DNA of 52,789 bases from Arenibacter nanhaiticus (GTDB lineage: Bacteria > Bacteroidota > Bacteroidia > Flavobacteriales > Flavobacteriaceae). The notes under the pieces were generated by a model. That model did not search any database. It saw only the letters and a program-made list of their open reading frames with translations, and had not been told where the DNA came from. Below, piece after piece: positions 1 to 52,789 of the stretch. The stretch spans positions 1-52,789 of the forward strand of contig NZ_FQYX01000028.1 of assembly GCF_900141935.1 (NCBI RefSeq), in the 5' to 3' direction. Position 1 is the stretch's first letter, and every line of letters starts with the position of its first letter. The translations under genes were made by a program, and so were the position numbers.

Positions 1-267
1 GACAACTGGGAAGAGCTCACGGTATTCTTTGAGTTCCCGATAGAGATCAGGAAAATAATCTATACTACCAACCTGATCGAGAACCTGAACGGGAAGATAA
101 GAAAGTATACCAAGAACAAACTTTCCTTCCCTACGGACGATGCGGTGATGAAATCCGTATATTTGGCCGTGAGGGAAGCGACCAAAAAATGGTCCATGCC
201 AGTAAGGAACTGGGGAATCATCCTAAATCAGTTCCTGACGATCTATGAAAAAAGGGTCAGACTTTAG
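1..267 (+). CDS. IS256-family transposase, C-terminal part (5' truncated by window edge)
   Basis: Open from the first base in frame 1 to a TAG stop at 265-267, giving 88 residues. Motifs typical of the mutator-type (IS256) transposase C-terminus are visible: an [16 protein letters not shown] segment, then [11 protein letters not shown], and a Trp-rich tail with [10 protein letters not shown]. These match the conserved end of the family's DDE transposase domain. The N-terminal DNA-binding part and most of the catalytic triad lie upstream of the window, so whether the gene is intact cannot be judged. Confidence 0.85.
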
Positions 268-320
268 ATAAAAGTCCAACCCCTGTTATTTTAAACTTAC
301 ACAGTTAACGGGATAGTGTC
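1..320 (-). mobile_element. IS256-family insertion sequence, right end only
   Basis: The window opens inside an IS256-family element. It shows the last 88 codons of the transposase followed by about 50 bases of non-coding end that stop at GGATAGTGTC. Read inward on the other strand, the terminus begins GACACTATCCCG and continues through GTTTAAAATAACAGGGGTTGG. A diverged copy of the same terminus lies at 33713-33820, which supports position 320 as the element boundary. The rest of the element, its other inverted repeat and any target-site duplication are outside the window. Confidence 0.8.
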
Positions 321-392
321 TATAAAAGCCCCATATCTATTAATACTCCTCAAAATGACATTAATTTTCGATCAAAATAATATCATTCTCCC

Positions 393-489
393 TCAATTCG
401 CCAGTTCCATATACAGTTCCCTGCCCTATTTTGCTAGGCTCTTTTCCTGGTAATCTTCATTATGGAACAGGGTTTTAAAATCATTTTCT
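393..489 (-). pseudogene. Remnant copy of the 3' end of the PLD-like gene found at 13593-14354
   Basis: The minus strand encodes FKTLFHNEDYQEK then GRELYMELAN and a TGA stop. This is nearly the same as the C-terminus of the PLD-like protein encoded at 13593-14354, which ends FKTLFYNEDYQEK then GRELYLEPAN. A TAG stop replaces the Trp codon between these blocks, and nothing upstream continues the match, so it is a dead fragment of about 30 codons. It lies 73 bases from the IS256 end. Because the parent gene belongs to the mobilisable element, the fragment suggests that a related element once sat here or that recombination moved this end. Confidence 0.8.
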
Positions 490-782
490 TTGGAGTGAAG
501 ATTGTATTCCTAAGTCGAGTACTTAAAGGGAAAGCCTAGATTTACATCTCGGCTGTTGTATTTCAGGTACAACAATAAATAAATATTCTTAGAGGGTATT
601 ACTTGTACTTTATGATTTGGTACAGGATACTAGATTACAGTAAACTGAGTTTAACCGACTAAATTATATCTTGTAAATATTTTTACATGAGTTCTCAACA
701 GCCACGGTCGTTTTATGGGACTAAGATATTCCTCCTTTTGCAATACAGTTGCACTCATTAATCCGTAAATTTGTCAAACTTT
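490..782. other. Non-coding region upstream of the metal-resistance cluster
   Basis: No gene is supported here. A short dyad GTTGTA-N7-TACAAC lies at 555-573. A sequence matching the Bacteroidota -7 consensus, TAAATTTG, lies at 766-773 with a TTG about 14 bases upstream. If used, it would start transcription almost at the ATG at 783. This is a weak candidate promoter. Confidence 0.35.
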
Positions 783-1178
783 ATGAAAATATTCTTTTCC
801 ATATCAATGTCAATTTTATTCTTTTTTCAGGGAATTAGCATTGATATGGACTTTTGTGGCCCAATTAAAGAAATTTCAAGCATTATTACCCATTATCAAG
901 ACCATAAAGTTTATGGAGACTCTTTCCTTGAATATGTAGTTGAAGATTACATTGACAATGATGCAAAAAATGAAGGGCATCATAATAACCCAGATAAGGA
1001 GAATACACCAGTCCATTCCCATCATCAATGTTGTCACCCTTTAGTATTAATTATTGCGAACAACAATTCGGCTTTAACCAATCGACTAAAGTTTGAAGAG
1101 AAAAAACAGTTTAACTTACATAAAGTAAACTTCACTTCCAGATATCTGGAATCGCTTTTCCAACCCCCTAAAGTATAA
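783..1178 (+). CDS. Small exported His/Cys-rich protein upstream of the RND pump
   Basis: 131 residues from ATG 783. An upstream in-frame TTG at 771 would add four residues, but ATG gives a cleaner signal peptide: a Lys followed by about 15 hydrophobic residues. The mature part has a DFCG motif near residue 28, an acidic and His-rich middle, a HHQCCHP cluster near residues 80-90 and a FQPPKV tail. It resembles the small Cys/His proteins often found just upstream of CusA-type pumps in Flavobacteria (HYC_CC_PP-like), although the HYC motif is DFC here. A periplasmic metal-binding role is inferred from composition and position, 117 bases before the pump gene. Confidence 0.6.
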   Translation: MKIFFSISMSILFFFQGISIDMDFCGPIKEISSIITHYQDHKVYGDSFLEYVVEDYIDNDAKNEGHHNNPDKENTPVHSHHQCCHPLVLIIANNNSALTNRLKFEEKKQFNLHKVNFTSRYLESLFQPPKV

Positions 1179-1295
1179 TTCAGTTTTTTTAGGATAGCTA
1201 TATCCTACCGTGATGCTTTTAAAAGTAAGTATCGCATCATAAACGCATTGCATCTCTTTGCATTGCGATGTTTAAACTGAATTAATACATTTTCT

Positions 1296-4200
1296 ATGAT
1301 TAATAAAATCATTTCATTTTCCATTAATAATAAATTTATTATTGGGCTATTTATAGTGGCACTTGTAGGTACGGGCATTTGGTCTATGGCCACTATAAAT
1401 TTGGGTTCTGTACCCGATATTACCAACAACCAAGTACAGGTTATAACCGTTGCCCCAAATTTGGGCACTGAAGATATTGAGCAATTTGTAACCTATCCCG
1501 TAGAGTTAGCAATGGCAAACCTTCCTGACGTTATCGAGCTGCGTTCCGTATCTCGTTTTGGGCTGTCTGTGGTTACCATTGTCTTTAAGGACGAGGCAGG
1601 TACTTATCTTCCCCGGCAATTAGTGCAGGAGAAATTAACGGAAGTTGCTGGCGAAATCCCCGAAGGCTTCGGCACACCATTTATGGCACCAATAACTACG
1701 GGTCTGGGCGAAATCTACCAATACACCCTAAAAGTAAAAGAAGGCTACGAAGATAAATACGATGCTATGGAGCTTCGTACCATACAGGATTGGATTGTAA
1801 AACGACAAATGGCATTAGTCCCAGGAGTTGTCGAGGTCAATGCTTTTGGAGGCTATGTGAAACAATATGAAGTTGCCATAAATCCTGATAAACTAAAAAG
1901 TTTTGGCATTACAATGAATCAGGTTTTTGAAGCCCTTAAAGTGAACAATGCCAATACTGGTGGTGCTTATATTGAAAAAAACCATCAGGCCAATTTTATC
2001 CGTGGCGAAGGTTTGGCGCGTAGCATTGAAGATTTGGAAAACACAGTTGTAACCACACAAAACGGAAGCCCTGTTTTAGTGCGGGATGTCGCTGAAAAAG
2101 TGGGCTATGGGAATCAGGTGCGATATGGTGCATTTACCCAAGATGGCCACGAATCTGTTGGTGGACAAATACTGATGCTGAAAGGCGAAAGTCCAAGTAT
2201 CGTTATAGAAAATGTTGAAAAGCGTATAACCGAAATCCAAAAATCTTTACCTGAAGGCGTTTATATCGATACCTTTTTAAGTAGAAGTGAACTTATTGAG
2301 GCAACCACAAGTACCGTTAAAACAAATCTAATAGAAGGTGCCCTTATTGTCATATTTGTTTTGGTCTTGCTTTTAGGAAGCTTCCGTGGTGGCTTGATAG
2401 CAGCGTCGATAATCCCTTTATGCCTATTATTTGCATTTATTTTGATGAAACAATTTGGCATTTGGGCAAATTTAATGTCCTTGGGTGCGATCGATTTTGG
2501 GATTATTGTAGATGGTGCGGTGATTATCGTGGAAGGAGCGGTTTTCCACATTCATCAACGGATGAAAAAATCCACAACCGCCATTATCCAAGCTGAAATG
2601 GATGAAATCGTCTATGACTCTTCAAGTAAAATGATGAATTCTGCCTTCTTCGGTCAACTAATTGTTCTTATAGTTTTTACACCTATTCTGTTTTTGACCG
2701 GTGTGGAAGGGAAAATGTTCCGGCCAATGGCATTTACCTTCGGATTTGCAGTTTTAGGAGCGATTATACTTTGTCTTACCTATGTCCCAATGATGTCATC
2801 ATTATTTTTAAAACCTGCTAAAAATCAAAATAGTTGGTTTGCCAAATTTGAAAACAAGATGGATAGGTTCAGTGATAAAATTATGGGGGTTCTGAATCGT
2901 ATCTATCTGCCTATATTAAATTTTGCACTTCGCTTTCGGGCAGGTGTGGTTATAGGCGCGGTTGCCTTGCTTTTGATTGCAGGATTTGTATTTAGCAATA
3001 TGGGAGCAGAATTTGTCCCTAAATTTGATGAAGGCGATATTGCATTTCAAGCATTGATAAAACCAGGGAGCAGTCTTACAGAATCCATTGAGGCTTCAAA
3101 AAAACTTCAGAATTTAATCAATGAATTTCCAGAAGTAAAAACGGTAGTTTCAAGGATTGGTGTGGCCGAAATACCTACAGACCCAATGCCTATGGATATT
3201 GCGGATAGTTACATTATTCTTGAAAAGGACAAGAGTAAATGGACATCCGCAGATAGTAAAGAAGAACTCATAGAAAAGATTCAAGAAAAAATTTCAGTAG
3301 TTCCCGGCGTAAATTTTGTGTTTACACAACCTGTAGAACTTCGTTTTAATGAATTGCTTACAGGTGTCCGTGAAGACGTGGCCATCAAATTGTACGGAGA
3401 AGATTTGGACGTTTTGGCAGACAAGATACAGGAAATCGCGGCAGTAATTAGGACCGTTCCCGGAGCGGCTGACATTAATGTGGAGGCTACAAGTGGTTTA
3501 CCACAAATGACGGTGGTATATAACCGTGCGAAAATGGCACAATATGGTGTAACCGTTGACAAGCTGAATGATTATGTGAGTGCATCGTTTTCAGGAGAAG
3601 CCGCAGGTGTGATTTTTGAGGGCGAAAAACGCTTTGATGTGGTCATTCGTTTGGCGGAGGACTTTAGACAAGACATAAACAGTCTTAAAAACCTTTATAT
3701 CGATTTACCAAGTGGTGCTCAAGTGCCTTTAAAGGAAGTTGCAGATATCAGTTACAAACCCGGACCGATGCAGATTTCAAGGGATAATACCTCGCGTCGC
3801 ATTTCGGTAGGGGTCAATGTTCGTATGCGTGATGTAAAATCGATGGTTGAGGAAATTCAGCAAAAACTGGAAACGGAAGTAAAACTGCCACCAGGTTATT
3901 TTGTAACCTACGGAGGTTCGTTCGAAAACTTGCAACGTGCATCAGAACGATTGACGATTGTAGTGCCAATCGTTCTAATCACAATATTTGTTCTGCTTTA
4001 TTTTGCTTTGAATTCATTTTCACAGGCCTTAATGATCTATATGGCGGTTCCTTTGGCAGCCATTGGCGGGGTTTTCGTTTTGTTGATTCGTGGAATGCCT
4101 TTCAGTATTTCGGCTGGAGTCGGGTTTATCGTTCTCTTTGGAGTTGCGGTATTGAACGGACTCATACTCATAAACAAATTCAATGAACTAAAAGACAGTG

Positions 4201-5711
4201 GAATGGCAGATTTAAAAAAGCGTATATACGAAGCTACGCACGAACGTTTACGTCCAATTTTATTAACAGCCATTACAACAATTATGGGCTTTATCCCAAT
4301 GGCGATTTCTACCTCTGGTGGTGCAGAAGTACAGCGGCCTTTGGCGACAGTAGTCATTGGAGGAATGCTTACGGCAACATTTCTGACCTTGGTGGTTATT
4401 CCTATTCTTTATTATTGGCTTGAATCGAGAAAGGAACGAAACAATAACGATGGAGGTGTAAGCTATGTCAACAAATCAACGAACATTGTAACCGTATTGT
4501 TGATGGTTGGCGGTTTGATGGCTTCTGGAACCGCGGTGGCCCAAGATATCAATCAAGATGGAACAATTCCAAAAACCTTGACTGTAGATGAGGCCATTGC
4601 TATGGCAAAACAGAATTATCCATCACTTAAGGAAAGTCAGGCATTTATTGAACGGGAAAAGGCACTAAAGGGAACGAGTTTTGACCTTGGTAGCACACAA
4701 GTTTTCACGGGCAAAGAAGAATATGGCAATAATCTTCCTGGAGTGCAGACAACAGTTGGCGTGCAACAGGGCAATATTGACTTGCTTTCCGGATTTTCGA
4801 AATCCAAGTTTTACAAAGAGCGCATTGCCTTGGGAGAAAAGTTTTATGTGGCCAGTGAACAACAATTGGTGCGCAATGTGATGCAAGCCTATGACCAAAT
4901 TAATTACTACAAGGCACAGTTGCGTTTTGCAGACCAATTGGACAGTATTTATGCCAATTTTAAGTCCGCTGCCCAACTTCGGTATGACACGGGAGAAACA
5001 GGCAAGTTGGAATTTATTTCAGCCTCTTCCGAGTTTCAACAGATTCAAGTGTTAAGACAACAAGCTTTTGATGATATTGAAATTGCCAAACGTGCTTTAA
5101 AACAATATTTGGGAACTGATGAAACCATCGAAACAGTTGATGGTTTTTACGAGCCATTGGATTTTATAGCAACGTTGGATTCAACTTCGGTAGCAAATAA
5201 CCCAATGTTGCAATATGCCTTGCAAAATGCTGAAGTAAGTAAAGCAAATGTGGGCGTTGAAAAATCGCAATTCCTACCGAAATTCAGTTTATCGTTTGGC
5301 AGGCAGGTTGTGGATGATGTTTCAGGCTTTAATACCTATCAGGCAGGTATTAGTATTCCGTTATGGTTTTTTCCACAGAAGTCGAGAGTCAAGGCAGCCA
5401 AGGCAGATGCAATGGTAGCAGAGAATCAATATTTGGAGCAAAAAGCGGTTACCGAGAGCAAGGTTTCCCAATTGTTAAAATCATTGGAAAAAACAAAAAA
5501 AATCCTTGCATACTATGAAGAAGGCGCATTGCTTTTGGCGGAAGAACAAATAACAACCGCAGAACTGGCATCAAAAGAGGGCGAAATAGATTACGTCAAT
5601 TACATCACGATTCTCAACAGTGCCATCCGCATTAAACAGACCCATTTACAATACATCAATCAGTATAACCAGCAAACCATTGATATGCAATATCAATTGG
5701 GCAATTTATAA
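1296..5711 (+). CDS. cusA: CusA/CzcA-type heavy-metal RND efflux pump fused to a TolC-like outer-membrane domain
   Basis: 1471 residues. Residues about 1-1045 are an inner-membrane HME-RND proton/cation antiporter. The family motif DFGxxxDGxxxxxE is present, with D400, D406 and E413 in transmembrane segment 4. Residues about 1063-1085 form a hydrophobic stretch ending ASGTAVAQD, which looks like an internal signal peptide. Residues about 1090-1471 resemble CzcC/TolC outer-membrane efflux proteins (DEAIAMAKQNYPSL repeat region, long coiled coils). This pump-plus-channel fusion recurs in Bacteroidota and would place two parts of a tripartite pump on one chain, perhaps separated by signal peptidase. 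Substrate (Cu/Ag versus Zn/Co/Cd) cannot be fixed from the sequence. cusB follows 16 bases downstream. Confidence 0.93.
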   Translation: MINKIISFSINNKFIIGLFIVALVGTGIWSMATINLGSVPDITNNQVQVITVAPNLGTEDIEQFVTYPVELAMANLPDVIELRSVSRFGLSVVTIVFKDEAGTYLPRQLVQEKLTEVAGEIPEGFGTPFMAPITTGLGEIYQYTLKVKEGYEDKYDAMELRTIQDWIVKRQMALVPGVVEVNAFGGYVKQYEVAINPDKLKSFGITMNQVFEALKVNNANTGGAYIEKNHQANFIRGEGLARSIEDLENTVVTTQNGSPVLVRDVAEKVGYGNQVRYGAFTQDGHESVGGQILMLKGESPSIVIENVEKRITEIQKSLPEGVYIDTFLSRSELIEATTSTVKTNLIEGALIVIFVLVLLLGSFRGGLIAASIIPLCLLFAFILMKQFGIWANLMSLGAIDFGIIVDGAVIIVEGAVFHIHQRMKKSTTAIIQAEMDEIVYDSSSKMMNSAFFGQLIVLIVFTPILFLTGVEGKMFRPMAFTFGFAVLGAIILCLTYVPMMSSLFLKPAKNQNSWFAKFENKMDRFSDKIMGVLNRIYLPILNFALRFRAGVVIGAVALLLIAGFVFSNMGAEFVPKFDEGDIAFQALIKPGSSLTESIEASKKLQNLINEFPEVKTVVSRIGVAEIPTDPMPMDIADSYIILEKDKSKWTSADSKEELIEKIQEKISVVPGVNFVFTQPVELRFNELLTGVREDVAIKLYGEDLDVLADKIQEIAAVIRTVPGAADINVEATSGLPQMTVVYNRAKMAQYGVTVDKLNDYVSASFSGEAAGVIFEGEKRFDVVIRLAEDFRQDINSLKNLYIDLPSGAQVPLKEVADISYKPGPMQISRDNTSRRISVGVNVRMRDVKSMVEEIQQKLETEVKLPPGYFVTYGGSFENLQRASERLTIVVPIVLITIFVLLYFALNSFSQALMIYMAVPLAAIGGVFVLLIRGMPFSISAGVGFIVLFGVAVLNGLILINKFNELKDSGMADLKKRIYEATHERLRPILLTAITTIMGFIPMAISTSGGAEVQRPLATVVIGGMLTATFLTLVVIPILYYWLESRKERNNNDGGVSYVNKSTNIVTVLLMVGGLMASGTAVAQDINQDGTIPKTLTVDEAIAMAKQNYPSLKESQAFIEREKALKGTSFDLGSTQVFTGKEEYGNNLPGVQTTVGVQQGNIDLLSGFSKSKFYKERIALGEKFYVASEQQLVRNVMQAYDQINYYKAQLRFADQLDSIYANFKSAAQLRYDTGETGKLEFISASSEFQQIQVLRQQAFDDIEIAKRALKQYLGTDETIETVDGFYEPLDFIATLDSTSVANNPMLQYALQNAEVSKANVGVEKSQFLPKFSLSFGRQVVDDVSGFNTYQAGISIPLWFFPQKSRVKAAKADAMVAENQYLEQKAVTESKVSQLLKSLEKTKKILAYYEEGALLLAEEQITTAELASKEGEIDYVNYITILNSAIRIKQTHLQYINQYNQQTIDMQYQLGNL

Positions 5712-5727
5712 CCTTAAAAAAAGAGAA

Positions 5728-6987
5728 ATGAAAAATATACTATTAGTAAGTACCGTATTATTTACACTTATGTTTATGAGTTGTAACGATGGCCAAAAAT
5801 CTGAATTTGGGCATAACGAAGCTGAAGGCGTATCAAAAACCGAGGCTGGGGGCGAAGATACACACGGAGAAGAAGGCCACGATGAAGGAGAAGAAGAAGG
5901 TGGTCACAGCGAGGAAGAAGGCGTCGTCGAACTTACAAAGCAACAGGCTGAAACCATCGGTTTGGAAACGAAGCCTCTGGAGGAACGGAATTTAGGGAAC
6001 AACATTAAGGTAACAGGTATGCTGGAACTTTTCCCACAGGATAAGGCGAACATCAGTCCGTTTGTTGGTGGAAATGTGAGTTCCATAAAAGTAATACCTG
6101 GAGATAACGTAAGCAAAGGACAGGTGTTGGCATATATAGAACACCCAGATATCATTGCAATGCAACAGGAATATCAGGAAAAAAATGATGAACTGGTCTT
6201 TTTGAAACAGGATTTTGAGCGCAAGCAGACCCTTTATGATAAAGGTGTTTCTTCTGGAAAGGAATTTCAGATGGCGCAGTCAAAATTTCGTTCCACAACA
6301 TCCAGCGTCAATGGTTTGCGGTCCCAATTGAGACTGTTGGGCATCAATCCTGACAAAGTGGCTGAAGGCCAGATATATTCCGCTGTTCCCATTACCACAC
6401 CCATAAGTGGCTATGTGGATGAAGTAATGATTAGCCTTGGCGATTATGTGGCACCACAATCCAGAATGTTCTCAATAAGCGATAACTCGAAGATTTATGT
6501 CAATCTGAAGGTATATGAGAAGGACATAAGGCAAATCGAAAAAGGGCAACAGATACATTTTTCAACCGCTTCCCGTCCAGATGAATTGTTTAAGGCATCC
6601 GTTCGCTCTATTGGACAGACCTTTAACACCGAGCCAAAAGCTTTAGAAGTTCTGGCAGATATCCAAAACGAGGATAAAAATCTATTGCCGGGTATGTACG
6701 TGCAAGGGCGCATAGTCCAGGGCGAAAAAAAAGGTTTTGCCATACCCGAAGCTGCCATTATAAAAGAAGGCGAGCATTCCTTTATTTTTATTCTCGATGA
6801 AGATGAAAAAATGGAAGCAAACAAAATGAGATTCAAAATGATACCCGTAACGGTTGGTATTACTGATTTAGGCTTTGTTGGAGTGAATCTTCCTTCCGAA
6901 GTTTCAAAAGATGCTAAAGTAGTTATCAAAGGAGCTTATAACCTATCTTCAGAAATGATTAAAGGGGAATTGGAACACGACCATTAA
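5728..6987 (+). CDS. cusB: CusB/CzcB-type periplasmic adaptor lipoprotein
   Basis: 419 residues from ATG 5728, chosen over an upstream in-frame start at 5620 that overlaps the pump gene. The ATG gives a lipoprotein signal with lipobox FMSC (Cys19), and an A-rich stretch precedes it. A His/Glu-rich segment at about residues 30-65 probably binds metal. The membrane-fusion domains follow: a barrel-sandwich hybrid (GGNVSSIKVIPGDNV and PISGYVDEVMISLGD), an alpha-hairpin between them and a beta-barrel (KIYVNLKVYEKDI). It joins the inner-membrane pump to the outer-membrane channel and completes the system with the fused CusA-TolC protein. The 16-base spacing implies co-transcription. Confidence 0.93.
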   Translation: MKNILLVSTVLFTLMFMSCNDGQKSEFGHNEAEGVSKTEAGGEDTHGEEGHDEGEEEGGHSEEEGVVELTKQQAETIGLETKPLEERNLGNNIKVTGMLELFPQDKANISPFVGGNVSSIKVIPGDNVSKGQVLAYIEHPDIIAMQQEYQEKNDELVFLKQDFERKQTLYDKGVSSGKEFQMAQSKFRSTTSSVNGLRSQLRLLGINPDKVAEGQIYSAVPITTPISGYVDEVMISLGDYVAPQSRMFSISDNSKIYVNLKVYEKDIRQIEKGQQIHFSTASRPDELFKASVRSIGQTFNTEPKALEVLADIQNEDKNLLPGMYVQGRIVQGEKKGFAIPEAAIIKEGEHSFIFILDEDEKMEANKMRFKMIPVTVGITDLGFVGVNLPSEVSKDAKVVIKGAYNLSSEMIKGELEHDH

Positions 6988-7102
6988 TTCAATAATTAGC
7001 AAAGATTTTGATTCCAAGTTTGTTTATCGTCTTAATTAGTTAGTTAAAAATTAAAGAACAGGCTCGGTTCAAAATCGATTAACATTTTAAAGATTCATAA
7101 TT

Positions 7103-7441
7103 ATGAAAGAAATAAAAGCATTTGTAAAACCAAACAGGATACAAAAAATTATTGAGGCCCTAACAGATAATGGGTTTAAAAGTATGACCCTTTCACAAGC
7201 AGAAGGCACTGGGGCTTTTAAGGCTAAAGGAGCAAGACCATCCTTAGATTTTTATATTACCAATAGTCCAGTAATAAAAATTGAGTTGGTATGTCAAAAT
7301 GAAGAAGCCCAATCGGCAATTGATATTATTGTAACAAATGGCAATACCGAAGAACCTGCTGACGGCATTATTTATTTGTCGGATATTGAAGACGCCTTTC
7401 AGATTAAAACGGGAGATTCTTTAAAACCCTTTGATTTATAA
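7103..7441 (+). CDS. PII-family (GlnB/CutA-like) small regulatory protein
   Basis: 112 residues with the PII start MKEIKAFVKPNRIQKIIEAL and a ferredoxin-like repeat through EDAFQIKTGD. The classic T-loop with the uridylylated Tyr is not apparent; the region around residues 35-55 instead reads AEGTGAFKAKGARP. PII-like proteins of this kind occur beside heavy-metal efflux genes in Bacteroidota, where they may sense a ligand or modulate transport rather than nitrogen status. That role is an inference from context. A 115-base gap separates it from cusB and could hold its own promoter. The Fur-family gene starts five bases after its stop. Confidence 0.75.
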   Translation: MKEIKAFVKPNRIQKIIEALTDNGFKSMTLSQAEGTGAFKAKGARPSLDFYITNSPVIKIELVCQNEEAQSAIDIIVTNGNTEEPADGIIYLSDIEDAFQIKTGDSLKPFDL

Positions 7442-7445
7442 CAAA

Positions 7446-7862
7446 ATGTCTGATTTAGAGCAAATACTGGAGAATAATAACGTAAGACCCACTGCAATGC
7501 GTTTGTTGGTCCTACAATATCTCCTAAGCAAAAAAGTAACGGTCAGTTTGATCGATATTGAAGCGAACTTTCATAATTCGGATAGGACAACATTGTACCG
7601 CACCCTAAAAACCTTTGTTGAAAATGGTGTCGCCCATCAAATAGATGATGGTACCGGTAGTACCAAATATGCTATTTGTGAAGAGAATTGCAATTGTGAA
7701 GTGGATACTGATCTACACCTGCATTTTCATTGTGCAAATTGTAATGAAACAGTTTGTTTAACAGAGCATAAAATACCACATATCAATTTGCCCGAAGGTT
7801 TTAAGGCAGAGAATGTGAATTTGGTGGTAAAGGGCATTTGCGATAAATGCAATGGACGATAA
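7446..7862 (+). CDS. Fur-family metal-responsive transcriptional regulator
   Basis: 138 residues from ATG 7446. The upstream in-frame start at 7431 overlaps the PII gene and adds nothing conserved. The N-terminal winged helix carries the Fur signature RTTLYRTLKTFVENG at about residues 47-61. The C-terminal part has HLHFHCANC with C96 and C99, and CDKC with C132 and C135, the structural zinc site of Fur/Zur proteins. It lies between efflux genes and probably represses them until Zn or a similar metal accumulates; the exact metal is not decided by the sequence. Its TAA overlaps the first ATG of the next reading frame. Confidence 0.87.
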   Translation: MSDLEQILENNNVRPTAMRLLVLQYLLSKKVTVSLIDIEANFHNSDRTTLYRTLKTFVENGVAHQIDDGTGSTKYAICEENCNCEVDTDLHLHFHCANCNETVCLTEHKIPHINLPEGFKAENVNLVVKGICDKCNGR

Positions 7863-7914
7863 ATGCACTTCCATTGCACTAACTATTAAACTATTTTCTC
7901 CAAAATTAATGGAT

Positions 7915-8272
7915 ATGAAGTTTTATATAAAAACACCTAAACATCTTAAACAGGCATATAGTAAAGAATTGGGGCACTACCGCTATTATTTAAGTAAAAA
8001 GCAGTATAGCGATGCTTGGTATCATTTAGAAAGAAGCCAAATTATAGGTCAATCTTACCCAATCAAGCACACCTGTTCGCATTGGTTAATGCTAAAGTTT
8101 GGTTTAATGCAAAAAGACAACAAAGAGGTATTTGGACTAATAATAAGGTTAGTTGATGGTGGTTGGAAATCTTTTTATAAATCACGTCCCGCTTGGCAAT
8201 ACTGGAGGTGCAAATGTACCACCATTAAAAGCGATACCTATTCCAATTGATATTAAAAATTTATTCAAGTAA
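7915..8272 (+). pseudogene. DUF3703-family gene, frameshifted near position 8180
   Basis: Starts at ATG 7915 (alternative ATG 7909). In the first frame the protein shows the DUF3703 core, including the AWYHLERSQIIGQSYPIKH block and SHWLMLKFG, up to about 8180. The family's conserved ending then continues in another frame as VPLGNTGGANVPPLKAIPIP and ends at TAA 8270-8272, two bases before the next gene's ATG. The uninterrupted first frame instead runs to 8250 with an unrelated tail. A one-base indel, possibly in the T-run at 8172-8176, explains this. DUF3703 genes often accompany metal efflux genes; their function is unknown. Either a real mutation or a sequencing error is possible. Confidence 0.8.
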
Positions 8273-8273
8273 A

Positions 8274-10232
8274 ATGAAAAAAAAGAAAGTCAATTTAAGG
8301 GATCTAAAACCAAATTCCAAAGAGCAACAGAGTCAGGATGGTGCTCAAGATCATAGTGGCAATTCAAGTCAAATCAAAGCCTATATTCCAGCAATCATAA
8401 GTTTTACAATGCTAATTATTGGTATTGGGTTAGACTATTTTGATGTTACCTTTTTCAAGGATTGGATTCGCATTACTTGGTATGGAATTGCTTATTTGCC
8501 AGTTGGTCTTCCAGTAGTAAAAGCAGGATGGGAAAGCATCAAAAAAGGAGATGTGTTTACTGAGTTTTTATTGATGTCCATTGCCACCTTAGGTGCATTC
8601 GCCATTGGCGAATATCCTGAAGGTGTGGCAGTAATGCTTTTTTATGCGGTTGGCGAGCTCTTCCAAAATGCCGCGGTCAATCGTGCCAAAGGCAATATAA
8701 AAGCATTGCTCGATGTACGACCCAATGAAGCTCGGGTATATCGGAATAACGACTATATTTCAGTAAGTCCGGAGACCGTTGCTATTGGCGAAAAAGTACA
8801 GGTACGCGTTGGCGAAAAAATCCCTTTGGACGGTATTTTACTATCTGAAAAAGGTTCATTTAATACTGCAGCATTAACAGGGGAAAGCAAACCCGATACG
8901 ATTGTGAAGGGCGAAAAAGTATTTTCAGGAACCATCAACCTGGATGGCGTAATTGAAATCGAGACCACCAAAGAATTTAAGGATAGTTCGATTGCCCGAA
9001 TTCTGGATATGGTCCAAAACGCCACCGCGCGTAAATCAAAAACCGAATTGTTTATCAGAAAGTTTGCAAGGATCTATACCCCCATCGTAGTATTCTTGGC
9101 AATTGCATTGACTATTTTGTCCTACTTTTTTGTATCCGATTATGTTTTTCGCGAATGGTTGTACAGAGCATTGATCTTCTTGGTCATTTCCTGTCCCTGT
9201 GCTCTAGTAATCTCAATCCCGTTGGGCTATTTTGGCGGTTTGGGGGCAGCTTCAAAAAATGGGATCCTTTTTAAAGGGGCGTCCTTTTTAGATGAAATGA
9301 CAAGGGTAACCACCGTAGTGATGGACAAGACCGGCACCGTGACCAAAGGTGTTTTTAAAATTAAAAATGTCGTTATAAGCAGTGGGTCATTGAGCGAACC
9401 CGAAATGATGAAATACTTAATGGCTATGGAAGAACAATCCACCCATCCCATTGCCAGGGCCATTATGGAATATAAAGCCGATGGCGACAGTTTTCAAGCT
9501 TCCGAAGTAAGTGAAATAGCAGGAAAAGGATTGAAAGGAACAGTAAACGGCAAAACAGTTTTGGTCGGGAATAAGGCATTGATGACCTCAAACAATTTGG
9601 AAGTGCCAGTTGAGACCGACAACATCGTAGAGTCGATCGTAATGATTTCCATTGAAGGGAAATTGGCCGGATATGTAACCATTGCGGACGAGTTGAAGGA
9701 CGATGCGCAACAGGCCATTAAGCAAATTAGAGAGTCGGGAATTTCAAAAATCATAATGCTTTCAGGGGACAAGGATCCCATTACCCAACAAGTTGCCAAA
9801 GAATTGGGCATGGATTGGGCGAAAGGTGGTCTGCTTCCGGAAGATAAATTGAACGAAGTCGAAAAATTGATGTCTGCAAAAAACAATAAGTTGGCCTTTA
9901 TGGGTGATGGTATAAATGATGCGCCGGTGTTAGCTGTAAGTGATGTAGGTGTTGCAATGGGCGGATTGGGCAGCGATGTAGCTATTGAAACAGCAGACGT
10001 TATTATTCAAACGGACCAACCCAGTAAATTTGCAAAAGCTGTTAAAATTGGCCGTTCCACACGGCGCATCGTTTGGCAAAACATTGGTTTGGCATTTGGG
10101 GTGAAAGCAGTAGTTCTGATTTTGGGTGCTGGCGGTGTTGCAACAATGTGGGAGGCAGTTTTTGCGGATGTGGGAGTGGCTCTATTGGCAATTTTGAATG
10201 CTGTTAGGCTACAGAATATGAAGTGGAAATAA
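8274..10232 (+). CDS. cadA: Heavy-metal translocating P1B-type ATPase (CadA/ZntA-like)
   Basis: 652 residues from ATG 8274; a longer start at 8247 would overlap the DUF3703 frame. All P-type ATPase landmarks are present: TGES (202-205), the intramembrane metal site CPC (307-309), the phosphorylated Asp in DKTGT (D351), the HP motif in the nucleotide domain (STHPIARAI), and GDGIND (544-549). There is no N-terminal CxxC metal-binding domain, only a short Lys-rich and polar leader, so the protein is compact. The CPC motif and context suggest export of Zn, Cd or Pb to the periplasm, where the CusBA pump could expel it. The start lies two bases after the ancestral stop of DUF3703. Confidence 0.92.
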   Translation: MKKKKVNLRDLKPNSKEQQSQDGAQDHSGNSSQIKAYIPAIISFTMLIIGIGLDYFDVTFFKDWIRITWYGIAYLPVGLPVVKAGWESIKKGDVFTEFLLMSIATLGAFAIGEYPEGVAVMLFYAVGELFQNAAVNRAKGNIKALLDVRPNEARVYRNNDYISVSPETVAIGEKVQVRVGEKIPLDGILLSEKGSFNTAALTGESKPDTIVKGEKVFSGTINLDGVIEIETTKEFKDSSIARILDMVQNATARKSKTELFIRKFARIYTPIVVFLAIALTILSYFFVSDYVFREWLYRALIFLVISCPCALVISIPLGYFGGLGAASKNGILFKGASFLDEMTRVTTVVMDKTGTVTKGVFKIKNVVISSGSLSEPEMMKYLMAMEEQSTHPIARAIMEYKADGDSFQASEVSEIAGKGLKGTVNGKTVLVGNKALMTSNNLEVPVETDNIVESIVMISIEGKLAGYVTIADELKDDAQQAIKQIRESGISKIIMLSGDKDPITQQVAKELGMDWAKGGLLPEDKLNEVEKLMSAKNNKLAFMGDGINDAPVLAVSDVGVAMGGLGSDVAIETADVIIQTDQPSKFAKAVKIGRSTRRIVWQNIGLAFGVKAVVLILGAGGVATMWEAVFADVGVALLAILNAVRLQNMKWK

Positions 10233-10718
10233 AAATGATGTCGCAAAATCGTAGAAATAGAAGAATAAACATGGAAAACTGCTGAAAATACCAACTCTAA
10301 AAAAAAGATAAAATAGTAGGTATTCTACCTATTGTAACGATCTTCATCGCTGTTCTTGCTACATTCTTTTTGAGGCTGTTTTTTTTATTTTTTTACCTTC
10401 TTTTCAAGTAATAAAACACTGTATAGTAAAGATTACGTAGACCCTGCTTTTTTTTAGACTTCATAAAATTCCAATGGTTTACTTCATGGGATTTTTAAAC
10501 GTACTTGTCGATTCATTCCTTTAGTCGTCTTTTTTCTCCTTATAATTGTAATAATATTGGATCTAACATTTATATGCAGATGACCATATAGTCTTAGTAA
10601 AGTAGTTGCCCAAAATGCAGTTTGTGTTATTTGGATATAACTAGCCATCGTTCTATTAAGATCAATCAAAATAATTTAGCTGTTAAAACTATATAAACAT
10701 TAACATCGTCACAAAACA
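10233..10718. other. Non-coding region after the metal cluster
   Basis: About 490 bases, very AT-rich, with a small dyad TAGGTA-TTC-TACCTA near 10317-10331 and long T-runs around 10379-10400. A 61-codon minus-strand frame at 10484-10669 has no recognisable motif and is not called as a gene. No clear terminator was found for the ATPase gene. Confidence 0.4.
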
Positions 10719-11144
10719 ATGAAAAATTTAGTAATCAAGACAAGGGCAATTCCAATCCTATTGCTAATTGGAATACACTTATTGGGTTCTTGTAGAAACG
10801 AAAGAAAAAATACCCCCGAAAGCGAAATCACCTTTGAAATACAAAACGAAGACAAACAGAGTTCTACTATAGATAAAGATCTTCTTGTCGGATCTTGGAA
10901 AGACTATTCTGAATTTGCATTACATTTCACGCTTTTTAAAGATGGCTCCGCTAGTTCTGACAATATGAAAACTTTACTCTATAAAACTTGGGAAGTACAA
11001 GGAAACCAAATCACCTTCACTGTTGAAAGTATTGGAAATGGTACATCCTTTATTGATGATGAAACCTACATTATTGATAAACTAACTAAAGATAGTTTGA
11101 TTTTGAAAAATGGGGAATATCGATTTGAATACACCAAAGAATAA
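10719..11144 (+). CDS. Lipocalin-like lipoprotein
   Basis: 141 residues. The N-terminus is a lipoprotein signal ending LGSC (Cys25), so the protein should be anchored in a membrane facing the periplasm. The mature part carries LLVGSWKDYSE at about residue 55 and a run of short beta strands such as GNQITFTVES and DSLILKNGEYRFEY. This is the pattern of the small lipocalin-like domain proteins common in Bacteroidota, where a conserved GxW lies in the first strand. Ligand and role are unknown. It stands alone with about 480 non-coding bases on each side, so it is probably transcribed by itself. Confidence 0.65.
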   Translation: MKNLVIKTRAIPILLLIGIHLLGSCRNERKNTPESEITFEIQNEDKQSSTIDKDLLVGSWKDYSEFALHFTLFKDGSASSDNMKTLLYKTWEVQGNQITFTVESIGNGTSFIDDETYIIDKLTKDSLILKNGEYRFEYTKE

Positions 11145-11623
11145 AAAAAGTAGCGCCAATAACTAAGGTTGGCCCTCCGACAAGCTAGGGTTGAGTTATC
11201 TGGTTGACAGATCCGGTTTTTTTCTATGGGGAATGTTTTGAATAGGTATAAGAATGCCTCTTTCTTACACAGTCCACAGAAAAATGAATTTCCCTGGAAA
11301 ACGGACCGCCTGAAGAAGTTAAAAGAAAATCCGTATTTTTTCCTTCGAAAAAAGCAAACGCAAGTTTGAATCGAAAAGCGGAATTACTGTAAGGGTATTT
11401 CCGCTTTTTTATAGGATCTTTGTGTTAGGTTCGATCTTTTCCCCTTTGAAAACTATTCAAAAGTACCCCCAACTCACTTTTTTATATTCATTAATATTGA
11501 ACCATATGCAGTTTGGAAATGCCCTGGTGGTAAACTGGCCCGGCAAAGGTCAAAAGTATTTTACGTTTTGATATTTCTCTGGGGTTTGTAATGGATTGTT
11601 TCCATTTCTAAATTTGCCAAGGT
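11145..11623. other. Non-coding region between the lipocalin and the unknown 106-residue gene
   Basis: About 480 bases with no supported gene. It contains the hairpin listed separately at 11374-11410. A short ATCTG-GTTGA-CAGAT stem followed by a T-run near 11198-11223 may terminate the lipocalin gene. No attachment site or tRNA was recognised. Confidence 0.4.
11374..11410. terminator. Intrinsic terminator-like hairpin
   Basis: A perfect 10-bp stem, AAAAGCGGAA at 11374-11383 pairing with TTCCGCTTTT at 11399-11408, encloses a 15-base loop and runs into T residues to 11410. The A-run on the left makes it usable in both directions. It lies between convergent genes (lipocalin + and 106-residue gene -). 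Confidence 0.6.
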
Positions 11624-11944
11624 TTAGTCCTCTTGAGTGTCCTCCCATATCAAATATTCCCGGTACCATTCCCAGGCTCGGTCCAAAACCTCCATTTCGT
11701 TTTGACCAGAAGCAGCGGTATTGTTGGTCTGATAGAATAAGGTAAAATCCTCCCCGAAATAGGAATATTGCTTGCCCGTTTTATCGTCAAAAACTACATT
11801 GGTAAATTCATCCTGCGCTAGTACCTCGATAAGGGATGTTCCCTTATGGATAATAAACTGGCGCTGATCGTTAAAGCTGTCGTCCTTTATGGGGAACTCT
11901 CCGAAAATAAATTCTGGCAAGATAAGATCTTCTATTGTCATCAT
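11624..11944 (-). CDS. Hypothetical protein, 106 residues
   Basis: Not recognised. The protein is soluble, acidic and has no signal or membrane segment. Visible features are an N-terminal LPEFIFGEFPIKDD stretch, a central FDDKTGKQYSYFGEDFTLFY block and a C-terminal helix rich in Trp and acidic residues (DRAWEWYREYLIWED). Two adjacent ATG codons open the frame; either may be used. It lies 128 bases downstream of the toxin gene on the same strand, so it could be the last gene of that unit. Between them, a minus-strand frame at about 11984-12090 encodes QEALGKIVPITVKELVKYGY and may be a gene remnant. Confidence 0.5.
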   Translation of the reverse strand: MMTIEDLILPEFIFGEFPIKDDSFNDQRQFIIHKGTSLIEVLAQDEFTNVVFDDKTGKQYSYFGEDFTLFYQTNNTAASGQNEMEVLDRAWEWYREYLIWEDTQED

Positions 11945-12072
11945 GGTTTTTTTAAAAATTCGAAAATAAGGGGTTTATTTCTGATAATACCCATACTTGA
12001 CCAACTCTTTCACAGTGATGGGTACAATTTTTCCTAAAGCCTCCTGCGCTTGTTTAATAAGTGTCCTGGGGG

Positions 12073-12332
12073 TTATTTGCCATAATGATAACGACAAGCC
12101 GCTATCAATAATTGTTCATTTTCATATTTGTAGACCAATGATGTTCTGTGGTAATTCGCCAGGACCAATATCCTTGTAAATCTCCCTTCAAGGCTTCGGG
12201 TTTCCCTATCCCTTCAAAAGGTGTCCGCATACAACTTTTAATAAGTTCGTTGATTCGTTTTACTATTTTCTTACCGACTTTTTGCCAAATCAAATAATCT
12301 TCCCAAGAAGAACTAGACCAAGTTAATTTCAT
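12073..12332 (-). pseudogene. yoeB: YoeB-family toxin, frameshifted before its catalytic C-terminus
   Basis: The frame opening at 12332 encodes a standard YoeB start and middle (TWSSSSWEDYLIWQ, KRINELIKS, GDLQGYWSWRITTEHH) but then leaves the family pattern and stops at 12105 after 75 residues. The expected ending, LVYKYENEQLLIAACRYHYG, is intact in the neighbouring frame and ends at 12073. One base, most simply a T in a CATTTGG context, is missing near 12147. YoeB is a ribosome-dependent mRNA endonuclease whose terminal His-Tyr pair is needed for activity, so the product as read should be inactive. Its ATG directly follows the stop of yefM. Confidence 0.85.
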
Positions 12333-12581
12333 CTATTCGATCAAGTCTTTTTCCATTCCTTTACCTGTTTCCAGTTCTTTGATAGAATTTAATAAAACAT
12401 CCCTGTTTTTCCCAGTCAAAAGATAGGTAGTCTCCTTTAATGAATTGTATTCATCCAATGAAATCAAAACAAGGTCCTTACCGTTTTTACGCTTGATAAT
12501 GACATCGCTTACATCATTGATTACTTTATCGAACCAATACTTCAGGTTAGAACGAAAGTCTGAGTAATTTACCGTTTCCAT
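12333..12581 (-). CDS. yefM: YefM-family antitoxin
   Basis: 82 residues starting at METVNYSDFRSNL (ATG 12581); an in-frame ATG eight codons earlier is less likely because the family begins at this motif. The Phd/YefM fold is seen in the N-terminal half, with DVIIKRKNGKDLVLISLDEYNSLKE typical of the DNA-binding and dimerisation region, followed by an acidic tail (KELETGKGMEKDLIE) that would neutralise YoeB. The TAG stop at 12333-12335 is adjacent to the toxin ATG, a tight antitoxin-toxin operon. The antitoxin-toxin complex normally represses its own promoter upstream of 12581. Confidence 0.88.
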   Translation of the reverse strand: METVNYSDFRSNLKYWFDKVINDVSDVIIKRKNGKDLVLISLDEYNSLKETTYLLTGKNRDVLLNSIKELETGKGMEKDLIE

Positions 12582-12775
12582 ACTATAAAGATAATTAATG
12601 TACATAAATCCATAGGTATAAAATAATCGGCAAAAAAAAGGGCTTATAAAACCCCTTGGTCCGGGAAGGAATAATATCCCTCCCTAGATATTATGATACT
12701 GTCAAAAGTCGCCATGTCCACCAAATTCGAGACTTCGCTCAACTGAATAGAAATTTACCCGTCAATTCTTAAGTA

Positions 12776-13300
12776 TTAGTTATTATGAAAAGTCAGGGTT
12801 AAGCTATTCACAGAATCATTTTTACGCAGATAACTCAAACAGGGTTTAAGAAATTCTATTTCTTTATACTGCTGGTAGTCATTAAATATTCTCAAAACCT
12901 CAGTCAATTGTTCGGCACCAACTGTTTTTATGTGGGTTACGATTCTATTTCTTTGAGTATTCAAAGTAATATCAAATAGCTCGTGTAAAAACCCAGCTAG
13001 CGGATCATTAAAATCTCTATTAGTAATACTAACTACAGTATTGCATTCAGTGGCAATTATGCTATGAGACCAACCGGATAGATTTTTTCTTTTTTCATCC
13101 TTGATCTTTTGGTATTCCTTCCAAAACTCCAAAAAAATGTCATTGGTCCCTCCTAACAAGGTTTTAGAATCTAAATATTTCCAAATCTCATTTTCGTGTT
13201 TTTTAAATGGGAAGTCGTTGTCCCTTAAAATATCATTAGCTAAATCTCCGATATGGCTATCTTTCTTAGAACATTCTTGTATGTATTTCCTTAAAGTCAT
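12776..13300 (-). CDS. Hypothetical protein with YozE/SAM-like N-terminal domain
   Basis: 174 residues. The first 45 residues (RKYIQECSKKDSHIGDLAND, then FPFKKHENEIWKYL) resemble the YozE SAM-like fold, a small helical domain of unknown role. The remainder has no recognised domain; a central segment with GWSHSIIATECNTVV and NRDFNDPLAGFLHELFD is followed by a helical C-terminal half. No signal or membrane segment is present, so it is probably cytosolic. It is separated by about 195 bases from yefM and by 292 bases from the PLD-like gene, so its relation to either is unclear. Confidence 0.5.
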   Translation of the reverse strand: MTLRKYIQECSKKDSHIGDLANDILRDNDFPFKKHENEIWKYLDSKTLLGGTNDIFLEFWKEYQKIKDEKRKNLSGWSHSIIATECNTVVSITNRDFNDPLAGFLHELFDITLNTQRNRIVTHIKTVGAEQLTEVLRIFNDYQQYKEIEFLKPCLSYLRKNDSVNSLTLTFHNN

Positions 13301-13592
13301 AATATAGTGTTTATTAGATTGTTTTTATAAAAAAAATATTCATTATGCTACTTCTCCTCTTTTGCGGATGATAATTCACCAACCGATTCACCTAGAGTCT
13401 TAAAAGATTTATCAAATTTTTCTATATAAAATGAAACAGAAAGCAGGATTTATTAAATCCTAGAAATATTGTTGAGCTACTCATGGGTTTCTAAAATAAA
13501 AGATCAGACAGAGTTTAATTTACAGGCCCAATTATAATATTTCTGTTTAAACGCATGTATAGGAAGCCTCTATGGGTAACCTCCCTATCCCC

Positions 13593-14354
13593 TCAATTCG
13601 CCGGCTCCAAATACAGTTCCCTTCCCCATTCGGTTAGGCACTTTTCCTGGTAATCTTCATTGTAGAACAGGGTTTTAAATTCAGTGACCAGTTCCTTGAT
13701 TGCTTTCCCATCGGCAATCCGGATTCGGGTTTCATAATTTTTTTGGGTTCCACCTCCCGTAAAATTCAAGGATCCCAAATAGGCGATTTCATCATCTATC
13801 AGATACATTTTTCCATGGATAAAACGATGGGGATAAGAGTTACTGGTAGGCGTTGTGAATACCTTGAACGGAAATAACTGCCGATAGGTATACTGATAGA
13901 TTTTGGCATTCTTTATTTTCGAAGTGTAACTCCGCACCAATGTCCATACTGGGACCAATGGCATAATCCCCAATAAAATTAATCGGTCTTGATACATAAA
14001 TGCTATGGCACATGTCACAAGGATCCCTACGATTACCAAATAGAGCAACAGTCGTTTTCTTTTCCTCCACTTTAAACGCAGCTCTTCTGCCTCTTTATCT
14101 ATTGTCCTGTCCTGAATAATAAGTTGGTGAATGTTCCTTTGTCTGTCACCATAAAAATCCTCTATCGTATCCATGGTAATCAACTGCACATTGATATTAT
14201 TGTAGTGGAGGTTGATCAACTTTTTTACTAAAAAAGGAGATAGAAAAGGAGATACTACTTTAACGGATCGTTTAGCATTCTCGATTTCTTCCATCAGTTT
14301 TTTTCCGGCTCCGGTACCGATATACACATCACAAATTGCCTTATTATAATACAT
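13593..14354 (-). CDS. Membrane-anchored phospholipase D-like protein with a single HKD motif
   Basis: 253 residues. A PLD-type N-terminal strand-helix region (AKRSVKVVSPFLSP) is interrupted at about residues 100-140 by two hydrophobic segments (LLLYLVIVGILV and LILLGIMPLVPVW). A PLD catalytic motif follows, HGKMYLIDDEIAYLGSLNFT, with the His, Lys, Asp and GSxN pattern at about residues 183-202. One HKD motif means an active enzyme would need to dimerise, as in the Nuc subgroup of nucleases. It is the last gene of the mobilisation block, 96 bases after the coupling gene, so a role in DNA processing or transfer is possible. Its 3' end exists as a dead copy at 393-489. Confidence 0.7.
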   Translation of the reverse strand: MYYNKAICDVYIGTGAGKKLMEEIENAKRSVKVVSPFLSPFLVKKLINLHYNNINVQLITMDTIEDFYGDRQRNIHQLIIQDRTIDKEAEELRLKWRKRKRLLLYLVIVGILVTCAIAFMYQDRLILLGIMPLVPVWTLVRSYTSKIKNAKIYQYTYRQLFPFKVFTTPTSNSYPHRFIHGKMYLIDDEIAYLGSLNFTGGGTQKNYETRIRIADGKAIKELVTEFKTLFYNEDYQEKCLTEWGRELYLEPAN

Positions 14355-14450
14355 GATTTTCAGATTTATGGATAGCTAATAATTTACAAAATTCGCGGCA
14401 GAATTCAAAGCGTATTTCGCTTACAACCAATTAGTTATTAACCAATTATT

Positions 14451-16055
14451 TTATTTATTTTGAAGCCGAAGAAACTGCCTCACCTCCAAATGAATTCGAT
14501 CAAAGTTTTCCTTTATCGCACCATCCCCATGTTGAAACTTGGGCATGGGCAGGGCTTTAGCAATGGAAGGTTTCGGGAAACGAACTTTTTTATCCTTACC
14601 GTCGGCAAAAGCAATGAACTCGCCTTCCTTCAACTTAAAAAATTCCTCTGCCCGGATTTTACTGACCTCCCTCTCCCCTTTTGTTATCCTAGTGTCAAAC
14701 CCTAGCGTATTCTCTCCCGTACTAACACTTTTGGTAGGCCGTTTCACGATTTCAAAAAAACGTTCGTAATATCTAGCCGTATCCGGATCGTTCGCCTTGC
14801 CAAAGAACTGATAGGAAAGGTTACTAAGGATTGCTCTACTGGCCTTGTCTCCATACATCATATCGTTTTGGATTTTATCTTGTAACACATATATGGTGGC
14901 AATATCATAACTTCTCAAGGTTGCCGGAATCCTGTGCATATTCAGCAACCGAATAGTTGGCGCCTCTTCCATGAGCACAAAGGAGGGCCGACGTCCACGG
15001 GTACTCAATTGTTTTGTGATGGTATGTATTAGCGTTGCTATCACAGGAGAATATGCCGTCTCAAATTTTGGATTGTTAATTATAGAAACTACGGAGGGAT
15101 GTTCGGGATTATTGAGATCCAATGGCACCTCGTCCGCAGAAAGGGTCATAAATATGCGTTGGGTACTAATTTTCTTAAGGGCATTGGCCAACGTACTCAT
15201 TACCCCCGCCGTTTGACGTTCGGAATCCTTGCCAGAAATAAATGCATTTGCCATGGCCTTGGAGGTATAATCAGAGCTCAAAAACTCTATCAGATTATCG
15301 GTATCCAAGTATTGAAAGGTGGCTATCAAATGTGGCAGGGTACAATATTCCTCATGGCTCGTCTTAAGCTTCCAGATAAGCCCCCCAAGGAGCCCTTCCA
15401 CAGCGTCGTTAAAGAACTTTGACGAACCCATGGCAATAGATTCCCGCTGCTCCAAAAGGTTCTCTAAAAGCACCCGGGAAACCTCGTTGACGCTTTCCTC
15501 GTCTTCCATATATCTAGGCGCTATGGGGTTTACCCTGCAATGGATATCATCAAAGGAAATAATATGAAATGGAATTTTGGAATCGATAAACAATGGGTAG
15601 GCCATCTCGGTGATCTCAAAATTTTTATAGTCATGGATTACACCCGAGAACTGTTGTTGACTAAAGTGTTTTAGAAAATTGTAGACCACACTTTCTGTTT
15701 TACCACTTCCTGCCGATCCTATAATGGAAGCCCCTCTCCGAATATTCTTTAGCACCAGGCTACCGTTTAATAAACTGAACTTTACACGATATGTTTTAGA
15801 TGCCTTAGGAGCTTTCAGATCATAATTGAAGTATATAAAAAGCCCCAAATTTATTACTTGGAAGGGCAATAACCAGACTAACATCATCGAGGCAAAAACC
15901 TGCCAACCATGCATCGATTGCAAAACAATCCCTAGCAGTGATATAATCAGCAGATTAACAGCAAACGGCTGCTCATAGCATTTGAAAGACAGGTATTCCA
16001 AAGCTATGGCAAAGCCATAGATACTTACAGGTATTAAAATTGAAATTGTCATCAT
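14451..16055 (-). CDS. Type IV coupling ATPase (VirD4/TraD/MobC-like)
   Basis: 534 residues. The N-terminus has two to three hydrophobic segments (SIYGFAIALEYLSF and MLVWLLPFQVINLGLFIYF) for inner-membrane anchoring. The Walker A motif GSAGSGKTES lies at about residues 112-121, and the Walker B strand FVLMEEAP at about 356-363. A region near 400 (ATIYVLQDKIQNDM, ILSNLSYQFFGKA) matches the coupling-protein ATPase core. These proteins bring the relaxase-DNA complex to a type IV secretion channel. No secretion genes are in the window, so the element would rely on another conjugative element. It lies 46 bases downstream of the relaxase gene. Confidence 0.85.
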   Translation of the reverse strand: MMTISILIPVSIYGFAIALEYLSFKCYEQPFAVNLLIISLLGIVLQSMHGWQVFASMMLVWLLPFQVINLGLFIYFNYDLKAPKASKTYRVKFSLLNGSLVLKNIRRGASIIGSAGSGKTESVVYNFLKHFSQQQFSGVIHDYKNFEITEMAYPLFIDSKIPFHIISFDDIHCRVNPIAPRYMEDEESVNEVSRVLLENLLEQRESIAMGSSKFFNDAVEGLLGGLIWKLKTSHEEYCTLPHLIATFQYLDTDNLIEFLSSDYTSKAMANAFISGKDSERQTAGVMSTLANALKKISTQRIFMTLSADEVPLDLNNPEHPSVVSIINNPKFETAYSPVIATLIHTITKQLSTRGRRPSFVLMEEAPTIRLLNMHRIPATLRSYDIATIYVLQDKIQNDMMYGDKASRAILSNLSYQFFGKANDPDTARYYERFFEIVKRPTKSVSTGENTLGFDTRITKGEREVSKIRAEEFFKLKEGEFIAFADGKDKKVRFPKPSIAKALPMPKFQHGDGAIKENFDRIHLEVRQFLRLQNK

Positions 16056-16101
16056 CCTATCTTAGATTTATTTTATTGAAAACACAGGCTTCATGTATTC
16101 G

Positions 16102-17127
16102 CTAGATACCGATGGAGCTCGAGGATTTGGCTATATCTACAGCCTTTTTAAACTGCTTGATTACCTTAAGTGCGGCCTCAACTTTGTTGGTGGGAATGTT
16201 TATTTTGGGAACCGGTAAGCCAGCCGATCCCATCATTTTAAAAGCGGCACTCCGTTCGTTGGTCGGTAGCCCAAGAAGATGAGCGAAATAGAATTTTGGA
16301 TCTTGAATAAAGGCCTTATAGGCCGCATAGCTTTCCACATAATTACGATTGTAATTAAAGGTGGCGTCGAACTTTTTCTCGGCCCGTTCAATGAAGTAAT
16401 CACGTTTAAATCCGCGCTTCACCACTTGCCCATTAAGCACCGCTTCTGACTCCTTATATTTGCTGCCCGGAGAAAGACTGTATTTGTTGGTGACATCCTT
16501 TCTACTGACGATGATATGGATATGGGTCTGTAGCCCTGGCTTTTTCATCCCCTGGGTAATTACTTTTCCATTCAAGCGATGGGGAATTTGTGCCGAAAGC
16601 TTTTTAATCTGCTTTTTCAAAGTTTTGACATTTCCTTTAAGCTCCCCTTTTAATACCATGCGGATATCATTTTCCAATTTGACGATCTTAGCCTTGTACA
16701 CCTGATTCTCCTTTATCTGTTTATCATACCCTTTAAAGGTGCGTTCATATTCCAACTTTGCATAATATTTAATACTGTCTACGGATACTAGTTTTTCCCG
16801 ATAAAACGACGCAGCATAATCCTTCATCACCTCTCGGACATATTGTTTCAACAACTTGGGATCATTGTTGATATGCCTTAATTCTCGCCTGCTTGGATTG
16901 ATGGTAAGGGAATAAAACTTAGGTTCCCTTTTTTTCAATTTGGCAGTATTTTTATCTATTTCCTTGACCACTTGTTCCGGAGCAATCCGATCGTTGTTCT
17001 GATCAAAGAAATGCTCCTGAAGTTCTGGTTCTTTTCCTTCATTTTCCTTTTCCAGGTAGGCCACATAATCCGCGGAACTCTGGGAAAATGTTTCCGTTAA
17101 ATGTTGTTTGGTTATGCTGATATACAT
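16102..17127 (-). CDS. mobB: Relaxase/mobilisation protein, MobB type (DUF5712-like)
   Basis: 341 residues. The HUH-type metal motif appears as THIHIIVSRKD at about residues 199-209, preceded by a long helical region and followed by SLSPGSKYKE. The N-terminal FYSLTINPSRRELRHI strand is typical of Bacteroidota relaxases of this family. The enzyme would nick one strand at oriT through an active-site Tyr; candidates lie in the N-terminal 30 residues (ADYVAYLEKE) but cannot be fixed. The gene starts five bases after the bfmA stop, in one operon with the coupling gene. The candidate oriT lies upstream of bfmA. Confidence 0.8.
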   Translation of the reverse strand: MYISITKQHLTETFSQSSADYVAYLEKENEGKEPELQEHFFDQNNDRIAPEQVVKEIDKNTAKLKKREPKFYSLTINPSRRELRHINNDPKLLKQYVREVMKDYAASFYREKLVSVDSIKYYAKLEYERTFKGYDKQIKENQVYKAKIVKLENDIRMVLKGELKGNVKTLKKQIKKLSAQIPHRLNGKVITQGMKKPGLQTHIHIIVSRKDVTNKYSLSPGSKYKESEAVLNGQVVKRGFKRDYFIERAEKKFDATFNYNRNYVESYAAYKAFIQDPKFYFAHLLGLPTNERSAAFKMMGSAGLPVPKINIPTNKVEAALKVIKQFKKAVDIAKSSSSIGI

Positions 17128-17131
17128 ATCG

Positions 17132-17686
17132 TTATTGCTTTTTGGTGCGCTGTTTCAATTGTTCAAAATCTTCAGGGGTCATATCCAATTGTAGTCTTGG
17201 TTTTCCAAAGCCACTTTTTACCAATTGTACTTTGTCGAGCAGTGCAACAAACTCCGTTTTCTGTTGGTTTAAGGCTCGCTTCAGATTGGTATGTTCTCTT
17301 TCCAGAACGATCGCTTCTTCTATCTTTTGAAAAAAGGCATCCCCTTCCGGATCGTTCTTTGGAGTATCGATTTGTAAGGGGGCCTGCCGAGATTTCTTTT
17401 GTGGCGAGTGTTCAAAAAGAAGCTCGAGCATTGCCGTTGTGGGTCGAGTCTGACTCTTCTCAATATCACGGATAATGGAGATCAGGGCTTCCGTCCGTTT
17501 TCTGTTCTTGAAAATTTCCTTGCCCACACTTTTTTCAAATTTTTCCGACGGCAAAAAACCATGCCATTCAAAAAAATTTAAAATCATCTCCATGGAATCT
17601 GAATAGGTACTGCTAATTTTCTTTGAAAACTGTTTGAACCGCTGGGCGGTATTTCGTCTAAACCGTATCGTAAAAAAATTATCCAT
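17132..17686 (-). CDS. bfmA: BfmA/BtgA-type mobilisation accessory protein
   Basis: 184 residues beginning TIRFRRNTAQRFKQFSKKIS, which looks like a ribbon-helix-helix DNA-binding region. A helical segment with TEALISIIRDIEKSQTRPTT follows, then a coiled coil at about residues 120-150 (EEAIVLEREHTNLKRALNQQ). This is the pattern of the BfmA/BtgA proteins that help assemble the relaxosome at oriT in Bacteroidota mobilisable elements. It is the first gene of the mobilisation operon and lies next to the non-coding stretch that carries the candidate oriT, as expected. Confidence 0.78.
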   Translation of the reverse strand: MDNFFTIRFRRNTAQRFKQFSKKISSTYSDSMEMILNFFEWHGFLPSEKFEKSVGKEIFKNRKRTEALISIIRDIEKSQTRPTTAMLELLFEHSPQKKSRQAPLQIDTPKNDPEGDAFFQKIEEAIVLEREHTNLKRALNQQKTEFVALLDKVQLVKSGFGKPRLQLDMTPEDFEQLKQRTKKQ

Positions 17687-18142
17687 GCTGAAATTTTACT
17701 ATTGGGTCAAATATTATCAATGTTTTAGGGGGCTGACAAGGGATTTGACCCATTTGACCGAATCTACCCAAACACCAAAACCTCTCCGACCCCCTATAAA
17801 CAAAGGCTTTGCGCAGCAAAATAGAATCGTAACACCGCAACGCGTGTTACCCTCTTGCTATCCCTTTTTTTTCGCCCTCAGCGAAAAATTTTCATCCAAT
17901 ACCTGAAAATAGCCCCAACGCCCAGGGATCTATCATTGAAAGAAAAAATTAAGATTTCCAAAGGGTCATTTTTAGTGAATTCACAACGAATTCTAAAAAG
18001 CAATGCGAATACTGAAATTTGGTTTGGGATAATTCTTAGAGCTAAAAACTATAAATTTTACTACGATCCCAGGAGAACCATCCGGGAAGATCTAAAGGTT
18101 TTTCCCGGTCAATTCTCCATCCTGGTTCGCCCTCTCTATCGC
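17687..18142. other. Candidate origin of transfer (oriT) region
   Basis: About 455 bases without a supported gene between bfmA and the DUF6876 gene. It contains an inverted repeat GTAACAC (17829-17835) / GTGTTAC (17844-17850) around CGCAACGC. A perfect hairpin, TTTTTCGC-CCTCA-GCGAAAAA, lies at 17868-17888. An inverted repeat next to a relaxosome gene is the usual form of an oriT, with the nick site just outside the repeat arm. The assignment rests on position and structure only. A plus-strand frame at 17855-18202 is considered spurious. Confidence 0.5.
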
Positions 18143-18523
18143 TTAATATTCCCCGGGCAACATCAAGGTATTTTCAACAAAGAACAGTCGGAGTCGGTCT
18201 AATGGAAAATCGGTTGAGTGGTAACTATGGGTTTCAAAAATAATCCCATTGCCATCGCTGTAATCAATGGTAGCTTCGTACCCCAATGCTTCCTTCTCCT
18301 CCCCTGAATATTTTCTAAAATCGATGGTAATAAATCGGCTTCTGTTCATCAGGCTATTAGCGATTACGGAAACATCCGTCACCAGCCAATAACATTCTCC
18401 GGCCTTGGCAAGGTATTTTATGCCCTCCGTAAATTTTGTTTTTAAAAGTGGGATTTGATACAACATTTCAGAACCCGAAAATTGTGCTAAACCCTCCTTT
18501 AATCCTTTCATATCTGTGTCCAT
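18143..18523 (-). CDS. DUF6876-family protein
   Basis: 126 residues, soluble. The family pattern is seen as TEGIKYLAKAGECYWLVTDV at about residues 32-51, then RFITIDFRKY and a YSDGNGIIFETHSYHSTDFP segment with a C-terminal RLFFVENTLMLPGEY. DUF6876 proteins are carried by Bacteroidota conjugative and mobilisable elements; their function is unknown. Upstream members of the same orientation are ssb and the replication genes. A hairpin at 18559-18589 lies between it and ssb and may separate the transcripts. Confidence 0.72.
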   Translation of the reverse strand: MDTDMKGLKEGLAQFSGSEMLYQIPLLKTKFTEGIKYLAKAGECYWLVTDVSVIANSLMNRSRFITIDFRKYSGEEKEALGYEATIDYSDGNGIIFETHSYHSTDFPLDRLRLFFVENTLMLPGEY

Positions 18524-18558
18524 TTTTGATAAATTTTAAGTAGTTAATGATAAAATAT

Positions 18559-18589
18559 AGAGGGTGCTACATTTTGGGCAACGCCCTCT
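18559..18589 (+). terminator. Hairpin with T-run between ssb and the DUF6876 gene
   Basis: AGAGGGTG (18559-18566) pairs with CGCCCTCT (18582-18589) through one G-T wobble, and TTTTTCTTTT follows on the + strand. As a + strand terminator it would protect against antisense transcription. On the - strand it could reduce read-through from ssb into the DUF6876 gene. Confidence 0.45.
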
Positions 18590-18622
18590 TTTTCTTTTCT
18601 GGTACCATTGGTTGCTGTTCTT

Positions 18623-18961
18623 TTAGGGCTTGCTTCCAAGCAGAAGGATCTCCTCTGCAATCACTTCAGTTATATAGCGGGCATTGCCATCGGCAGCCTC
18701 ATAACTTCGAGTCTTTAACTTCCCTACTACTCCAACCTCCCTGCCCTTTCTAGCATAATTTTCTACGACCTCGGCGGTTTTACCCCAAGCAATAACAGTG
18801 TGCCAATCAGTGTTCTTGACCTTCTCGCCGTTCGAGTTTTTGTAATAGTCATTAGTGGCTAAATGAAAACGGGCTACTTTTTTACCGCTTTCAAGGTTCG
18901 TAATCGAGGGAACATCCCCGATGTTCCCGATCAACTGTACATGATTTCTTAATCTGCTCAT
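18623..18961 (-). CDS. ssb: Single-stranded DNA-binding protein
   Basis: 112 residues from ATG 18961 (MSRLRNHVQLIGNIGDVP). A longer frame starting at 18988 adds nine non-conserved residues. The OB-fold pattern of bacterial SSB is clear: VQLIGNIGDVPSI, ARFHLATNDYYKN, TDWHTVIAWGKTAEVVENYA and GREVGVVGKLKTRSYEA. The acidic C-terminal tail (DDIPF type) that binds partners in chromosomal SSB is missing; the protein ends LLLGSKP. This short form is typical of SSBs on mobile elements, where it protects single-stranded DNA during transfer and replication. Confidence 0.92.
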   Translation of the reverse strand: MSRLRNHVQLIGNIGDVPSITNLESGKKVARFHLATNDYYKNSNGEKVKNTDWHTVIAWGKTAEVVENYARKGREVGVVGKLKTRSYEAADGNARYITEVIAEEILLLGSKP

Positions 18962-19555
18962 AATTGAAAAATTTATATCCGCATCCATGCAGACGGTTCA
19001 TACTGTATTGAAAATGATTTACTTATTATATCTCGAGCGTTTTCCCTTTTTTGATTTTTTTGTGGCGTTTTATTCTTAGGATTTGGATACGCTTTCATGA
19101 TTTCTTGTTTTTGATTTACTTCCTATAGCGCTTTCGCTGTTACCTTTTTTGATGCACTAGCCTTTACAATATTCGAGCTTGGAAAGACGTATAAATAAGA
19201 GCGGGGCTTAGCCTGGTTTATGCCGTCGCTCTAGGTCGAATATTGTTATTTCGACATCGAAAAAAGGTCATAGCGGATATCCAGCAGTAGCACTAAAACA
19301 ATCTATGAAAGGATCCCAACACCGATGGAACGGCACAAAATGCACCAATGGAAATCCTTTAAAGTTTTACTGTTGAATTTTTATTAAGATTAATTTAGGA
19401 GTACGAAAGGCAAAGCGGACTTGAGCAGTGGGTTTAAGGGCACCCGGTACGGTGCTCTTACACCCATTGTTCGTGTCCAAGACTTTGTTCCGAGGCTTAT
19501 TGCCCGAAATGGAATGTAGTGGCAATATGCCGCAGGGAACACACCTTAGGTGGTA
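18962..19555. other. Long non-coding region upstream of ssb with nested inverted repeats
   Basis: About 590 bases with no supported gene. It holds the nested inverted repeat at 19166-19246, listed separately, and a near-palindrome AAGGGCACC (19436-19444) / GGTGCTCTT (19451-19459) around CGGTAC. Plus-strand frames here overlap the 3' end of the EEP gene and have no family features. The ssb promoter should lie near 18962-19050, but no perfect -7 box was found. Its position between replication-type genes makes a replication origin or structured RNA possible. Confidence 0.45.
19166..19246. repeat. Nested inverted repeat, possible origin or structured RNA
   Basis: Outer arms ACAATATTCGA (19166-19176) and TCGAATATTGT (19236-19246) are a perfect 11-bp inverted repeat. 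Inside it, AGAGCG (19198-19203) pairs with CGCTCT (19227-19232). The 81-base region could fold into a long interrupted stem-loop. It sits upstream of ssb in a gene-free stretch. Confidence 0.6.
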
Positions 19556-20668
19556 TTACTCCATATCCAGTTTCGCCCAGATCAAGGGATGGGAACTGGC
19601 CGCATGCCCTCTAGTTTTCACTGTTGGATATACTTCCCATTTCATGTTACGCTCTGGCCACATCGCTTTACGGTTGAGTCCACAAGAGATGACTCTCCGG
19701 TTCATTTCATAGGAAAGCAGCATATAATCCTTCTGTTTGATATTTACCCCCATCCGATAGCCTCCCAAACTAAAATATCCGGCTCCTCTGCCCTTGTCCT
19801 TGTCGATCTTACATTTTACATGTTTGGAGACATCTTCAAGATCGGTTTCCCGAAGTATTGGGTAAAGGCAGTTGCTATAGGATAGATCGTTTAAAGTGCC
19901 ACAGATCAAGATCAATTCTTTTCCTTCGATCAACATTTTATCATAAATAGCAGCAACTTTCCTAGCCTGTAGCCTTCTCTTAGATTCGTCCTCTGGGGAA
20001 AAATGGTTGCAAAGGATATAGACCCTTTCGCCTTTTGGGGTTACAACAACATATTCCTGACAGTCGATATCAAATAGATAATCAGGCAGGGCGGTATTGT
20101 TTATGGCATGGCTTTTTACGGTATCCAAGCGGAATCCGTTTTTCGTCATTACCCCCATACTCAGGCCACGGCCATCGTTCCCTTCCATGACCATGACCTG
20201 GTCAAAAGGAGTTATCTTAAACTCTTGAAACAATTCCCGATTAAACTCCATTAACGAAGCCTTGTCCTCTACCTCTTGCAGAATTAATATATCCGGATCT
20301 ATTTCCGAAATAAGGCGTGCTTTATTCAATGTGGATTTATGGTCTATGGCTATAGTATGAAGGGCTATCCAGCCGTTCCAATCCGTAAGTTTAGAGGCTT
20401 TCATTTCCTGGGCAAAGCCCCGTTGTTTTAGAAACAATTCCCCTTGTCTTTTTCTAAGCACCCCGTACGGATGGATGTTGATTTTCTCAAAACCCAACAA
20501 AAAAGTAAGTTCTCGGATTCTGCTAATTTCATTTTCGCTTTTTTGCATTCTTGGCAATAGGCTGTCCAATTCCACGATCCAATCGGATACGCATTTGCTC
20601 AATGTAGCCCTAATCAGGCCCTTGTCCCTGTGATAGAGGTTTTCAATGTTCCATGTTGCTATTTTCAT
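19556..20668 (-). CDS. Endonuclease/exonuclease/phosphatase-fold protein with altered catalytic motifs
   Basis: 370 residues. EEP-family motifs appear in order: TWNIENL at residues 5-11, LILQEVED near residue 130 with the metal-binding Glu, a CNHFSP strand near 215, a CGTLNDL motif near 257 and SSHPLIWAKL at the C-terminus. The usual GDFN and SDHxP motifs are GTLN and SSHP here, so two Asp residues that normally take part in catalysis are missing. Activity may be lost or changed. The gene starts 11 bases after the helicase-loader-like gene, so it belongs to the replication operon of the element. Confidence 0.75.
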   Translation of the reverse strand: MKIATWNIENLYHRDKGLIRATLSKCVSDWIVELDSLLPRMQKSENEISRIRELTFLLGFEKINIHPYGVLRKRQGELFLKQRGFAQEMKASKLTDWNGWIALHTIAIDHKSTLNKARLISEIDPDILILQEVEDKASLMEFNRELFQEFKITPFDQVMVMEGNDGRGLSMGVMTKNGFRLDTVKSHAINNTALPDYLFDIDCQEYVVVTPKGERVYILCNHFSPEDESKRRLQARKVAAIYDKMLIEGKELILICGTLNDLSYSNCLYPILRETDLEDVSKHVKCKIDKDKGRGAGYFSLGGYRMGVNIKQKDYMLLSYEMNRRVISCGLNRKAMWPERNMKWEVYPTVKTRGHAASSHPLIWAKLDME

Positions 20669-20679
20669 CTTTTTGTTTT

Positions 20680-21342
20680 TTAAGTTCGTTTATCCCTGGT
20701 GCTTTTATCAAAGCCTATGAGGTTGAATATTTGACGCATCCGGCTACGGACTCTTTTTCCGTAACGTTCCTCCAATTCCTCTGCGTTCAGATTGGTAGTG
20801 CCATGGGTGATTATTTTGGTTTGCTGGTACAGTTCGTGTCTTGAAATCAACACCTCTCCCATGACATTGCAGTCCATTCCAAAGTGCCTTCCCAGGGGTT
20901 CTACCCCTAGATCATCAAAGCAATAGAAGCGTCCATTGCCGTACTCTTCGATGATCTTGTAGCCGATATGGTTAAAGGCAAAAGTGATGTTCCGCGCCGG
21001 TATGATTTCATAGGGTCTTTGGTGTGGGACGATGTGGCGTATCAACCGCATCAGACTGGTTTTTCCGCAGCCGACAGGACCTGATAGCAATATCCCCTTA
21101 TCGGGGTCGATATCGAACTTTTTGCAGTTGTCGAAATCCCGAACCATGTAATTGCACAGCTTCAGTAAAATCTCCTTGTCCTCGTCATAGATTTGAAAAT
21201 TTCTACCAAAAAGCAACTTGCCTTTGGCTTCGAGATAGACGAGTACCTTTGAAAAATCATAAGCGATATGCTTGCCGTCAAAATCCCCCAAGGAATATTC
21301 CGTGGCTCCTTCAATGATGATATGTGGGCGTGATTTTTCCAT
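20680..21342 (-). CDS. DnaC/IstB-like AAA+ ATPase
   Basis: 220 residues. Walker A GPVGCGKTS lies at about residues 88-96, Walker B FYCFDDLG at about 136-143, a sensor region ITHGTTNLNAEELEERYG follows, and the C-terminal arginine finger region is RVRSRMRQIFN. This is the form of DnaC-type helicase loaders and of IstB ATPases. In mobile elements of Bacteroidota it is found next to a replication protein gene, as here, and is probably used to load a helicase at the element's origin. The gene begins four bases after the upstream gene's stop. Confidence 0.8.
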   Translation of the reverse strand: MEKSRPHIIIEGATEYSLGDFDGKHIAYDFSKVLVYLEAKGKLLFGRNFQIYDEDKEILLKLCNYMVRDFDNCKKFDIDPDKGILLSGPVGCGKTSLMRLIRHIVPHQRPYEIIPARNITFAFNHIGYKIIEEYGNGRFYCFDDLGVEPLGRHFGMDCNVMGEVLISRHELYQQTKIITHGTTNLNAEELEERYGKRVRSRMRQIFNLIGFDKSTRDKRT

Positions 21343-21346
21343 TAGT

Positions 21347-22021
21347 TCAAAGGGGTTCCCCGTAGTTTTTTTTAGTGGTGGTCTGGAGGTAATCTACCTT
21401 GCCTTTTTTTCGGGGTTTTCTAGCAGGTTCTTTGTTCGCATTTATTTCATTTGCCTTGAGCATCCATTTCTTTGCAAAAGCCCTCCAATCTTCTATTGAG
21501 CTTTTCCCACCAACCTTCCATCCTATCCCCTGGTAATGGTTATAAAACCTTGTTGCTTCCACTGCTGCCCAATGGTTCTTTTTAAAAAAATTTAAAACAA
21601 CTTGTTCATTTTTGGGTATGCTCTTTCTAGAGAGTTTAATATTTGTTTTAATTTGTTTATTAATGTTTATATATGATACCACCGCTAGTCCACCGCTAGT
21701 TTCATGCTTGTCCACCACTGGTCCAGGACTTATCTCAAAAATGGGCATCTTGATTCTGCTCCCCTTAAAGCGGTTTCGGGAGGGTTCATAAACGATATAT
21801 CCCCATTGGTGCAGATTGGAAATACAGCGATGATAAGTTGTTCTCGAACCTATCTTGGAAAGTATCATTGTTGCTTCCCTATCCACTAAAAAACTGTTAG
21901 AAAAACGATTCTTGTTCCACATTTGAAAGAGGGCAATATACAGACTGATATGGGTAGGATTTAGCCTCTCATCCGACGCAAAAACTTCAAATATTGCATT
22001 GAGGTGTTTTATATAGTTCAT
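21347..22021 (-). CDS. Putative replication initiation/winged-helix protein of a mobile element
   Basis: 224 residues. The N-terminal half looks like a winged helix (LNPTHISLYIALFQMWNKNR, ILSKIGSRTTYHRCISNLHQ, WGYIVYEPSRNRFKGSRI). A polar linker follows, then a C-terminal region with VVLNFFKKNHW, FYNHYQGIGWKVGGKSSIED and WRAFAKKWM. That tail, ending in basic residues, is common in replication-type proteins that precede a DnaC-like gene in Flavobacteria. DNA binding at the element's origin is inferred. It overlaps the stop of the Xis-like gene (ATGA) and is followed by the AAA+ gene after four bases. Confidence 0.65.
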   Translation of the reverse strand: MNYIKHLNAIFEVFASDERLNPTHISLYIALFQMWNKNRFSNSFLVDREATMILSKIGSRTTYHRCISNLHQWGYIVYEPSRNRFKGSRIKMPIFEISPGPVVDKHETSGGLAVVSYININKQIKTNIKLSRKSIPKNEQVVLNFFKKNHWAAVEATRFYNHYQGIGWKVGGKSSIEDWRAFAKKWMLKANEINANKEPARKPRKKGKVDYLQTTTKKNYGEPL

Positions 22022-22380
22022 CTCCTTTTTTTTGAAGTTTTCACAGTATTCTCAATAAGGACTTTCTCTATCTCTTCTGCGTCATAAAAAATAAGCCCTC
22101 CTATTTTAACAAAGGGTATGGTTCCATTCATCCGTAGGCTTAACAGGGTAGTTGGACTAATCTGAAGCATTTCCAAGACCTGGGTGCTTTTCAACCATTC
22201 CTTTTTTGATTGCTCTGGCCGTTTTTGTTTCAATAAATCTTTGATCTCCAGGATAACATCCATTTTAAGCTCTCGCAGATCGTCCGTAGTAATAATTGTT
22301 TCCGACAATTCTTTGATCTCCTGGAGAAGTTCCATCTTGAACTCTCCAAGATCCTCCGTTGTAATAATTTTTACTGCCAT
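22018..22380 (-). CDS. Excisionase-like helix-turn-helix protein with duplicated N-terminal helix
   Basis: 120 residues from ATG 22380 (MAVKIITTEDLGEFK). A frame beginning ten codons earlier is less likely because A/T-rich promoter DNA lies there. Residues 4-27 and 28-51 are a tandem repeat (IITTEDLGEFKMELLQEIKEL and IITTDDLRELKMDVILEIKDL). The C-terminal half is a MerR/excisionase-type winged helix: EWLKSTQVLEMLQISPTTLL, then VKIGGLIFYDAEEIEKVL. Proteins of this form in RteC-controlled elements act as excisionases or helix-turn-helix regulators. It heads the replication operon and lies downstream of the repeats at 22462 and 22588. Confidence 0.72.
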   Translation of the reverse strand: MAVKIITTEDLGEFKMELLQEIKELSETIITTDDLRELKMDVILEIKDLLKQKRPEQSKKEWLKSTQVLEMLQISPTTLLSLRMNGTIPFVKIGGLIFYDAEEIEKVLIENTVKTSKKRR

Positions 22381-22614
22381 AACTTTGTATTTTTTATAAG
22401 ACCAATACAATTGATTAGTCTTTGTTCTTTACAAAGTTGAAGAGGTCTTATGGAATAATTCGTCAATTGACACCCTACTGACAAAACGATTTATCAAGTG
22501 GTTTTATAAGAAATAACTAGGAAAACACCCCTAAACAAGGGTGTTTTAAGGAAGAGTATTCTTAGTTTTTACTGAAATTCAAAAACAGTCAATTGACAGT
22601 GACCTGACATTTTA
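22381..22614. promoter_or_regulatory. Regulatory region of the Xis-like operon with two direct repeats
   Basis: Two 22-base copies share GTCAATTGACA, four variable bases and [A/C]CTGACA: 22462-22483 and 22588-22609. TTATCAA follows each copy within about 10 bases. GTCAATTGAC is itself palindromic. Nearer the gene, ATAAGACC (22396-22403) and GGTCTTAT (22444-22451) form an 8-bp inverted repeat around CAAAGTTG, whose complement CAACTTTG is one base from the TAnnTTTG -7 box. The copies lie 82 and 208 bases upstream of the Xis-like ATG and directly after rteC. In CTnDOT, RteC activates the excision operon from sites in this position, so these are candidate RteC sites. Confidence 0.6.
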
Positions 22615-23439
22615 TCAATCATCCATTTCAACCGTCCAGTTCTGTAAAGTTTTTCTAAGTTTATCCATGAATTTTGTGGGATTGGAGCGATTTCTTATTC
22701 GGATGGAAGTATGGTGGTAATCGCCAAGATCCATACCGGTTACCCTTTCCAAGAACTCCATAACTGATTTTAAGCTAGTGTTCCCATGATCAATGGCACC
22801 GCTATAAAATAGGGCGAACCCTAATTCTGTAAGCGCGATTTTCGCCTCGGTCCATTTAATTTTAGCTATCGGTGTTTTTAATTCTGACGCTAAAGTATTA
22901 GGAGTACAGAGTTTATTGTGAAGAAATTCCAAGTAGCCTTTTAAGCCTTTTATGTGGGCAAGTAGGCCGTCATGGGAAGAACTGAACTCAGGGTCAAAAC
23001 TCACCCCTATGGGACTGGGCCAAGCATATAACTGCCTGTTTTTACGCAAAAAATACTGTGCATCCATTCTTTGGTTTTCCAGTTCCACATACAATATCAT
23101 GTCCTTGTGGTTGGATAGGAAAGTGTTTACTTCCAGCATTTTTGCTTTAATAATATCTTTTTGCAAATCACCCGAAATATTGGCAAATTCAAGCTCAAAA
23201 GATAGCAGGTGTCTACATCGAAAAAGGTGGCCTAAAAGAAAAGGTTTGTGATTCTTAAAAAACCGGATTTCCGACGCTTCATCCGGGAAACCCTGAGAGA
23301 TTACCGCGACACGGTATCCCTCTAAAATAGTTTGGCAATAAGTAATGGATTTGTCATACGACACTAGGGTATTGCTATTCGATTGCCTTATTTGCTGTAA
23401 TTCAGCTTCAATTTCTTTTTGAGAGCGTATCCATTCCAT
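22615..23439 (-). CDS. rteC: RteC-family regulator of element excision
   Basis: 274 residues. The RteC domain is recognisable in the C-terminal half: IKWTEAKIALTELGFALFYS, GAIDHGNTSLKSVMEFLERV, TGMDLGDYHHTSIRIRNR and TKFMDKLRKTLQ. The N-terminal half is helical and has FFKNHKPFLLGHLFRCRHLL and an MILYVELENQRMDAQYF segment. In the tetracycline-responsive element CTnDOT, RteC binds upstream of the xis2c promoter and switches on excision. The gene here precedes the Xis-like operon, with the repeated sites between them. The RteA/RteB two-component pair of CTnDOT is absent from this window. Confidence 0.88.
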   Translation of the reverse strand: MEWIRSQKEIEAELQQIRQSNSNTLVSYDKSITYCQTILEGYRVAVISQGFPDEASEIRFFKNHKPFLLGHLFRCRHLLSFELEFANISGDLQKDIIKAKMLEVNTFLSNHKDMILYVELENQRMDAQYFLRKNRQLYAWPSPIGVSFDPEFSSSHDGLLAHIKGLKGYLEFLHNKLCTPNTLASELKTPIAKIKWTEAKIALTELGFALFYSGAIDHGNTSLKSVMEFLERVTGMDLGDYHHTSIRIRNRSNPTKFMDKLRKTLQNWTVEMDD

Positions 23440-23786
23440 ATTCCTTTCCTTTTGTAGTCCTTAAGTTTTTAATTTCCTAGTGGTCATTGAAGTATTTTCA
23501 AACAAGGTCTATTATTGTTGAACACTTAAATTTCATTATAAAACCAAGAAATAAAAAGTCGGATTAAAGGCGGTTTATAAAGGGAAGGGAGGCATTTATA
23601 AATCAAGAGAAATTTTGGTGGAAAAATTCAATTCTAGGCTAGATGAGATACCCTAATGTTAAAGCAAATAACCTTATTTGAAAATCAAAGAAGGTATGTT
23701 AAGAACAGCTTAGATTATCCATTCCTCAATCTAGAGACAAGATAGTATTGAAAATGAAAAAAAGGTAGAAATTTAAGAGGATAACT
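23440..23786. other. Non-coding gap between the peptide operon and rteC
   Basis: About 350 AT-rich bases holding the rteC promoter on one side and the 3' end of the peptide operon on the other. No hairpin terminator, attachment repeat or small gene was found. It is a plausible edge of the mobilisable element, but no sequence feature marks the boundary. Confidence 0.4.
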
Positions 23787-25961
23787 CTAATGATTCATAT
23801 GCGTTTTGGCAAAGCTAAAAATACGCGCATAGAGTTCTATATAGGCGTCTTGCCCCCCTGTATTCTCATGTCCTGAAGTATAATCGATATCCATTAATAC
23901 AGGAGCCTTAGAGGAGTTATATTTTTGAAGTTGAGCAATATATTTACCACTATCCCATAAGGGAATGCGGTCATCATTACTACTTGGCATGAGTAAGGTT
24001 GCTGGATAATTCGTTTCTGGTTTAAGATTTAAATAGGGATCCATTTTAATAAGTCCTAGAAATTCCAGGCTATCTTTTACAGTCCCATATTCTAAATAAC
24101 TAGTACTACTGGTCGTAGTTGCAGATTCGAGCCCGAAGGGATGCATTCTAGGCACTTCCGCTATAAAGGATGAAAATAAGTCGGGAGAATCATTGACAGC
24201 CATACCTGCTGTAATTCCTCCAGCACTACTAGTGTACAAAGAAACTAATCCTTTTCGTGAATATCCGTTATCGAACAAAAATTCTGTACATGCAATTAAA
24301 TCTTTCCATGAATTCGATTTTAGGTTTTTCATGCCTTGAATGTGCCATTCTTTGCCTTTTTCGCCACCTCCTCGAACATGGGGAAAAGCTAATATTCCTC
24401 CTTGCCTTGCCCAATCGAGATAAATAGGAGAGAAAAAAGGACTCATACTCTCACCATTTGCTCCATAAACGTATACAAACACTTCATTGTTGTTGTCTTG
24501 TTTCATATCTTTTCGATAAACGAGAGAGAAAGGAACTTCTACTCCATCGTGAGAAACGACCATAACTTGTTTGGTAACAAGGTCTTTAAATTCTGGAAAT
24601 AAAGTACTTTCTACTAATCCTTCGTCAGTAAATTCCCCCTCTCGATCAATACGGTATCTGACGTAGTTAGACGTCCAACCATCCATTCCTATTCCAATGT
24701 TATTATGAACAACAGATTCGCCAAAAAAGGAGACGTAACCTGGAACAAAGGGTGTCGCAATTTGAATCTCATTACCTTGACCATCTATTTTAAATAATGA
24801 AACTTCGACCCCAAATTTTTCTCGGATAAAATAAATGTGATCCTTCGTAACCTCAAACTTAGTAATAGGATTTTCTTGGCTTCCTCTCGCAAGGATTAAA
24901 GGATCATCAAAACTTGGATTCTCAATTATTACCTGACAAATTTCATTCCCATTAGAAGTTGCTCTTCGATAGATAAAATACTGTCCTCTTATTTCTCCTT
25001 GATTATAATATATCCCATCCCCCGTTTTAAAGAAAGGTTTCCATTTTGGAGTTCCAGTAATTACATCCTTTGTGTTAGCGATAAAACTGTCATAGTAATC
25101 TCCTGATTTTGCAGCATAGGCAACTATATATGAATCCTTACTAGAACCTATTTTCACTTTGGGATAATAATCTGAAGGTATTTTTAAAGACTTTTCTTTT
25201 CCAAAGATTGGGGTTCTTTTCCCTGGATCTTCCCCTAGAAAATGGATTACGGAATAAGACTCTTTTTTATATTTCTTTTTAGATAATTCCACCTCTGGAA
25301 AATAGAGATAAATAAACCCCGAACTATCGGGTAACCACTCAATACCTCCGAAGTCAGGATTGATTTGCGTAATTTTTTCTTTTAGGATTCTTTTGTTTAC
25401 CAGATCATAAATAATCACAGTAGACGAAAAATCTTCCATGGGATCAAAACCTATAGCAACTTTGGTCCCGTCATGAGAAGGCTTTAGGTAATTTATGTTA
25501 GTGTTTTTATTGTTATAAGCACTAGCATTAAAAACTTCCGTTTCAAAATCTGACAATTTTTCTCGGTAATACAGGTTTTCAATATCATTTTGGTAATCAT
25601 AACGCGAATACAGGTAACTTCCTTTTTCAGTGATGCTTATTTTCCCTATATCTCCCAAAGATTTATTTTCTAAAGTGTGAAATCTATCTTTTAATTCACC
25701 TAAAAATCTATTAGTAGAAAAATAGTTTTCCGCTAAGGAGTCCTGACTTTTAAACCAGTTTTGGGTGCTAGTATCCTGTAAATTAGACAGACCATGATAG
25801 TTATCCAATACCTTTGTTCTAAAAAACTGTTCAGTTTTAGGACTGGGTTTAAGTTCTGGATAATCCAAAACAATACCAATCTTATCTCCATTACATGAAT
25901 AAAAAGCAATGAAAAACAATAAAAGATATTTCACAGTTCTTTTAAAATAAATCTTAACCAT
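23787..25961 (-). CDS. Prolyl-oligopeptidase-like (S9A) lipoprotein
   Basis: 724 residues. The N-terminus is a lipoprotein signal with AFYSC (Cys23). A beta-propeller region at about 70-460 includes YLYSRYDYQNDIENLYYRE and KVAIGFDPMEDFSSTV. The C-terminal alpha/beta-hydrolase has the S9A features PHVRGGGEKGKEWHIQG, a nucleophile in TSSAGG (Ser579; the usual first Gly is Thr), Asp664 in NDDR and His698 in SGHENTGG. It cleaves or joins short peptides after Pro in known families. It starts 22 bases after the 42-residue peptide gene, whose predicted core has two Pro residues. Maturation, macrocyclisation, or immunity by peptide cleavage in the periplasm are all possible roles. Confidence 0.85.
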   Translation of the reverse strand: MVKIYFKRTVKYLLLFFIAFYSCNGDKIGIVLDYPELKPSPKTEQFFRTKVLDNYHGLSNLQDTSTQNWFKSQDSLAENYFSTNRFLGELKDRFHTLENKSLGDIGKISITEKGSYLYSRYDYQNDIENLYYREKLSDFETEVFNASAYNNKNTNINYLKPSHDGTKVAIGFDPMEDFSSTVIIYDLVNKRILKEKITQINPDFGGIEWLPDSSGFIYLYFPEVELSKKKYKKESYSVIHFLGEDPGKRTPIFGKEKSLKIPSDYYPKVKIGSSKDSYIVAYAAKSGDYYDSFIANTKDVITGTPKWKPFFKTGDGIYYNQGEIRGQYFIYRRATSNGNEICQVIIENPSFDDPLILARGSQENPITKFEVTKDHIYFIREKFGVEVSLFKIDGQGNEIQIATPFVPGYVSFFGESVVHNNIGIGMDGWTSNYVRYRIDREGEFTDEGLVESTLFPEFKDLVTKQVMVVSHDGVEVPFSLVYRKDMKQDNNNEVFVYVYGANGESMSPFFSPIYLDWARQGGILAFPHVRGGGEKGKEWHIQGMKNLKSNSWKDLIACTEFLFDNGYSRKGLVSLYTSSAGGITAGMAVNDSPDLFSSFIAEVPRMHPFGLESATTTSSTSYLEYGTVKDSLEFLGLIKMDPYLNLKPETNYPATLLMPSSNDDRIPLWDSGKYIAQLQKYNSSKAPVLMDIDYTSGHENTGGQDAYIELYARIFSFAKTHMNH

Positions 25962-25983
25962 ATTAGGTGTGTTTAAGAATCAA

Positions 25984-26112
25984 TTATAGTTTAGTCCCAT
26001 TTCTTGGTTTTCTAATTTTATCCCTATCAATCGGTCCGTCTTCTCCTCCTCCTTTTATTTTTGTGAGGTTTCTCAATGCTCTCTTTTTGTAATCTTCCAA
26101 TTTTTTCTTCAT
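25984..26112 (-). CDS. Small double-glycine leader peptide (candidate exported peptide precursor)
   Basis: 42 residues, ATG at 26112 and TAA at 25984-25986. The Lys-rich N-terminal 23 residues (MKKKLEDYKKRALRNLTKIK then GGG) have the hydrophobic positions (Leu13, Leu16, Ile19) and Gly pair of leaders cut by C39 peptidases. Cleavage after Gly22 would release a 20-residue charged core beginning GEDGPIDRDK with Pro27 and Pro36; cleavage after Gly23 would remove one more. No Cys or Ser/Thr cluster is present, so lanthionine chemistry is unlikely. It is 79 bases after the AraC/TPR gene and 22 before the POP gene, between all the expected processing and export genes. Too small for ordinary ORF cut-offs. 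Confidence 0.72.
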   Translation of the reverse strand: MKKKLEDYKKRALRNLTKIKGGGEDGPIDRDKIRKPRNGTKL

Positions 26113-26191
26113 GATTTAAAGTTGTTATAAATTAATTAATAGAACAATTTAGTTTGATTCCTTAAAATCTCCTAGATACACCAACCGTCAT

Positions 26192-27925
26192 TTATAAACG
26201 ACGATCAATCCCCCTGACTTTTAGTTCCTTCAAGAACTTGGAAGGGTATACTCCAGTTTTTTTATAAAATGCTTTTGAAAAGGACTCCCCTGTTTTAAAC
26301 CCGAAGGTTTCCGCCAATCCTTGATAGTTATATTTTAATAGTTCCGGTTTTGTTGTAAGCTCCTCTATAGCAGTCGAAATTTTAAGCCCATTTATATATC
26401 TCGGGAAACTCATTTGTTTGTAATGATTGATGATTATTGACAAATAAGAGGTGTTTGTGTCCATTTCTTGAGCCAATTGGGCCATATCAAGATCTTTTCT
26501 CAAATAAAGGTCGGACTCTTCAAAAGCTTCCAATTTCTCCAAAAGTCCATTCCTTATTTCTTCTGGTACAGATGTCGGATGTTCCCCTACTTTCCGAGGA
26601 GGAGATTTTAACTGCTTTGAGCCTTCCATCAACATTAGTACCTTTTGTTTTGTCCTTCGTGCTCTGATATAATAGTAAGGCCCTACCAGCATACCAAGTA
26701 CGGCCATAGATCCTAAAATTAGGATCCAATTACTTTTTACCTTTAGTAGTTCCTCCGCTTTCCTTTTCTGTATTTTCAAATATGGTATATCATAAGCCAT
26801 AGTAGCCTGCTGAATAACCCCTTTTTGTTCAATAGCCATCAAACTATCGTGAAAAATCAATTTTTCGAGAGACTCAATTTCCCGTTCCTGGTCATCTTGT
26901 AAACTATAATGTATTGCCAATTGCTGATATACTTCCTTGACTTTCTCAAAAGGCTCCTTGGTTTCTTCAATTATGGAATCAATTTGTTTATAATAGGAAA
27001 TAGCCAATAAATCATCACCTGACTTTTGGGCAATCTTTCCAAGGTAATACAACTTCATAGCCTTGCCTGTCCCTTCCAATTGATTGCTATATTTTATAAG
27101 TGTGTCCTTGGCCTTTTCATAATTATGTTCATAATAATCTAATTGTGCCCCCACTAAAACCAAATCGCGATGTTCCATGGTGTCATTAACTAAAATTGCC
27201 CTTTGGATACCTTCGTTTAAATAAAGTCGGGAAGAGTCTAATTGGGACAACTTTAGATGTGCTAGGGATAGGTTGTACATCAATATCATATAATCCTCAT
27301 AATACCTATTTTTATAATCTTCCTCTCTCTTTAGTTCATGCAAGGTCCTAGTGTATATGTCAGCTGCGGCGTGTGATTGTCCGTTTAGATTTCTTATAGC
27401 AGCTATGGCCATGGAACTTAATAGTTGGTGGTCAAGGTTGTTTTTTTCTAAAGCAAGATCGTAAGCTAATATGTAATTATGTAAGGCTAATCGATAATCG
27501 CCTTTTTCATACCAAATCATAGCCTTAAGAATATAACCCAAAGTAGGGTATTCCGGATTCTTGCTGTCTGCAGTCACTAAAACAATTGAGTCAGCGTAAC
27601 TTATCGCTAATTTCGGTTCTTCTATCATCGAGCGATAATAATACGCAAAGGCCATTTCCAAAGCATTGGACTCACTTTTAGCTTTTTGCACATGGATATC
27701 TGTCAATTTCCGAAGACGATTTAGTTCGTTTTTCTCATATGCCTCATCCTCTAGTTCCATGAATTGCTCATAGGTCAGATGAATTAAAGAGTCGGTACTT
27801 AGATCAACAGTTACCATAGGTGACGCCTTATCTTGAGAAATGCCACCTATCCCAAAAAAACAAGAAAACACTAATCCCATTAGAAGATTTAAGTCACGCC
27901 TACGATATGTAATAATTTTCATCAT
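26192..27925 (-). CDS. TPR-containing membrane protein with C-terminal AraC-type DNA-binding domain
   Basis: 577 residues from ATG 27925 (alternative ATG 27922); a longer frame overlaps the HlyD gene. A signal or anchor segment lies at about residues 12-30. The middle consists of TPR-like helical repeats (AISYADSIV, KGDYRLALHNYILAYD, AKDTLIKYSNQLEG). A transmembrane segment near residues 405-425 (WILILGSMAVLGMLVGPYYY) follows. The last 110 residues are an AraC double helix-turn-helix (LAQEMDTNTSYLSIIINHY and GLAETFGFKTGESFSKAFYK). Such proteins may sense a peptide outside and regulate genes inside; that is inference. It starts two bases after the HlyD stop. Confidence 0.82.
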   Translation of the reverse strand: MMKIITYRRRDLNLLMGLVFSCFFGIGGISQDKASPMVTVDLSTDSLIHLTYEQFMELEDEAYEKNELNRLRKLTDIHVQKAKSESNALEMAFAYYYRSMIEEPKLAISYADSIVLVTADSKNPEYPTLGYILKAMIWYEKGDYRLALHNYILAYDLALEKNNLDHQLLSSMAIAAIRNLNGQSHAAADIYTRTLHELKREEDYKNRYYEDYMILMYNLSLAHLKLSQLDSSRLYLNEGIQRAILVNDTMEHRDLVLVGAQLDYYEHNYEKAKDTLIKYSNQLEGTGKAMKLYYLGKIAQKSGDDLLAISYYKQIDSIIEETKEPFEKVKEVYQQLAIHYSLQDDQEREIESLEKLIFHDSLMAIEQKGVIQQATMAYDIPYLKIQKRKAEELLKVKSNWILILGSMAVLGMLVGPYYYIRARRTKQKVLMLMEGSKQLKSPPRKVGEHPTSVPEEIRNGLLEKLEAFEESDLYLRKDLDMAQLAQEMDTNTSYLSIIINHYKQMSFPRYINGLKISTAIEELTTKPELLKYNYQGLAETFGFKTGESFSKAFYKKTGVYPSKFLKELKVRGIDRRL

Positions 27926-27927
27926 TA

Positions 27928-29217
27928 CTAATTTGACCAAAGATTTCTGAATTGATAAAAAACACGTTGTAGCAGGGTAACTTCCGCCAAAATAATTTCG
28001 GCGGCACCTGTCATTTCTTGCTTAAATTCCAAGGTTTTACCATAGGATGTATTAAGATTGTTGAGCTCAACATAAACTACATACTCCTGATTACCGCCTG
28101 TTTTGGGAACTTCAGAAATTGTTTTTATTTTTCCATCAAGGGTTCCCCATTCTCGATAGGGATAATTTTCAAGTTTGATAATGACCCGTTGTCCCTTCTT
28201 AATTTTTCCCGAATTACGAATGGGTACTTGGCATCTGGCAACCAGTTCTTGTTTACCAATGGGAACGATAGTAAAAACAACTTGCCCCTCCTGTATATTT
28301 TGATATTTCCCCCAAACATCAAAAAACGATAGTCTTCCAGAAATAGGGCTTCTTAATAGATTCTTATCTTCCCAATCAATGAGCGCAGCTAAAAGCTCTT
28401 GCTTCGAAAACTCTAGATTTGAAACATAAACATCTCTATTTTTGATCAATGAATTTTTAAACAGCATTTTGCTGATTTTAATCCGAGATTGCTCTAATTG
28501 CAAATGATTTAATTCTTGTTTTAGATTATTATATTGACGTTTTACCTTTAAATAGCCTCTTTCATTTTTCTCAAATTCTTGCAACGATATCACCCCCTTT
28601 TCGAATAATATCCGATAACGTTCATAGTTAATTTTCGAAATTTCCAAATCGCGTCCCAACACAAGTATTTCTTCTCCCTTATTCCGGATAGTCCCATTGT
28701 TTGTAATAGCTTGCTGTTCTAATTCTATGGTTTTCAATTCCTCGTTATTGAGATTTTGATACAACAATAAGTTTCGATACGCATCAAGAAAGCTGTTATA
28801 AAAAGGACGAATTTGATGACCAAGCTTTAACTCGCTAGAAAATTGATTAGCTAAGTTTCCTAAATCTGAATTCAAAAGATTCTTAGAAGAAAGTTGTTCC
28901 TTAAGCTCGGTAATTTCATTTACATTTCCTGGGCTTTCCAATACACCTAAAATATCTCCTTTGGAAACAATATCATTAGGACTTTTATAAATCTCAACTA
29001 TTCTGCCGGTGTGTTTAGCTATTATATGAGCTGGAGGTTCAAGGGAGGTTAACACTAATGATGCATTAATTTGCTCATTAAAGGAAAAAACGGATGCAAA
29101 CGCAATAACTATAACAAAAAAAACAAATATCAAAACTATACCCCAACGAATCATCCAAATAGGCTTCCTTTTTATATAGGAGGATTCATCATAAAAATGA
29201 ATGTTTTGCTCTTCCAT
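27928..29217 (-). CDS. HlyD-family secretion adaptor for the C39 exporter
   Basis: 429 residues. One transmembrane segment near residues 25-46 (WGIVLIFVFFVIVIAFASVF), then a biotinyl/lipoyl-type half (IIAKHTGRIVEIYKSPNDIV, KGDILGVLESPG). A long coiled coil at about residues 95-260 follows, then the second lipoyl half (SPISGRLSFFD) and a beta-barrel (VARCQVPIRNSGKIKKGQRV). This is the membrane-fusion partner of bacteriocin and peptide exporters. It begins four bases after the ABC gene stop and ends just before the regulator gene, so the genes are translationally close. The partner outer-membrane channel is not in this operon. Confidence 0.88.
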   Translation of the reverse strand: MEEQNIHFYDESSYIKRKPIWMIRWGIVLIFVFFVIVIAFASVFSFNEQINASLVLTSLEPPAHIIAKHTGRIVEIYKSPNDIVSKGDILGVLESPGNVNEITELKEQLSSKNLLNSDLGNLANQFSSELKLGHQIRPFYNSFLDAYRNLLLYQNLNNEELKTIELEQQAITNNGTIRNKGEEILVLGRDLEISKINYERYRILFEKGVISLQEFEKNERGYLKVKRQYNNLKQELNHLQLEQSRIKISKMLFKNSLIKNRDVYVSNLEFSKQELLAALIDWEDKNLLRSPISGRLSFFDVWGKYQNIQEGQVVFTIVPIGKQELVARCQVPIRNSGKIKKGQRVIIKLENYPYREWGTLDGKIKTISEVPKTGGNQEYVVYVELNNLNTSYGKTLEFKQEMTGAAEIILAEVTLLQRVFYQFRNLWSN

Positions 29218-29221
29218 AGCC

Positions 29222-31399
29222 CTACAGTTGATTTTGGATTAGATTATAATACTTCCCTTTACCTTCAATTAATTCCTGATGGTTTCCTTGTTCTACGATC
29301 TTCCCTTTATCCATCACTAAAATCTGATCGGCATTACGGATCGTAGACAACCGATGGGCAACAATAATTACTGTTTTCCCTTTATAAAACGATTTTAAAT
29401 TCTCTGTAATAACCGACTCATTTTTAGCATCCAACGCACTTGTTGCCTCATCAAATAAAAGGACGTCCGGGTTTTTATAGATAATTCTTGCAATTAATAA
29501 TCGTTGTTTTTCACCACCACTTAGGATACTGCCATTCTCACCTATTTTTGTATCTAAACCTAAAGGAAGGTTCTCGATTAGATCGTTGAGATTGGCCTTA
29601 CTCACGGCTTCTTGCAACCGCCTTCTGTTTGTTGGCTCATTAGCTTTTGATTCTGTAATATTTCTCTCTAAGGTATCATTGAATAACATACTATCTTGAA
29701 GAACCGCACCACAATTCTCCCGCCACCTTTTCGTGTTTATGTATTTTAAATTCTCCTTACCTATAGTTACTTTTCCATTTTTAGGCTCGTAAAGTTTTAG
29801 AAGAATTTTAAAAAGAGTAGTTTTCCCAGAACCGCTGGCACCAACAATTGCAGTTACCTTATCTATTGGAATAGTTGCGTTGATATTATCTAACACCCTA
29901 TGGGTGTCTTTTTCTCCATATCCAAAAGCTAAGCCTGTAAAAACAATATCCCCTCTTACTAGAACATTCTCTTTATTTATTGGAATGCTCCCCAATTCCT
30001 GAGAATGAATCTCAGATAGGCGTTTCAATGAAAGAGTTGCTCTTTGTAATCCGATTATAAAATCCAAGGTATTTGATATGGGTATTGAAAGACTCCCTAC
30101 GATGAATTGAATAGCTAACATGGTCCCTAATGTAATTTCCCCAAACACCACTGCCTTTGCCGACCAAAAAATTATAAATATACTGGTCATTTCATTAAGG
30201 AATAAACCTCCTTTTAACTGTACTTGATCTACTTTTAAAAAATTGGTTTTTAATCTATATAACCTTATTTGCACATTTTTCCATTCCAATTTCCGGCGTC
30301 TTTCAGATCCATTGAGCTTTATTTCTCGTACAGCTGTTATCAATTGAATCAATAAGGATTGTTCCTTCATGTTCAAGTTAAATAGCTTATGATCCAATAG
30401 AGCTTTATGTTTTAAAAAAAGAAAGGTCCACCCCATAAAGAGTAAGTTTCCCATCAGGAAAATTATCAATATTTCCATATTGAAATAACCCAATACCATA
30501 GCAAAAACAAGGATACTAAATAAATCGAAAGCAATGGACAGAGAACGTCCGCCCAAAAACTCCTCTATTCGATGATGGTCATTGATTCGCTGCATAAAAT
30601 CCCCAGTAGATTTGGAGTCAAAATATGCTATAGGCATTAGCATCAATTTATCCAAAAAATCCGAAATCATCGATATGTTAATCTGGGTTGACATATGATG
30701 TAAAAGCCAGTCTCTTATGACCTCAGATATTAGCCGGGTTATAAAAAGAAATACTTGAGCGATAACAATCAATTGTATAAAGCTGATGTTTTCAAAGTCA
30801 ATACCATAATCTACAAGACTCTGCGTTAATAAAGGAAGTGACAATTGAATTATTGCGGCTAGGAAAAGACCAAGACATAGTTGTCCGATGTAATCTTTAA
30901 AAGGCAATAAATACTGGTACAAGAAGCTTAGACTATTATCGGACTTAGCTTCATCTTGAAAATGGTTAAACTTAAGCTTAGGTTCCGCTAATAAAAGGAT
31001 GCCCTTTCCATTTTTCTTGGCCGCCCACCTTTCCGAAAATTCAGAATGACTATACTTGGAAAGACCAATAGCTGGATCCGAAACATAAATGGTCTTTTTT
31101 GTTGTCTTATAAACCACTAAAAAGTGATTATTCTCCCAGTGTGCAACAGCAGGTAATGGAATGTCATTCACTAACTCTTTAATATCCGATCGTATCCCTA
31201 TGGCTTCCATACCGATCATATCTAAGGCTTCAGATAGCCCTGCCATGGACACTCCCCCATTTTGTAAGCTAGATATTCTTCTGAGATAATCTAGGTTAAA
31301 ATCTTTACCGTAATGTTTGGCTATGATTTTTAAGCATGTAGGACCGCAATCCATTTGATCGAGTTGACGATAATTGGGAAATATCACGGTTCCAAGCAT
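29222..31399 (-). CDS. C39-peptidase-containing ABC exporter (bacteriocin/peptide secretion)
   Basis: 725 residues. The N-terminal C39 protease domain has the catalytic Cys18 in MDCGPTC, His92 in NHFLVVY and Asp108 in SDPA. Transmembrane segments follow at about residues 160-430. The nucleotide-binding domain has Walker A GASGSGKTT, the signature LSGGEKQR, Walker B LLFDEATSALD and the H-loop AHRLST. It removes a double-glycine leader and exports the core peptide across the inner membrane. It is the first gene of the operon, and the predicted substrate is the small peptide encoded at 25984-26112. Confidence 0.93.
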   Translation of the reverse strand: MLGTVIFPNYRQLDQMDCGPTCLKIIAKHYGKDFNLDYLRRISSLQNGGVSMAGLSEALDMIGMEAIGIRSDIKELVNDIPLPAVAHWENNHFLVVYKTTKKTIYVSDPAIGLSKYSHSEFSERWAAKKNGKGILLLAEPKLKFNHFQDEAKSDNSLSFLYQYLLPFKDYIGQLCLGLFLAAIIQLSLPLLTQSLVDYGIDFENISFIQLIVIAQVFLFITRLISEVIRDWLLHHMSTQINISMISDFLDKLMLMPIAYFDSKSTGDFMQRINDHHRIEEFLGGRSLSIAFDLFSILVFAMVLGYFNMEILIIFLMGNLLFMGWTFLFLKHKALLDHKLFNLNMKEQSLLIQLITAVREIKLNGSERRRKLEWKNVQIRLYRLKTNFLKVDQVQLKGGLFLNEMTSIFIIFWSAKAVVFGEITLGTMLAIQFIVGSLSIPISNTLDFIIGLQRATLSLKRLSEIHSQELGSIPINKENVLVRGDIVFTGLAFGYGEKDTHRVLDNINATIPIDKVTAIVGASGSGKTTLFKILLKLYEPKNGKVTIGKENLKYINTKRWRENCGAVLQDSMLFNDTLERNITESKANEPTNRRRLQEAVSKANLNDLIENLPLGLDTKIGENGSILSGGEKQRLLIARIIYKNPDVLLFDEATSALDAKNESVITENLKSFYKGKTVIIVAHRLSTIRNADQILVMDKGKIVEQGNHQELIEGKGKYYNLIQNQL

Positions 31400-32090
31400 T
31401 TTTGTATTTCAGTTATACTATCCTAAAGTAATTTAAATACTCCTTTTAAATTACTGATTATCATGATGGTTTATAAATGAAGGCCAATTGATAGTGAACA
31501 AAATATATTCTCAAATCCCTTGCGAGAGAATATTAGCTCTAAACCGCTAAATTTTGTTTTTGGCTACTTTAAACTTTAAAGAAAATGTAGAAAAAGCTTT
31601 GATAAACCCTTGAAAAGCACATGCTAATTTGACAAAGTCTCATTAAAAATGTAAGACGAAATTAAAAGCTGTAAACTTTAATTAAAATCCTGACAGTTAA
31701 TTTAAAATAATTTTAACCATATTTTTCTTTGTAAAAAGATATAGTATTATAAATAACTTATTCTGATAAATAAGTTAGTCTGCACAAAATACTCGTTGTA
31801 AATCAAATTGTTTTATAAAACAATTTGAAAAATTGTAATCTTCTTAGTAGATAAAAGATTGTAGGGTGGGTTTATTTAATTCCTAGCAATACGAGACTGA
31901 TACCTTACATGGGAATGCTTATGTATGTGTTTTCTTAGGAGACGACACCCGTCCCCTTTTCCCAGCGGTAATTGTTTTGAATGTTCCCACCTTCCCCGGG
32001 TAATAGCCCTATTATAACCTAATTTTTTTGAAGTAAAAAAGTATTAATGAAGAGCACATTATGGATACAATCCCTTGTAAAAATCAGTTT
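31400..32090. promoter_or_regulatory. Upstream region of the peptide-export operon with two palindromes
   Basis: About 690 non-coding bases. A perfect 26-bp palindrome occupies 31803-31828 (half-site TCAAATTGTTTTA). A second inverted repeat, TAACTTATT (31754-31762) / AATAAGTTA (31769-31777), lies 25 bases nearer the operon. Both are about 350-430 bases upstream of the ABC gene and could bind a regulator, such as the operon's own AraC-type protein. Short minus-strand frames (for example 13 codons near 31461) have no leader motif. No clear promoter was found. Confidence 0.45.
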
Positions 32091-32342
32091 TTAAAATAAT
32101 TCTAAGGTTTCTATCCAATGTTTTCCTTCAGGAGTAATGATCAGTTGTGGGGGTGATATAAAGGATATATGTCCGTTGCCTCCCATAAACCTACGTTGTT
32201 TATAATCTATCAGGCCTTCCTCCTTCATTTTCTTGGCAATACGGGTGGCTTCATTTGGGTCTAAGCAAATATGGGTTATTCGTACAAAGCCTCTTTCCTG
32301 GTTTTTGTAAAGAAATTCTAGTATGGAACGATATAGATTCAT
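32091..32342 (-). CDS. Small winged-helix-type hypothetical protein
   Basis: 83 residues, soluble. The sequence reads like a winged helix: FLYKNQERGFVRITHICLDP forms the first helices, NEATRIAKKMKEEGLIDYKQ a recognition helix, and a wing follows with MGGNGHISFISPPQLIITPE. It resembles small MarR/DUF-type regulators, but the family was not recognised. It is transcribed toward the peptide operon and separated from it by about 690 bases. A link to that operon is possible but not shown. Confidence 0.5.
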   Translation of the reverse strand: MNLYRSILEFLYKNQERGFVRITHICLDPNEATRIAKKMKEEGLIDYKQRRFMGGNGHISFISPPQLIITPEGKHWIETLELF

Positions 32343-32857
32343 AACTGAATAATTTTATAATCCTGTAGGTAATACCTATTTAGCAAAGAAAGCAATTTAA
32401 CCTACAAAAGGACTAAAATATTAGTTAAAATTCCTACATCATCAAATAGCAAGCTCTTACTTCTTAATATTTTTAGGTATCCATAGATTGCTATTCATAT
32501 CATTTCTGAATATTTCTGACCAAAACTACAAGGAAGGCAGTGTATTAAGTAGTACCCCAGAAGAACACGGCTAATTCTTAAGTCATAATCATATATACTT
32601 ATAAGTTTTTAAGTCTTAATTAATCAATATTTACTTACATATTTAAAAATTCACGATATTAGCGAATTCATTTATAGAATATAAAAACCTTTATTGGAAT
32701 TTCCCTCTTATAATGAAAAGTATAATTGAATAACGGTCTTGTTCTATAACTGTTATTCAATTTAATAAAAAGCTCAAATATTCCATTTTTGACATAAAAA
32801 TGGGTGGTTGTGTTTAAGTGTGGTAAAAAAACATAACTGAATATTAAATATTAAATA
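32343..32857. other. Non-coding region with an 11-bp inverted repeat
   Basis: About 515 AT-rich bases between divergent genes. AATTGAATAAC (32724-32734) and GTTATTCAATT (32752-32762) are a perfect inverted repeat with a 17-base loop; the loop-side sequence TAACGGTCTTG resembles attC-like repeats common in Bacteroidota accessory DNA. It lies 95 bases upstream of the SHOCT/WG gene. No gene is supported here. Confidence 0.4.
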
Positions 32858-33673
32858 ATGATAACTCTTGCTGTAATACTTAACTTGATAGTTTCACTTT
32901 GGATAATACCTGAATATTTAGGTAGAAAAAGAAAAATTGGTTTTAATTGGTCATTGGTCGCCTGTTTATTTCTTTCGCCAATTATAGGTATAATAATAAC
33001 TCTAAACAGCCCTCTTCTTGACGAGTTCAAGGAGAAAATCATAATCAATTCTGACAATGACAAAAAAAGCAGTTTGAGTGAAAACAATCCCAAAAGTGTA
33101 TTAGAAAAACTTCTCAAAAATGACCTGCTTACTAAAGAAGAGTATGACAATAAAATAAATATTTTAGGAGAAATAAAATTTTATAATCTGATACAGAACA
33201 GCGAGGAGTTTGCTAATCTCAAGGAACTTTTAGATAAAGACCTTTTAACTAAGGAAGAGTATTTTAATAAGGTTGAATTATTAAAAACAAAAATGAAAAG
33301 TAAGGTGAATTCAAAGAACCTTCTTGAAGACGGATTTCGTATAAGTTCTGAATTCATAGACGGTTTGGCCGTTGTTGTTGATGATGATTTAAACTATGGC
33401 TTCGTAAATGAAGAAGGTGAAATCATAATTGATACAAAATATGAATTTGCAGACGTGTTTAATGAAGATTTAGCTTTAGTAAGAAGTGATAGGCTTTTCG
33501 GATATATTGATAGAAACGGAGATAATATTATTGCTTTTCAATATAATTTAGCAGAGCCTTTTAACAACGGGATAGCTAAGGTCGCTATTGATAATGAGTT
33601 TTTCAATATAGACAAAAAAGGAAATAAGGTATCGGAATACACAAACAACAGTAACCATTCCATCCCCCTATAA
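32858..33673 (+). CDS. Membrane protein with SHOCT-like and WG repeats
   Basis: 271 residues. Two hydrophobic segments lie at about residues 1-20 and 28-50 (ITLAVILNLIVSLWIIPEY, LVACLFLSPIIGIIITL). Two SHOCT-like helical units follow: VLEKLLKNDLLTKEEYDNKI near 80-100 and LKELLDKDLLTKEEYFNKVE near 122-142. The C-terminal half has WG-repeat-like beta units (FIDGLAVVVDDDLNYGFVNE, EDLALVRSDRLFGYIDRNG, FNNGIAKVAID). The role is unknown. Each pair of repeats may be an internal duplication. It is followed by a terminator at 33679-33701. Confidence 0.6.
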   Translation: MITLAVILNLIVSLWIIPEYLGRKRKIGFNWSLVACLFLSPIIGIIITLNSPLLDEFKEKIIINSDNDKKSSLSENNPKSVLEKLLKNDLLTKEEYDNKINILGEIKFYNLIQNSEEFANLKELLDKDLLTKEEYFNKVELLKTKMKSKVNSKNLLEDGFRISSEFIDGLAVVVDDDLNYGFVNEEGEIIIDTKYEFADVFNEDLALVRSDRLFGYIDRNGDNIIAFQYNLAEPFNNGIAKVAIDNEFFNIDKKGNKVSEYTNNSNHSIPL

Positions 33674-33678
33674 TATTG

Positions 33679-33701
33679 AAAATGGCTTTAAAAACCATTT
33701 T
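33679..33701 (+). terminator. Intrinsic terminator after the SHOCT/WG gene
   Basis: AAAATGG (33679-33685) pairs with CCATTTT (33695-33701), loop CTTTAAAAA, followed by ATTTTTC. It begins five bases after the stop codon at 33673. Confidence 0.55.
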
Positions 33702-33712
33702 ATTTTTCAAAT

Positions 33713-33820
33713 GACACTATCATATAAACTGTGTATATTTAAAATAACAGGGGTTAGCCTTTTTATCATAAATCGTCAGGAACTGATTTAGTGTGATTCT
33801 TTATGTACTGATTTATGGCC
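33713..33820 (-). mobile_element. Eroded IS256-family remnant (terminus plus transposase end)
   Basis: The sequence beginning GACACTAT at 33713 matches the inverted terminus of the IS256 element at the start of the window, including GTTTAAAATAACAGGGGTT with one or two changes. After a deletion of about 20 bases it continues with ATCGTCAGGAACTGATTTAG, which is the reverse complement of the transposase C-terminal coding region near 224-243. Similarity fades by about 33820. The remnant has no coding capacity and marks an old insertion between two + strand genes. Confidence 0.75.
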
Positions 33821-33897
33821 TATACAAGAAGGGGTTATTTATAGGCTTATTACACCCTTTATTTTATAGTAAAAATGAATTTTTAAATTAAATTGTT

Positions 33898-34434
33898 ATG
33901 AAAAGAAAGTTTTTAGTTCTCCTTGTAGGGATGTTCACTTGTATAATAAACAGCCAAGAGGTCCTTACTTTTAGTGATGTCGTTGAAGTAGAAAATGTAT
34001 TGTCCACTAATTTATATAATCGAGCTAAATTATGGTTTGCATCAGCTTATAAAAGTTCTAATGATGTTCTGCAAGTAGAAAATAAAGAAGAGGGAATGCT
34101 AATAGGCAAAGGATCTATTAGCTATGAACAACCATTCTTATCAGGAATGAATACAACAGTAGGAAATGTAAATTACTTGATAAAAATATTTGTAAAAGAT
34201 GGACGGTACAAATATGAGATTACAAATTTTATCCATCATGGAGCTTCAGAAAGTTTCGGTTTAATAACGACGGATGATAATTACCCTAGAAACACCAAAA
34301 AATCGGCATTAAAGTGGGAAAATAGAGTTTGGAATGATATTAAAAATCAAGTGGATTTAGAAGTGCGTTCATTGATTCCAAGTATTAAAGAAGGAATGAG
34401 AGAATCCATTGCTTCTGAAAATGAAAATTGGTAA
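33898..34434 (+). CDS. DUF4468 domain-containing exported protein
   Basis: 178 residues. A signal peptide (MKRKFLVLLVGMFTCIINSQ) precedes a TBP-like DUF4468 domain at about 25-110, seen as VVEVENVLSTNLYNRAKLWF, AYKSSNDVLQVENKEEGML and IGKGSISYEQPF. The remaining residues contain YEITNFIHHGASE and a Trp-rich end. This family is found in secreted or periplasmic proteins of Bacteroidota, and its function is not known. It stands alone between the IS256 remnant and a set of hairpins. Confidence 0.78.
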   Translation: MKRKFLVLLVGMFTCIINSQEVLTFSDVVEVENVLSTNLYNRAKLWFASAYKSSNDVLQVENKEEGMLIGKGSISYEQPFLSGMNTTVGNVNYLIKIFVKDGRYKYEITNFIHHGASESFGLITTDDNYPRNTKKSALKWENRVWNDIKNQVDLEVRSLIPSIKEGMRESIASENENW

Positions 34435-34480
34435 TTATTCATTTTGGAACAACAACATAAACCCTAAAGAGGAGTTCTCG

Positions 34481-34567
34481 GAAATAGAGGGCTCAGCTAG
34501 TTTACGGCTCGGTTAGCCCTCTATTTCTTAGCTTGTAGCCACAAGCTGTTTAAAAAAAACAGCTTGT
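34481..34567 (+). terminator. Terminator followed by two mutually exclusive hairpins
   Basis: GAAATAGAGGGCT (34481-34493) and AGCCCTCTATTTC (34515-34527) form a perfect 13-bp stem 47 bases after the DUF4468 stop. Next, AGCTTGT (34530-34536) can pair with ACAAGCT (34541-34547), but ACAAGCTGTT (34541-34550) can also pair with AACAGCTTGT (34558-34567), and the last is followed by T residues. The two stems share an arm and exclude each other. Termination of the DUF4468 gene is the simplest reading. Confidence 0.6.
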
Positions 34568-34691
34568 TTTATTACCTGTAAATATCATTGCGGTAACCAG
34601 AAAGAAACTTACTAGCCTTATACGAGAATGTTATGTGCAAGCTAGAGCAACATCAGTAATAGAGATAAAAGCTATTCTTTGAAGTAAATAA

Positions 34692-35651
34692 ATGGAAAAA
34701 CTTGAACTACATTATTACTTATCCGACAAAAGCCATTCAATGGATGCTTTTGTTAAGAATAAAGCTGAAGCAGAACTATTAAAGGTTTTTAAAGAAATTT
34801 CAGATATTTTGGAACTCGATTTGAGTTTCGAAATTGAAGCCTTAAAAGAAGGTGGAATCAAGGAATTTATCAAATTTCTTAAAAAGAAAAAGAATAGAAA
34901 ACAAATAGTCAAAATACTAGCTTTTATTGGAGTTATCTTTTCTGGAGTTTTAACGAACAAAATTTCCGACAACTTTAACAAAAATTCAGAACTTGAAAAA
35001 TCACAATTAGAGGAATCTCAACTTAACATTAAAAAATTAAAAAGAGATTTAGAAAAAGAAGACATTAGCGAAAAAGAGAGCACCTTTATTATTGAGAATT
35101 TAACAATGATAATATCAAATACAGATAAAATTAAATTTCATCGTTCCAACTTTTATTCTCACTTACTCAAAGAAAATAAAATAGAACAAATTTCAACAAC
35201 TGAACTAGATGAAAATAATAAACCTATATCGAAAGAGAAGAAAGTTTTGAGAGAGGATTTTAATAAATTTATCGTACATAAAATCAAAATTGATTCGGAA
35301 TTTATTGAAGACGCAAATATCGAAATCATCTCGCCAGTTCTGAGAAGCGGAAAAATGAAATGGAGAGGGTATTATGATAGTAAACCAATTAGTTTTAATT
35401 TATTGGATTTAGGCTTTAAAAATTCAGTTTTAAATCGAGAAGTAAGTTTTCAAAATGGGACTTCAATAAAATGTCTTTTGGAATTTGAAAAGGAAATGGA
35501 CGATGAAGGCAATATAAAGACAACCGAAATAAACGTATTTGACGTTACTAATATTTTTGAAGGAGAAACAACAATACTGACAAAAAGAGGAAAAGAAATC
35601 AAAGCAGAAAAAAAGCAGATAAAACTAGATTTTGGAACAAATGAAGAGTAA
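34692..35651 (+). CDS. Conserved hypothetical protein with one membrane segment
   Basis: 319 residues, not assigned to a named family. The N-terminus reads ELHYYLSDKSHSMDAFVKNK then KEGGIKEFIKFL, and a hydrophobic segment (ILAFIGVIFSGVLTNKIS) lies near residues 74-91. A coiled coil and a polar middle follow, and the C-terminal half contains SEFIEDANIEIISPVLRSGK, MKWRGYYDSKPISFNL and a beta-rich tail. I have a general impression that similar proteins occur in Bacteroidota accessory regions, but a database search is needed to support this. GTTATGTGCAAGC at 34630-34642 and GCCTTCGCATAAC at 35654-35666 flank it as an imperfect inverted repeat. Confidence 0.55.
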   Translation: MEKLELHYYLSDKSHSMDAFVKNKAEAELLKVFKEISDILELDLSFEIEALKEGGIKEFIKFLKKKKNRKQIVKILAFIGVIFSGVLTNKISDNFNKNSELEKSQLEESQLNIKKLKRDLEKEDISEKESTFIIENLTMIISNTDKIKFHRSNFYSHLLKENKIEQISTTELDENNKPISKEKKVLREDFNKFIVHKIKIDSEFIEDANIEIISPVLRSGKMKWRGYYDSKPISFNLLDLGFKNSVLNREVSFQNGTSIKCLLEFEKEMDDEGNIKTTEINVFDVTNIFEGETTILTKRGKEIKAEKKQIKLDFGTNEE

Positions 35652-36173
35652 AAGCCTTCGCATAACAAAGAACTGAGGTAAAAAAACAACACTTTTCTTC
35701 ATTATTTGAATAAAATAAGAAAATCAGGGGTACCGAAAACCCCCAACTTTCTTCTTCTGATCCCGATAGCCTGTAGGTTTGCCTAAAAAGGGGAAGCTTA
35801 CACCACCCCTGATCAAACATGAAATTTAAAAATTTTGACTAGAGATTCTCATTGAACACATTGGTAAACGCTGTTTTCAATACTTCTAAATACTCTGTAA
35901 CGGTCTCCTTGATATCCTTATAATTATTTGATTTTTATCCCCTTCACAATCTCTATAAATATTGTATTTTAACATATAATTAAGGATTTAATTCACTTAT
36001 AATTGGCATTTTTATGGATTGAACTTCTCCCCCACTAAATCGCTTAAAAACTGCACAATATGATTTTTTAAGATTACCAAATAACCCAGTATTTAAGGAT
36101 TGGTGTCGAAAACCATTATGAATAAAGGTGGGGATACCTTTAAATTATAACCCCTTTTTGAACACAATAATCA
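35652..36173. other. Non-coding region before the defence island
   Basis: About 520 AT-rich bases. ATCAGGGGT (35723-35731) and ACCCCTGAT (35805-35813) are inverted repeats 91 bases apart end to end, perhaps a small relic element. An isolated CTGCACA (36051-36057) resembles a half-site of the dyad found at three promoters downstream, but no aligned -7 box follows it. No gene is supported here; the 73-codon minus-strand frame at 35599-35820 looks spurious. Confidence 0.4.
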
Positions 36174-37175
36174 ATGGCAAACAGCAAACACGCACATTTA
36201 AGATATAATATTCTAGACTATTGCTTTCGTTATAGATCACTCAGTTTTGAAGAATTATTAGAGGTTGTTAATGAAGGTATTGCCGAACTTTATCCAGGAG
36301 AAGGAATATCTGAGCGATCTCTGAGAAAAGATTTAAGAGTTTTCCGAGATGATAAAAAAGGTTTTAATGCGCCATTACCAGAAAAAATAAGAATTTTAAA
36401 ATATTCAGATCCAAAATTTTCTATTGCTCAGCGCCCTTTATTAGAATATGAACAGTATTTAATTGATGCCGCGCAGCAGTTATTAAGTCGTTTTGAAAAT
36501 CATCCGAAGTATGATAGACTCGCGGAAGCTTTGATCAAGTTTCAGGATGAAGAAGATCCAGAAACTGACATCTCCAAAATTCTATATTACGACCTAAACG
36601 AAGAATATAAAGGTATTCAACATCTGAAACCCCTTTATTTAGCTATTAAGAAAAAGGAGGTTCTTCAGATAACATATAAAGGGTTCAAAGATCAGGAATC
36701 GAGAGTTTTTATATTTCATCCACATTTACTAAAACAATATAACAGAAGGTGGTTTGTATTTGGGCTAAATAGTTCGAAAGGGATTAAAGAATGGAGTATT
36801 CCTTTAGATGAAAGACTTATTGGTTTTAAAGTTATTGAAGATATGGAATATCTCGAGTCAGATACGGACTGGGATAATTTTTTTAGAACGATGGTAGGCG
36901 TTGTAAGACTAGTTGATGCAGAGGTTGAGAAAGTTGTCTTACGTTTCCATAATGGCAGAGAAAACTATTTTAAAACAAAACCATTTCAACCGGATTACGA
37001 GGAGTTTTTTGAGGAAGATAAACAAAATCAAGTTTGGTTTGAAACAATTATAAATAATGAATTGATACAGCAAATATTATCTTATGGTCAAGATGTTGAG
37101 GTTTTGCTACCAGAACATTTAAAAACGAAAATGAGCGAACATGTAAAGACTATGCAGGAGTTTTACAACACGTAA
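36174..37175 (+). CDS. WYL-domain transcriptional regulator of the defence island
   Basis: 333 residues. An N-terminal winged helix at about residues 5-70 has LRYNILDYCFRYRSLSFEEL and GISERSLRKDLRVFRDDK. The central WYL fold at about 150-240 has LQITYKGFKDQESRVFIFHP and RRWFVFGLN, where WFV stands in place of the usual WYL signature. A WCX-like C-terminal region runs to the end. WYL proteins sense ligands and often repress defence genes such as BREX and CBASS. It is transcribed in the same direction as the genes that follow and may bind the dyads upstream of 37236, 40904 and 50713. Confidence 0.85.
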   Translation: MANSKHAHLRYNILDYCFRYRSLSFEELLEVVNEGIAELYPGEGISERSLRKDLRVFRDDKKGFNAPLPEKIRILKYSDPKFSIAQRPLLEYEQYLIDAAQQLLSRFENHPKYDRLAEALIKFQDEEDPETDISKILYYDLNEEYKGIQHLKPLYLAIKKKEVLQITYKGFKDQESRVFIFHPHLLKQYNRRWFVFGLNSSKGIKEWSIPLDERLIGFKVIEDMEYLESDTDWDNFFRTMVGVVRLVDAEVEKVVLRFHNGRENYFKTKPFQPDYEEFFEEDKQNQVWFETIINNELIQQILSYGQDVEVLLPEHLKTKMSEHVKTMQEFYNT

Positions 37176-37212
37176 CTGTGCAATTACTTTGCGCAATTAA
37201 ATTGTTTATTTG
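37174..37212 (+). promoter_or_regulatory. Promoter with dyad upstream of the methyltransferase-kinase gene
   Basis: TGTGCAA (37177-37183), five bases and TTGCGCA (37189-37195) form an imperfect dyad. Nine bases later, TTTATTTG (37205-37212) matches TAnnTTTG at seven of eight positions. The whole arrangement, counted from AACT, aligns without gaps to the regions at 40839 and 50647. The dyad spans the expected -33 region, so a bound repressor would block polymerase. Confidence 0.65.
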
Positions 37213-37235
37213 TAGAGTTGAATTTATAGAAGTTT

Positions 37236-39689
37236 ATGCGAGAAGAAAATTATATAGAAAATGAAGAGGTAAAAAGGATCACCGAATCCCTTTGGCAATT
37301 AATAAGTAGTCTGCGTGGGGTTTTACCAGTTGAACAACATCACGTGGTTCTTTTTCTAATGTCAGCGTATTATGATGGTATAATTGGTGAAGAACTTATA
37401 AAGGGAGAGGTTGATTATGAAGATTTTTTCTATGCTTTAGAAGATGATTATAGATACTGTGACTTGTTAAAAGTTTATAAGCCTATAATAAATGCCATAC
37501 CGGAATGGCCTTTGGAAGTTATAATTAGACGGCTTTCGATAATAGATAGTGACCTTTCTGAATCTGTATTTAATCGAATTTTCGATAATCTTTTGTTCAA
37601 AATAGCAAGTAATCAGGGTAAACATTCAGGAGAATTTCTACTTCCTACTGAGGTCAGTAAATTAGTTATGGAATTAGTAAATATTCCAACTAGAGCTAAG
37701 GTCTTTAATCCGTTTGCTGGACTAGCTTCTTTTGCCACATATCTTGATTATGCAGAAAGTTATTACGGACAAGAAATTAGTGATTCTACTTGGGCATTAG
37801 GTAAATTGAGACTACTTAGGTTAGAAAAATCCAGAACTTTTAATATCGATTACAGGATTGAGGATTCTATAAATAACTGGCCGGAATTCAAGGCTTTTGA
37901 CTTAATAGTATCTAATCCGCCATTTAATTATAAAATTGATTCTTTTATCGCAGATCAATTTGGCTGGAAGAGAATGAATGTTGAAACCTATGTAATTAAA
38001 AAAGGATTAGAGTCTATAAATTTTGATGGGAAAGTCGCTTGTGTGATTTCTCAAGGACTACTTTTCAGAGGTGGTGAAGAGCAAAAATTTAGAAAATATT
38101 TAGTTGAGGAAGGATTGATAGAAACCATTGTTTCATTACCTGGTGGAATTTTAAAGCATACGGGAGTCCCTGTATGTATACTGATCTTAACTCGAAAGAG
38201 AAATTCTAATCGATTAATTAAAATGATTGAAACTTCCTCTTTTATAAATAATGAAAATAACCGAGAGAAACATCTTGACGTAGTCAGATTACTTGATTAT
38301 TCAAATGAATTTAATCGTTCTAAAGCAGTTATAGAGGTATCAATCGATCAAGTAAGGCAACACCACTATAATTTAAATATTAAAAGATATTTTGTAGAAG
38401 ATTTTAATGGTATTCCACTTATCGAACTAGTAAAGACAATAAGAGGACAAAGAGTAGGTAATGAAAGTAGAACTACGGGAAAATTTGTTCGTACTAGTAA
38501 CCTTAAAGATAATGATGTTTCCTATCAATTAGAGCTAGATGAAATAAAGGAAATAGAGCTTCCTTCCTATTCTAGTAGGATAGAAAGTGATTGTATTCTT
38601 GTTTCTACGAGATGGAAATCTCTTAAACCTACCTTATTTGAATATAAAGGTGCGCCAATCTACATTGGAATGGACTTGCTTGCTATTAAAGTAGATTCGA
38701 ATAATTTTGAAGTTGACCCTCATTATTTAATAAGCGAATTAAGATCGACAAAAGTTCTTAAGCAAGTAGCAGCATTCCAAAACCCTGGCGCTATAACGTT
38801 CTTAAATAGGAACGATTTTTTTGAAATTAAGATTGATTTACCAACTATTGAGGAGCAAAGAGCTAAGGTCAAGGGTATATTAGATCTTTCTGAAAAATTT
38901 AAAGCACTTCAAATGGAGAGAAATGCGCTAGCCCACGGACAGCAAGTTGCAAATTTCGACGAATTTGCTTCTTTAAAACACTCTTTAGGAGCCCCTAGAC
39001 AAAACATTTTGTCTAATGCTAAAAGTTTAATCCGTTTTTTTGAGAATAATCATTCTGATGCATTTAAGGAAGTTTCGGAATTATACAATAAGCGTTACAA
39101 CACTAATTTAGTCGATGATTTGATTCAAATAAAAGATGATGTTAATCACATCTCTACAATTCTTGAAAAGGGTGAGAATGGATTGACTTTAGACAATTTT
39201 GATCTAAAGTCAATATCAATACAAGAAATTGATAAGGCACTAAAAGCAACAAGAAAAGTTAGAGAGAAATATAAACCTCAATATAAAGAACCCCTTATTT
39301 CTGAAATTTCGGGAAAGGCTATAAAAGCAAATATCACTTTGTTCAAGATATTAATTAATAATATTTTATCAAACGCTGATAAGTATGCATTCAATTCAAA
39401 AGATAACGCAAATCAGTTAATTATTGAATTAAAAGCTACAGAGGATGTTTTAGAATTAGAAATTAGAAACAATGGCACACCATTTCCAAACAACTTTAGT
39501 AAAGATAAATTTATATCAAAATTTACTACCATCAGCCTAGATAACGGTTCAGGTCTAGGTGGATATGACATTAATAGAATTGCCAAATATTTTGAAAACC
39601 CAGATTGGGAATTAGTATTAAATAATAACGATGTTTTTCCTGTTGTGTTTAGATTCACGTTCCCTATAATCCCAATGATAAATGAGTAA
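37236..39689 (+). CDS. N6-adenine methyltransferase fused to a specificity-like domain and a histidine-kinase-like module
   Basis: 817 residues. Residues about 1-330 resemble HsdM: FNPFAGLASF (157-166) is a motif I variant and SNPPF contains the catalytic NPPF (227-230). Residues about 410-560 look like an HsdS target-recognition half, ending FFEIKIDLPTIEEQRAKVKG. Residues 575-817 look like a histidine kinase: LKHSLGAPRQNI with phosphoacceptor-like His582, an N-box NILSNADKYA (Asn713), RNNGTPFP in place of the G1 box and GSGLGG (771-776). A DNA methyltransferase on the same chain as a sensor kinase is unusual. It overlaps the receiver gene by eight bases, so the two should be made together. 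Confidence 0.82.
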   Translation: MREENYIENEEVKRITESLWQLISSLRGVLPVEQHHVVLFLMSAYYDGIIGEELIKGEVDYEDFFYALEDDYRYCDLLKVYKPIINAIPEWPLEVIIRRLSIIDSDLSESVFNRIFDNLLFKIASNQGKHSGEFLLPTEVSKLVMELVNIPTRAKVFNPFAGLASFATYLDYAESYYGQEISDSTWALGKLRLLRLEKSRTFNIDYRIEDSINNWPEFKAFDLIVSNPPFNYKIDSFIADQFGWKRMNVETYVIKKGLESINFDGKVACVISQGLLFRGGEEQKFRKYLVEEGLIETIVSLPGGILKHTGVPVCILILTRKRNSNRLIKMIETSSFINNENNREKHLDVVRLLDYSNEFNRSKAVIEVSIDQVRQHHYNLNIKRYFVEDFNGIPLIELVKTIRGQRVGNESRTTGKFVRTSNLKDNDVSYQLELDEIKEIELPSYSSRIESDCILVSTRWKSLKPTLFEYKGAPIYIGMDLLAIKVDSNNFEVDPHYLISELRSTKVLKQVAAFQNPGAITFLNRNDFFEIKIDLPTIEEQRAKVKGILDLSEKFKALQMERNALAHGQQVANFDEFASLKHSLGAPRQNILSNAKSLIRFFENNHSDAFKEVSELYNKRYNTNLVDDLIQIKDDVNHISTILEKGENGLTLDNFDLKSISIQEIDKALKATRKVREKYKPQYKEPLISEISGKAIKANITLFKILINNILSNADKYAFNSKDNANQLIIELKATEDVLELEIRNNGTPFPNNFSKDKFISKFTTISLDNGSGLGGYDINRIAKYFENPDWELVLNNNDVFPVVFRFTFPIIPMINE

Positions 39690-40839
39690 AAAATATAATG
39701 TGCTGTGGATTGATGACCAGCATAAAGATCTATCTGCCGTTCATAAAACAGCTACGGATTTTGATATTCAACTATGGCCATTCAAATCAATGAATGGCGG
39801 TTGTGGAGAACTTGAAGCTAATCTTTCAAAGTATGACGCTATTTTGTTAGATGCAAAATTTTTTGAAAATGAAGATGATAAACCAGGTTCTGAAGATACC
39901 CAATGGATATATGATACAAAGGACAGAATACGCGATCTTGATAAATCTCTACAATACTTTGTTTTAACTGGTCAAGCCAAAACATATGCTTCAGAAGAAT
40001 TTAATAAAGCGTTTAAAAATGTATTTGAAAAAGGAAAAGACGAAGACGAAGATACGTTGTTTAAAATGCTTGTACAAGCTTGTCAAAATAGGGAATTAAC
40101 AAGACTAAAGCATAAATACAAGAAACAGTTTGAAATTTGTACCGATGCATATATTGGGTCAAAACATTTTGATAGAGTTATAGACATTATAAAAGATGTA
40201 GAGAATCCAGAAAAAATTAAGGTAGCCCAAGATATGCTAAATCCTATGAGGAAAATTCTTGAAGCTCTTTTTGATAAGCTAAACGAAATAGGATTAATAC
40301 CTGACGAGATTAGAAAAAAACAAGGGAGCTTAAATGGATCAAGTTATTTTCTTTCTGGAAATAATCATAATTATGAGTACCATAGCGAATTGATTCATCC
40401 CATGGTTGCCGAGAATATTTATCGACTGTTAAATATAACTCAGGACGGTTCTCATGATAACGGAAAAAAACTAAGAGCGGATGAGTATCTATCTTTAAGC
40501 AAAAATCATAAGCTTTATAAGAGCACTATTTATCTGCTACTGGATATTCTCGAATACATGAAAGATTTCTTAGATGAGAATACAGATAAGAATCTTAATC
40601 AAGAGAAATGGGAAGTAAGAAAGTTTACTGCGACAATAGATTCTATTTCCGGGAAAGTGATAGAAATTCAAGATAGTGGCTGGGGTGTTTTTGAATCAGA
40701 TGATAAAACTAAGACAATTAAAATTCCTGATTATATGATGGAAAAACACAAATTAAAGCTTGATCAAATTATAAAAGCAACAACGAAACCAAGTCCGGAC
40801 GGAACAAGAACATACATTGACGAAATTTTCATCGAATAA
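39682..40839 (+). CDS. Response-regulator protein paired with the methyltransferase-kinase
   Basis: 385 residues. The first about 120 form a receiver domain with all key residues: acidic D11 and D12 in LWIDDQ, the phosphoacceptor D57 in AILLDAK, T96 in FVLTGQ and K117 in VFEKGK. The rest is not a known DNA-binding output. It has a helical region at about 150-300 with RLLNITQDGSHDN, which recalls HEPN/DUF4145-type domains, and a C-terminal OB-like strand region at about 310-380 (KFTATIDSISGKVIEI, GWGVFESDDKTKTI). An RNA- or protein-directed output is therefore possible but not shown. The start overlaps the kinase stop. Confidence 0.8.
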   Translation: MSKKYNVLWIDDQHKDLSAVHKTATDFDIQLWPFKSMNGGCGELEANLSKYDAILLDAKFFENEDDKPGSEDTQWIYDTKDRIRDLDKSLQYFVLTGQAKTYASEEFNKAFKNVFEKGKDEDEDTLFKMLVQACQNRELTRLKHKYKKQFEICTDAYIGSKHFDRVIDIIKDVENPEKIKVAQDMLNPMRKILEALFDKLNEIGLIPDEIRKKQGSLNGSSYFLSGNNHNYEYHSELIHPMVAENIYRLLNITQDGSHDNGKKLRADEYLSLSKNHKLYKSTIYLLLDILEYMKDFLDENTDKNLNQEKWEVRKFTATIDSISGKVIEIQDSGWGVFESDDKTKTIKIPDYMMEKHKLKLDQIIKATTKPSPDGTRTYIDEIFIE

Positions 40840-40877
40840 ACTCTGCAATCACCCTGCACACTTCAATCTTACATTTG
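40839..40877 (+). promoter_or_regulatory. Promoter with dyad upstream of the DUF2130 gene
   Basis: TCTGCAA (40842-40848), five bases and CTGCACA (40854-40860) form a weaker copy of the dyad. Nine bases later TACATTTG (40870-40877) is a perfect TAnnTTTG -7 box, 27 bases before the ATG at 40904. The spacing is identical to that at 37174 and 50647. Confidence 0.65.
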
Positions 40878-40903
40878 CTTCATAATCATAAATAATAAAA
40901 GCT

Positions 40904-42184
40904 ATGAGTAAGAATACAAATGTAAAATGCCCTAATTGTAAAGAGGTTTTTAAAGTAGATGATAGTGTCTACACAGACATCGTTAGGCAGGTAAGAGACC
41001 AGCAATTTCAAGAAGAGTTGAACAATCGATTAGAGTCTGTTAATATAGAAAAGCAGACTGCATTACAATTAAAAGAGTCTGAATTAAAAATTGCTTTCCA
41101 GCAACAGTTGGCAGAAAAACAGCGTGAAATAGAAGCATTGAAACACAAAAGTAGATCAGAGCTAGTTGATGAGGTTTCAAAAAAAGAAAATACTATTAAA
41201 GATTTAGAGTCCAAATTACAGCAGGCTGAAAATGAAAAAAAACTAGCATTACAAACAGCGGTAAATGAACTTGAAAAAGAGAAGAATCAATTACAAAATG
41301 ACTTAAAACTCAAGGAGTCTGAAAAAGAAAATTTAGAAAAGTCCTTACAACAAAATTTTAGAAGAGAGTTAGATCATAAAGCAAAGGAATTACAATTAAA
41401 AGACGAAGAAATAGAACGTCTAAAGGACTATAAGCAAAAGCTTTCAACTAAAATGCTAGGAGAGACTTTGGAGCAACATTGTGAAACCGAGTTTAACAAA
41501 CTAAGAGCCACGGCATTTCAAAAAGCATATTTCGAAAAAGACAACGATGCTTCTCAGGGCACTAAAGGTGATTATATCTTCAGAGAGAAAGATGAAAATG
41601 ATAATGAAATCGTTTCAATTATGTTTGAAATGAAGAATGAAAACGACCTAACAGCTTCCAAAAAGAAAAATGAAGATTTTTTCGCCAAGTTAGATAAAGA
41701 TCGTAGAGATAAAGGCTGTGAATATGCCGTATTGGTTTCTTTATTAGAAACAGATAATGAATTGTATAACACCGGAATTGTAGATGTATCCTACAAGTAT
41801 GAGAAAATGTATGTGGTGCGTCCTCAGTTTTTTATTCCTATTATTACACTTTTAAGAAATGCTGGGATGAAGTCTTTACAGTACAAGGCCGAACTAAAAC
41901 TAGTTAGAAACCAGAATGTTGACATTACTAATTTTGAGGAAAAAATCAACGAATTTAAAACTGGCTTTGCAAGAAACTACGATTTAGCTAGTCGACAATT
42001 TAAAACCGCTATAGATGAGATTGACAAAACCATGAATCATCTACAAAAAACCAAGGATGCTTTATTATCATCTGTAAATAATCTACGTTTGGCGAACAAC
42101 AAAGCAGATGATTTAACCATTAAGAAGTTAACCCATGGTAATCCAACCATGAAACTAAAATTTAACAATTTAAACAGCAATTAG
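40904..42184 (+). CDS. DUF2130-family protein (predicted PD-(D/E)XK-type nuclease fold)
   Basis: 426 residues. A zinc-ribbon-like CPNCKEVF opens the protein, followed by a long coiled coil at about 40-185 rich in Lys, Glu and Gln. The conserved core at about 200-330 has KGDYIFRE and IMFEMKNEN, which resembles the D...ExK metal site of restriction-like nucleases, and then [20 protein letters not shown]. The tail is again coiled. DUF2130 proteins are often found with type I restriction and other defence genes. It has its own dyad promoter and is followed 12 bases later by hsdM, so it may be the first gene of that operon. Confidence 0.8.
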
Positions 42185-42196
42185 TAAGCAAACAAT

Positions 42197-43678
42197 ATGA
42201 TCACTGGAGAAACAAAAAGTAAAATAGATAAAATTTGGAATGACTTCTGGACAGGAGGAATATCCAACCCATTAACTGTAGTGGAGCAGTTTACCTATCT
42301 AATCTTTATAAAGCAATTAGATGATAAGCAGATTCTAATGGAAAAGCAGGCCAACCTTTTAGGGGTGCCTATCGATAAACCAATCTATACTAAAGAACAA
42401 AGCCCGTTGCGCTGGAGCAACTTTAAAAATAAGGATCCAGAAACAATGTTCGACTTGTTTACAAAGCAACAGCGCGAGCTTAACGATATAACGGCTTTCG
42501 ACTTCATGAAAACTATCGGAGCTGAAGGTGGTGAGTTTGCGCGGTTTATGAAAGGGGCAATTTTCATGATTCAATCTCCGAGGTTATTGGATAAGGTGGT
42601 GCAACAAATAGACCAACTGCCTTTAGACAACAGAGATACTAAAGGGGATCTTTACGAGTATATGCTGTCTAAAATTGCCGAAGCAGGTACCAACGGACAG
42701 TTCCGTACGCCACGCCATATTATTAGTATGATGGTGGAAATGACACAGCCTAAAAAGGATGATATTATTTGCGACCCCGCCTGTGGTACGGCGGGCTTCT
42801 TAGTGAGTGCTGGAGAGTATATTTATCATAACCACAACGACTGGTTTCAAGACAAAACCTTTAGAGAACATTTTAATACCAAGATGTTTAACGGTATTGA
42901 GTTCGACCCGTCTATGTTGCGTATTGCTGCTATGAATATGCAATTGCACGGTATGGAAACGCCAGTGCTTATTGGTAAAGATGCTTTGAGCGAAGCGAAT
43001 GCTGATATAGAAAACGAATACACGCTTATTTTAGCAAACCCGCCGTTTAAAGGAAGTTTGGACTATGATGAGGTAGAGAGTAGTTTATTGCAAACTACCA
43101 AAACGAAGAAAACAGAACTATTGTTTTTAAGTTTAATGTTACGCACCCTAAAAGTTGGAGGACGTGCAGCGGTAATTGTACCAGATGGAGTTTTGTTTGG
43201 TAGTTCTAGAGCACATAAGAGCATACGAGAAGAGTTGGTAAATAACCAAAAACTTGAAGCGGTAATATCTATGCCTTCTGGGGTATTTAAACCGTATGCA
43301 GGGGTAAGTACAGCGGTATTGTTTTTTACCAAAACCAACTCTGGGGGTACGGATAAGGTATGGTTTTATGATATGAAAGCCGATGGGTATAGTTTAGACG
43401 ATAAGCGTTCTGAGATTAAAGACAATGATATTCCTGATATTATTGAACGTTTTAAAAATTTAGAAGCGGAAACGGATAGAGTACGTACAGATCAAAGTTT
43501 TATGGTACCTTCTAAGGAGATTAAAGAGAACGATTGGGATTTATCTATTAACCGTTATAAGGAAATTGTTTATGAGGAAATTGAATATGATGAACCACAG
43601 GTGATAATTGATTCAATAAAAGATATAGATAATGTAAGAACCAATGCTATACTAAATTTAGAAGAGTTGTTAAAATGA
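42197..43678 (+). CDS. hsdM: Type I restriction-modification methyltransferase subunit
   Basis: 493 residues. The N-terminal helical domain has WNDFWTGGISNPLTVVEQFT, typical of HsdM. S-adenosylmethionine motif I is DPACGTAGFLVSAGEY at about residues 194-209, preceded by GQFRTPRHI; the catalytic motif is ANPPFKGS. It methylates adenine at the site chosen by HsdS, marking host DNA. The stop overlaps the HsdS start (ATGA), so the two are translationally coupled. It is a complete, ordinary HsdM, in contrast to the hybrid methyltransferase at 37236. Confidence 0.95.
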   Translation: MITGETKSKIDKIWNDFWTGGISNPLTVVEQFTYLIFIKQLDDKQILMEKQANLLGVPIDKPIYTKEQSPLRWSNFKNKDPETMFDLFTKQQRELNDITAFDFMKTIGAEGGEFARFMKGAIFMIQSPRLLDKVVQQIDQLPLDNRDTKGDLYEYMLSKIAEAGTNGQFRTPRHIISMMVEMTQPKKDDIICDPACGTAGFLVSAGEYIYHNHNDWFQDKTFREHFNTKMFNGIEFDPSMLRIAAMNMQLHGMETPVLIGKDALSEANADIENEYTLILANPPFKGSLDYDEVESSLLQTTKTKKTELLFLSLMLRTLKVGGRAAVIVPDGVLFGSSRAHKSIREELVNNQKLEAVISMPSGVFKPYAGVSTAVLFFTKTNSGGTDKVWFYDMKADGYSLDDKRSEIKDNDIPDIIERFKNLEAETDRVRTDQSFMVPSKEIKENDWDLSINRYKEIVYEEIEYDEPQVIIDSIKDIDNVRTNAILNLEELLK

Positions 43679-44823
43679 TAGAGGAAGTTGAATTAGGTAA
43701 AATAGCATCGTTTAGTCAAGGACAACAAGTTTCAATCCCAGATCAAAGAAAAGAAATGTTTGATGGATGTGATACTTTTATTAGAATAATAAATTATACT
43801 CAAGGGTCTTCTGACTTCAGATATATTCCAAAACAAAATCCAAAATATCACATAACAAAACATGATATTATTATGGTGAGGTATGGTGCTGTTGGATTTG
43901 TTGGTAAAGGCATTGAAGGGGTATTGGCTAATAATATGTTTAAGATTGATTACGATAAACAAGTATTGTTTGGTGATTATTTATTTCGTGCTCTAAGGAG
44001 TGGGAAAGTTCAATCTCAACTAATTAGTGCTTCTCAAAGCACTTCGATGGCAGCTTTAAATTTTAAAACTGTTTCAAGGGTTAAAATCCCCCTTCCCCCT
44101 CTAGAAACCCAAAAGAAAATAGCGGCCATTCTAGACGAAGCAGATAAACTTCGCCAACTAGACAAACGACTCATTGAAAAATATGACGCCCTTACACAAA
44201 GTCTATTTTTGGATATGTTTGGGGATTTAGTTGGAGAAAAAGAAAGTTTAAGTAGTCTTTGTGAAATTAATCCCAAGAAGTCTGAAATATCTAATTTAGA
44301 TAAATCAACTTTAGTATCTTTTATTCCGATGAGTAATGTTTCAGAAAAAGGAGAAGTTGATTTATCAATTGAAAAAACAATAGATGAGGTTTGGAGTGGA
44401 TTCACATATTTTGCAGAGCGGGATGTTGTATTTGCTAAGATTACACCTTGTATGGAAAATGGTAAAGGGGCTATTATGAGGTCTTTGACTAATGGTATTG
44501 GTTTTGGAACCACTGAATTTCACGTTTTAAGACCTAAAGAAAATAAATCATCATCAGAATGGATTTACCATTTAACCACATCTTATCACTTTAGGAAATT
44601 AGCTGAGAATAACATGAAAGGAAGTGCTGGTCAAAAGCGTGTACCAACAGATTTTTTTAAAAGATTTAAAATAGTTTGTCCTCCAATCGAGCTCCAGAAC
44701 CAATTCGCAGAACGTGTTGAAGCAATAGAAGCCCAAAAAGCATTAGCTCAAAAAAGCTTAGAAAAAAGCGAAGAATTGTTTAATAGCTTATTGCAAAAGG
44801 CGTTTAAAGGAGAGTTGGTTTAA
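43675..44823 (+). CDS. hsdS: Type I restriction-modification specificity subunit
   Basis: 382 residues with two target-recognition halves. The first ends in VSRVKIPLPPLETQKKIAAI and the coiled coil ILDEADKLRQLDKRLIEKYD, the second in FKIVCPPIELQNQFAERVEA and the coiled coil AQKALAQKSLEKSEELF. This two-half plan reads a bipartite DNA site and holds two HsdM subunits. The family's GxxxR-type and FxxxQ sections are seen (FSQGQQVSIPDQ, SGKVQSQLISASQS). The recognised sequence cannot be deduced. It starts within the hsdM stop and is followed by a small gene after nine bases. Confidence 0.93.
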   Translation: MIEEVELGKIASFSQGQQVSIPDQRKEMFDGCDTFIRIINYTQGSSDFRYIPKQNPKYHITKHDIIMVRYGAVGFVGKGIEGVLANNMFKIDYDKQVLFGDYLFRALRSGKVQSQLISASQSTSMAALNFKTVSRVKIPLPPLETQKKIAAILDEADKLRQLDKRLIEKYDALTQSLFLDMFGDLVGEKESLSSLCEINPKKSEISNLDKSTLVSFIPMSNVSEKGEVDLSIEKTIDEVWSGFTYFAERDVVFAKITPCMENGKGAIMRSLTNGIGFGTTEFHVLRPKENKSSSEWIYHLTTSYHFRKLAENNMKGSAGQKRVPTDFFKRFKIVCPPIELQNQFAERVEAIEAQKALAQKSLEKSEELFNSLLQKAFKGELV

Positions 44824-44832
44824 GATAAGCAT

Positions 44833-45225
44833 ATGGATAGCAAAGATTGGTTATTAGAGCAGCTAAAAGTTGCCTACCAAAAATCAGATATAAGTCAGAC
44901 AGGTGCATTTATAGATCTAGTAGATATACCCTATAAAGGTATTAGTATTAAGCATAGTAATGGCTTATACATTAGTTTCAAACATTTTGACCTGGTTGAA
45001 TTTTATGCTTTGTCAATCTATTTAGAATCTCGTATAAAACAAGAGGATATTAGAGTGTATTGCAAAGAGTATGACAAAAGTATTTGGGTTTACTTTGATA
45101 AGAAATTTACTGAAGGGAGTAAAGGAGATTTTGAAAAAGCCATGTGGACTTTTAAAATAATAGATAATCTAATTAAAGATATCACCAATGTGGTAATCAA
45201 GGTAGGAAGTGATGAAGTTAAATAG
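44833..45225 (+). CDS. Hypothetical protein between hsdS and the DUF262 gene
   Basis: 130 residues, not recognised. No signal or membrane segment is present. A beta-strand pattern appears (FIDLVDIPYKGISIKHSN, GLYISFKHFDLVEFYALSI, RVYCKEYDKSIWVYFDKK), then a helix at about 95-110 and WTFKIIDNLIKDITNVVIKV. The start lies nine bases after hsdS and about 55 bases separate it from the DUF262 gene, so it belongs to the same run of genes. A small accessory or inhibitor protein is one possibility, but nothing in the sequence shows it. Confidence 0.55.
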   Translation: MDSKDWLLEQLKVAYQKSDISQTGAFIDLVDIPYKGISIKHSNGLYISFKHFDLVEFYALSIYLESRIKQEDIRVYCKEYDKSIWVYFDKKFTEGSKGDFEKAMWTFKIIDNLIKDITNVVIKVGSDEVK

Positions 45226-45281
45226 AGAGTTGTAATCACGTTAACAACATGGTTCTGGAACATGTAAATCATATATAGCAA

Positions 45282-47078
45282 ATGGATATTCAAAAATATA
45301 ACGTCAATCAGCATCTTATAGAAACCCTTTTATCTTGGATTAAAAGCGGTGAAATTGCTATCCCAGAAATTCAACGTCCATTTGTTTGGGATGGTGCTAA
45401 AGTAAGGGACTTAATGGATAGCTTATACCAGGGATACCCAATAGGTTATATTATTACCTGGCGCAATCCTAACATTAGGCTTAAAGATGGATCTACATCA
45501 GAAGGCAAAAAAATCCTAATAGACGGGCAACAACGCGTTACCGCCTTAACGGCTGCTATTCTCGGAGATTATGTAATTAACAAAAATTATAAGCGCGTTA
45601 GAATTAAAATAGCTTTTAATCCTATACAAGAAAAGTTTGCCGTACAAACACCGGTTATTGTTAAGGATAAGCAATGGATTCCAGATATTTCAAAAGTCCT
45701 GAGTGGACAAATAAATTCATTTAATTTTACCAATGACTTTATAAATAACAACCCAGATCTTAATCAAGATGATATAGTGCGCGCTATTAACAAATTATTC
45801 AATTTGGCTAAAAAACAAATTGGGCTTATTGATTTAGCAGCAGATCTGGATATAGAAACGGTAACAGAGATCTTTATTCGTATTAATTCACAAGGCGTTA
45901 TTTTAAGTCAGGCAGATTTTGTTATGAGTAAAATTGCTGCTAATGAAACTTTTGGCGGGCAGGAACTTAGGAAGGCTATAGATTACTTTAGTCATTTGGC
46001 AGTTGCTCCCGAGTTTTATCAATTCATTGCAGAACATGATACCGATTTCGCCAAGACAGACTATTTCCAAAAAATGTCGTGGTTAAAAAATGAAAGTGAA
46101 GATCTTTATGACCCTAAATATACAGACGTTTTAAGGGTAGCTTTTACTACACAGTTCAATAGAGGTAAACTGTCTGACTTAGTTAGCCTACTTTCTGGAA
46201 GAAATTTTGAAACTAGAACCTATGAAGAGGAAATAGCTGAAGCTTCTTTTAAGAAACTTTCTAATGGTATTCATCATTTCATTAATGAGACCAATTTTAA
46301 ACGGTTTTTGATGATCATAAAATCTGCCGGATTCATTACTTCTAAAATGATACGGTCTCAAAATGCTATAAACTTTGCATACATTGTTTATCTCAAATTA
46401 AAAGCACAAGGGGAAAACCCAGCCAATATCGAAACCTATGTACGTAGGTGGTATGTGTATTCCGTATTAACGGGTCGTTATTCTGGTTCACCTGAATCTA
46501 TGTTTGATTTTGATATTAGACAGATTGAACTAAAATCATTTAAGGATTATTTGCAAGAAAAAGAAGACGGAGAATTATCACAAGCTTTTTGGAATGCTTC
46601 TTTAGTCCAAAGTTTAAACACCTCCGTTACGAGTAGTCCTTATTTTCATGTGTATTTAGCAAGTCAAGTTAGAGCTAATGATAAAGGGTTCTTATCTAAA
46701 GAAATCACGGTGGGAGATTTACTTACTTACAGGGGTGACATACACCATATCTTTCCAAGAAACTATCTTAAAAAAGCAGGGTTACCAAGAGGAAAATACA
46801 ATCAGATTGCTAATTATGTGTATATGCAGCAAGAGGTAAACATTAAAGTAGGTGCCAAAGCTCCTTCAGTTTACTTTGGTGAGATATTAGACCAGTGCAA
46901 TGGGAGTCTATTAAAATATGGTGGTATAAATGAATTGGATGAACTAAAAATAAATTTAATCCAAAACTGTATTCCTGAGTCAATATTTACTATGAATATT
47001 GACCATTACGACGAGTTTCTTCTATTAAGAAGAAAGTTAATGGCGAATAAGATGAGGGAGTATTATTTTAGTCTTTAA
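45282..47078 (+). CDS. DUF262 protein with C-terminal HNH-type (DUF1524-like) domain
   Basis: 598 residues. The N-terminal DUF262 (ParB/sulfiredoxin-like) fold has IPEIQRPFVWDGAKVRDLMD and the nucleotide motif DGQQRVTAL at about residues 81-89. A helical middle follows, and the C-terminal part has DIHHIFPRNYLKKAG near 487-500 with the tandem His and Asn of an HNH/DUF1524 nuclease. This is the plan of GmrSD and related type IV restriction enzymes that cut modified phage DNA. It sits between hsdS and hsdR, so a second restriction activity may be built into the type I locus. The chain is one polypeptide. Confidence 0.85.
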   Translation: MDIQKYNVNQHLIETLLSWIKSGEIAIPEIQRPFVWDGAKVRDLMDSLYQGYPIGYIITWRNPNIRLKDGSTSEGKKILIDGQQRVTALTAAILGDYVINKNYKRVRIKIAFNPIQEKFAVQTPVIVKDKQWIPDISKVLSGQINSFNFTNDFINNNPDLNQDDIVRAINKLFNLAKKQIGLIDLAADLDIETVTEIFIRINSQGVILSQADFVMSKIAANETFGGQELRKAIDYFSHLAVAPEFYQFIAEHDTDFAKTDYFQKMSWLKNESEDLYDPKYTDVLRVAFTTQFNRGKLSDLVSLLSGRNFETRTYEEEIAEASFKKLSNGIHHFINETNFKRFLMIIKSAGFITSKMIRSQNAINFAYIVYLKLKAQGENPANIETYVRRWYVYSVLTGRYSGSPESMFDFDIRQIELKSFKDYLQEKEDGELSQAFWNASLVQSLNTSVTSSPYFHVYLASQVRANDKGFLSKEITVGDLLTYRGDIHHIFPRNYLKKAGLPRGKYNQIANYVYMQQEVNIKVGAKAPSVYFGEILDQCNGSLLKYGGINELDELKINLIQNCIPESIFTMNIDHYDEFLLLRRKLMANKMREYYFSL

Positions 47079-47175
47079 TTAAATGCATTATGGATTCCTT
47101 GAGTATTTTATAGTTAAAGGAATAGATATAGAATGTCAGGACAATTGAAAGATTTATTTACTTTAATTTAAGGTT

Positions 47176-50100
47176 ATGCAAAGTAATTTCGATTTTATTA
47201 AGGATGATTTTCACGAACTATATATCCAATCTGCGGAGGCAGAAAAATACGTGTTTAAAGCGCCTAAATATGCAGCACTTCAATGTAGAATTGTATTAGA
47301 GCTGACTTTAAACTGGTTATACGACAACGACCCAGATTACGAAAGACCTTATGATACTACTTTAGCGGCTTTAATGTACCATGATGACTTTAAAAATGAT
47401 ATAAAAGGAACATTACTAAACGAGCTAACCTTAGTTAGAAGAATCGGTAATAACGCGGCGCACGGTAAAAGAGTTAATAACAAAGAAGCGCTAATCTGTC
47501 TTAGAAGTATCTTTAGACTTCTCTCCTTTATTGGGATTAATTATAACGAGGAAAGCCCAGATATTCCACTATTCAATGAGGCATTAATACCTACAGGGGA
47601 ACTTAACGATAAAACTGTAAAAGAGCTTCAAGAGAAATCTGAAGCTATTGAGAAACTATTAGCAGAGAAAAACAAACAACTGGAAAGAACACTTGAACTT
47701 CAAAAGGAAAACGAACTTCTAAGGCTGCAAGTACAACAACATCAAAAACAACTTAAGGAGCGTAAAGAAGAACGCCAAATTGATGTAGATTTTGAAGAGA
47801 AAATCCCAGAGCTAACCTCAGAAATTGAAACCCGTAAATTGTTCATAGATGTGTTGCTTAAAGAAGCAGGTTGGGATAATCTTAAGCAGCATAAAGATTT
47901 AGAGTATAAAGTGACAGGAATGCCCAAAACCGTTAATCCTTCTGGTGTTGGTTATGTAGATTATGTGCTTTGGGATGATAATGGAATGCCCTTGGCCGTT
48001 GTAGAGGCTAAAAAAACACTACACAGTCCTAAAAATGGGAAGCACCAAGCATTCTTGTATGCTAACTGTTTAGAGGCGATGACAGGGCAAAGACCTATTA
48101 TCTTTTATACTAACGGATTTGAAACGCATGTATGGGATGATACTTTTTATCCTGAACGGGAAGTTAGCGGATTTTATACCAAGGATGAACTTCAGTATTT
48201 AATAGAGCGCAGAAGTACTAGAAAAGATTTAAGAGAGTTTCAAGTCAATAGAGATATTGCTGGCCGCCCCTATCAGCTAGAAGCCATTAAAAGAGTTGCT
48301 GAAGCCTTGGTAACAACAAGCCAAAATGAGCTTAAAGGGAAAGGCAGAAAAGCTTTATTAGTAATGGCTACAGGTAGTGGTAAGACAAGAGTGTCCGCGG
48401 CTATTGTAGATATGTTAACCAAAAGCAATTGGGCCAAACGTGTATTGTTTTTGGCAGATAGAAATGCTTTGGTTACACAAGCAAAGAATGCTTTTAAAGA
48501 ACATGTTCCGCATTTAAGTGCTATAGACCTTACAAAAGAAAAAGAGGATAACGGAACTAGATTAGTGTTCTCCACATATCCAACCATAATGAACCGTATA
48601 GATAGTCTTAAAAATGAGGATGGTCGGTTTTATGGTCCAGGACATTTTGATGTAATTATTATTGATGAAGCCCATAGGTCTGTTTATCAAAAATACCGAG
48701 CAATTTTTGAGTATTTCGATGCTATTTTAATTGGGTTAACGGCTACGCCAAAAAAGGAAATAGATCATAATACCTATTCCTTATTTAATATTGAAGATGA
48801 TAACCCAACGTATGCGTATGAGCTTAATCAAGCTGTGCAAGATAAGTTTTTAGTGCCACCAAAGGCTATTAATGTGCCTGTTAAATTTGTCCATGAAGGT
48901 ATAAAGTACAGTGAACTTTCAGAAGAAGATAAACTAAAGTTTGAAGAAACTTTTACGGATGAGGTTTCAGAAGATGATGAAGATATAGAAATTAGTAAAT
49001 CTGCTATCAATTCATTTTTGTTTAATAACAAAACCATTGATGATGTCCTAGATTATCTAATGAATAACGGGATTAAGGTAGAAGGCGGAGATAAGTTAGG
49101 GAAAACGATCATTTTCGCTAAAAATCATAAACATGCTGTTTTTATTGAAAAGCGCTTTAATAAAAACTATCCTGAGTATTCTGGAAAGTTTTTACGTGTT
49201 ATAGATAATTATGAATCTAAAGCACAGGATTTACTTGAAAAATTCTGTGAAGACAAAGTAGAATTAGAACCGCAAATAGCTGTGTCTGTAGATATGATGG
49301 ACACCGGTGTAGATGCACCAAGAGTGGTTAATTTAGTGTTTTTTAAACAGGTAAAGTCCTATGCCAAGTTTTGGCAAATGATTGGTAGAGGAACACGTTT
49401 AAGGCCAGATTTGTTTGGTCCTAGCATAGACAAAGAGCACTTTATGATATTTGACATTTGTGACAACTTCAGCTTTTTTAATGAGTTTCCAGACGGAATT
49501 AAAGGAACCGCAACCAAAACGTTATCTCAAAAAGTATTTGAAGCCAAATTAAATATAATAATAGCTGTTAGAGATAATACTGAGTCAACACCCGAAGAGG
49601 ATGAACTAGCGGAAAACTACACCAACCAACTTCATGAAATAATTAATAGTCTAGACCAGGAAAGATTTGAGGTTAGAAAGCATTGGTCTCATGTAACCGA
49701 ATTTAGCAGTCGAGAGCGATGGAATAATTTAAGTGTTGGCGATGTGCTTGATTTAAGTACTAACCTATCTGGATTGGCACCTTACAATGAAGATGATGAT
49801 GAGTTAGCTAAAAGATTTGATCTTTTGGCGCTCAACTTACAATTAATGATTCTCTCTGGAAATAAAAAAGGAGAAGAGGTTTACGTAAAACAAATTTATG
49901 GTATAGCTAATAGCCTAGAGAAGAAAAGGAATATTCCAAAGGTTAAAGAAAAACTACCATTAATTAGGCAGATTCAGGAAGTAGAGTTTTGGAAGAATAC
50001 CAATGTAAATGTGGTAGAACATATTAGAATAGAGTTAAGAGAATTACTGAAATTTATAGAAAAGCAAGAAGTTAAAACAGTCTATACCGATTTTGCAGAT

Positions 50101-50616
50101 GAAATTCAGCTTAATAAAGTGGAAGAGGTAGATATAATGCCAACGTATTCAAGATTAAAAAGTTATAAGGACAGGGTAGAGGCATTTATAAGGAAAAATA
50201 AATCTCATTTGGTGATAGATAAACTTCATAAAAATATTCCTATCACTCCTAAAGAATTAGAGTTGTTAGAATCATTCTTATTCAATTACGAATTAGGTAC
50301 TAAAGAAGAATATGAAAAAGAATACGGTACGCAACCTTTAGGTAAATTCATCCGAGGCATCGTTGGATTGGATATTGAAGTAGTTAATAACTTATTTGCA
50401 AACTTCATTGAAGATGAAAATTTAAATCCGGTACAAATTACCTTCATACAGACCCTCATTAATTATCTCAACAATAATGGGACACTCGATAAAAAACTAT
50501 TGACACAGCCACCATTTAATGAAGCCAGTGATAATGGCATAATTGGTTTGTTTGAAGACAATAAGGTACGAGAAATAGTATCTATTATAGACCAAGTCAA
50601 TAATAATATTAGTTAA
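47176..50616 (+). CDS. hsdR: Type I restriction endonuclease subunit
   Basis: 1146 residues. An N-terminal DUF4145-type domain has VRRIGNNAAHGKRV near residue 90. A coiled coil follows at about 150-205. The PD-(D/E)XK nuclease domain has DYVLWDDNGMPLAVVEAKK at about residues 262-280, with Asp and ExK. The SF2 helicase core has Walker A ATGSGKT near 398, DEAH near 496, TATPKKE near 517 and a C-terminal RecA half with GRGTRLRPDL. It uses ATP to translocate DNA and cuts at a distance from the HsdS site. It is intact, so the type I system can be functional. Confidence 0.94.
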   Translation: MQSNFDFIKDDFHELYIQSAEAEKYVFKAPKYAALQCRIVLELTLNWLYDNDPDYERPYDTTLAALMYHDDFKNDIKGTLLNELTLVRRIGNNAAHGKRVNNKEALICLRSIFRLLSFIGINYNEESPDIPLFNEALIPTGELNDKTVKELQEKSEAIEKLLAEKNKQLERTLELQKENELLRLQVQQHQKQLKERKEERQIDVDFEEKIPELTSEIETRKLFIDVLLKEAGWDNLKQHKDLEYKVTGMPKTVNPSGVGYVDYVLWDDNGMPLAVVEAKKTLHSPKNGKHQAFLYANCLEAMTGQRPIIFYTNGFETHVWDDTFYPEREVSGFYTKDELQYLIERRSTRKDLREFQVNRDIAGRPYQLEAIKRVAEALVTTSQNELKGKGRKALLVMATGSGKTRVSAAIVDMLTKSNWAKRVLFLADRNALVTQAKNAFKEHVPHLSAIDLTKEKEDNGTRLVFSTYPTIMNRIDSLKNEDGRFYGPGHFDVIIIDEAHRSVYQKYRAIFEYFDAILIGLTATPKKEIDHNTYSLFNIEDDNPTYAYELNQAVQDKFLVPPKAINVPVKFVHEGIKYSELSEEDKLKFEETFTDEVSEDDEDIEISKSAINSFLFNNKTIDDVLDYLMNNGIKVEGGDKLGKTIIFAKNHKHAVFIEKRFNKNYPEYSGKFLRVIDNYESKAQDLLEKFCEDKVELEPQIAVSVDMMDTGVDAPRVVNLVFFKQVKSYAKFWQMIGRGTRLRPDLFGPSIDKEHFMIFDICDNFSFFNEFPDGIKGTATKTLSQKVFEAKLNIIIAVRDNTESTPEEDELAENYTNQLHEIINSLDQERFEVRKHWSHVTEFSSRERWNNLSVGDVLDLSTNLSGLAPYNEDDDELAKRFDLLALNLQLMILSGNKKGEEVYVKQIYGIANSLEKKRNIPKVKEKLPLIRQIQEVEFWKNTNVNVVEHIRIELRELLKFIEKQEVKTVYTDFADEIQLNKVEEVDIMPTYSRLKSYKDRVEAFIRKNKSHLVIDKLHKNIPITPKELELLESFLFNYELGTKEEYEKEYGTQPLGKFIRGIVGLDIEVVNNLFANFIEDENLNPVQITFIQTLINYLNNNGTLDKKLLTQPPFNEASDNGIIGLFEDNKVREIVSIIDQVNNNIS

Positions 50617-50646
50617 CTTTTCATAATAAGCTCATTTAGAATACAC

Positions 50647-50685
50647 AACTGTGCAATTATCTTGCATAGTGCTGTTGTATTATTG
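50647..50685 (+). promoter_or_regulatory. Promoter with dyad upstream of the interrupted helicase gene
   Basis: TGTGCAA (50650-50656), five bases and TTGCATA (50662-50668) form the dyad. Nine bases later TATTATTG (50678-50685) matches TAnnTTTG at seven of eight positions. The 15-base block AACTGTGCAATTA is identical to that at 37174. The ATG follows at 50713. Confidence 0.65.
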
Positions 50686-50712
50686 CAGTATTAATCTTAA
50701 ATACTGTTCGTT

Positions 50713-51539
50713 ATGACTGCATATCAAAATTTTTGGGACAATGAAATTGAAACACTTCTTCAGCAATTAAATGCACCTCAGTCTCTCGAGGATAATATTA
50801 TTGATACTCTTAGGAGTTCTAAAAGAACAGGAATTTTTCCTAACCAAATAATAAATGCGTTAAGAATTGGACTTTCAGCAAAAGAAGGTAATCAAAACAT
50901 GGCATTTGTTGCGTCTATGCAGAGCTGGAAATCTGGAACAATCTATTTTTTATGTAATTATGTTTTACCGGCAATAGGGTTAATCAAGGAGTATGAGTCG
51001 ATACTTTTTGTAACTAGTATGAGAGATACAGATTTGTATGATCAAAATTGCCGAGTGCTAGAGCGGGAATATTTTGATTGCGTAACTGGTGATATGAAGC
51101 CTTCGGTATTAAAGGTCATGAAAATGAGCGACTTTTTCAATCACCCTAACCCACATAAAGTAGTTAATGAATATGATGTGCAGTTGATTGTTCGCGATGA
51201 AGATCAATATGGTTCCGGAATAGAATCTTCTTTTGAATTAGCCTTTTTTTCAGAATTGAGATGTCGTATTCCGGATATAAAACTTTTAGCTGTAAGTGCA
51301 ACTCCATATGATATTTTAGATGCTCAATTTACCGGTGCGTCTGATGTAGATGTAATTGTAGGTGTTAGACCACCAGAATATTACGGTATTTCCGAAATGT
51401 TAGAGGATGATGTAATTGAAGACATAGCTGAAGGGTTTAGGCCAATACAAGCTCAAGATGTTGATGGCGAAAAAATCTACACTATTCATCCTAAAACGGT
51501 AGAATATGTAAACTTTTTAAACACTTTTGACAGTGGGTT
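50713..51539 (+). pseudogene. Helicase-like ATPase gene disrupted by the IS3-family element
   Basis: About 275 codons are from the host gene; the open frame then continues 30 codons into the IS and stops at 51633. SF2-type motifs are seen: VASMQSWKSGTI at about residues 57-68, where a P-loop GKSGT would be expected but Trp replaces Gly; IVRDEDQYGSG near 155; and LLAVSATPYDIL near 195. The C-terminal RecA half is missing. Its promoter carries the same dyad as two other genes of the island, so it was part of that regulon. The remaining gene, if any, lies beyond the window. Confidence 0.72.
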
Positions 51540-51569
51540 TGGACTACCTAATAAATTTGGTACTATTTT

Positions 51570-52460
51570 TTATGCTACATTATGCATGTTTTTGATTTTT
51601 AGTTCGAATTCTTTTTCAGTCGGTGTTTTATAGTCCAAGGCAGAATGTATTCTAACATTATTATACCAATTAATGTAGTTTTCAATAATTTGGTAAGCTT
51701 GAAAATAGGTTTTAAAGTTGTGCCTATGGATACATTCATATTTTATGGTCTTAAAGAAACTTTCAGCTACGGCATTATCCCAACAGTTCCCTTTCCGGCT
51801 CATACTTTGAGTTGTTTTGCAACTTAAGCTTAACAGGCTTGTTATTTTATTTGAAGCATACTGGCTCCCTCGGTCGGAATGGAAAATATGATTATCCGAT
51901 ATTTCTCTTCTTTTTCTGGCTAAGATCCAAGCCTTGTATACTGTGTTTTCAGTGCTCATATCTTCACTTAAAACCCAAGATAACACCTTCCTATCTGCTA
52001 AATCCAAAATTGTTGTTAGGTAATTCCAATGGCTTCCAATTTTGATATAAGTGATATCAGATACCCATTTTTCACCTAGATAATCACTGGTAAAGTCTCT
52101 TGCCAATAGATTTGCTGCAACTGGGAACGAATGTTGTGAGTCAGTTGTAGTTCCCCTGAATTTTCTGCTTAAAATACTTTTTAATCCCATTTGTTTCATC
52201 AAATAAGCTATATAGGACCTACTATAAAACATTCCTTGTCTTTCCAATACTTTTTGGATTCTTAAACTGCCATATATCTGGTTACTGTCGTGATATATTT
52301 CTTGTATGCTTTGTTTTAAAATTTCTAGGCTGGAATTAGTGGTATTGGTGTTCCTCGTTCTTAGCCATGTATAGTAAGCATTTTTACTGACTCGCATGAT
52401 TTTACACATCTTTTCAACAGGAAATTTGTCCTTATGATCCTTTATGAATCTATATCTCAT
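51570..52460 (-). CDS. IS3-family transposase OrfB (integrase catalytic part)
   Basis: 296 residues. The DDE catalytic triad is visible: Asp in WVSDITYIK, Asp in FHSDRGSQYAS, and Glu in NAVAESFFKTIKYE. An HTH_21-like N-terminal region (QIYGSLRIQKVLERQG) precedes the rve core, and the tail NWYNNVRIHSALDYKTP is typical. It is normally made as an OrfAB fusion by -1 frameshifting. The stop is 30 bases from the presumed left end of the element, a normal arrangement. Confidence 0.93.
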   Translation of the reverse strand: MRYRFIKDHKDKFPVEKMCKIMRVSKNAYYTWLRTRNTNTTNSSLEILKQSIQEIYHDSNQIYGSLRIQKVLERQGMFYSRSYIAYLMKQMGLKSILSRKFRGTTTDSQHSFPVAANLLARDFTSDYLGEKWVSDITYIKIGSHWNYLTTILDLADRKVLSWVLSEDMSTENTVYKAWILARKRREISDNHIFHSDRGSQYASNKITSLLSLSCKTTQSMSRKGNCWDNAVAESFFKTIKYECIHRHNFKTYFQAYQIIENYINWYNNVRIHSALDYKTPTEKEFELKIKNMHNVA

Positions 52461-52735
52461 CTGTCGCTCTTGGAAAAGATGCTCACCGCCTTTTTTAAAA
52501 TATCACGCTCTAATTTTGTTTCCTTTAACTCTTTTTCTAGAGCCTTGATTCTTAGTGCCTCTTTGGTCTCCTCAATAGCTTGTGGGTTACCATTTGTGAT
52601 TGCCATCCTTTTCCACCTGTTAATTGAGGCCTGGCTAACTCCATATTCTTCTGACAAGGACTTAACAGGCCGCCCTGCATTTACTAACTCTACAATAGTG
52701 GTTTTGAATTCCCGGTCGTAACTTCTTTTATCCAT
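52457..52735 (-). CDS. IS3-family transposase OrfA (DNA-binding part)
   Basis: 92 residues with a helix-turn-helix of the IS3 OrfA type (YDREFKTTIVELVNAGRPVK, then LSEEYGVSQASINRWKR) followed by a leucine-zipper-like coiled coil (EALRIKALEKELKETKLERD). The heptamer A AAA AAG occurs near its end (52490-52496 on the - strand); slipping back one base there joins it to OrfB without a stop. Its stop overlaps the OrfB start region by four bases. Confidence 0.9.
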   Translation of the reverse strand: MDKRSYDREFKTTIVELVNAGRPVKSLSEEYGVSQASINRWKRMAITNGNPQAIEETKEALRIKALEKELKETKLERDILKKAVSIFSKSDR

Positions 52736-52789
52736 ATTACAAATTTAAGTTTATCACATAAATCCGTACCAACTAAATTAGACATTCCA

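What the first reader, a model, noticed from the sequence alone, without database searches (positions are those of the whole stretch)
37236..40839. A DNA methyltransferase fused to a histidine-kinase-like module, with its own response regulator
The gene at 37236 joins an HsdM-like N6-methyltransferase (NPPF at 227-230), an HsdS-like recognition region and a kinase-like end with an H-box (His582), an N-box (Asn713) and GSGLGG. The overlapping next gene is a receiver with D57, T96 and K117 in place. A DNA-reading or DNA-modifying protein that could phosphorylate a dedicated regulator would be a way to report on the methylation state or on foreign DNA. It lies next to a complete type I restriction system, under a shared promoter motif. 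I know of no characterised system with this plan; Detocs uses a different two-component design.
Basis: partly seen in the sequence, partly recalled or inferred. Interest (0 to 1): 0.85.

Follow-up and report, generated by a model that had tools for sequence, protein, structure and literature searches.

The report
Kinase with a methyltransferase sensor head
This bacterial gene pair looks like a signalling switch whose sensor is an old DNA-methylating enzyme turned into a detector, kept beside many unrelated DNA-cutting defence systems, so it may be a general alarm or control unit for them.

Summary
37236-39689 encodes an 817-aa protein joining an HsdM-like N6-methyltransferase, one HsdS-like half-specificity module and a histidine kinase; 39682-40839 encodes a response regulator (receiver, unidentified helical domain, cold-shock-like tail). 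In relatives the pair is nearly always adjacent and co-evolves (r=0.80), usually behind a WYL regulator and beside a type I restriction system. The companion restriction systems are swapped freely (r=0.04 for HsdM), while the sensor's own specificity region stays constant. Kinase and receiver phospho-residues are almost invariant, yet the catalytic Asn of the methyltransferase is absent in 30 of 99 non-redundant relatives (at least 20 changes on the tree) against 0 of 50 neighbouring HsdM. So the head looks like a reader rather than a writer, and it cannot simply report the methylation state of the neighbour's sites. A conserved palindrome, TGCA-N7-TGCA, sits in front of the pair and of further defence genes; it follows the WYL regulator better than the kinase. 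Ten searches of an open-access library showed no description of such a fusion. Best reading: a DNA- or DNA-mimic-sensing two-component accessory of type I restriction systems. Trigger, phosphotransfer and output are untested.

The parts
36174..37175 (+). WYL-domain transcriptional regulator (BrxR/CapW-like), first gene of the island
   Evidence: Pfam WYL 3.7e-6 and WCX 2.3e-9; directly upstream of the kinase in 49 of 66 loci, somewhere in the locus in 58 of 66
37175..37197 (+). Palindromic box 1 (TGTGCA-N7-TGCGCA form) overlapping the presumed promoter of the kinase-regulator pair
   Evidence: PWM score 20.7; 8/8 core TGCA-N7-TGCA upstream of the kinase in 41 of 65 loci against 0 of 65 shuffled; the window's own box 1 has 7 of 8 core bases
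37236..39689 (+). Methyltransferase-head sensor histidine kinase (MTHK): residues 106-390 HsdM-like, 395-540 HsdS-like half-specificity module, 538-566 HsdS-type helix, 576-690 histidine-bearing helices (His582), 695-810 ATP-binding domain
39682..40839 (+). Response regulator: receiver 1-136 (D57, T96, K117), helical domain about 137-310 with R190 and H258 in 182/182, OB/cold-shock-like tail about 320-385
40840..40862 (+). Palindromic box 2, in front of the DUF2130-HsdM-HsdS genes
   Evidence: PWM score 18.9; sequence
40904..42184 (+). DUF2130 coiled-coil protein; follows the regulator in 7 of 66 loci
   Evidence: Pfam 1.4e-88; gene orders
42197..43678 (+). HsdM, type I modification subunit (exchangeable companion)
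43675..44823 (+). HsdS, type I specificity subunit
44833..45225 (+). 130-aa protein without a family match above cut-off
45282..47078 (+). GmrSD_N (DUF262) protein, candidate type IV restriction
   Evidence: Pfam 4.2e-32
47176..50616 (+). HsdR, type I restriction subunit with N-terminal DUF4145 domain
50648..50670 (+). Palindromic box 3, in front of a further gene (50713-51633) whose end overlaps an insertion sequence
   Evidence: PWM score 23.3; transposase ORF 51570-52460 (-) by Pfam rve

Best explanation
The pair is a cytoplasmic two-component system with a new kind of input. The kinase is a type I modification enzyme of half size (one M domain, one half-specificity module and the HsdS-type helix) joined to a histidine kinase module; a kinase dimer would present two such heads in the geometry of an M2S complex. 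When the heads engage their ligand, most likely DNA or a DNA-like protein, the helix moves, His582 is phosphorylated and the phosphate passes to Asp57 of the regulator, whose helical domain and nucleic-acid-binding OB tail give the output. The head reads but need not methylate. The pair is a general, portable accessory of type I restriction systems, not tuned to the sequence of the neighbour, and is expressed from a WYL-repressed promoter shared with the defence genes. Shown by sequence or predicted structure: domains, conserved residues, pairing, co-evolution, repeated absence of the methylation catalyst, decoupling from the neighbour, the box. Inferred: dimer geometry, ligand, phosphotransfer, output, repression by WYL.
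For: Kinase and receiver residues nearly invariant. Motif IV Asn absent in 30 of 99 non-redundant relatives, at least 20 changes of state on the tree (the count cannot tell loss from regain), with His582 and Asn713 kept in 29 of those 30; 50 of 50 neighbouring HsdM keep NPP(F/Y). Motif I acid replaced by Asn in 182/183. Of six further relatives read, five (L125, L128-L131) lack the motif IV Asn and one (L127) keeps NPPL, while kinase motifs persist. Identity matrices over 44 loci: MTHK-RR r=0.80, MTHK-WYL 0.46, MTHK-HsdM 0.04 (155 of 500 permutations as high), MTHK-HsdS -0.01 (285 of 500). Regulator directly downstream in 61 of 66 loci. HsdM in the locus in 46 of 54 loci with at least 8 kb downstream. 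All 12 of 395 class-level genomes with the regulator carry an MTHK-like gene (or a piece of one) beside it. Box: exact core upstream of MTHK in 41 of 65 against 0 of 65 shuffled. The gene order recurs on a mobilizable Myroides plasmid.
Against: No phosphotransfer, DNA binding or phenotype has been shown. 69 of 99 relatives, this window's copy included, keep the motif IV Asn, so some may still methylate. HATPase_c in the window protein is just under the Pfam cut-off and Pfam HisKA did not match. The model is poor exactly at the join (most of 563-584, block means 38-52), so a continuous helix from specificity module to His582 is not shown. The regulator's middle domain is unidentified; likeness to DUF4145/HEPN was tested by hhalign and not supported (probability 2%). 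8 of 54 loci with enough sequence have no HsdM. L065 has lost both His582 and Asn713 and L064 is broken into pieces.
Confidence: 0.6

Rival explanations
1. The kinase is an active methyltransferase that reports the methylation state of the neighbouring system's sites.
Against: Motif IV Asn missing in 30 of 99 relatives while 50 of 50 neighbours keep it; motif I changed; specificity region constant while companions change.
Confidence: 0.1
2. The head senses S-adenosylmethionine or its products, for example its depletion by phage, rather than DNA.
For: Glu180, the residue expected to hold the SAM ribose (recalled role), is 183/183; L130 and L131 keep an intact glycine loop (DPxxGTGG) but no NPPF.
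Against: A Methylase_S match is kept in the six diverged relatives scanned (E<=0.0033, two of them under the cut-off), among them L125 and L128, whose motif I is not recognisable.
Confidence: 0.1
3. The kinase head reads the TGCA-N7-TGCA box itself and controls the island promoter.
For: The box is bipartite with an adenine in each half, as a homodimer of half-HsdS would read. Of the eight loci with no WYL in the flank held, five still have a box of score 12 or more before MTHK (L020 31.0, L025 25.3, L060 19.2, L059 14.9, L026 12.1).
Against: The box goes with WYL: present with WYL and no MTHK in the stretches L124 and L126; of 30 WYL loci from 249 genomes 14 have a box of score 12 or more within 300 bp, 9 of them among the 25 with no MTHK found; in L125 WYL is 74% identical to the window's, the MTHK specificity region only 26%, box kept.
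Confidence: 0.07
4. The C-terminus is a GHKL ATPase of MORC or Hsp90 type that uses ATP mechanically; no phosphorelay.
For: HATPase_c is shared by the GHKL superfamily, and R-M-associated MORC-like ATPases exist (PMC8011034, abstract, introduction and two results sections read).
Against: 25 of 25 PDB profile hits are sensor or histidine kinases by name; H-box His 182/183; dedicated receiver with intact phospho-site.
Confidence: 0.05

Closest known systems
HEF_HK / Response_reg_2 two-component-like pairs near restriction systems (PF19191/PF19192; PMC8011034)
   Same: Soluble kinase-like plus receiver-like pair, adjacent genes, enriched beside restriction-modification genes
   Different: No methyltransferase or specificity module is described in the sections read; neither Pfam model matched the window pair at E<=1; those pairs favour type II systems with C5 methylases, this one type I
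Detocs (recalled; none of the 12 papers listed mentions it)
   Same: Two-component logic used in phage defence
   Different: By recall a different sensor and effector design; no type I modification head. Not compared by sequence
PrrC guarding EcoprrI, and PARIS (PMC2610378 start of abstract; PMC12707154 passages)
   Same: Accessory of a restriction system that responds to its inhibition by phage
   Different: PrrC is an anticodon nuclease held by the enzyme itself; here a phosphorelay with an own pseudo-enzyme head is proposed
BrxR/CapW WYL regulators (PMC9122601 passages)
   Same: WYL repressor at the head of defence islands, inverted repeats at several promoters (R-BOX1, R-BOX2: 11-bp arms, 5-bp spacer)
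   Different: Box here is about 9-bp arms with 7-bp spacer; the kinase-regulator pair is additional
Type I M-S chain bound to Ocr (PDB 7eew)
   Same: Top Foldseek match of the model, E 5e-23: an intact methyltransferase aligned over M domain and specificity part
   Different: No kinase; whole-length superposition poor (rmsd 23 A over 479 residues), so domain arrangement differs

Membership tests
Sensor histidine kinase (two-component system) | HATPase_c ATP-binding domain with N, G1 and G2 boxes | tested here: met
   Pfam HATPase_c 1.2e-5 (sub-cut-off in the window and in L130, above cut-off in L125, L127, L128, L129, L131); N713 181/183, G773 and G775 182/183; PDB profile hits all kinases
Sensor histidine kinase (two-component system) | Phospho-accepting His in a helical hairpin | tested here: met
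   His582 182/183 in an H-box-like stretch; helices 576-604 and 625-646 in the model, weak confidence around His582; Pfam HisKA itself did not match the window protein
Sensor histidine kinase (two-component system) | Autophosphorylation and transfer to a receiver | not testable with these tools
   needs biochemistry
Response regulator | Receiver fold with acidic pair, Asp, Thr/Ser, Lys | tested here: met
   no Pfam Response_reg match in the window protein, sub-cut-off matches in L119 and L120
Type I DNA methyltransferase (HsdM) | NPP(F/Y/W) catalytic motif | tested here: inconclusive
   Met in the window; Asn absent in 30 of 99 relatives
Type I DNA methyltransferase (HsdM) | DPxxG-type SAM motif I | tested here: not met
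   Asn in place of the acid in 182/183; 47 of 50 neighbouring HsdM matched DPxxG, 3 gave no match to the search pattern
HEF_HK / Response_reg_2 | Match to PF19191 / PF19192 | tested here: not met
   Neither among Pfam matches of the window pair at E<=1; not among the families listed for 30 regulators
HEPN RNase (for the regulator's middle domain) | RX4-6H motif in a HEPN fold | tested here: inconclusive
   hhalign to DUF4145 probability 2%; H258 invariant but no Arg 4-6 residues before it in the window protein; fold search listed only receiver matches
BrxR-like WYL regulator | WYL plus WCX domains, inverted repeat at defence promoters | tested here: met
   DNA binding not tested

The most novel reading that the evidence does not exclude
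A phosphorelay guard of restriction: the head is a decoy of a type I modification enzyme that phage DNA-mimic anti-restriction proteins (Ocr, ArdA type) bind as they bind any type I enzyme. Binding triggers the kinase and the phosphorylated regulator (invariant R190/H258 domain, nucleic-acid-binding tail) shuts down infection. This would explain why the head often lost catalysis, stays constant, and sits beside any type I system.
Probability: 0.2. Interest if true: 0.92.

Novelty: new variant of a known kind. Interest (0 to 1): 0.76.

Why it matters
It would be the first two-component system known to me whose sensor is a restriction-modification enzyme, and a general control or alarm unit shared by unrelated type I systems in Bacteroidota, also carried on a mobilizable plasmid. 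The one annotated record read calls its genes 'N-6 DNA methylase' and 'hypothetical protein', so annotation hides it. It makes testable how cells learn that restriction has met foreign DNA or has been blocked.

Tried and rejected
Considered and lowered: methylation reporter of the neighbour; kinase head as reader of the box; non-kinase GHKL ATPase. A first idea that the regulator's middle domain is a HEPN (DUF4145) RNase was tested with hhalign and not supported. The fold listings for both models were filled by the receiver and by the methyltransferase-specificity part, so the regulator's middle domain and the kinase end were barely tested by fold. A viral-contig scan with the regulator alignment gave no relatives (82 pattern matches, none confirmed). 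L077/G040 first looked like WYL without MTHK because one search used E<=1e-60; reading the region showed a diverged MTHK and regulator there, so the 6 of 249 is a lower bound, and 'no MTHK found' for other WYL loci is weak. G209 (L126) has no MTHK in the 16.5 kb read; elsewhere in that genome only one search's strict threshold applies. Two count sets overlap (homologue lists and loci), hence the 99-sequence non-redundant set for the tree; sequences under 700 aa (MTHK) and regulators under 280 aa (270 in loci) were left out before the counts. The 7/8 box count has a high background on other genes (18 of 119 minus-strand genes), so only 8/8 is used for the contrast. Homologue searches list 120 of 169 and 120 of 516 matches, and the second scored only the 7995 candidates sharing most words.

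Papers: ten library searches, seven of them aimed at such a fusion, showed no description of an N6-methyltransferase-histidine kinase fusion with a receiver; of long result lists only the top was seen. Read: PMC8011034 (abstract, introduction, two results sections); passages only of PMC7641849, PMC12255303, PMC7159879, PMC3710099, PMC13092281, PMC9122601, PMC12707154, PMC3874165, PMC12839542; start of the abstract in a listing only of PMC2610378. DefensePredictor (PMC13092281) names HATPase and REC in one figure legend without sequence, so overlap with one of its predicted, untested systems cannot be excluded. Bacteroidota promoter consensus, MORC and Detocs details, the role of Glu180 and the H-box description are recalled.
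Full report

Family. Homology searches gave 169 matches for the regulator and 516 for the kinase, 120 of each listed. A scan of one genome per species gave 65 loci, by record title Bacteroidota apart from one Fibrobacter assembly. Including the window (66 loci, among them L064, broken into pieces, and L065, degenerate): regulator directly downstream in 61, WYL gene directly upstream in 49. Of 54 loci with at least 8 kb downstream, 46 hold an HsdM and 45 HsdM plus HsdS. In 395 genomes of the class, 12 have the regulator, and in all 12 an MTHK-like gene, or a piece of one (L112 fragments, L116 at a contig end), lies beside it. The order WYL, MTHK, regulator, HsdM, HsdS, then two other genes and HsdR, is also on a mobilizable Myroides plasmid (3 of 72,556 plasmid records match, all Myroides), annotated as WYL protein, 'N-6 DNA methylase' and 'hypothetical protein'.

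Reader, not writer. In 183 kinase relatives His582 is kept in 182, Asn713 in 181, Gly773 and Gly775 in 182 and Gly776 in 178 (Gly771 in 169); motif I has Asn where neighbouring HsdM have Asp (Asn in 182 of 183; DPxxG in 47 of 50 HsdM, 3 without a match). The motif IV Asn, part of the catalytic NPP(Y/F/W) of this enzyme class (PMC3874165, passage), is present in 148 of 183. In a set made non-redundant at 80% it is absent in 30 of 99, needing at least 20 changes of state on a FastTree tree built without the columns around it; such a count does not tell loss from regain. 29 of the 30 keep His582 and Asn713 (L065 keeps neither). All 50 HsdM in the same loci keep NPP(F/Y). Of six more relatives read, five diverged ones (L125, L128-L131) have I, K or no recognisable motif there and L127 keeps NPPL; of the five, three show a sub-cut-off, one an above-cut-off and one no HARE-HTH domain at the N-terminus.

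Decoupled from the neighbour. Specificity modules of true HsdS differ from system to system (established knowledge); that of the kinase is as conserved as its methyltransferase part. L029 and L031 share 86% of it with 28% HsdM and 21% HsdS identity; the cognate HsdS is not its closest (median rank 17.5 of 48, first in 2). Over 44 loci with all genes, identity matrices correlate 0.80 for MTHK-regulator, 0.46 for MTHK-WYL, 0.04 for MTHK-HsdM and -0.01 for MTHK-HsdS; 0, 0, 155 and 285 of 500 permutations reach these values. The pair is one exchangeable unit, the restriction system another.

The box. A palindrome TGCA-N7-TGCA with flanks CTrTGCA...TGCAyAG lies just after the WYL stop codon and overlaps what looks like a Bacteroidota promoter (TTTG about 12-15 nt downstream of the box; consensus recalled). 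The exact core is upstream of MTHK in 41 of 65 loci, against 0 of 65 shuffled, 0 of 63 regulator starts, 0 of 119 minus-strand genes, 1 of 55 WYL starts, 4 of 178 other upstream and 6 of 247 other downstream genes, and 9 of 59 first genes after the regulator. The window island has three boxes: before MTHK (7 of 8 core bases), before DUF2130-HsdM, and after HsdR. In other loci boxes precede Druantia III genes (L021 confirmed by PADLOC; L032, L043 by gene size and clustering) or further genes. The exact core occurs 40 times in the 4.36-Mb genome, its reversed control 12 times. It goes with WYL: the own genome has a second island, WYL-box-124 aa-HsdM-HsdS-reverse transcriptase-HsdR-box, without MTHK (L124); L126 likewise lacks MTHK in the stretch read; of 30 WYL loci from 249 genomes of the family 14 have a box of score 12 or more within 300 bp, 9 of them among the 25 with no MTHK found, and 16 of 30 do not; and in L125 WYL is 74% identical to the window's while MTHK is of another branch (26% in the specificity region) and the box is kept. 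This fits the R-boxes of BrxR (PMC9122601, passages). Against: 8 of 66 loci have no WYL in the flank held, and five of these still have a box before MTHK.

How it works. The anatomy says: ligand on two half-enzyme heads, signal along the HsdS-type helix to His582, phosphate to Asp57, output by the helical domain (R190, H258 in 182 of 182) and OB tail. The ligand should be common to all type I contexts. Three kinds fit: DNA in some general state, a DNA-mimic anti-restriction protein, or SAM. The best Foldseek match of the model is a methyltransferase crystallised with the DNA mimic Ocr (7eew), which shows only that this fold is such a protein's target; its domain arrangement differs (rmsd 23 A over 479 residues). 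Guards of type I systems are known in principle (PrrC, PARIS; PMC12707154 passages, PMC2610378 start of abstract). I commit to a DNA- or DNA-mimic-sensing accessory two-component system (0.6) and give the guard form 0.2.

Comparison and novelty. The R-M-linked HEF_HK/Response_reg_2 pairs (PMC8011034) are the nearest published idea, but neither Pfam model matches here. A long 2025 review of restriction biology contains none of 'histidine kinase', 'two-component' or 'response regulator' (PMC12707154). Ten library searches, seven aimed at the fusion, showed no report; subscription papers and bioRxiv are not held. As a two-component system it is a new variant of a known kind; its input module has no counterpart known to me.

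Noticed in passing
L124 (G000:C71:1985-12005): The same genome has a second WYL-box type I island without the kinase pair, with a reverse-transcriptase gene (Pfam RVT_1) between HsdS and HsdR and a strong box after HsdR.
   Followed up: partly
window 50713-52460: The gene behind box 3 (no Pfam match at 0.001) overlaps at its 3' end a transposase ORF of rve type on the other strand; genes after HsdR in L003 (587 aa) and L011 cluster with a gene at this position and may be longer relatives.
   Followed up: partly
L021, L023, L025, L032, L043: A pair of about 1000 and 1970 aa sits with the kinase pair; in L021 it is Druantia III DruH and DruE by PADLOC, the others by size and clustering only. Boxes lie on both sides in L021, L032 and L043.
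   Followed up: partly
L002 16823-18936: A DRT2-like reverse transcriptase (PADLOC 7.8e-130) and a 193-aa gene lie between HsdS and HsdR; the small gene's cluster has members in six loci.
   Followed up: no
window 40904-42184; L128 2112-3368: DUF2130 protein accompanies the island (7 of 66 loci after the regulator; before the kinase in L128); role unknown.
   Followed up: no
L085, L086, L090, L091, L093-L095, L097-L099, L101-L103 (upstream of WYL): Other WYL relatives, in genomes without a listed MTHK hit, have a related palindrome of CGCA-N7-TGCG type, mostly about 60 bp before their start, as if the half-site had shifted with the WYL subfamily (seen by eye).
   Followed up: partly
window 27928-31399: Peptidase-C39 ABC exporter with HlyD partner, a bacteriocin-type export pair.
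   Followed up: no
window 1296-5711: One ORF joins an AcrB-type pump to an outer membrane efflux (OEP) domain.
   Followed up: no
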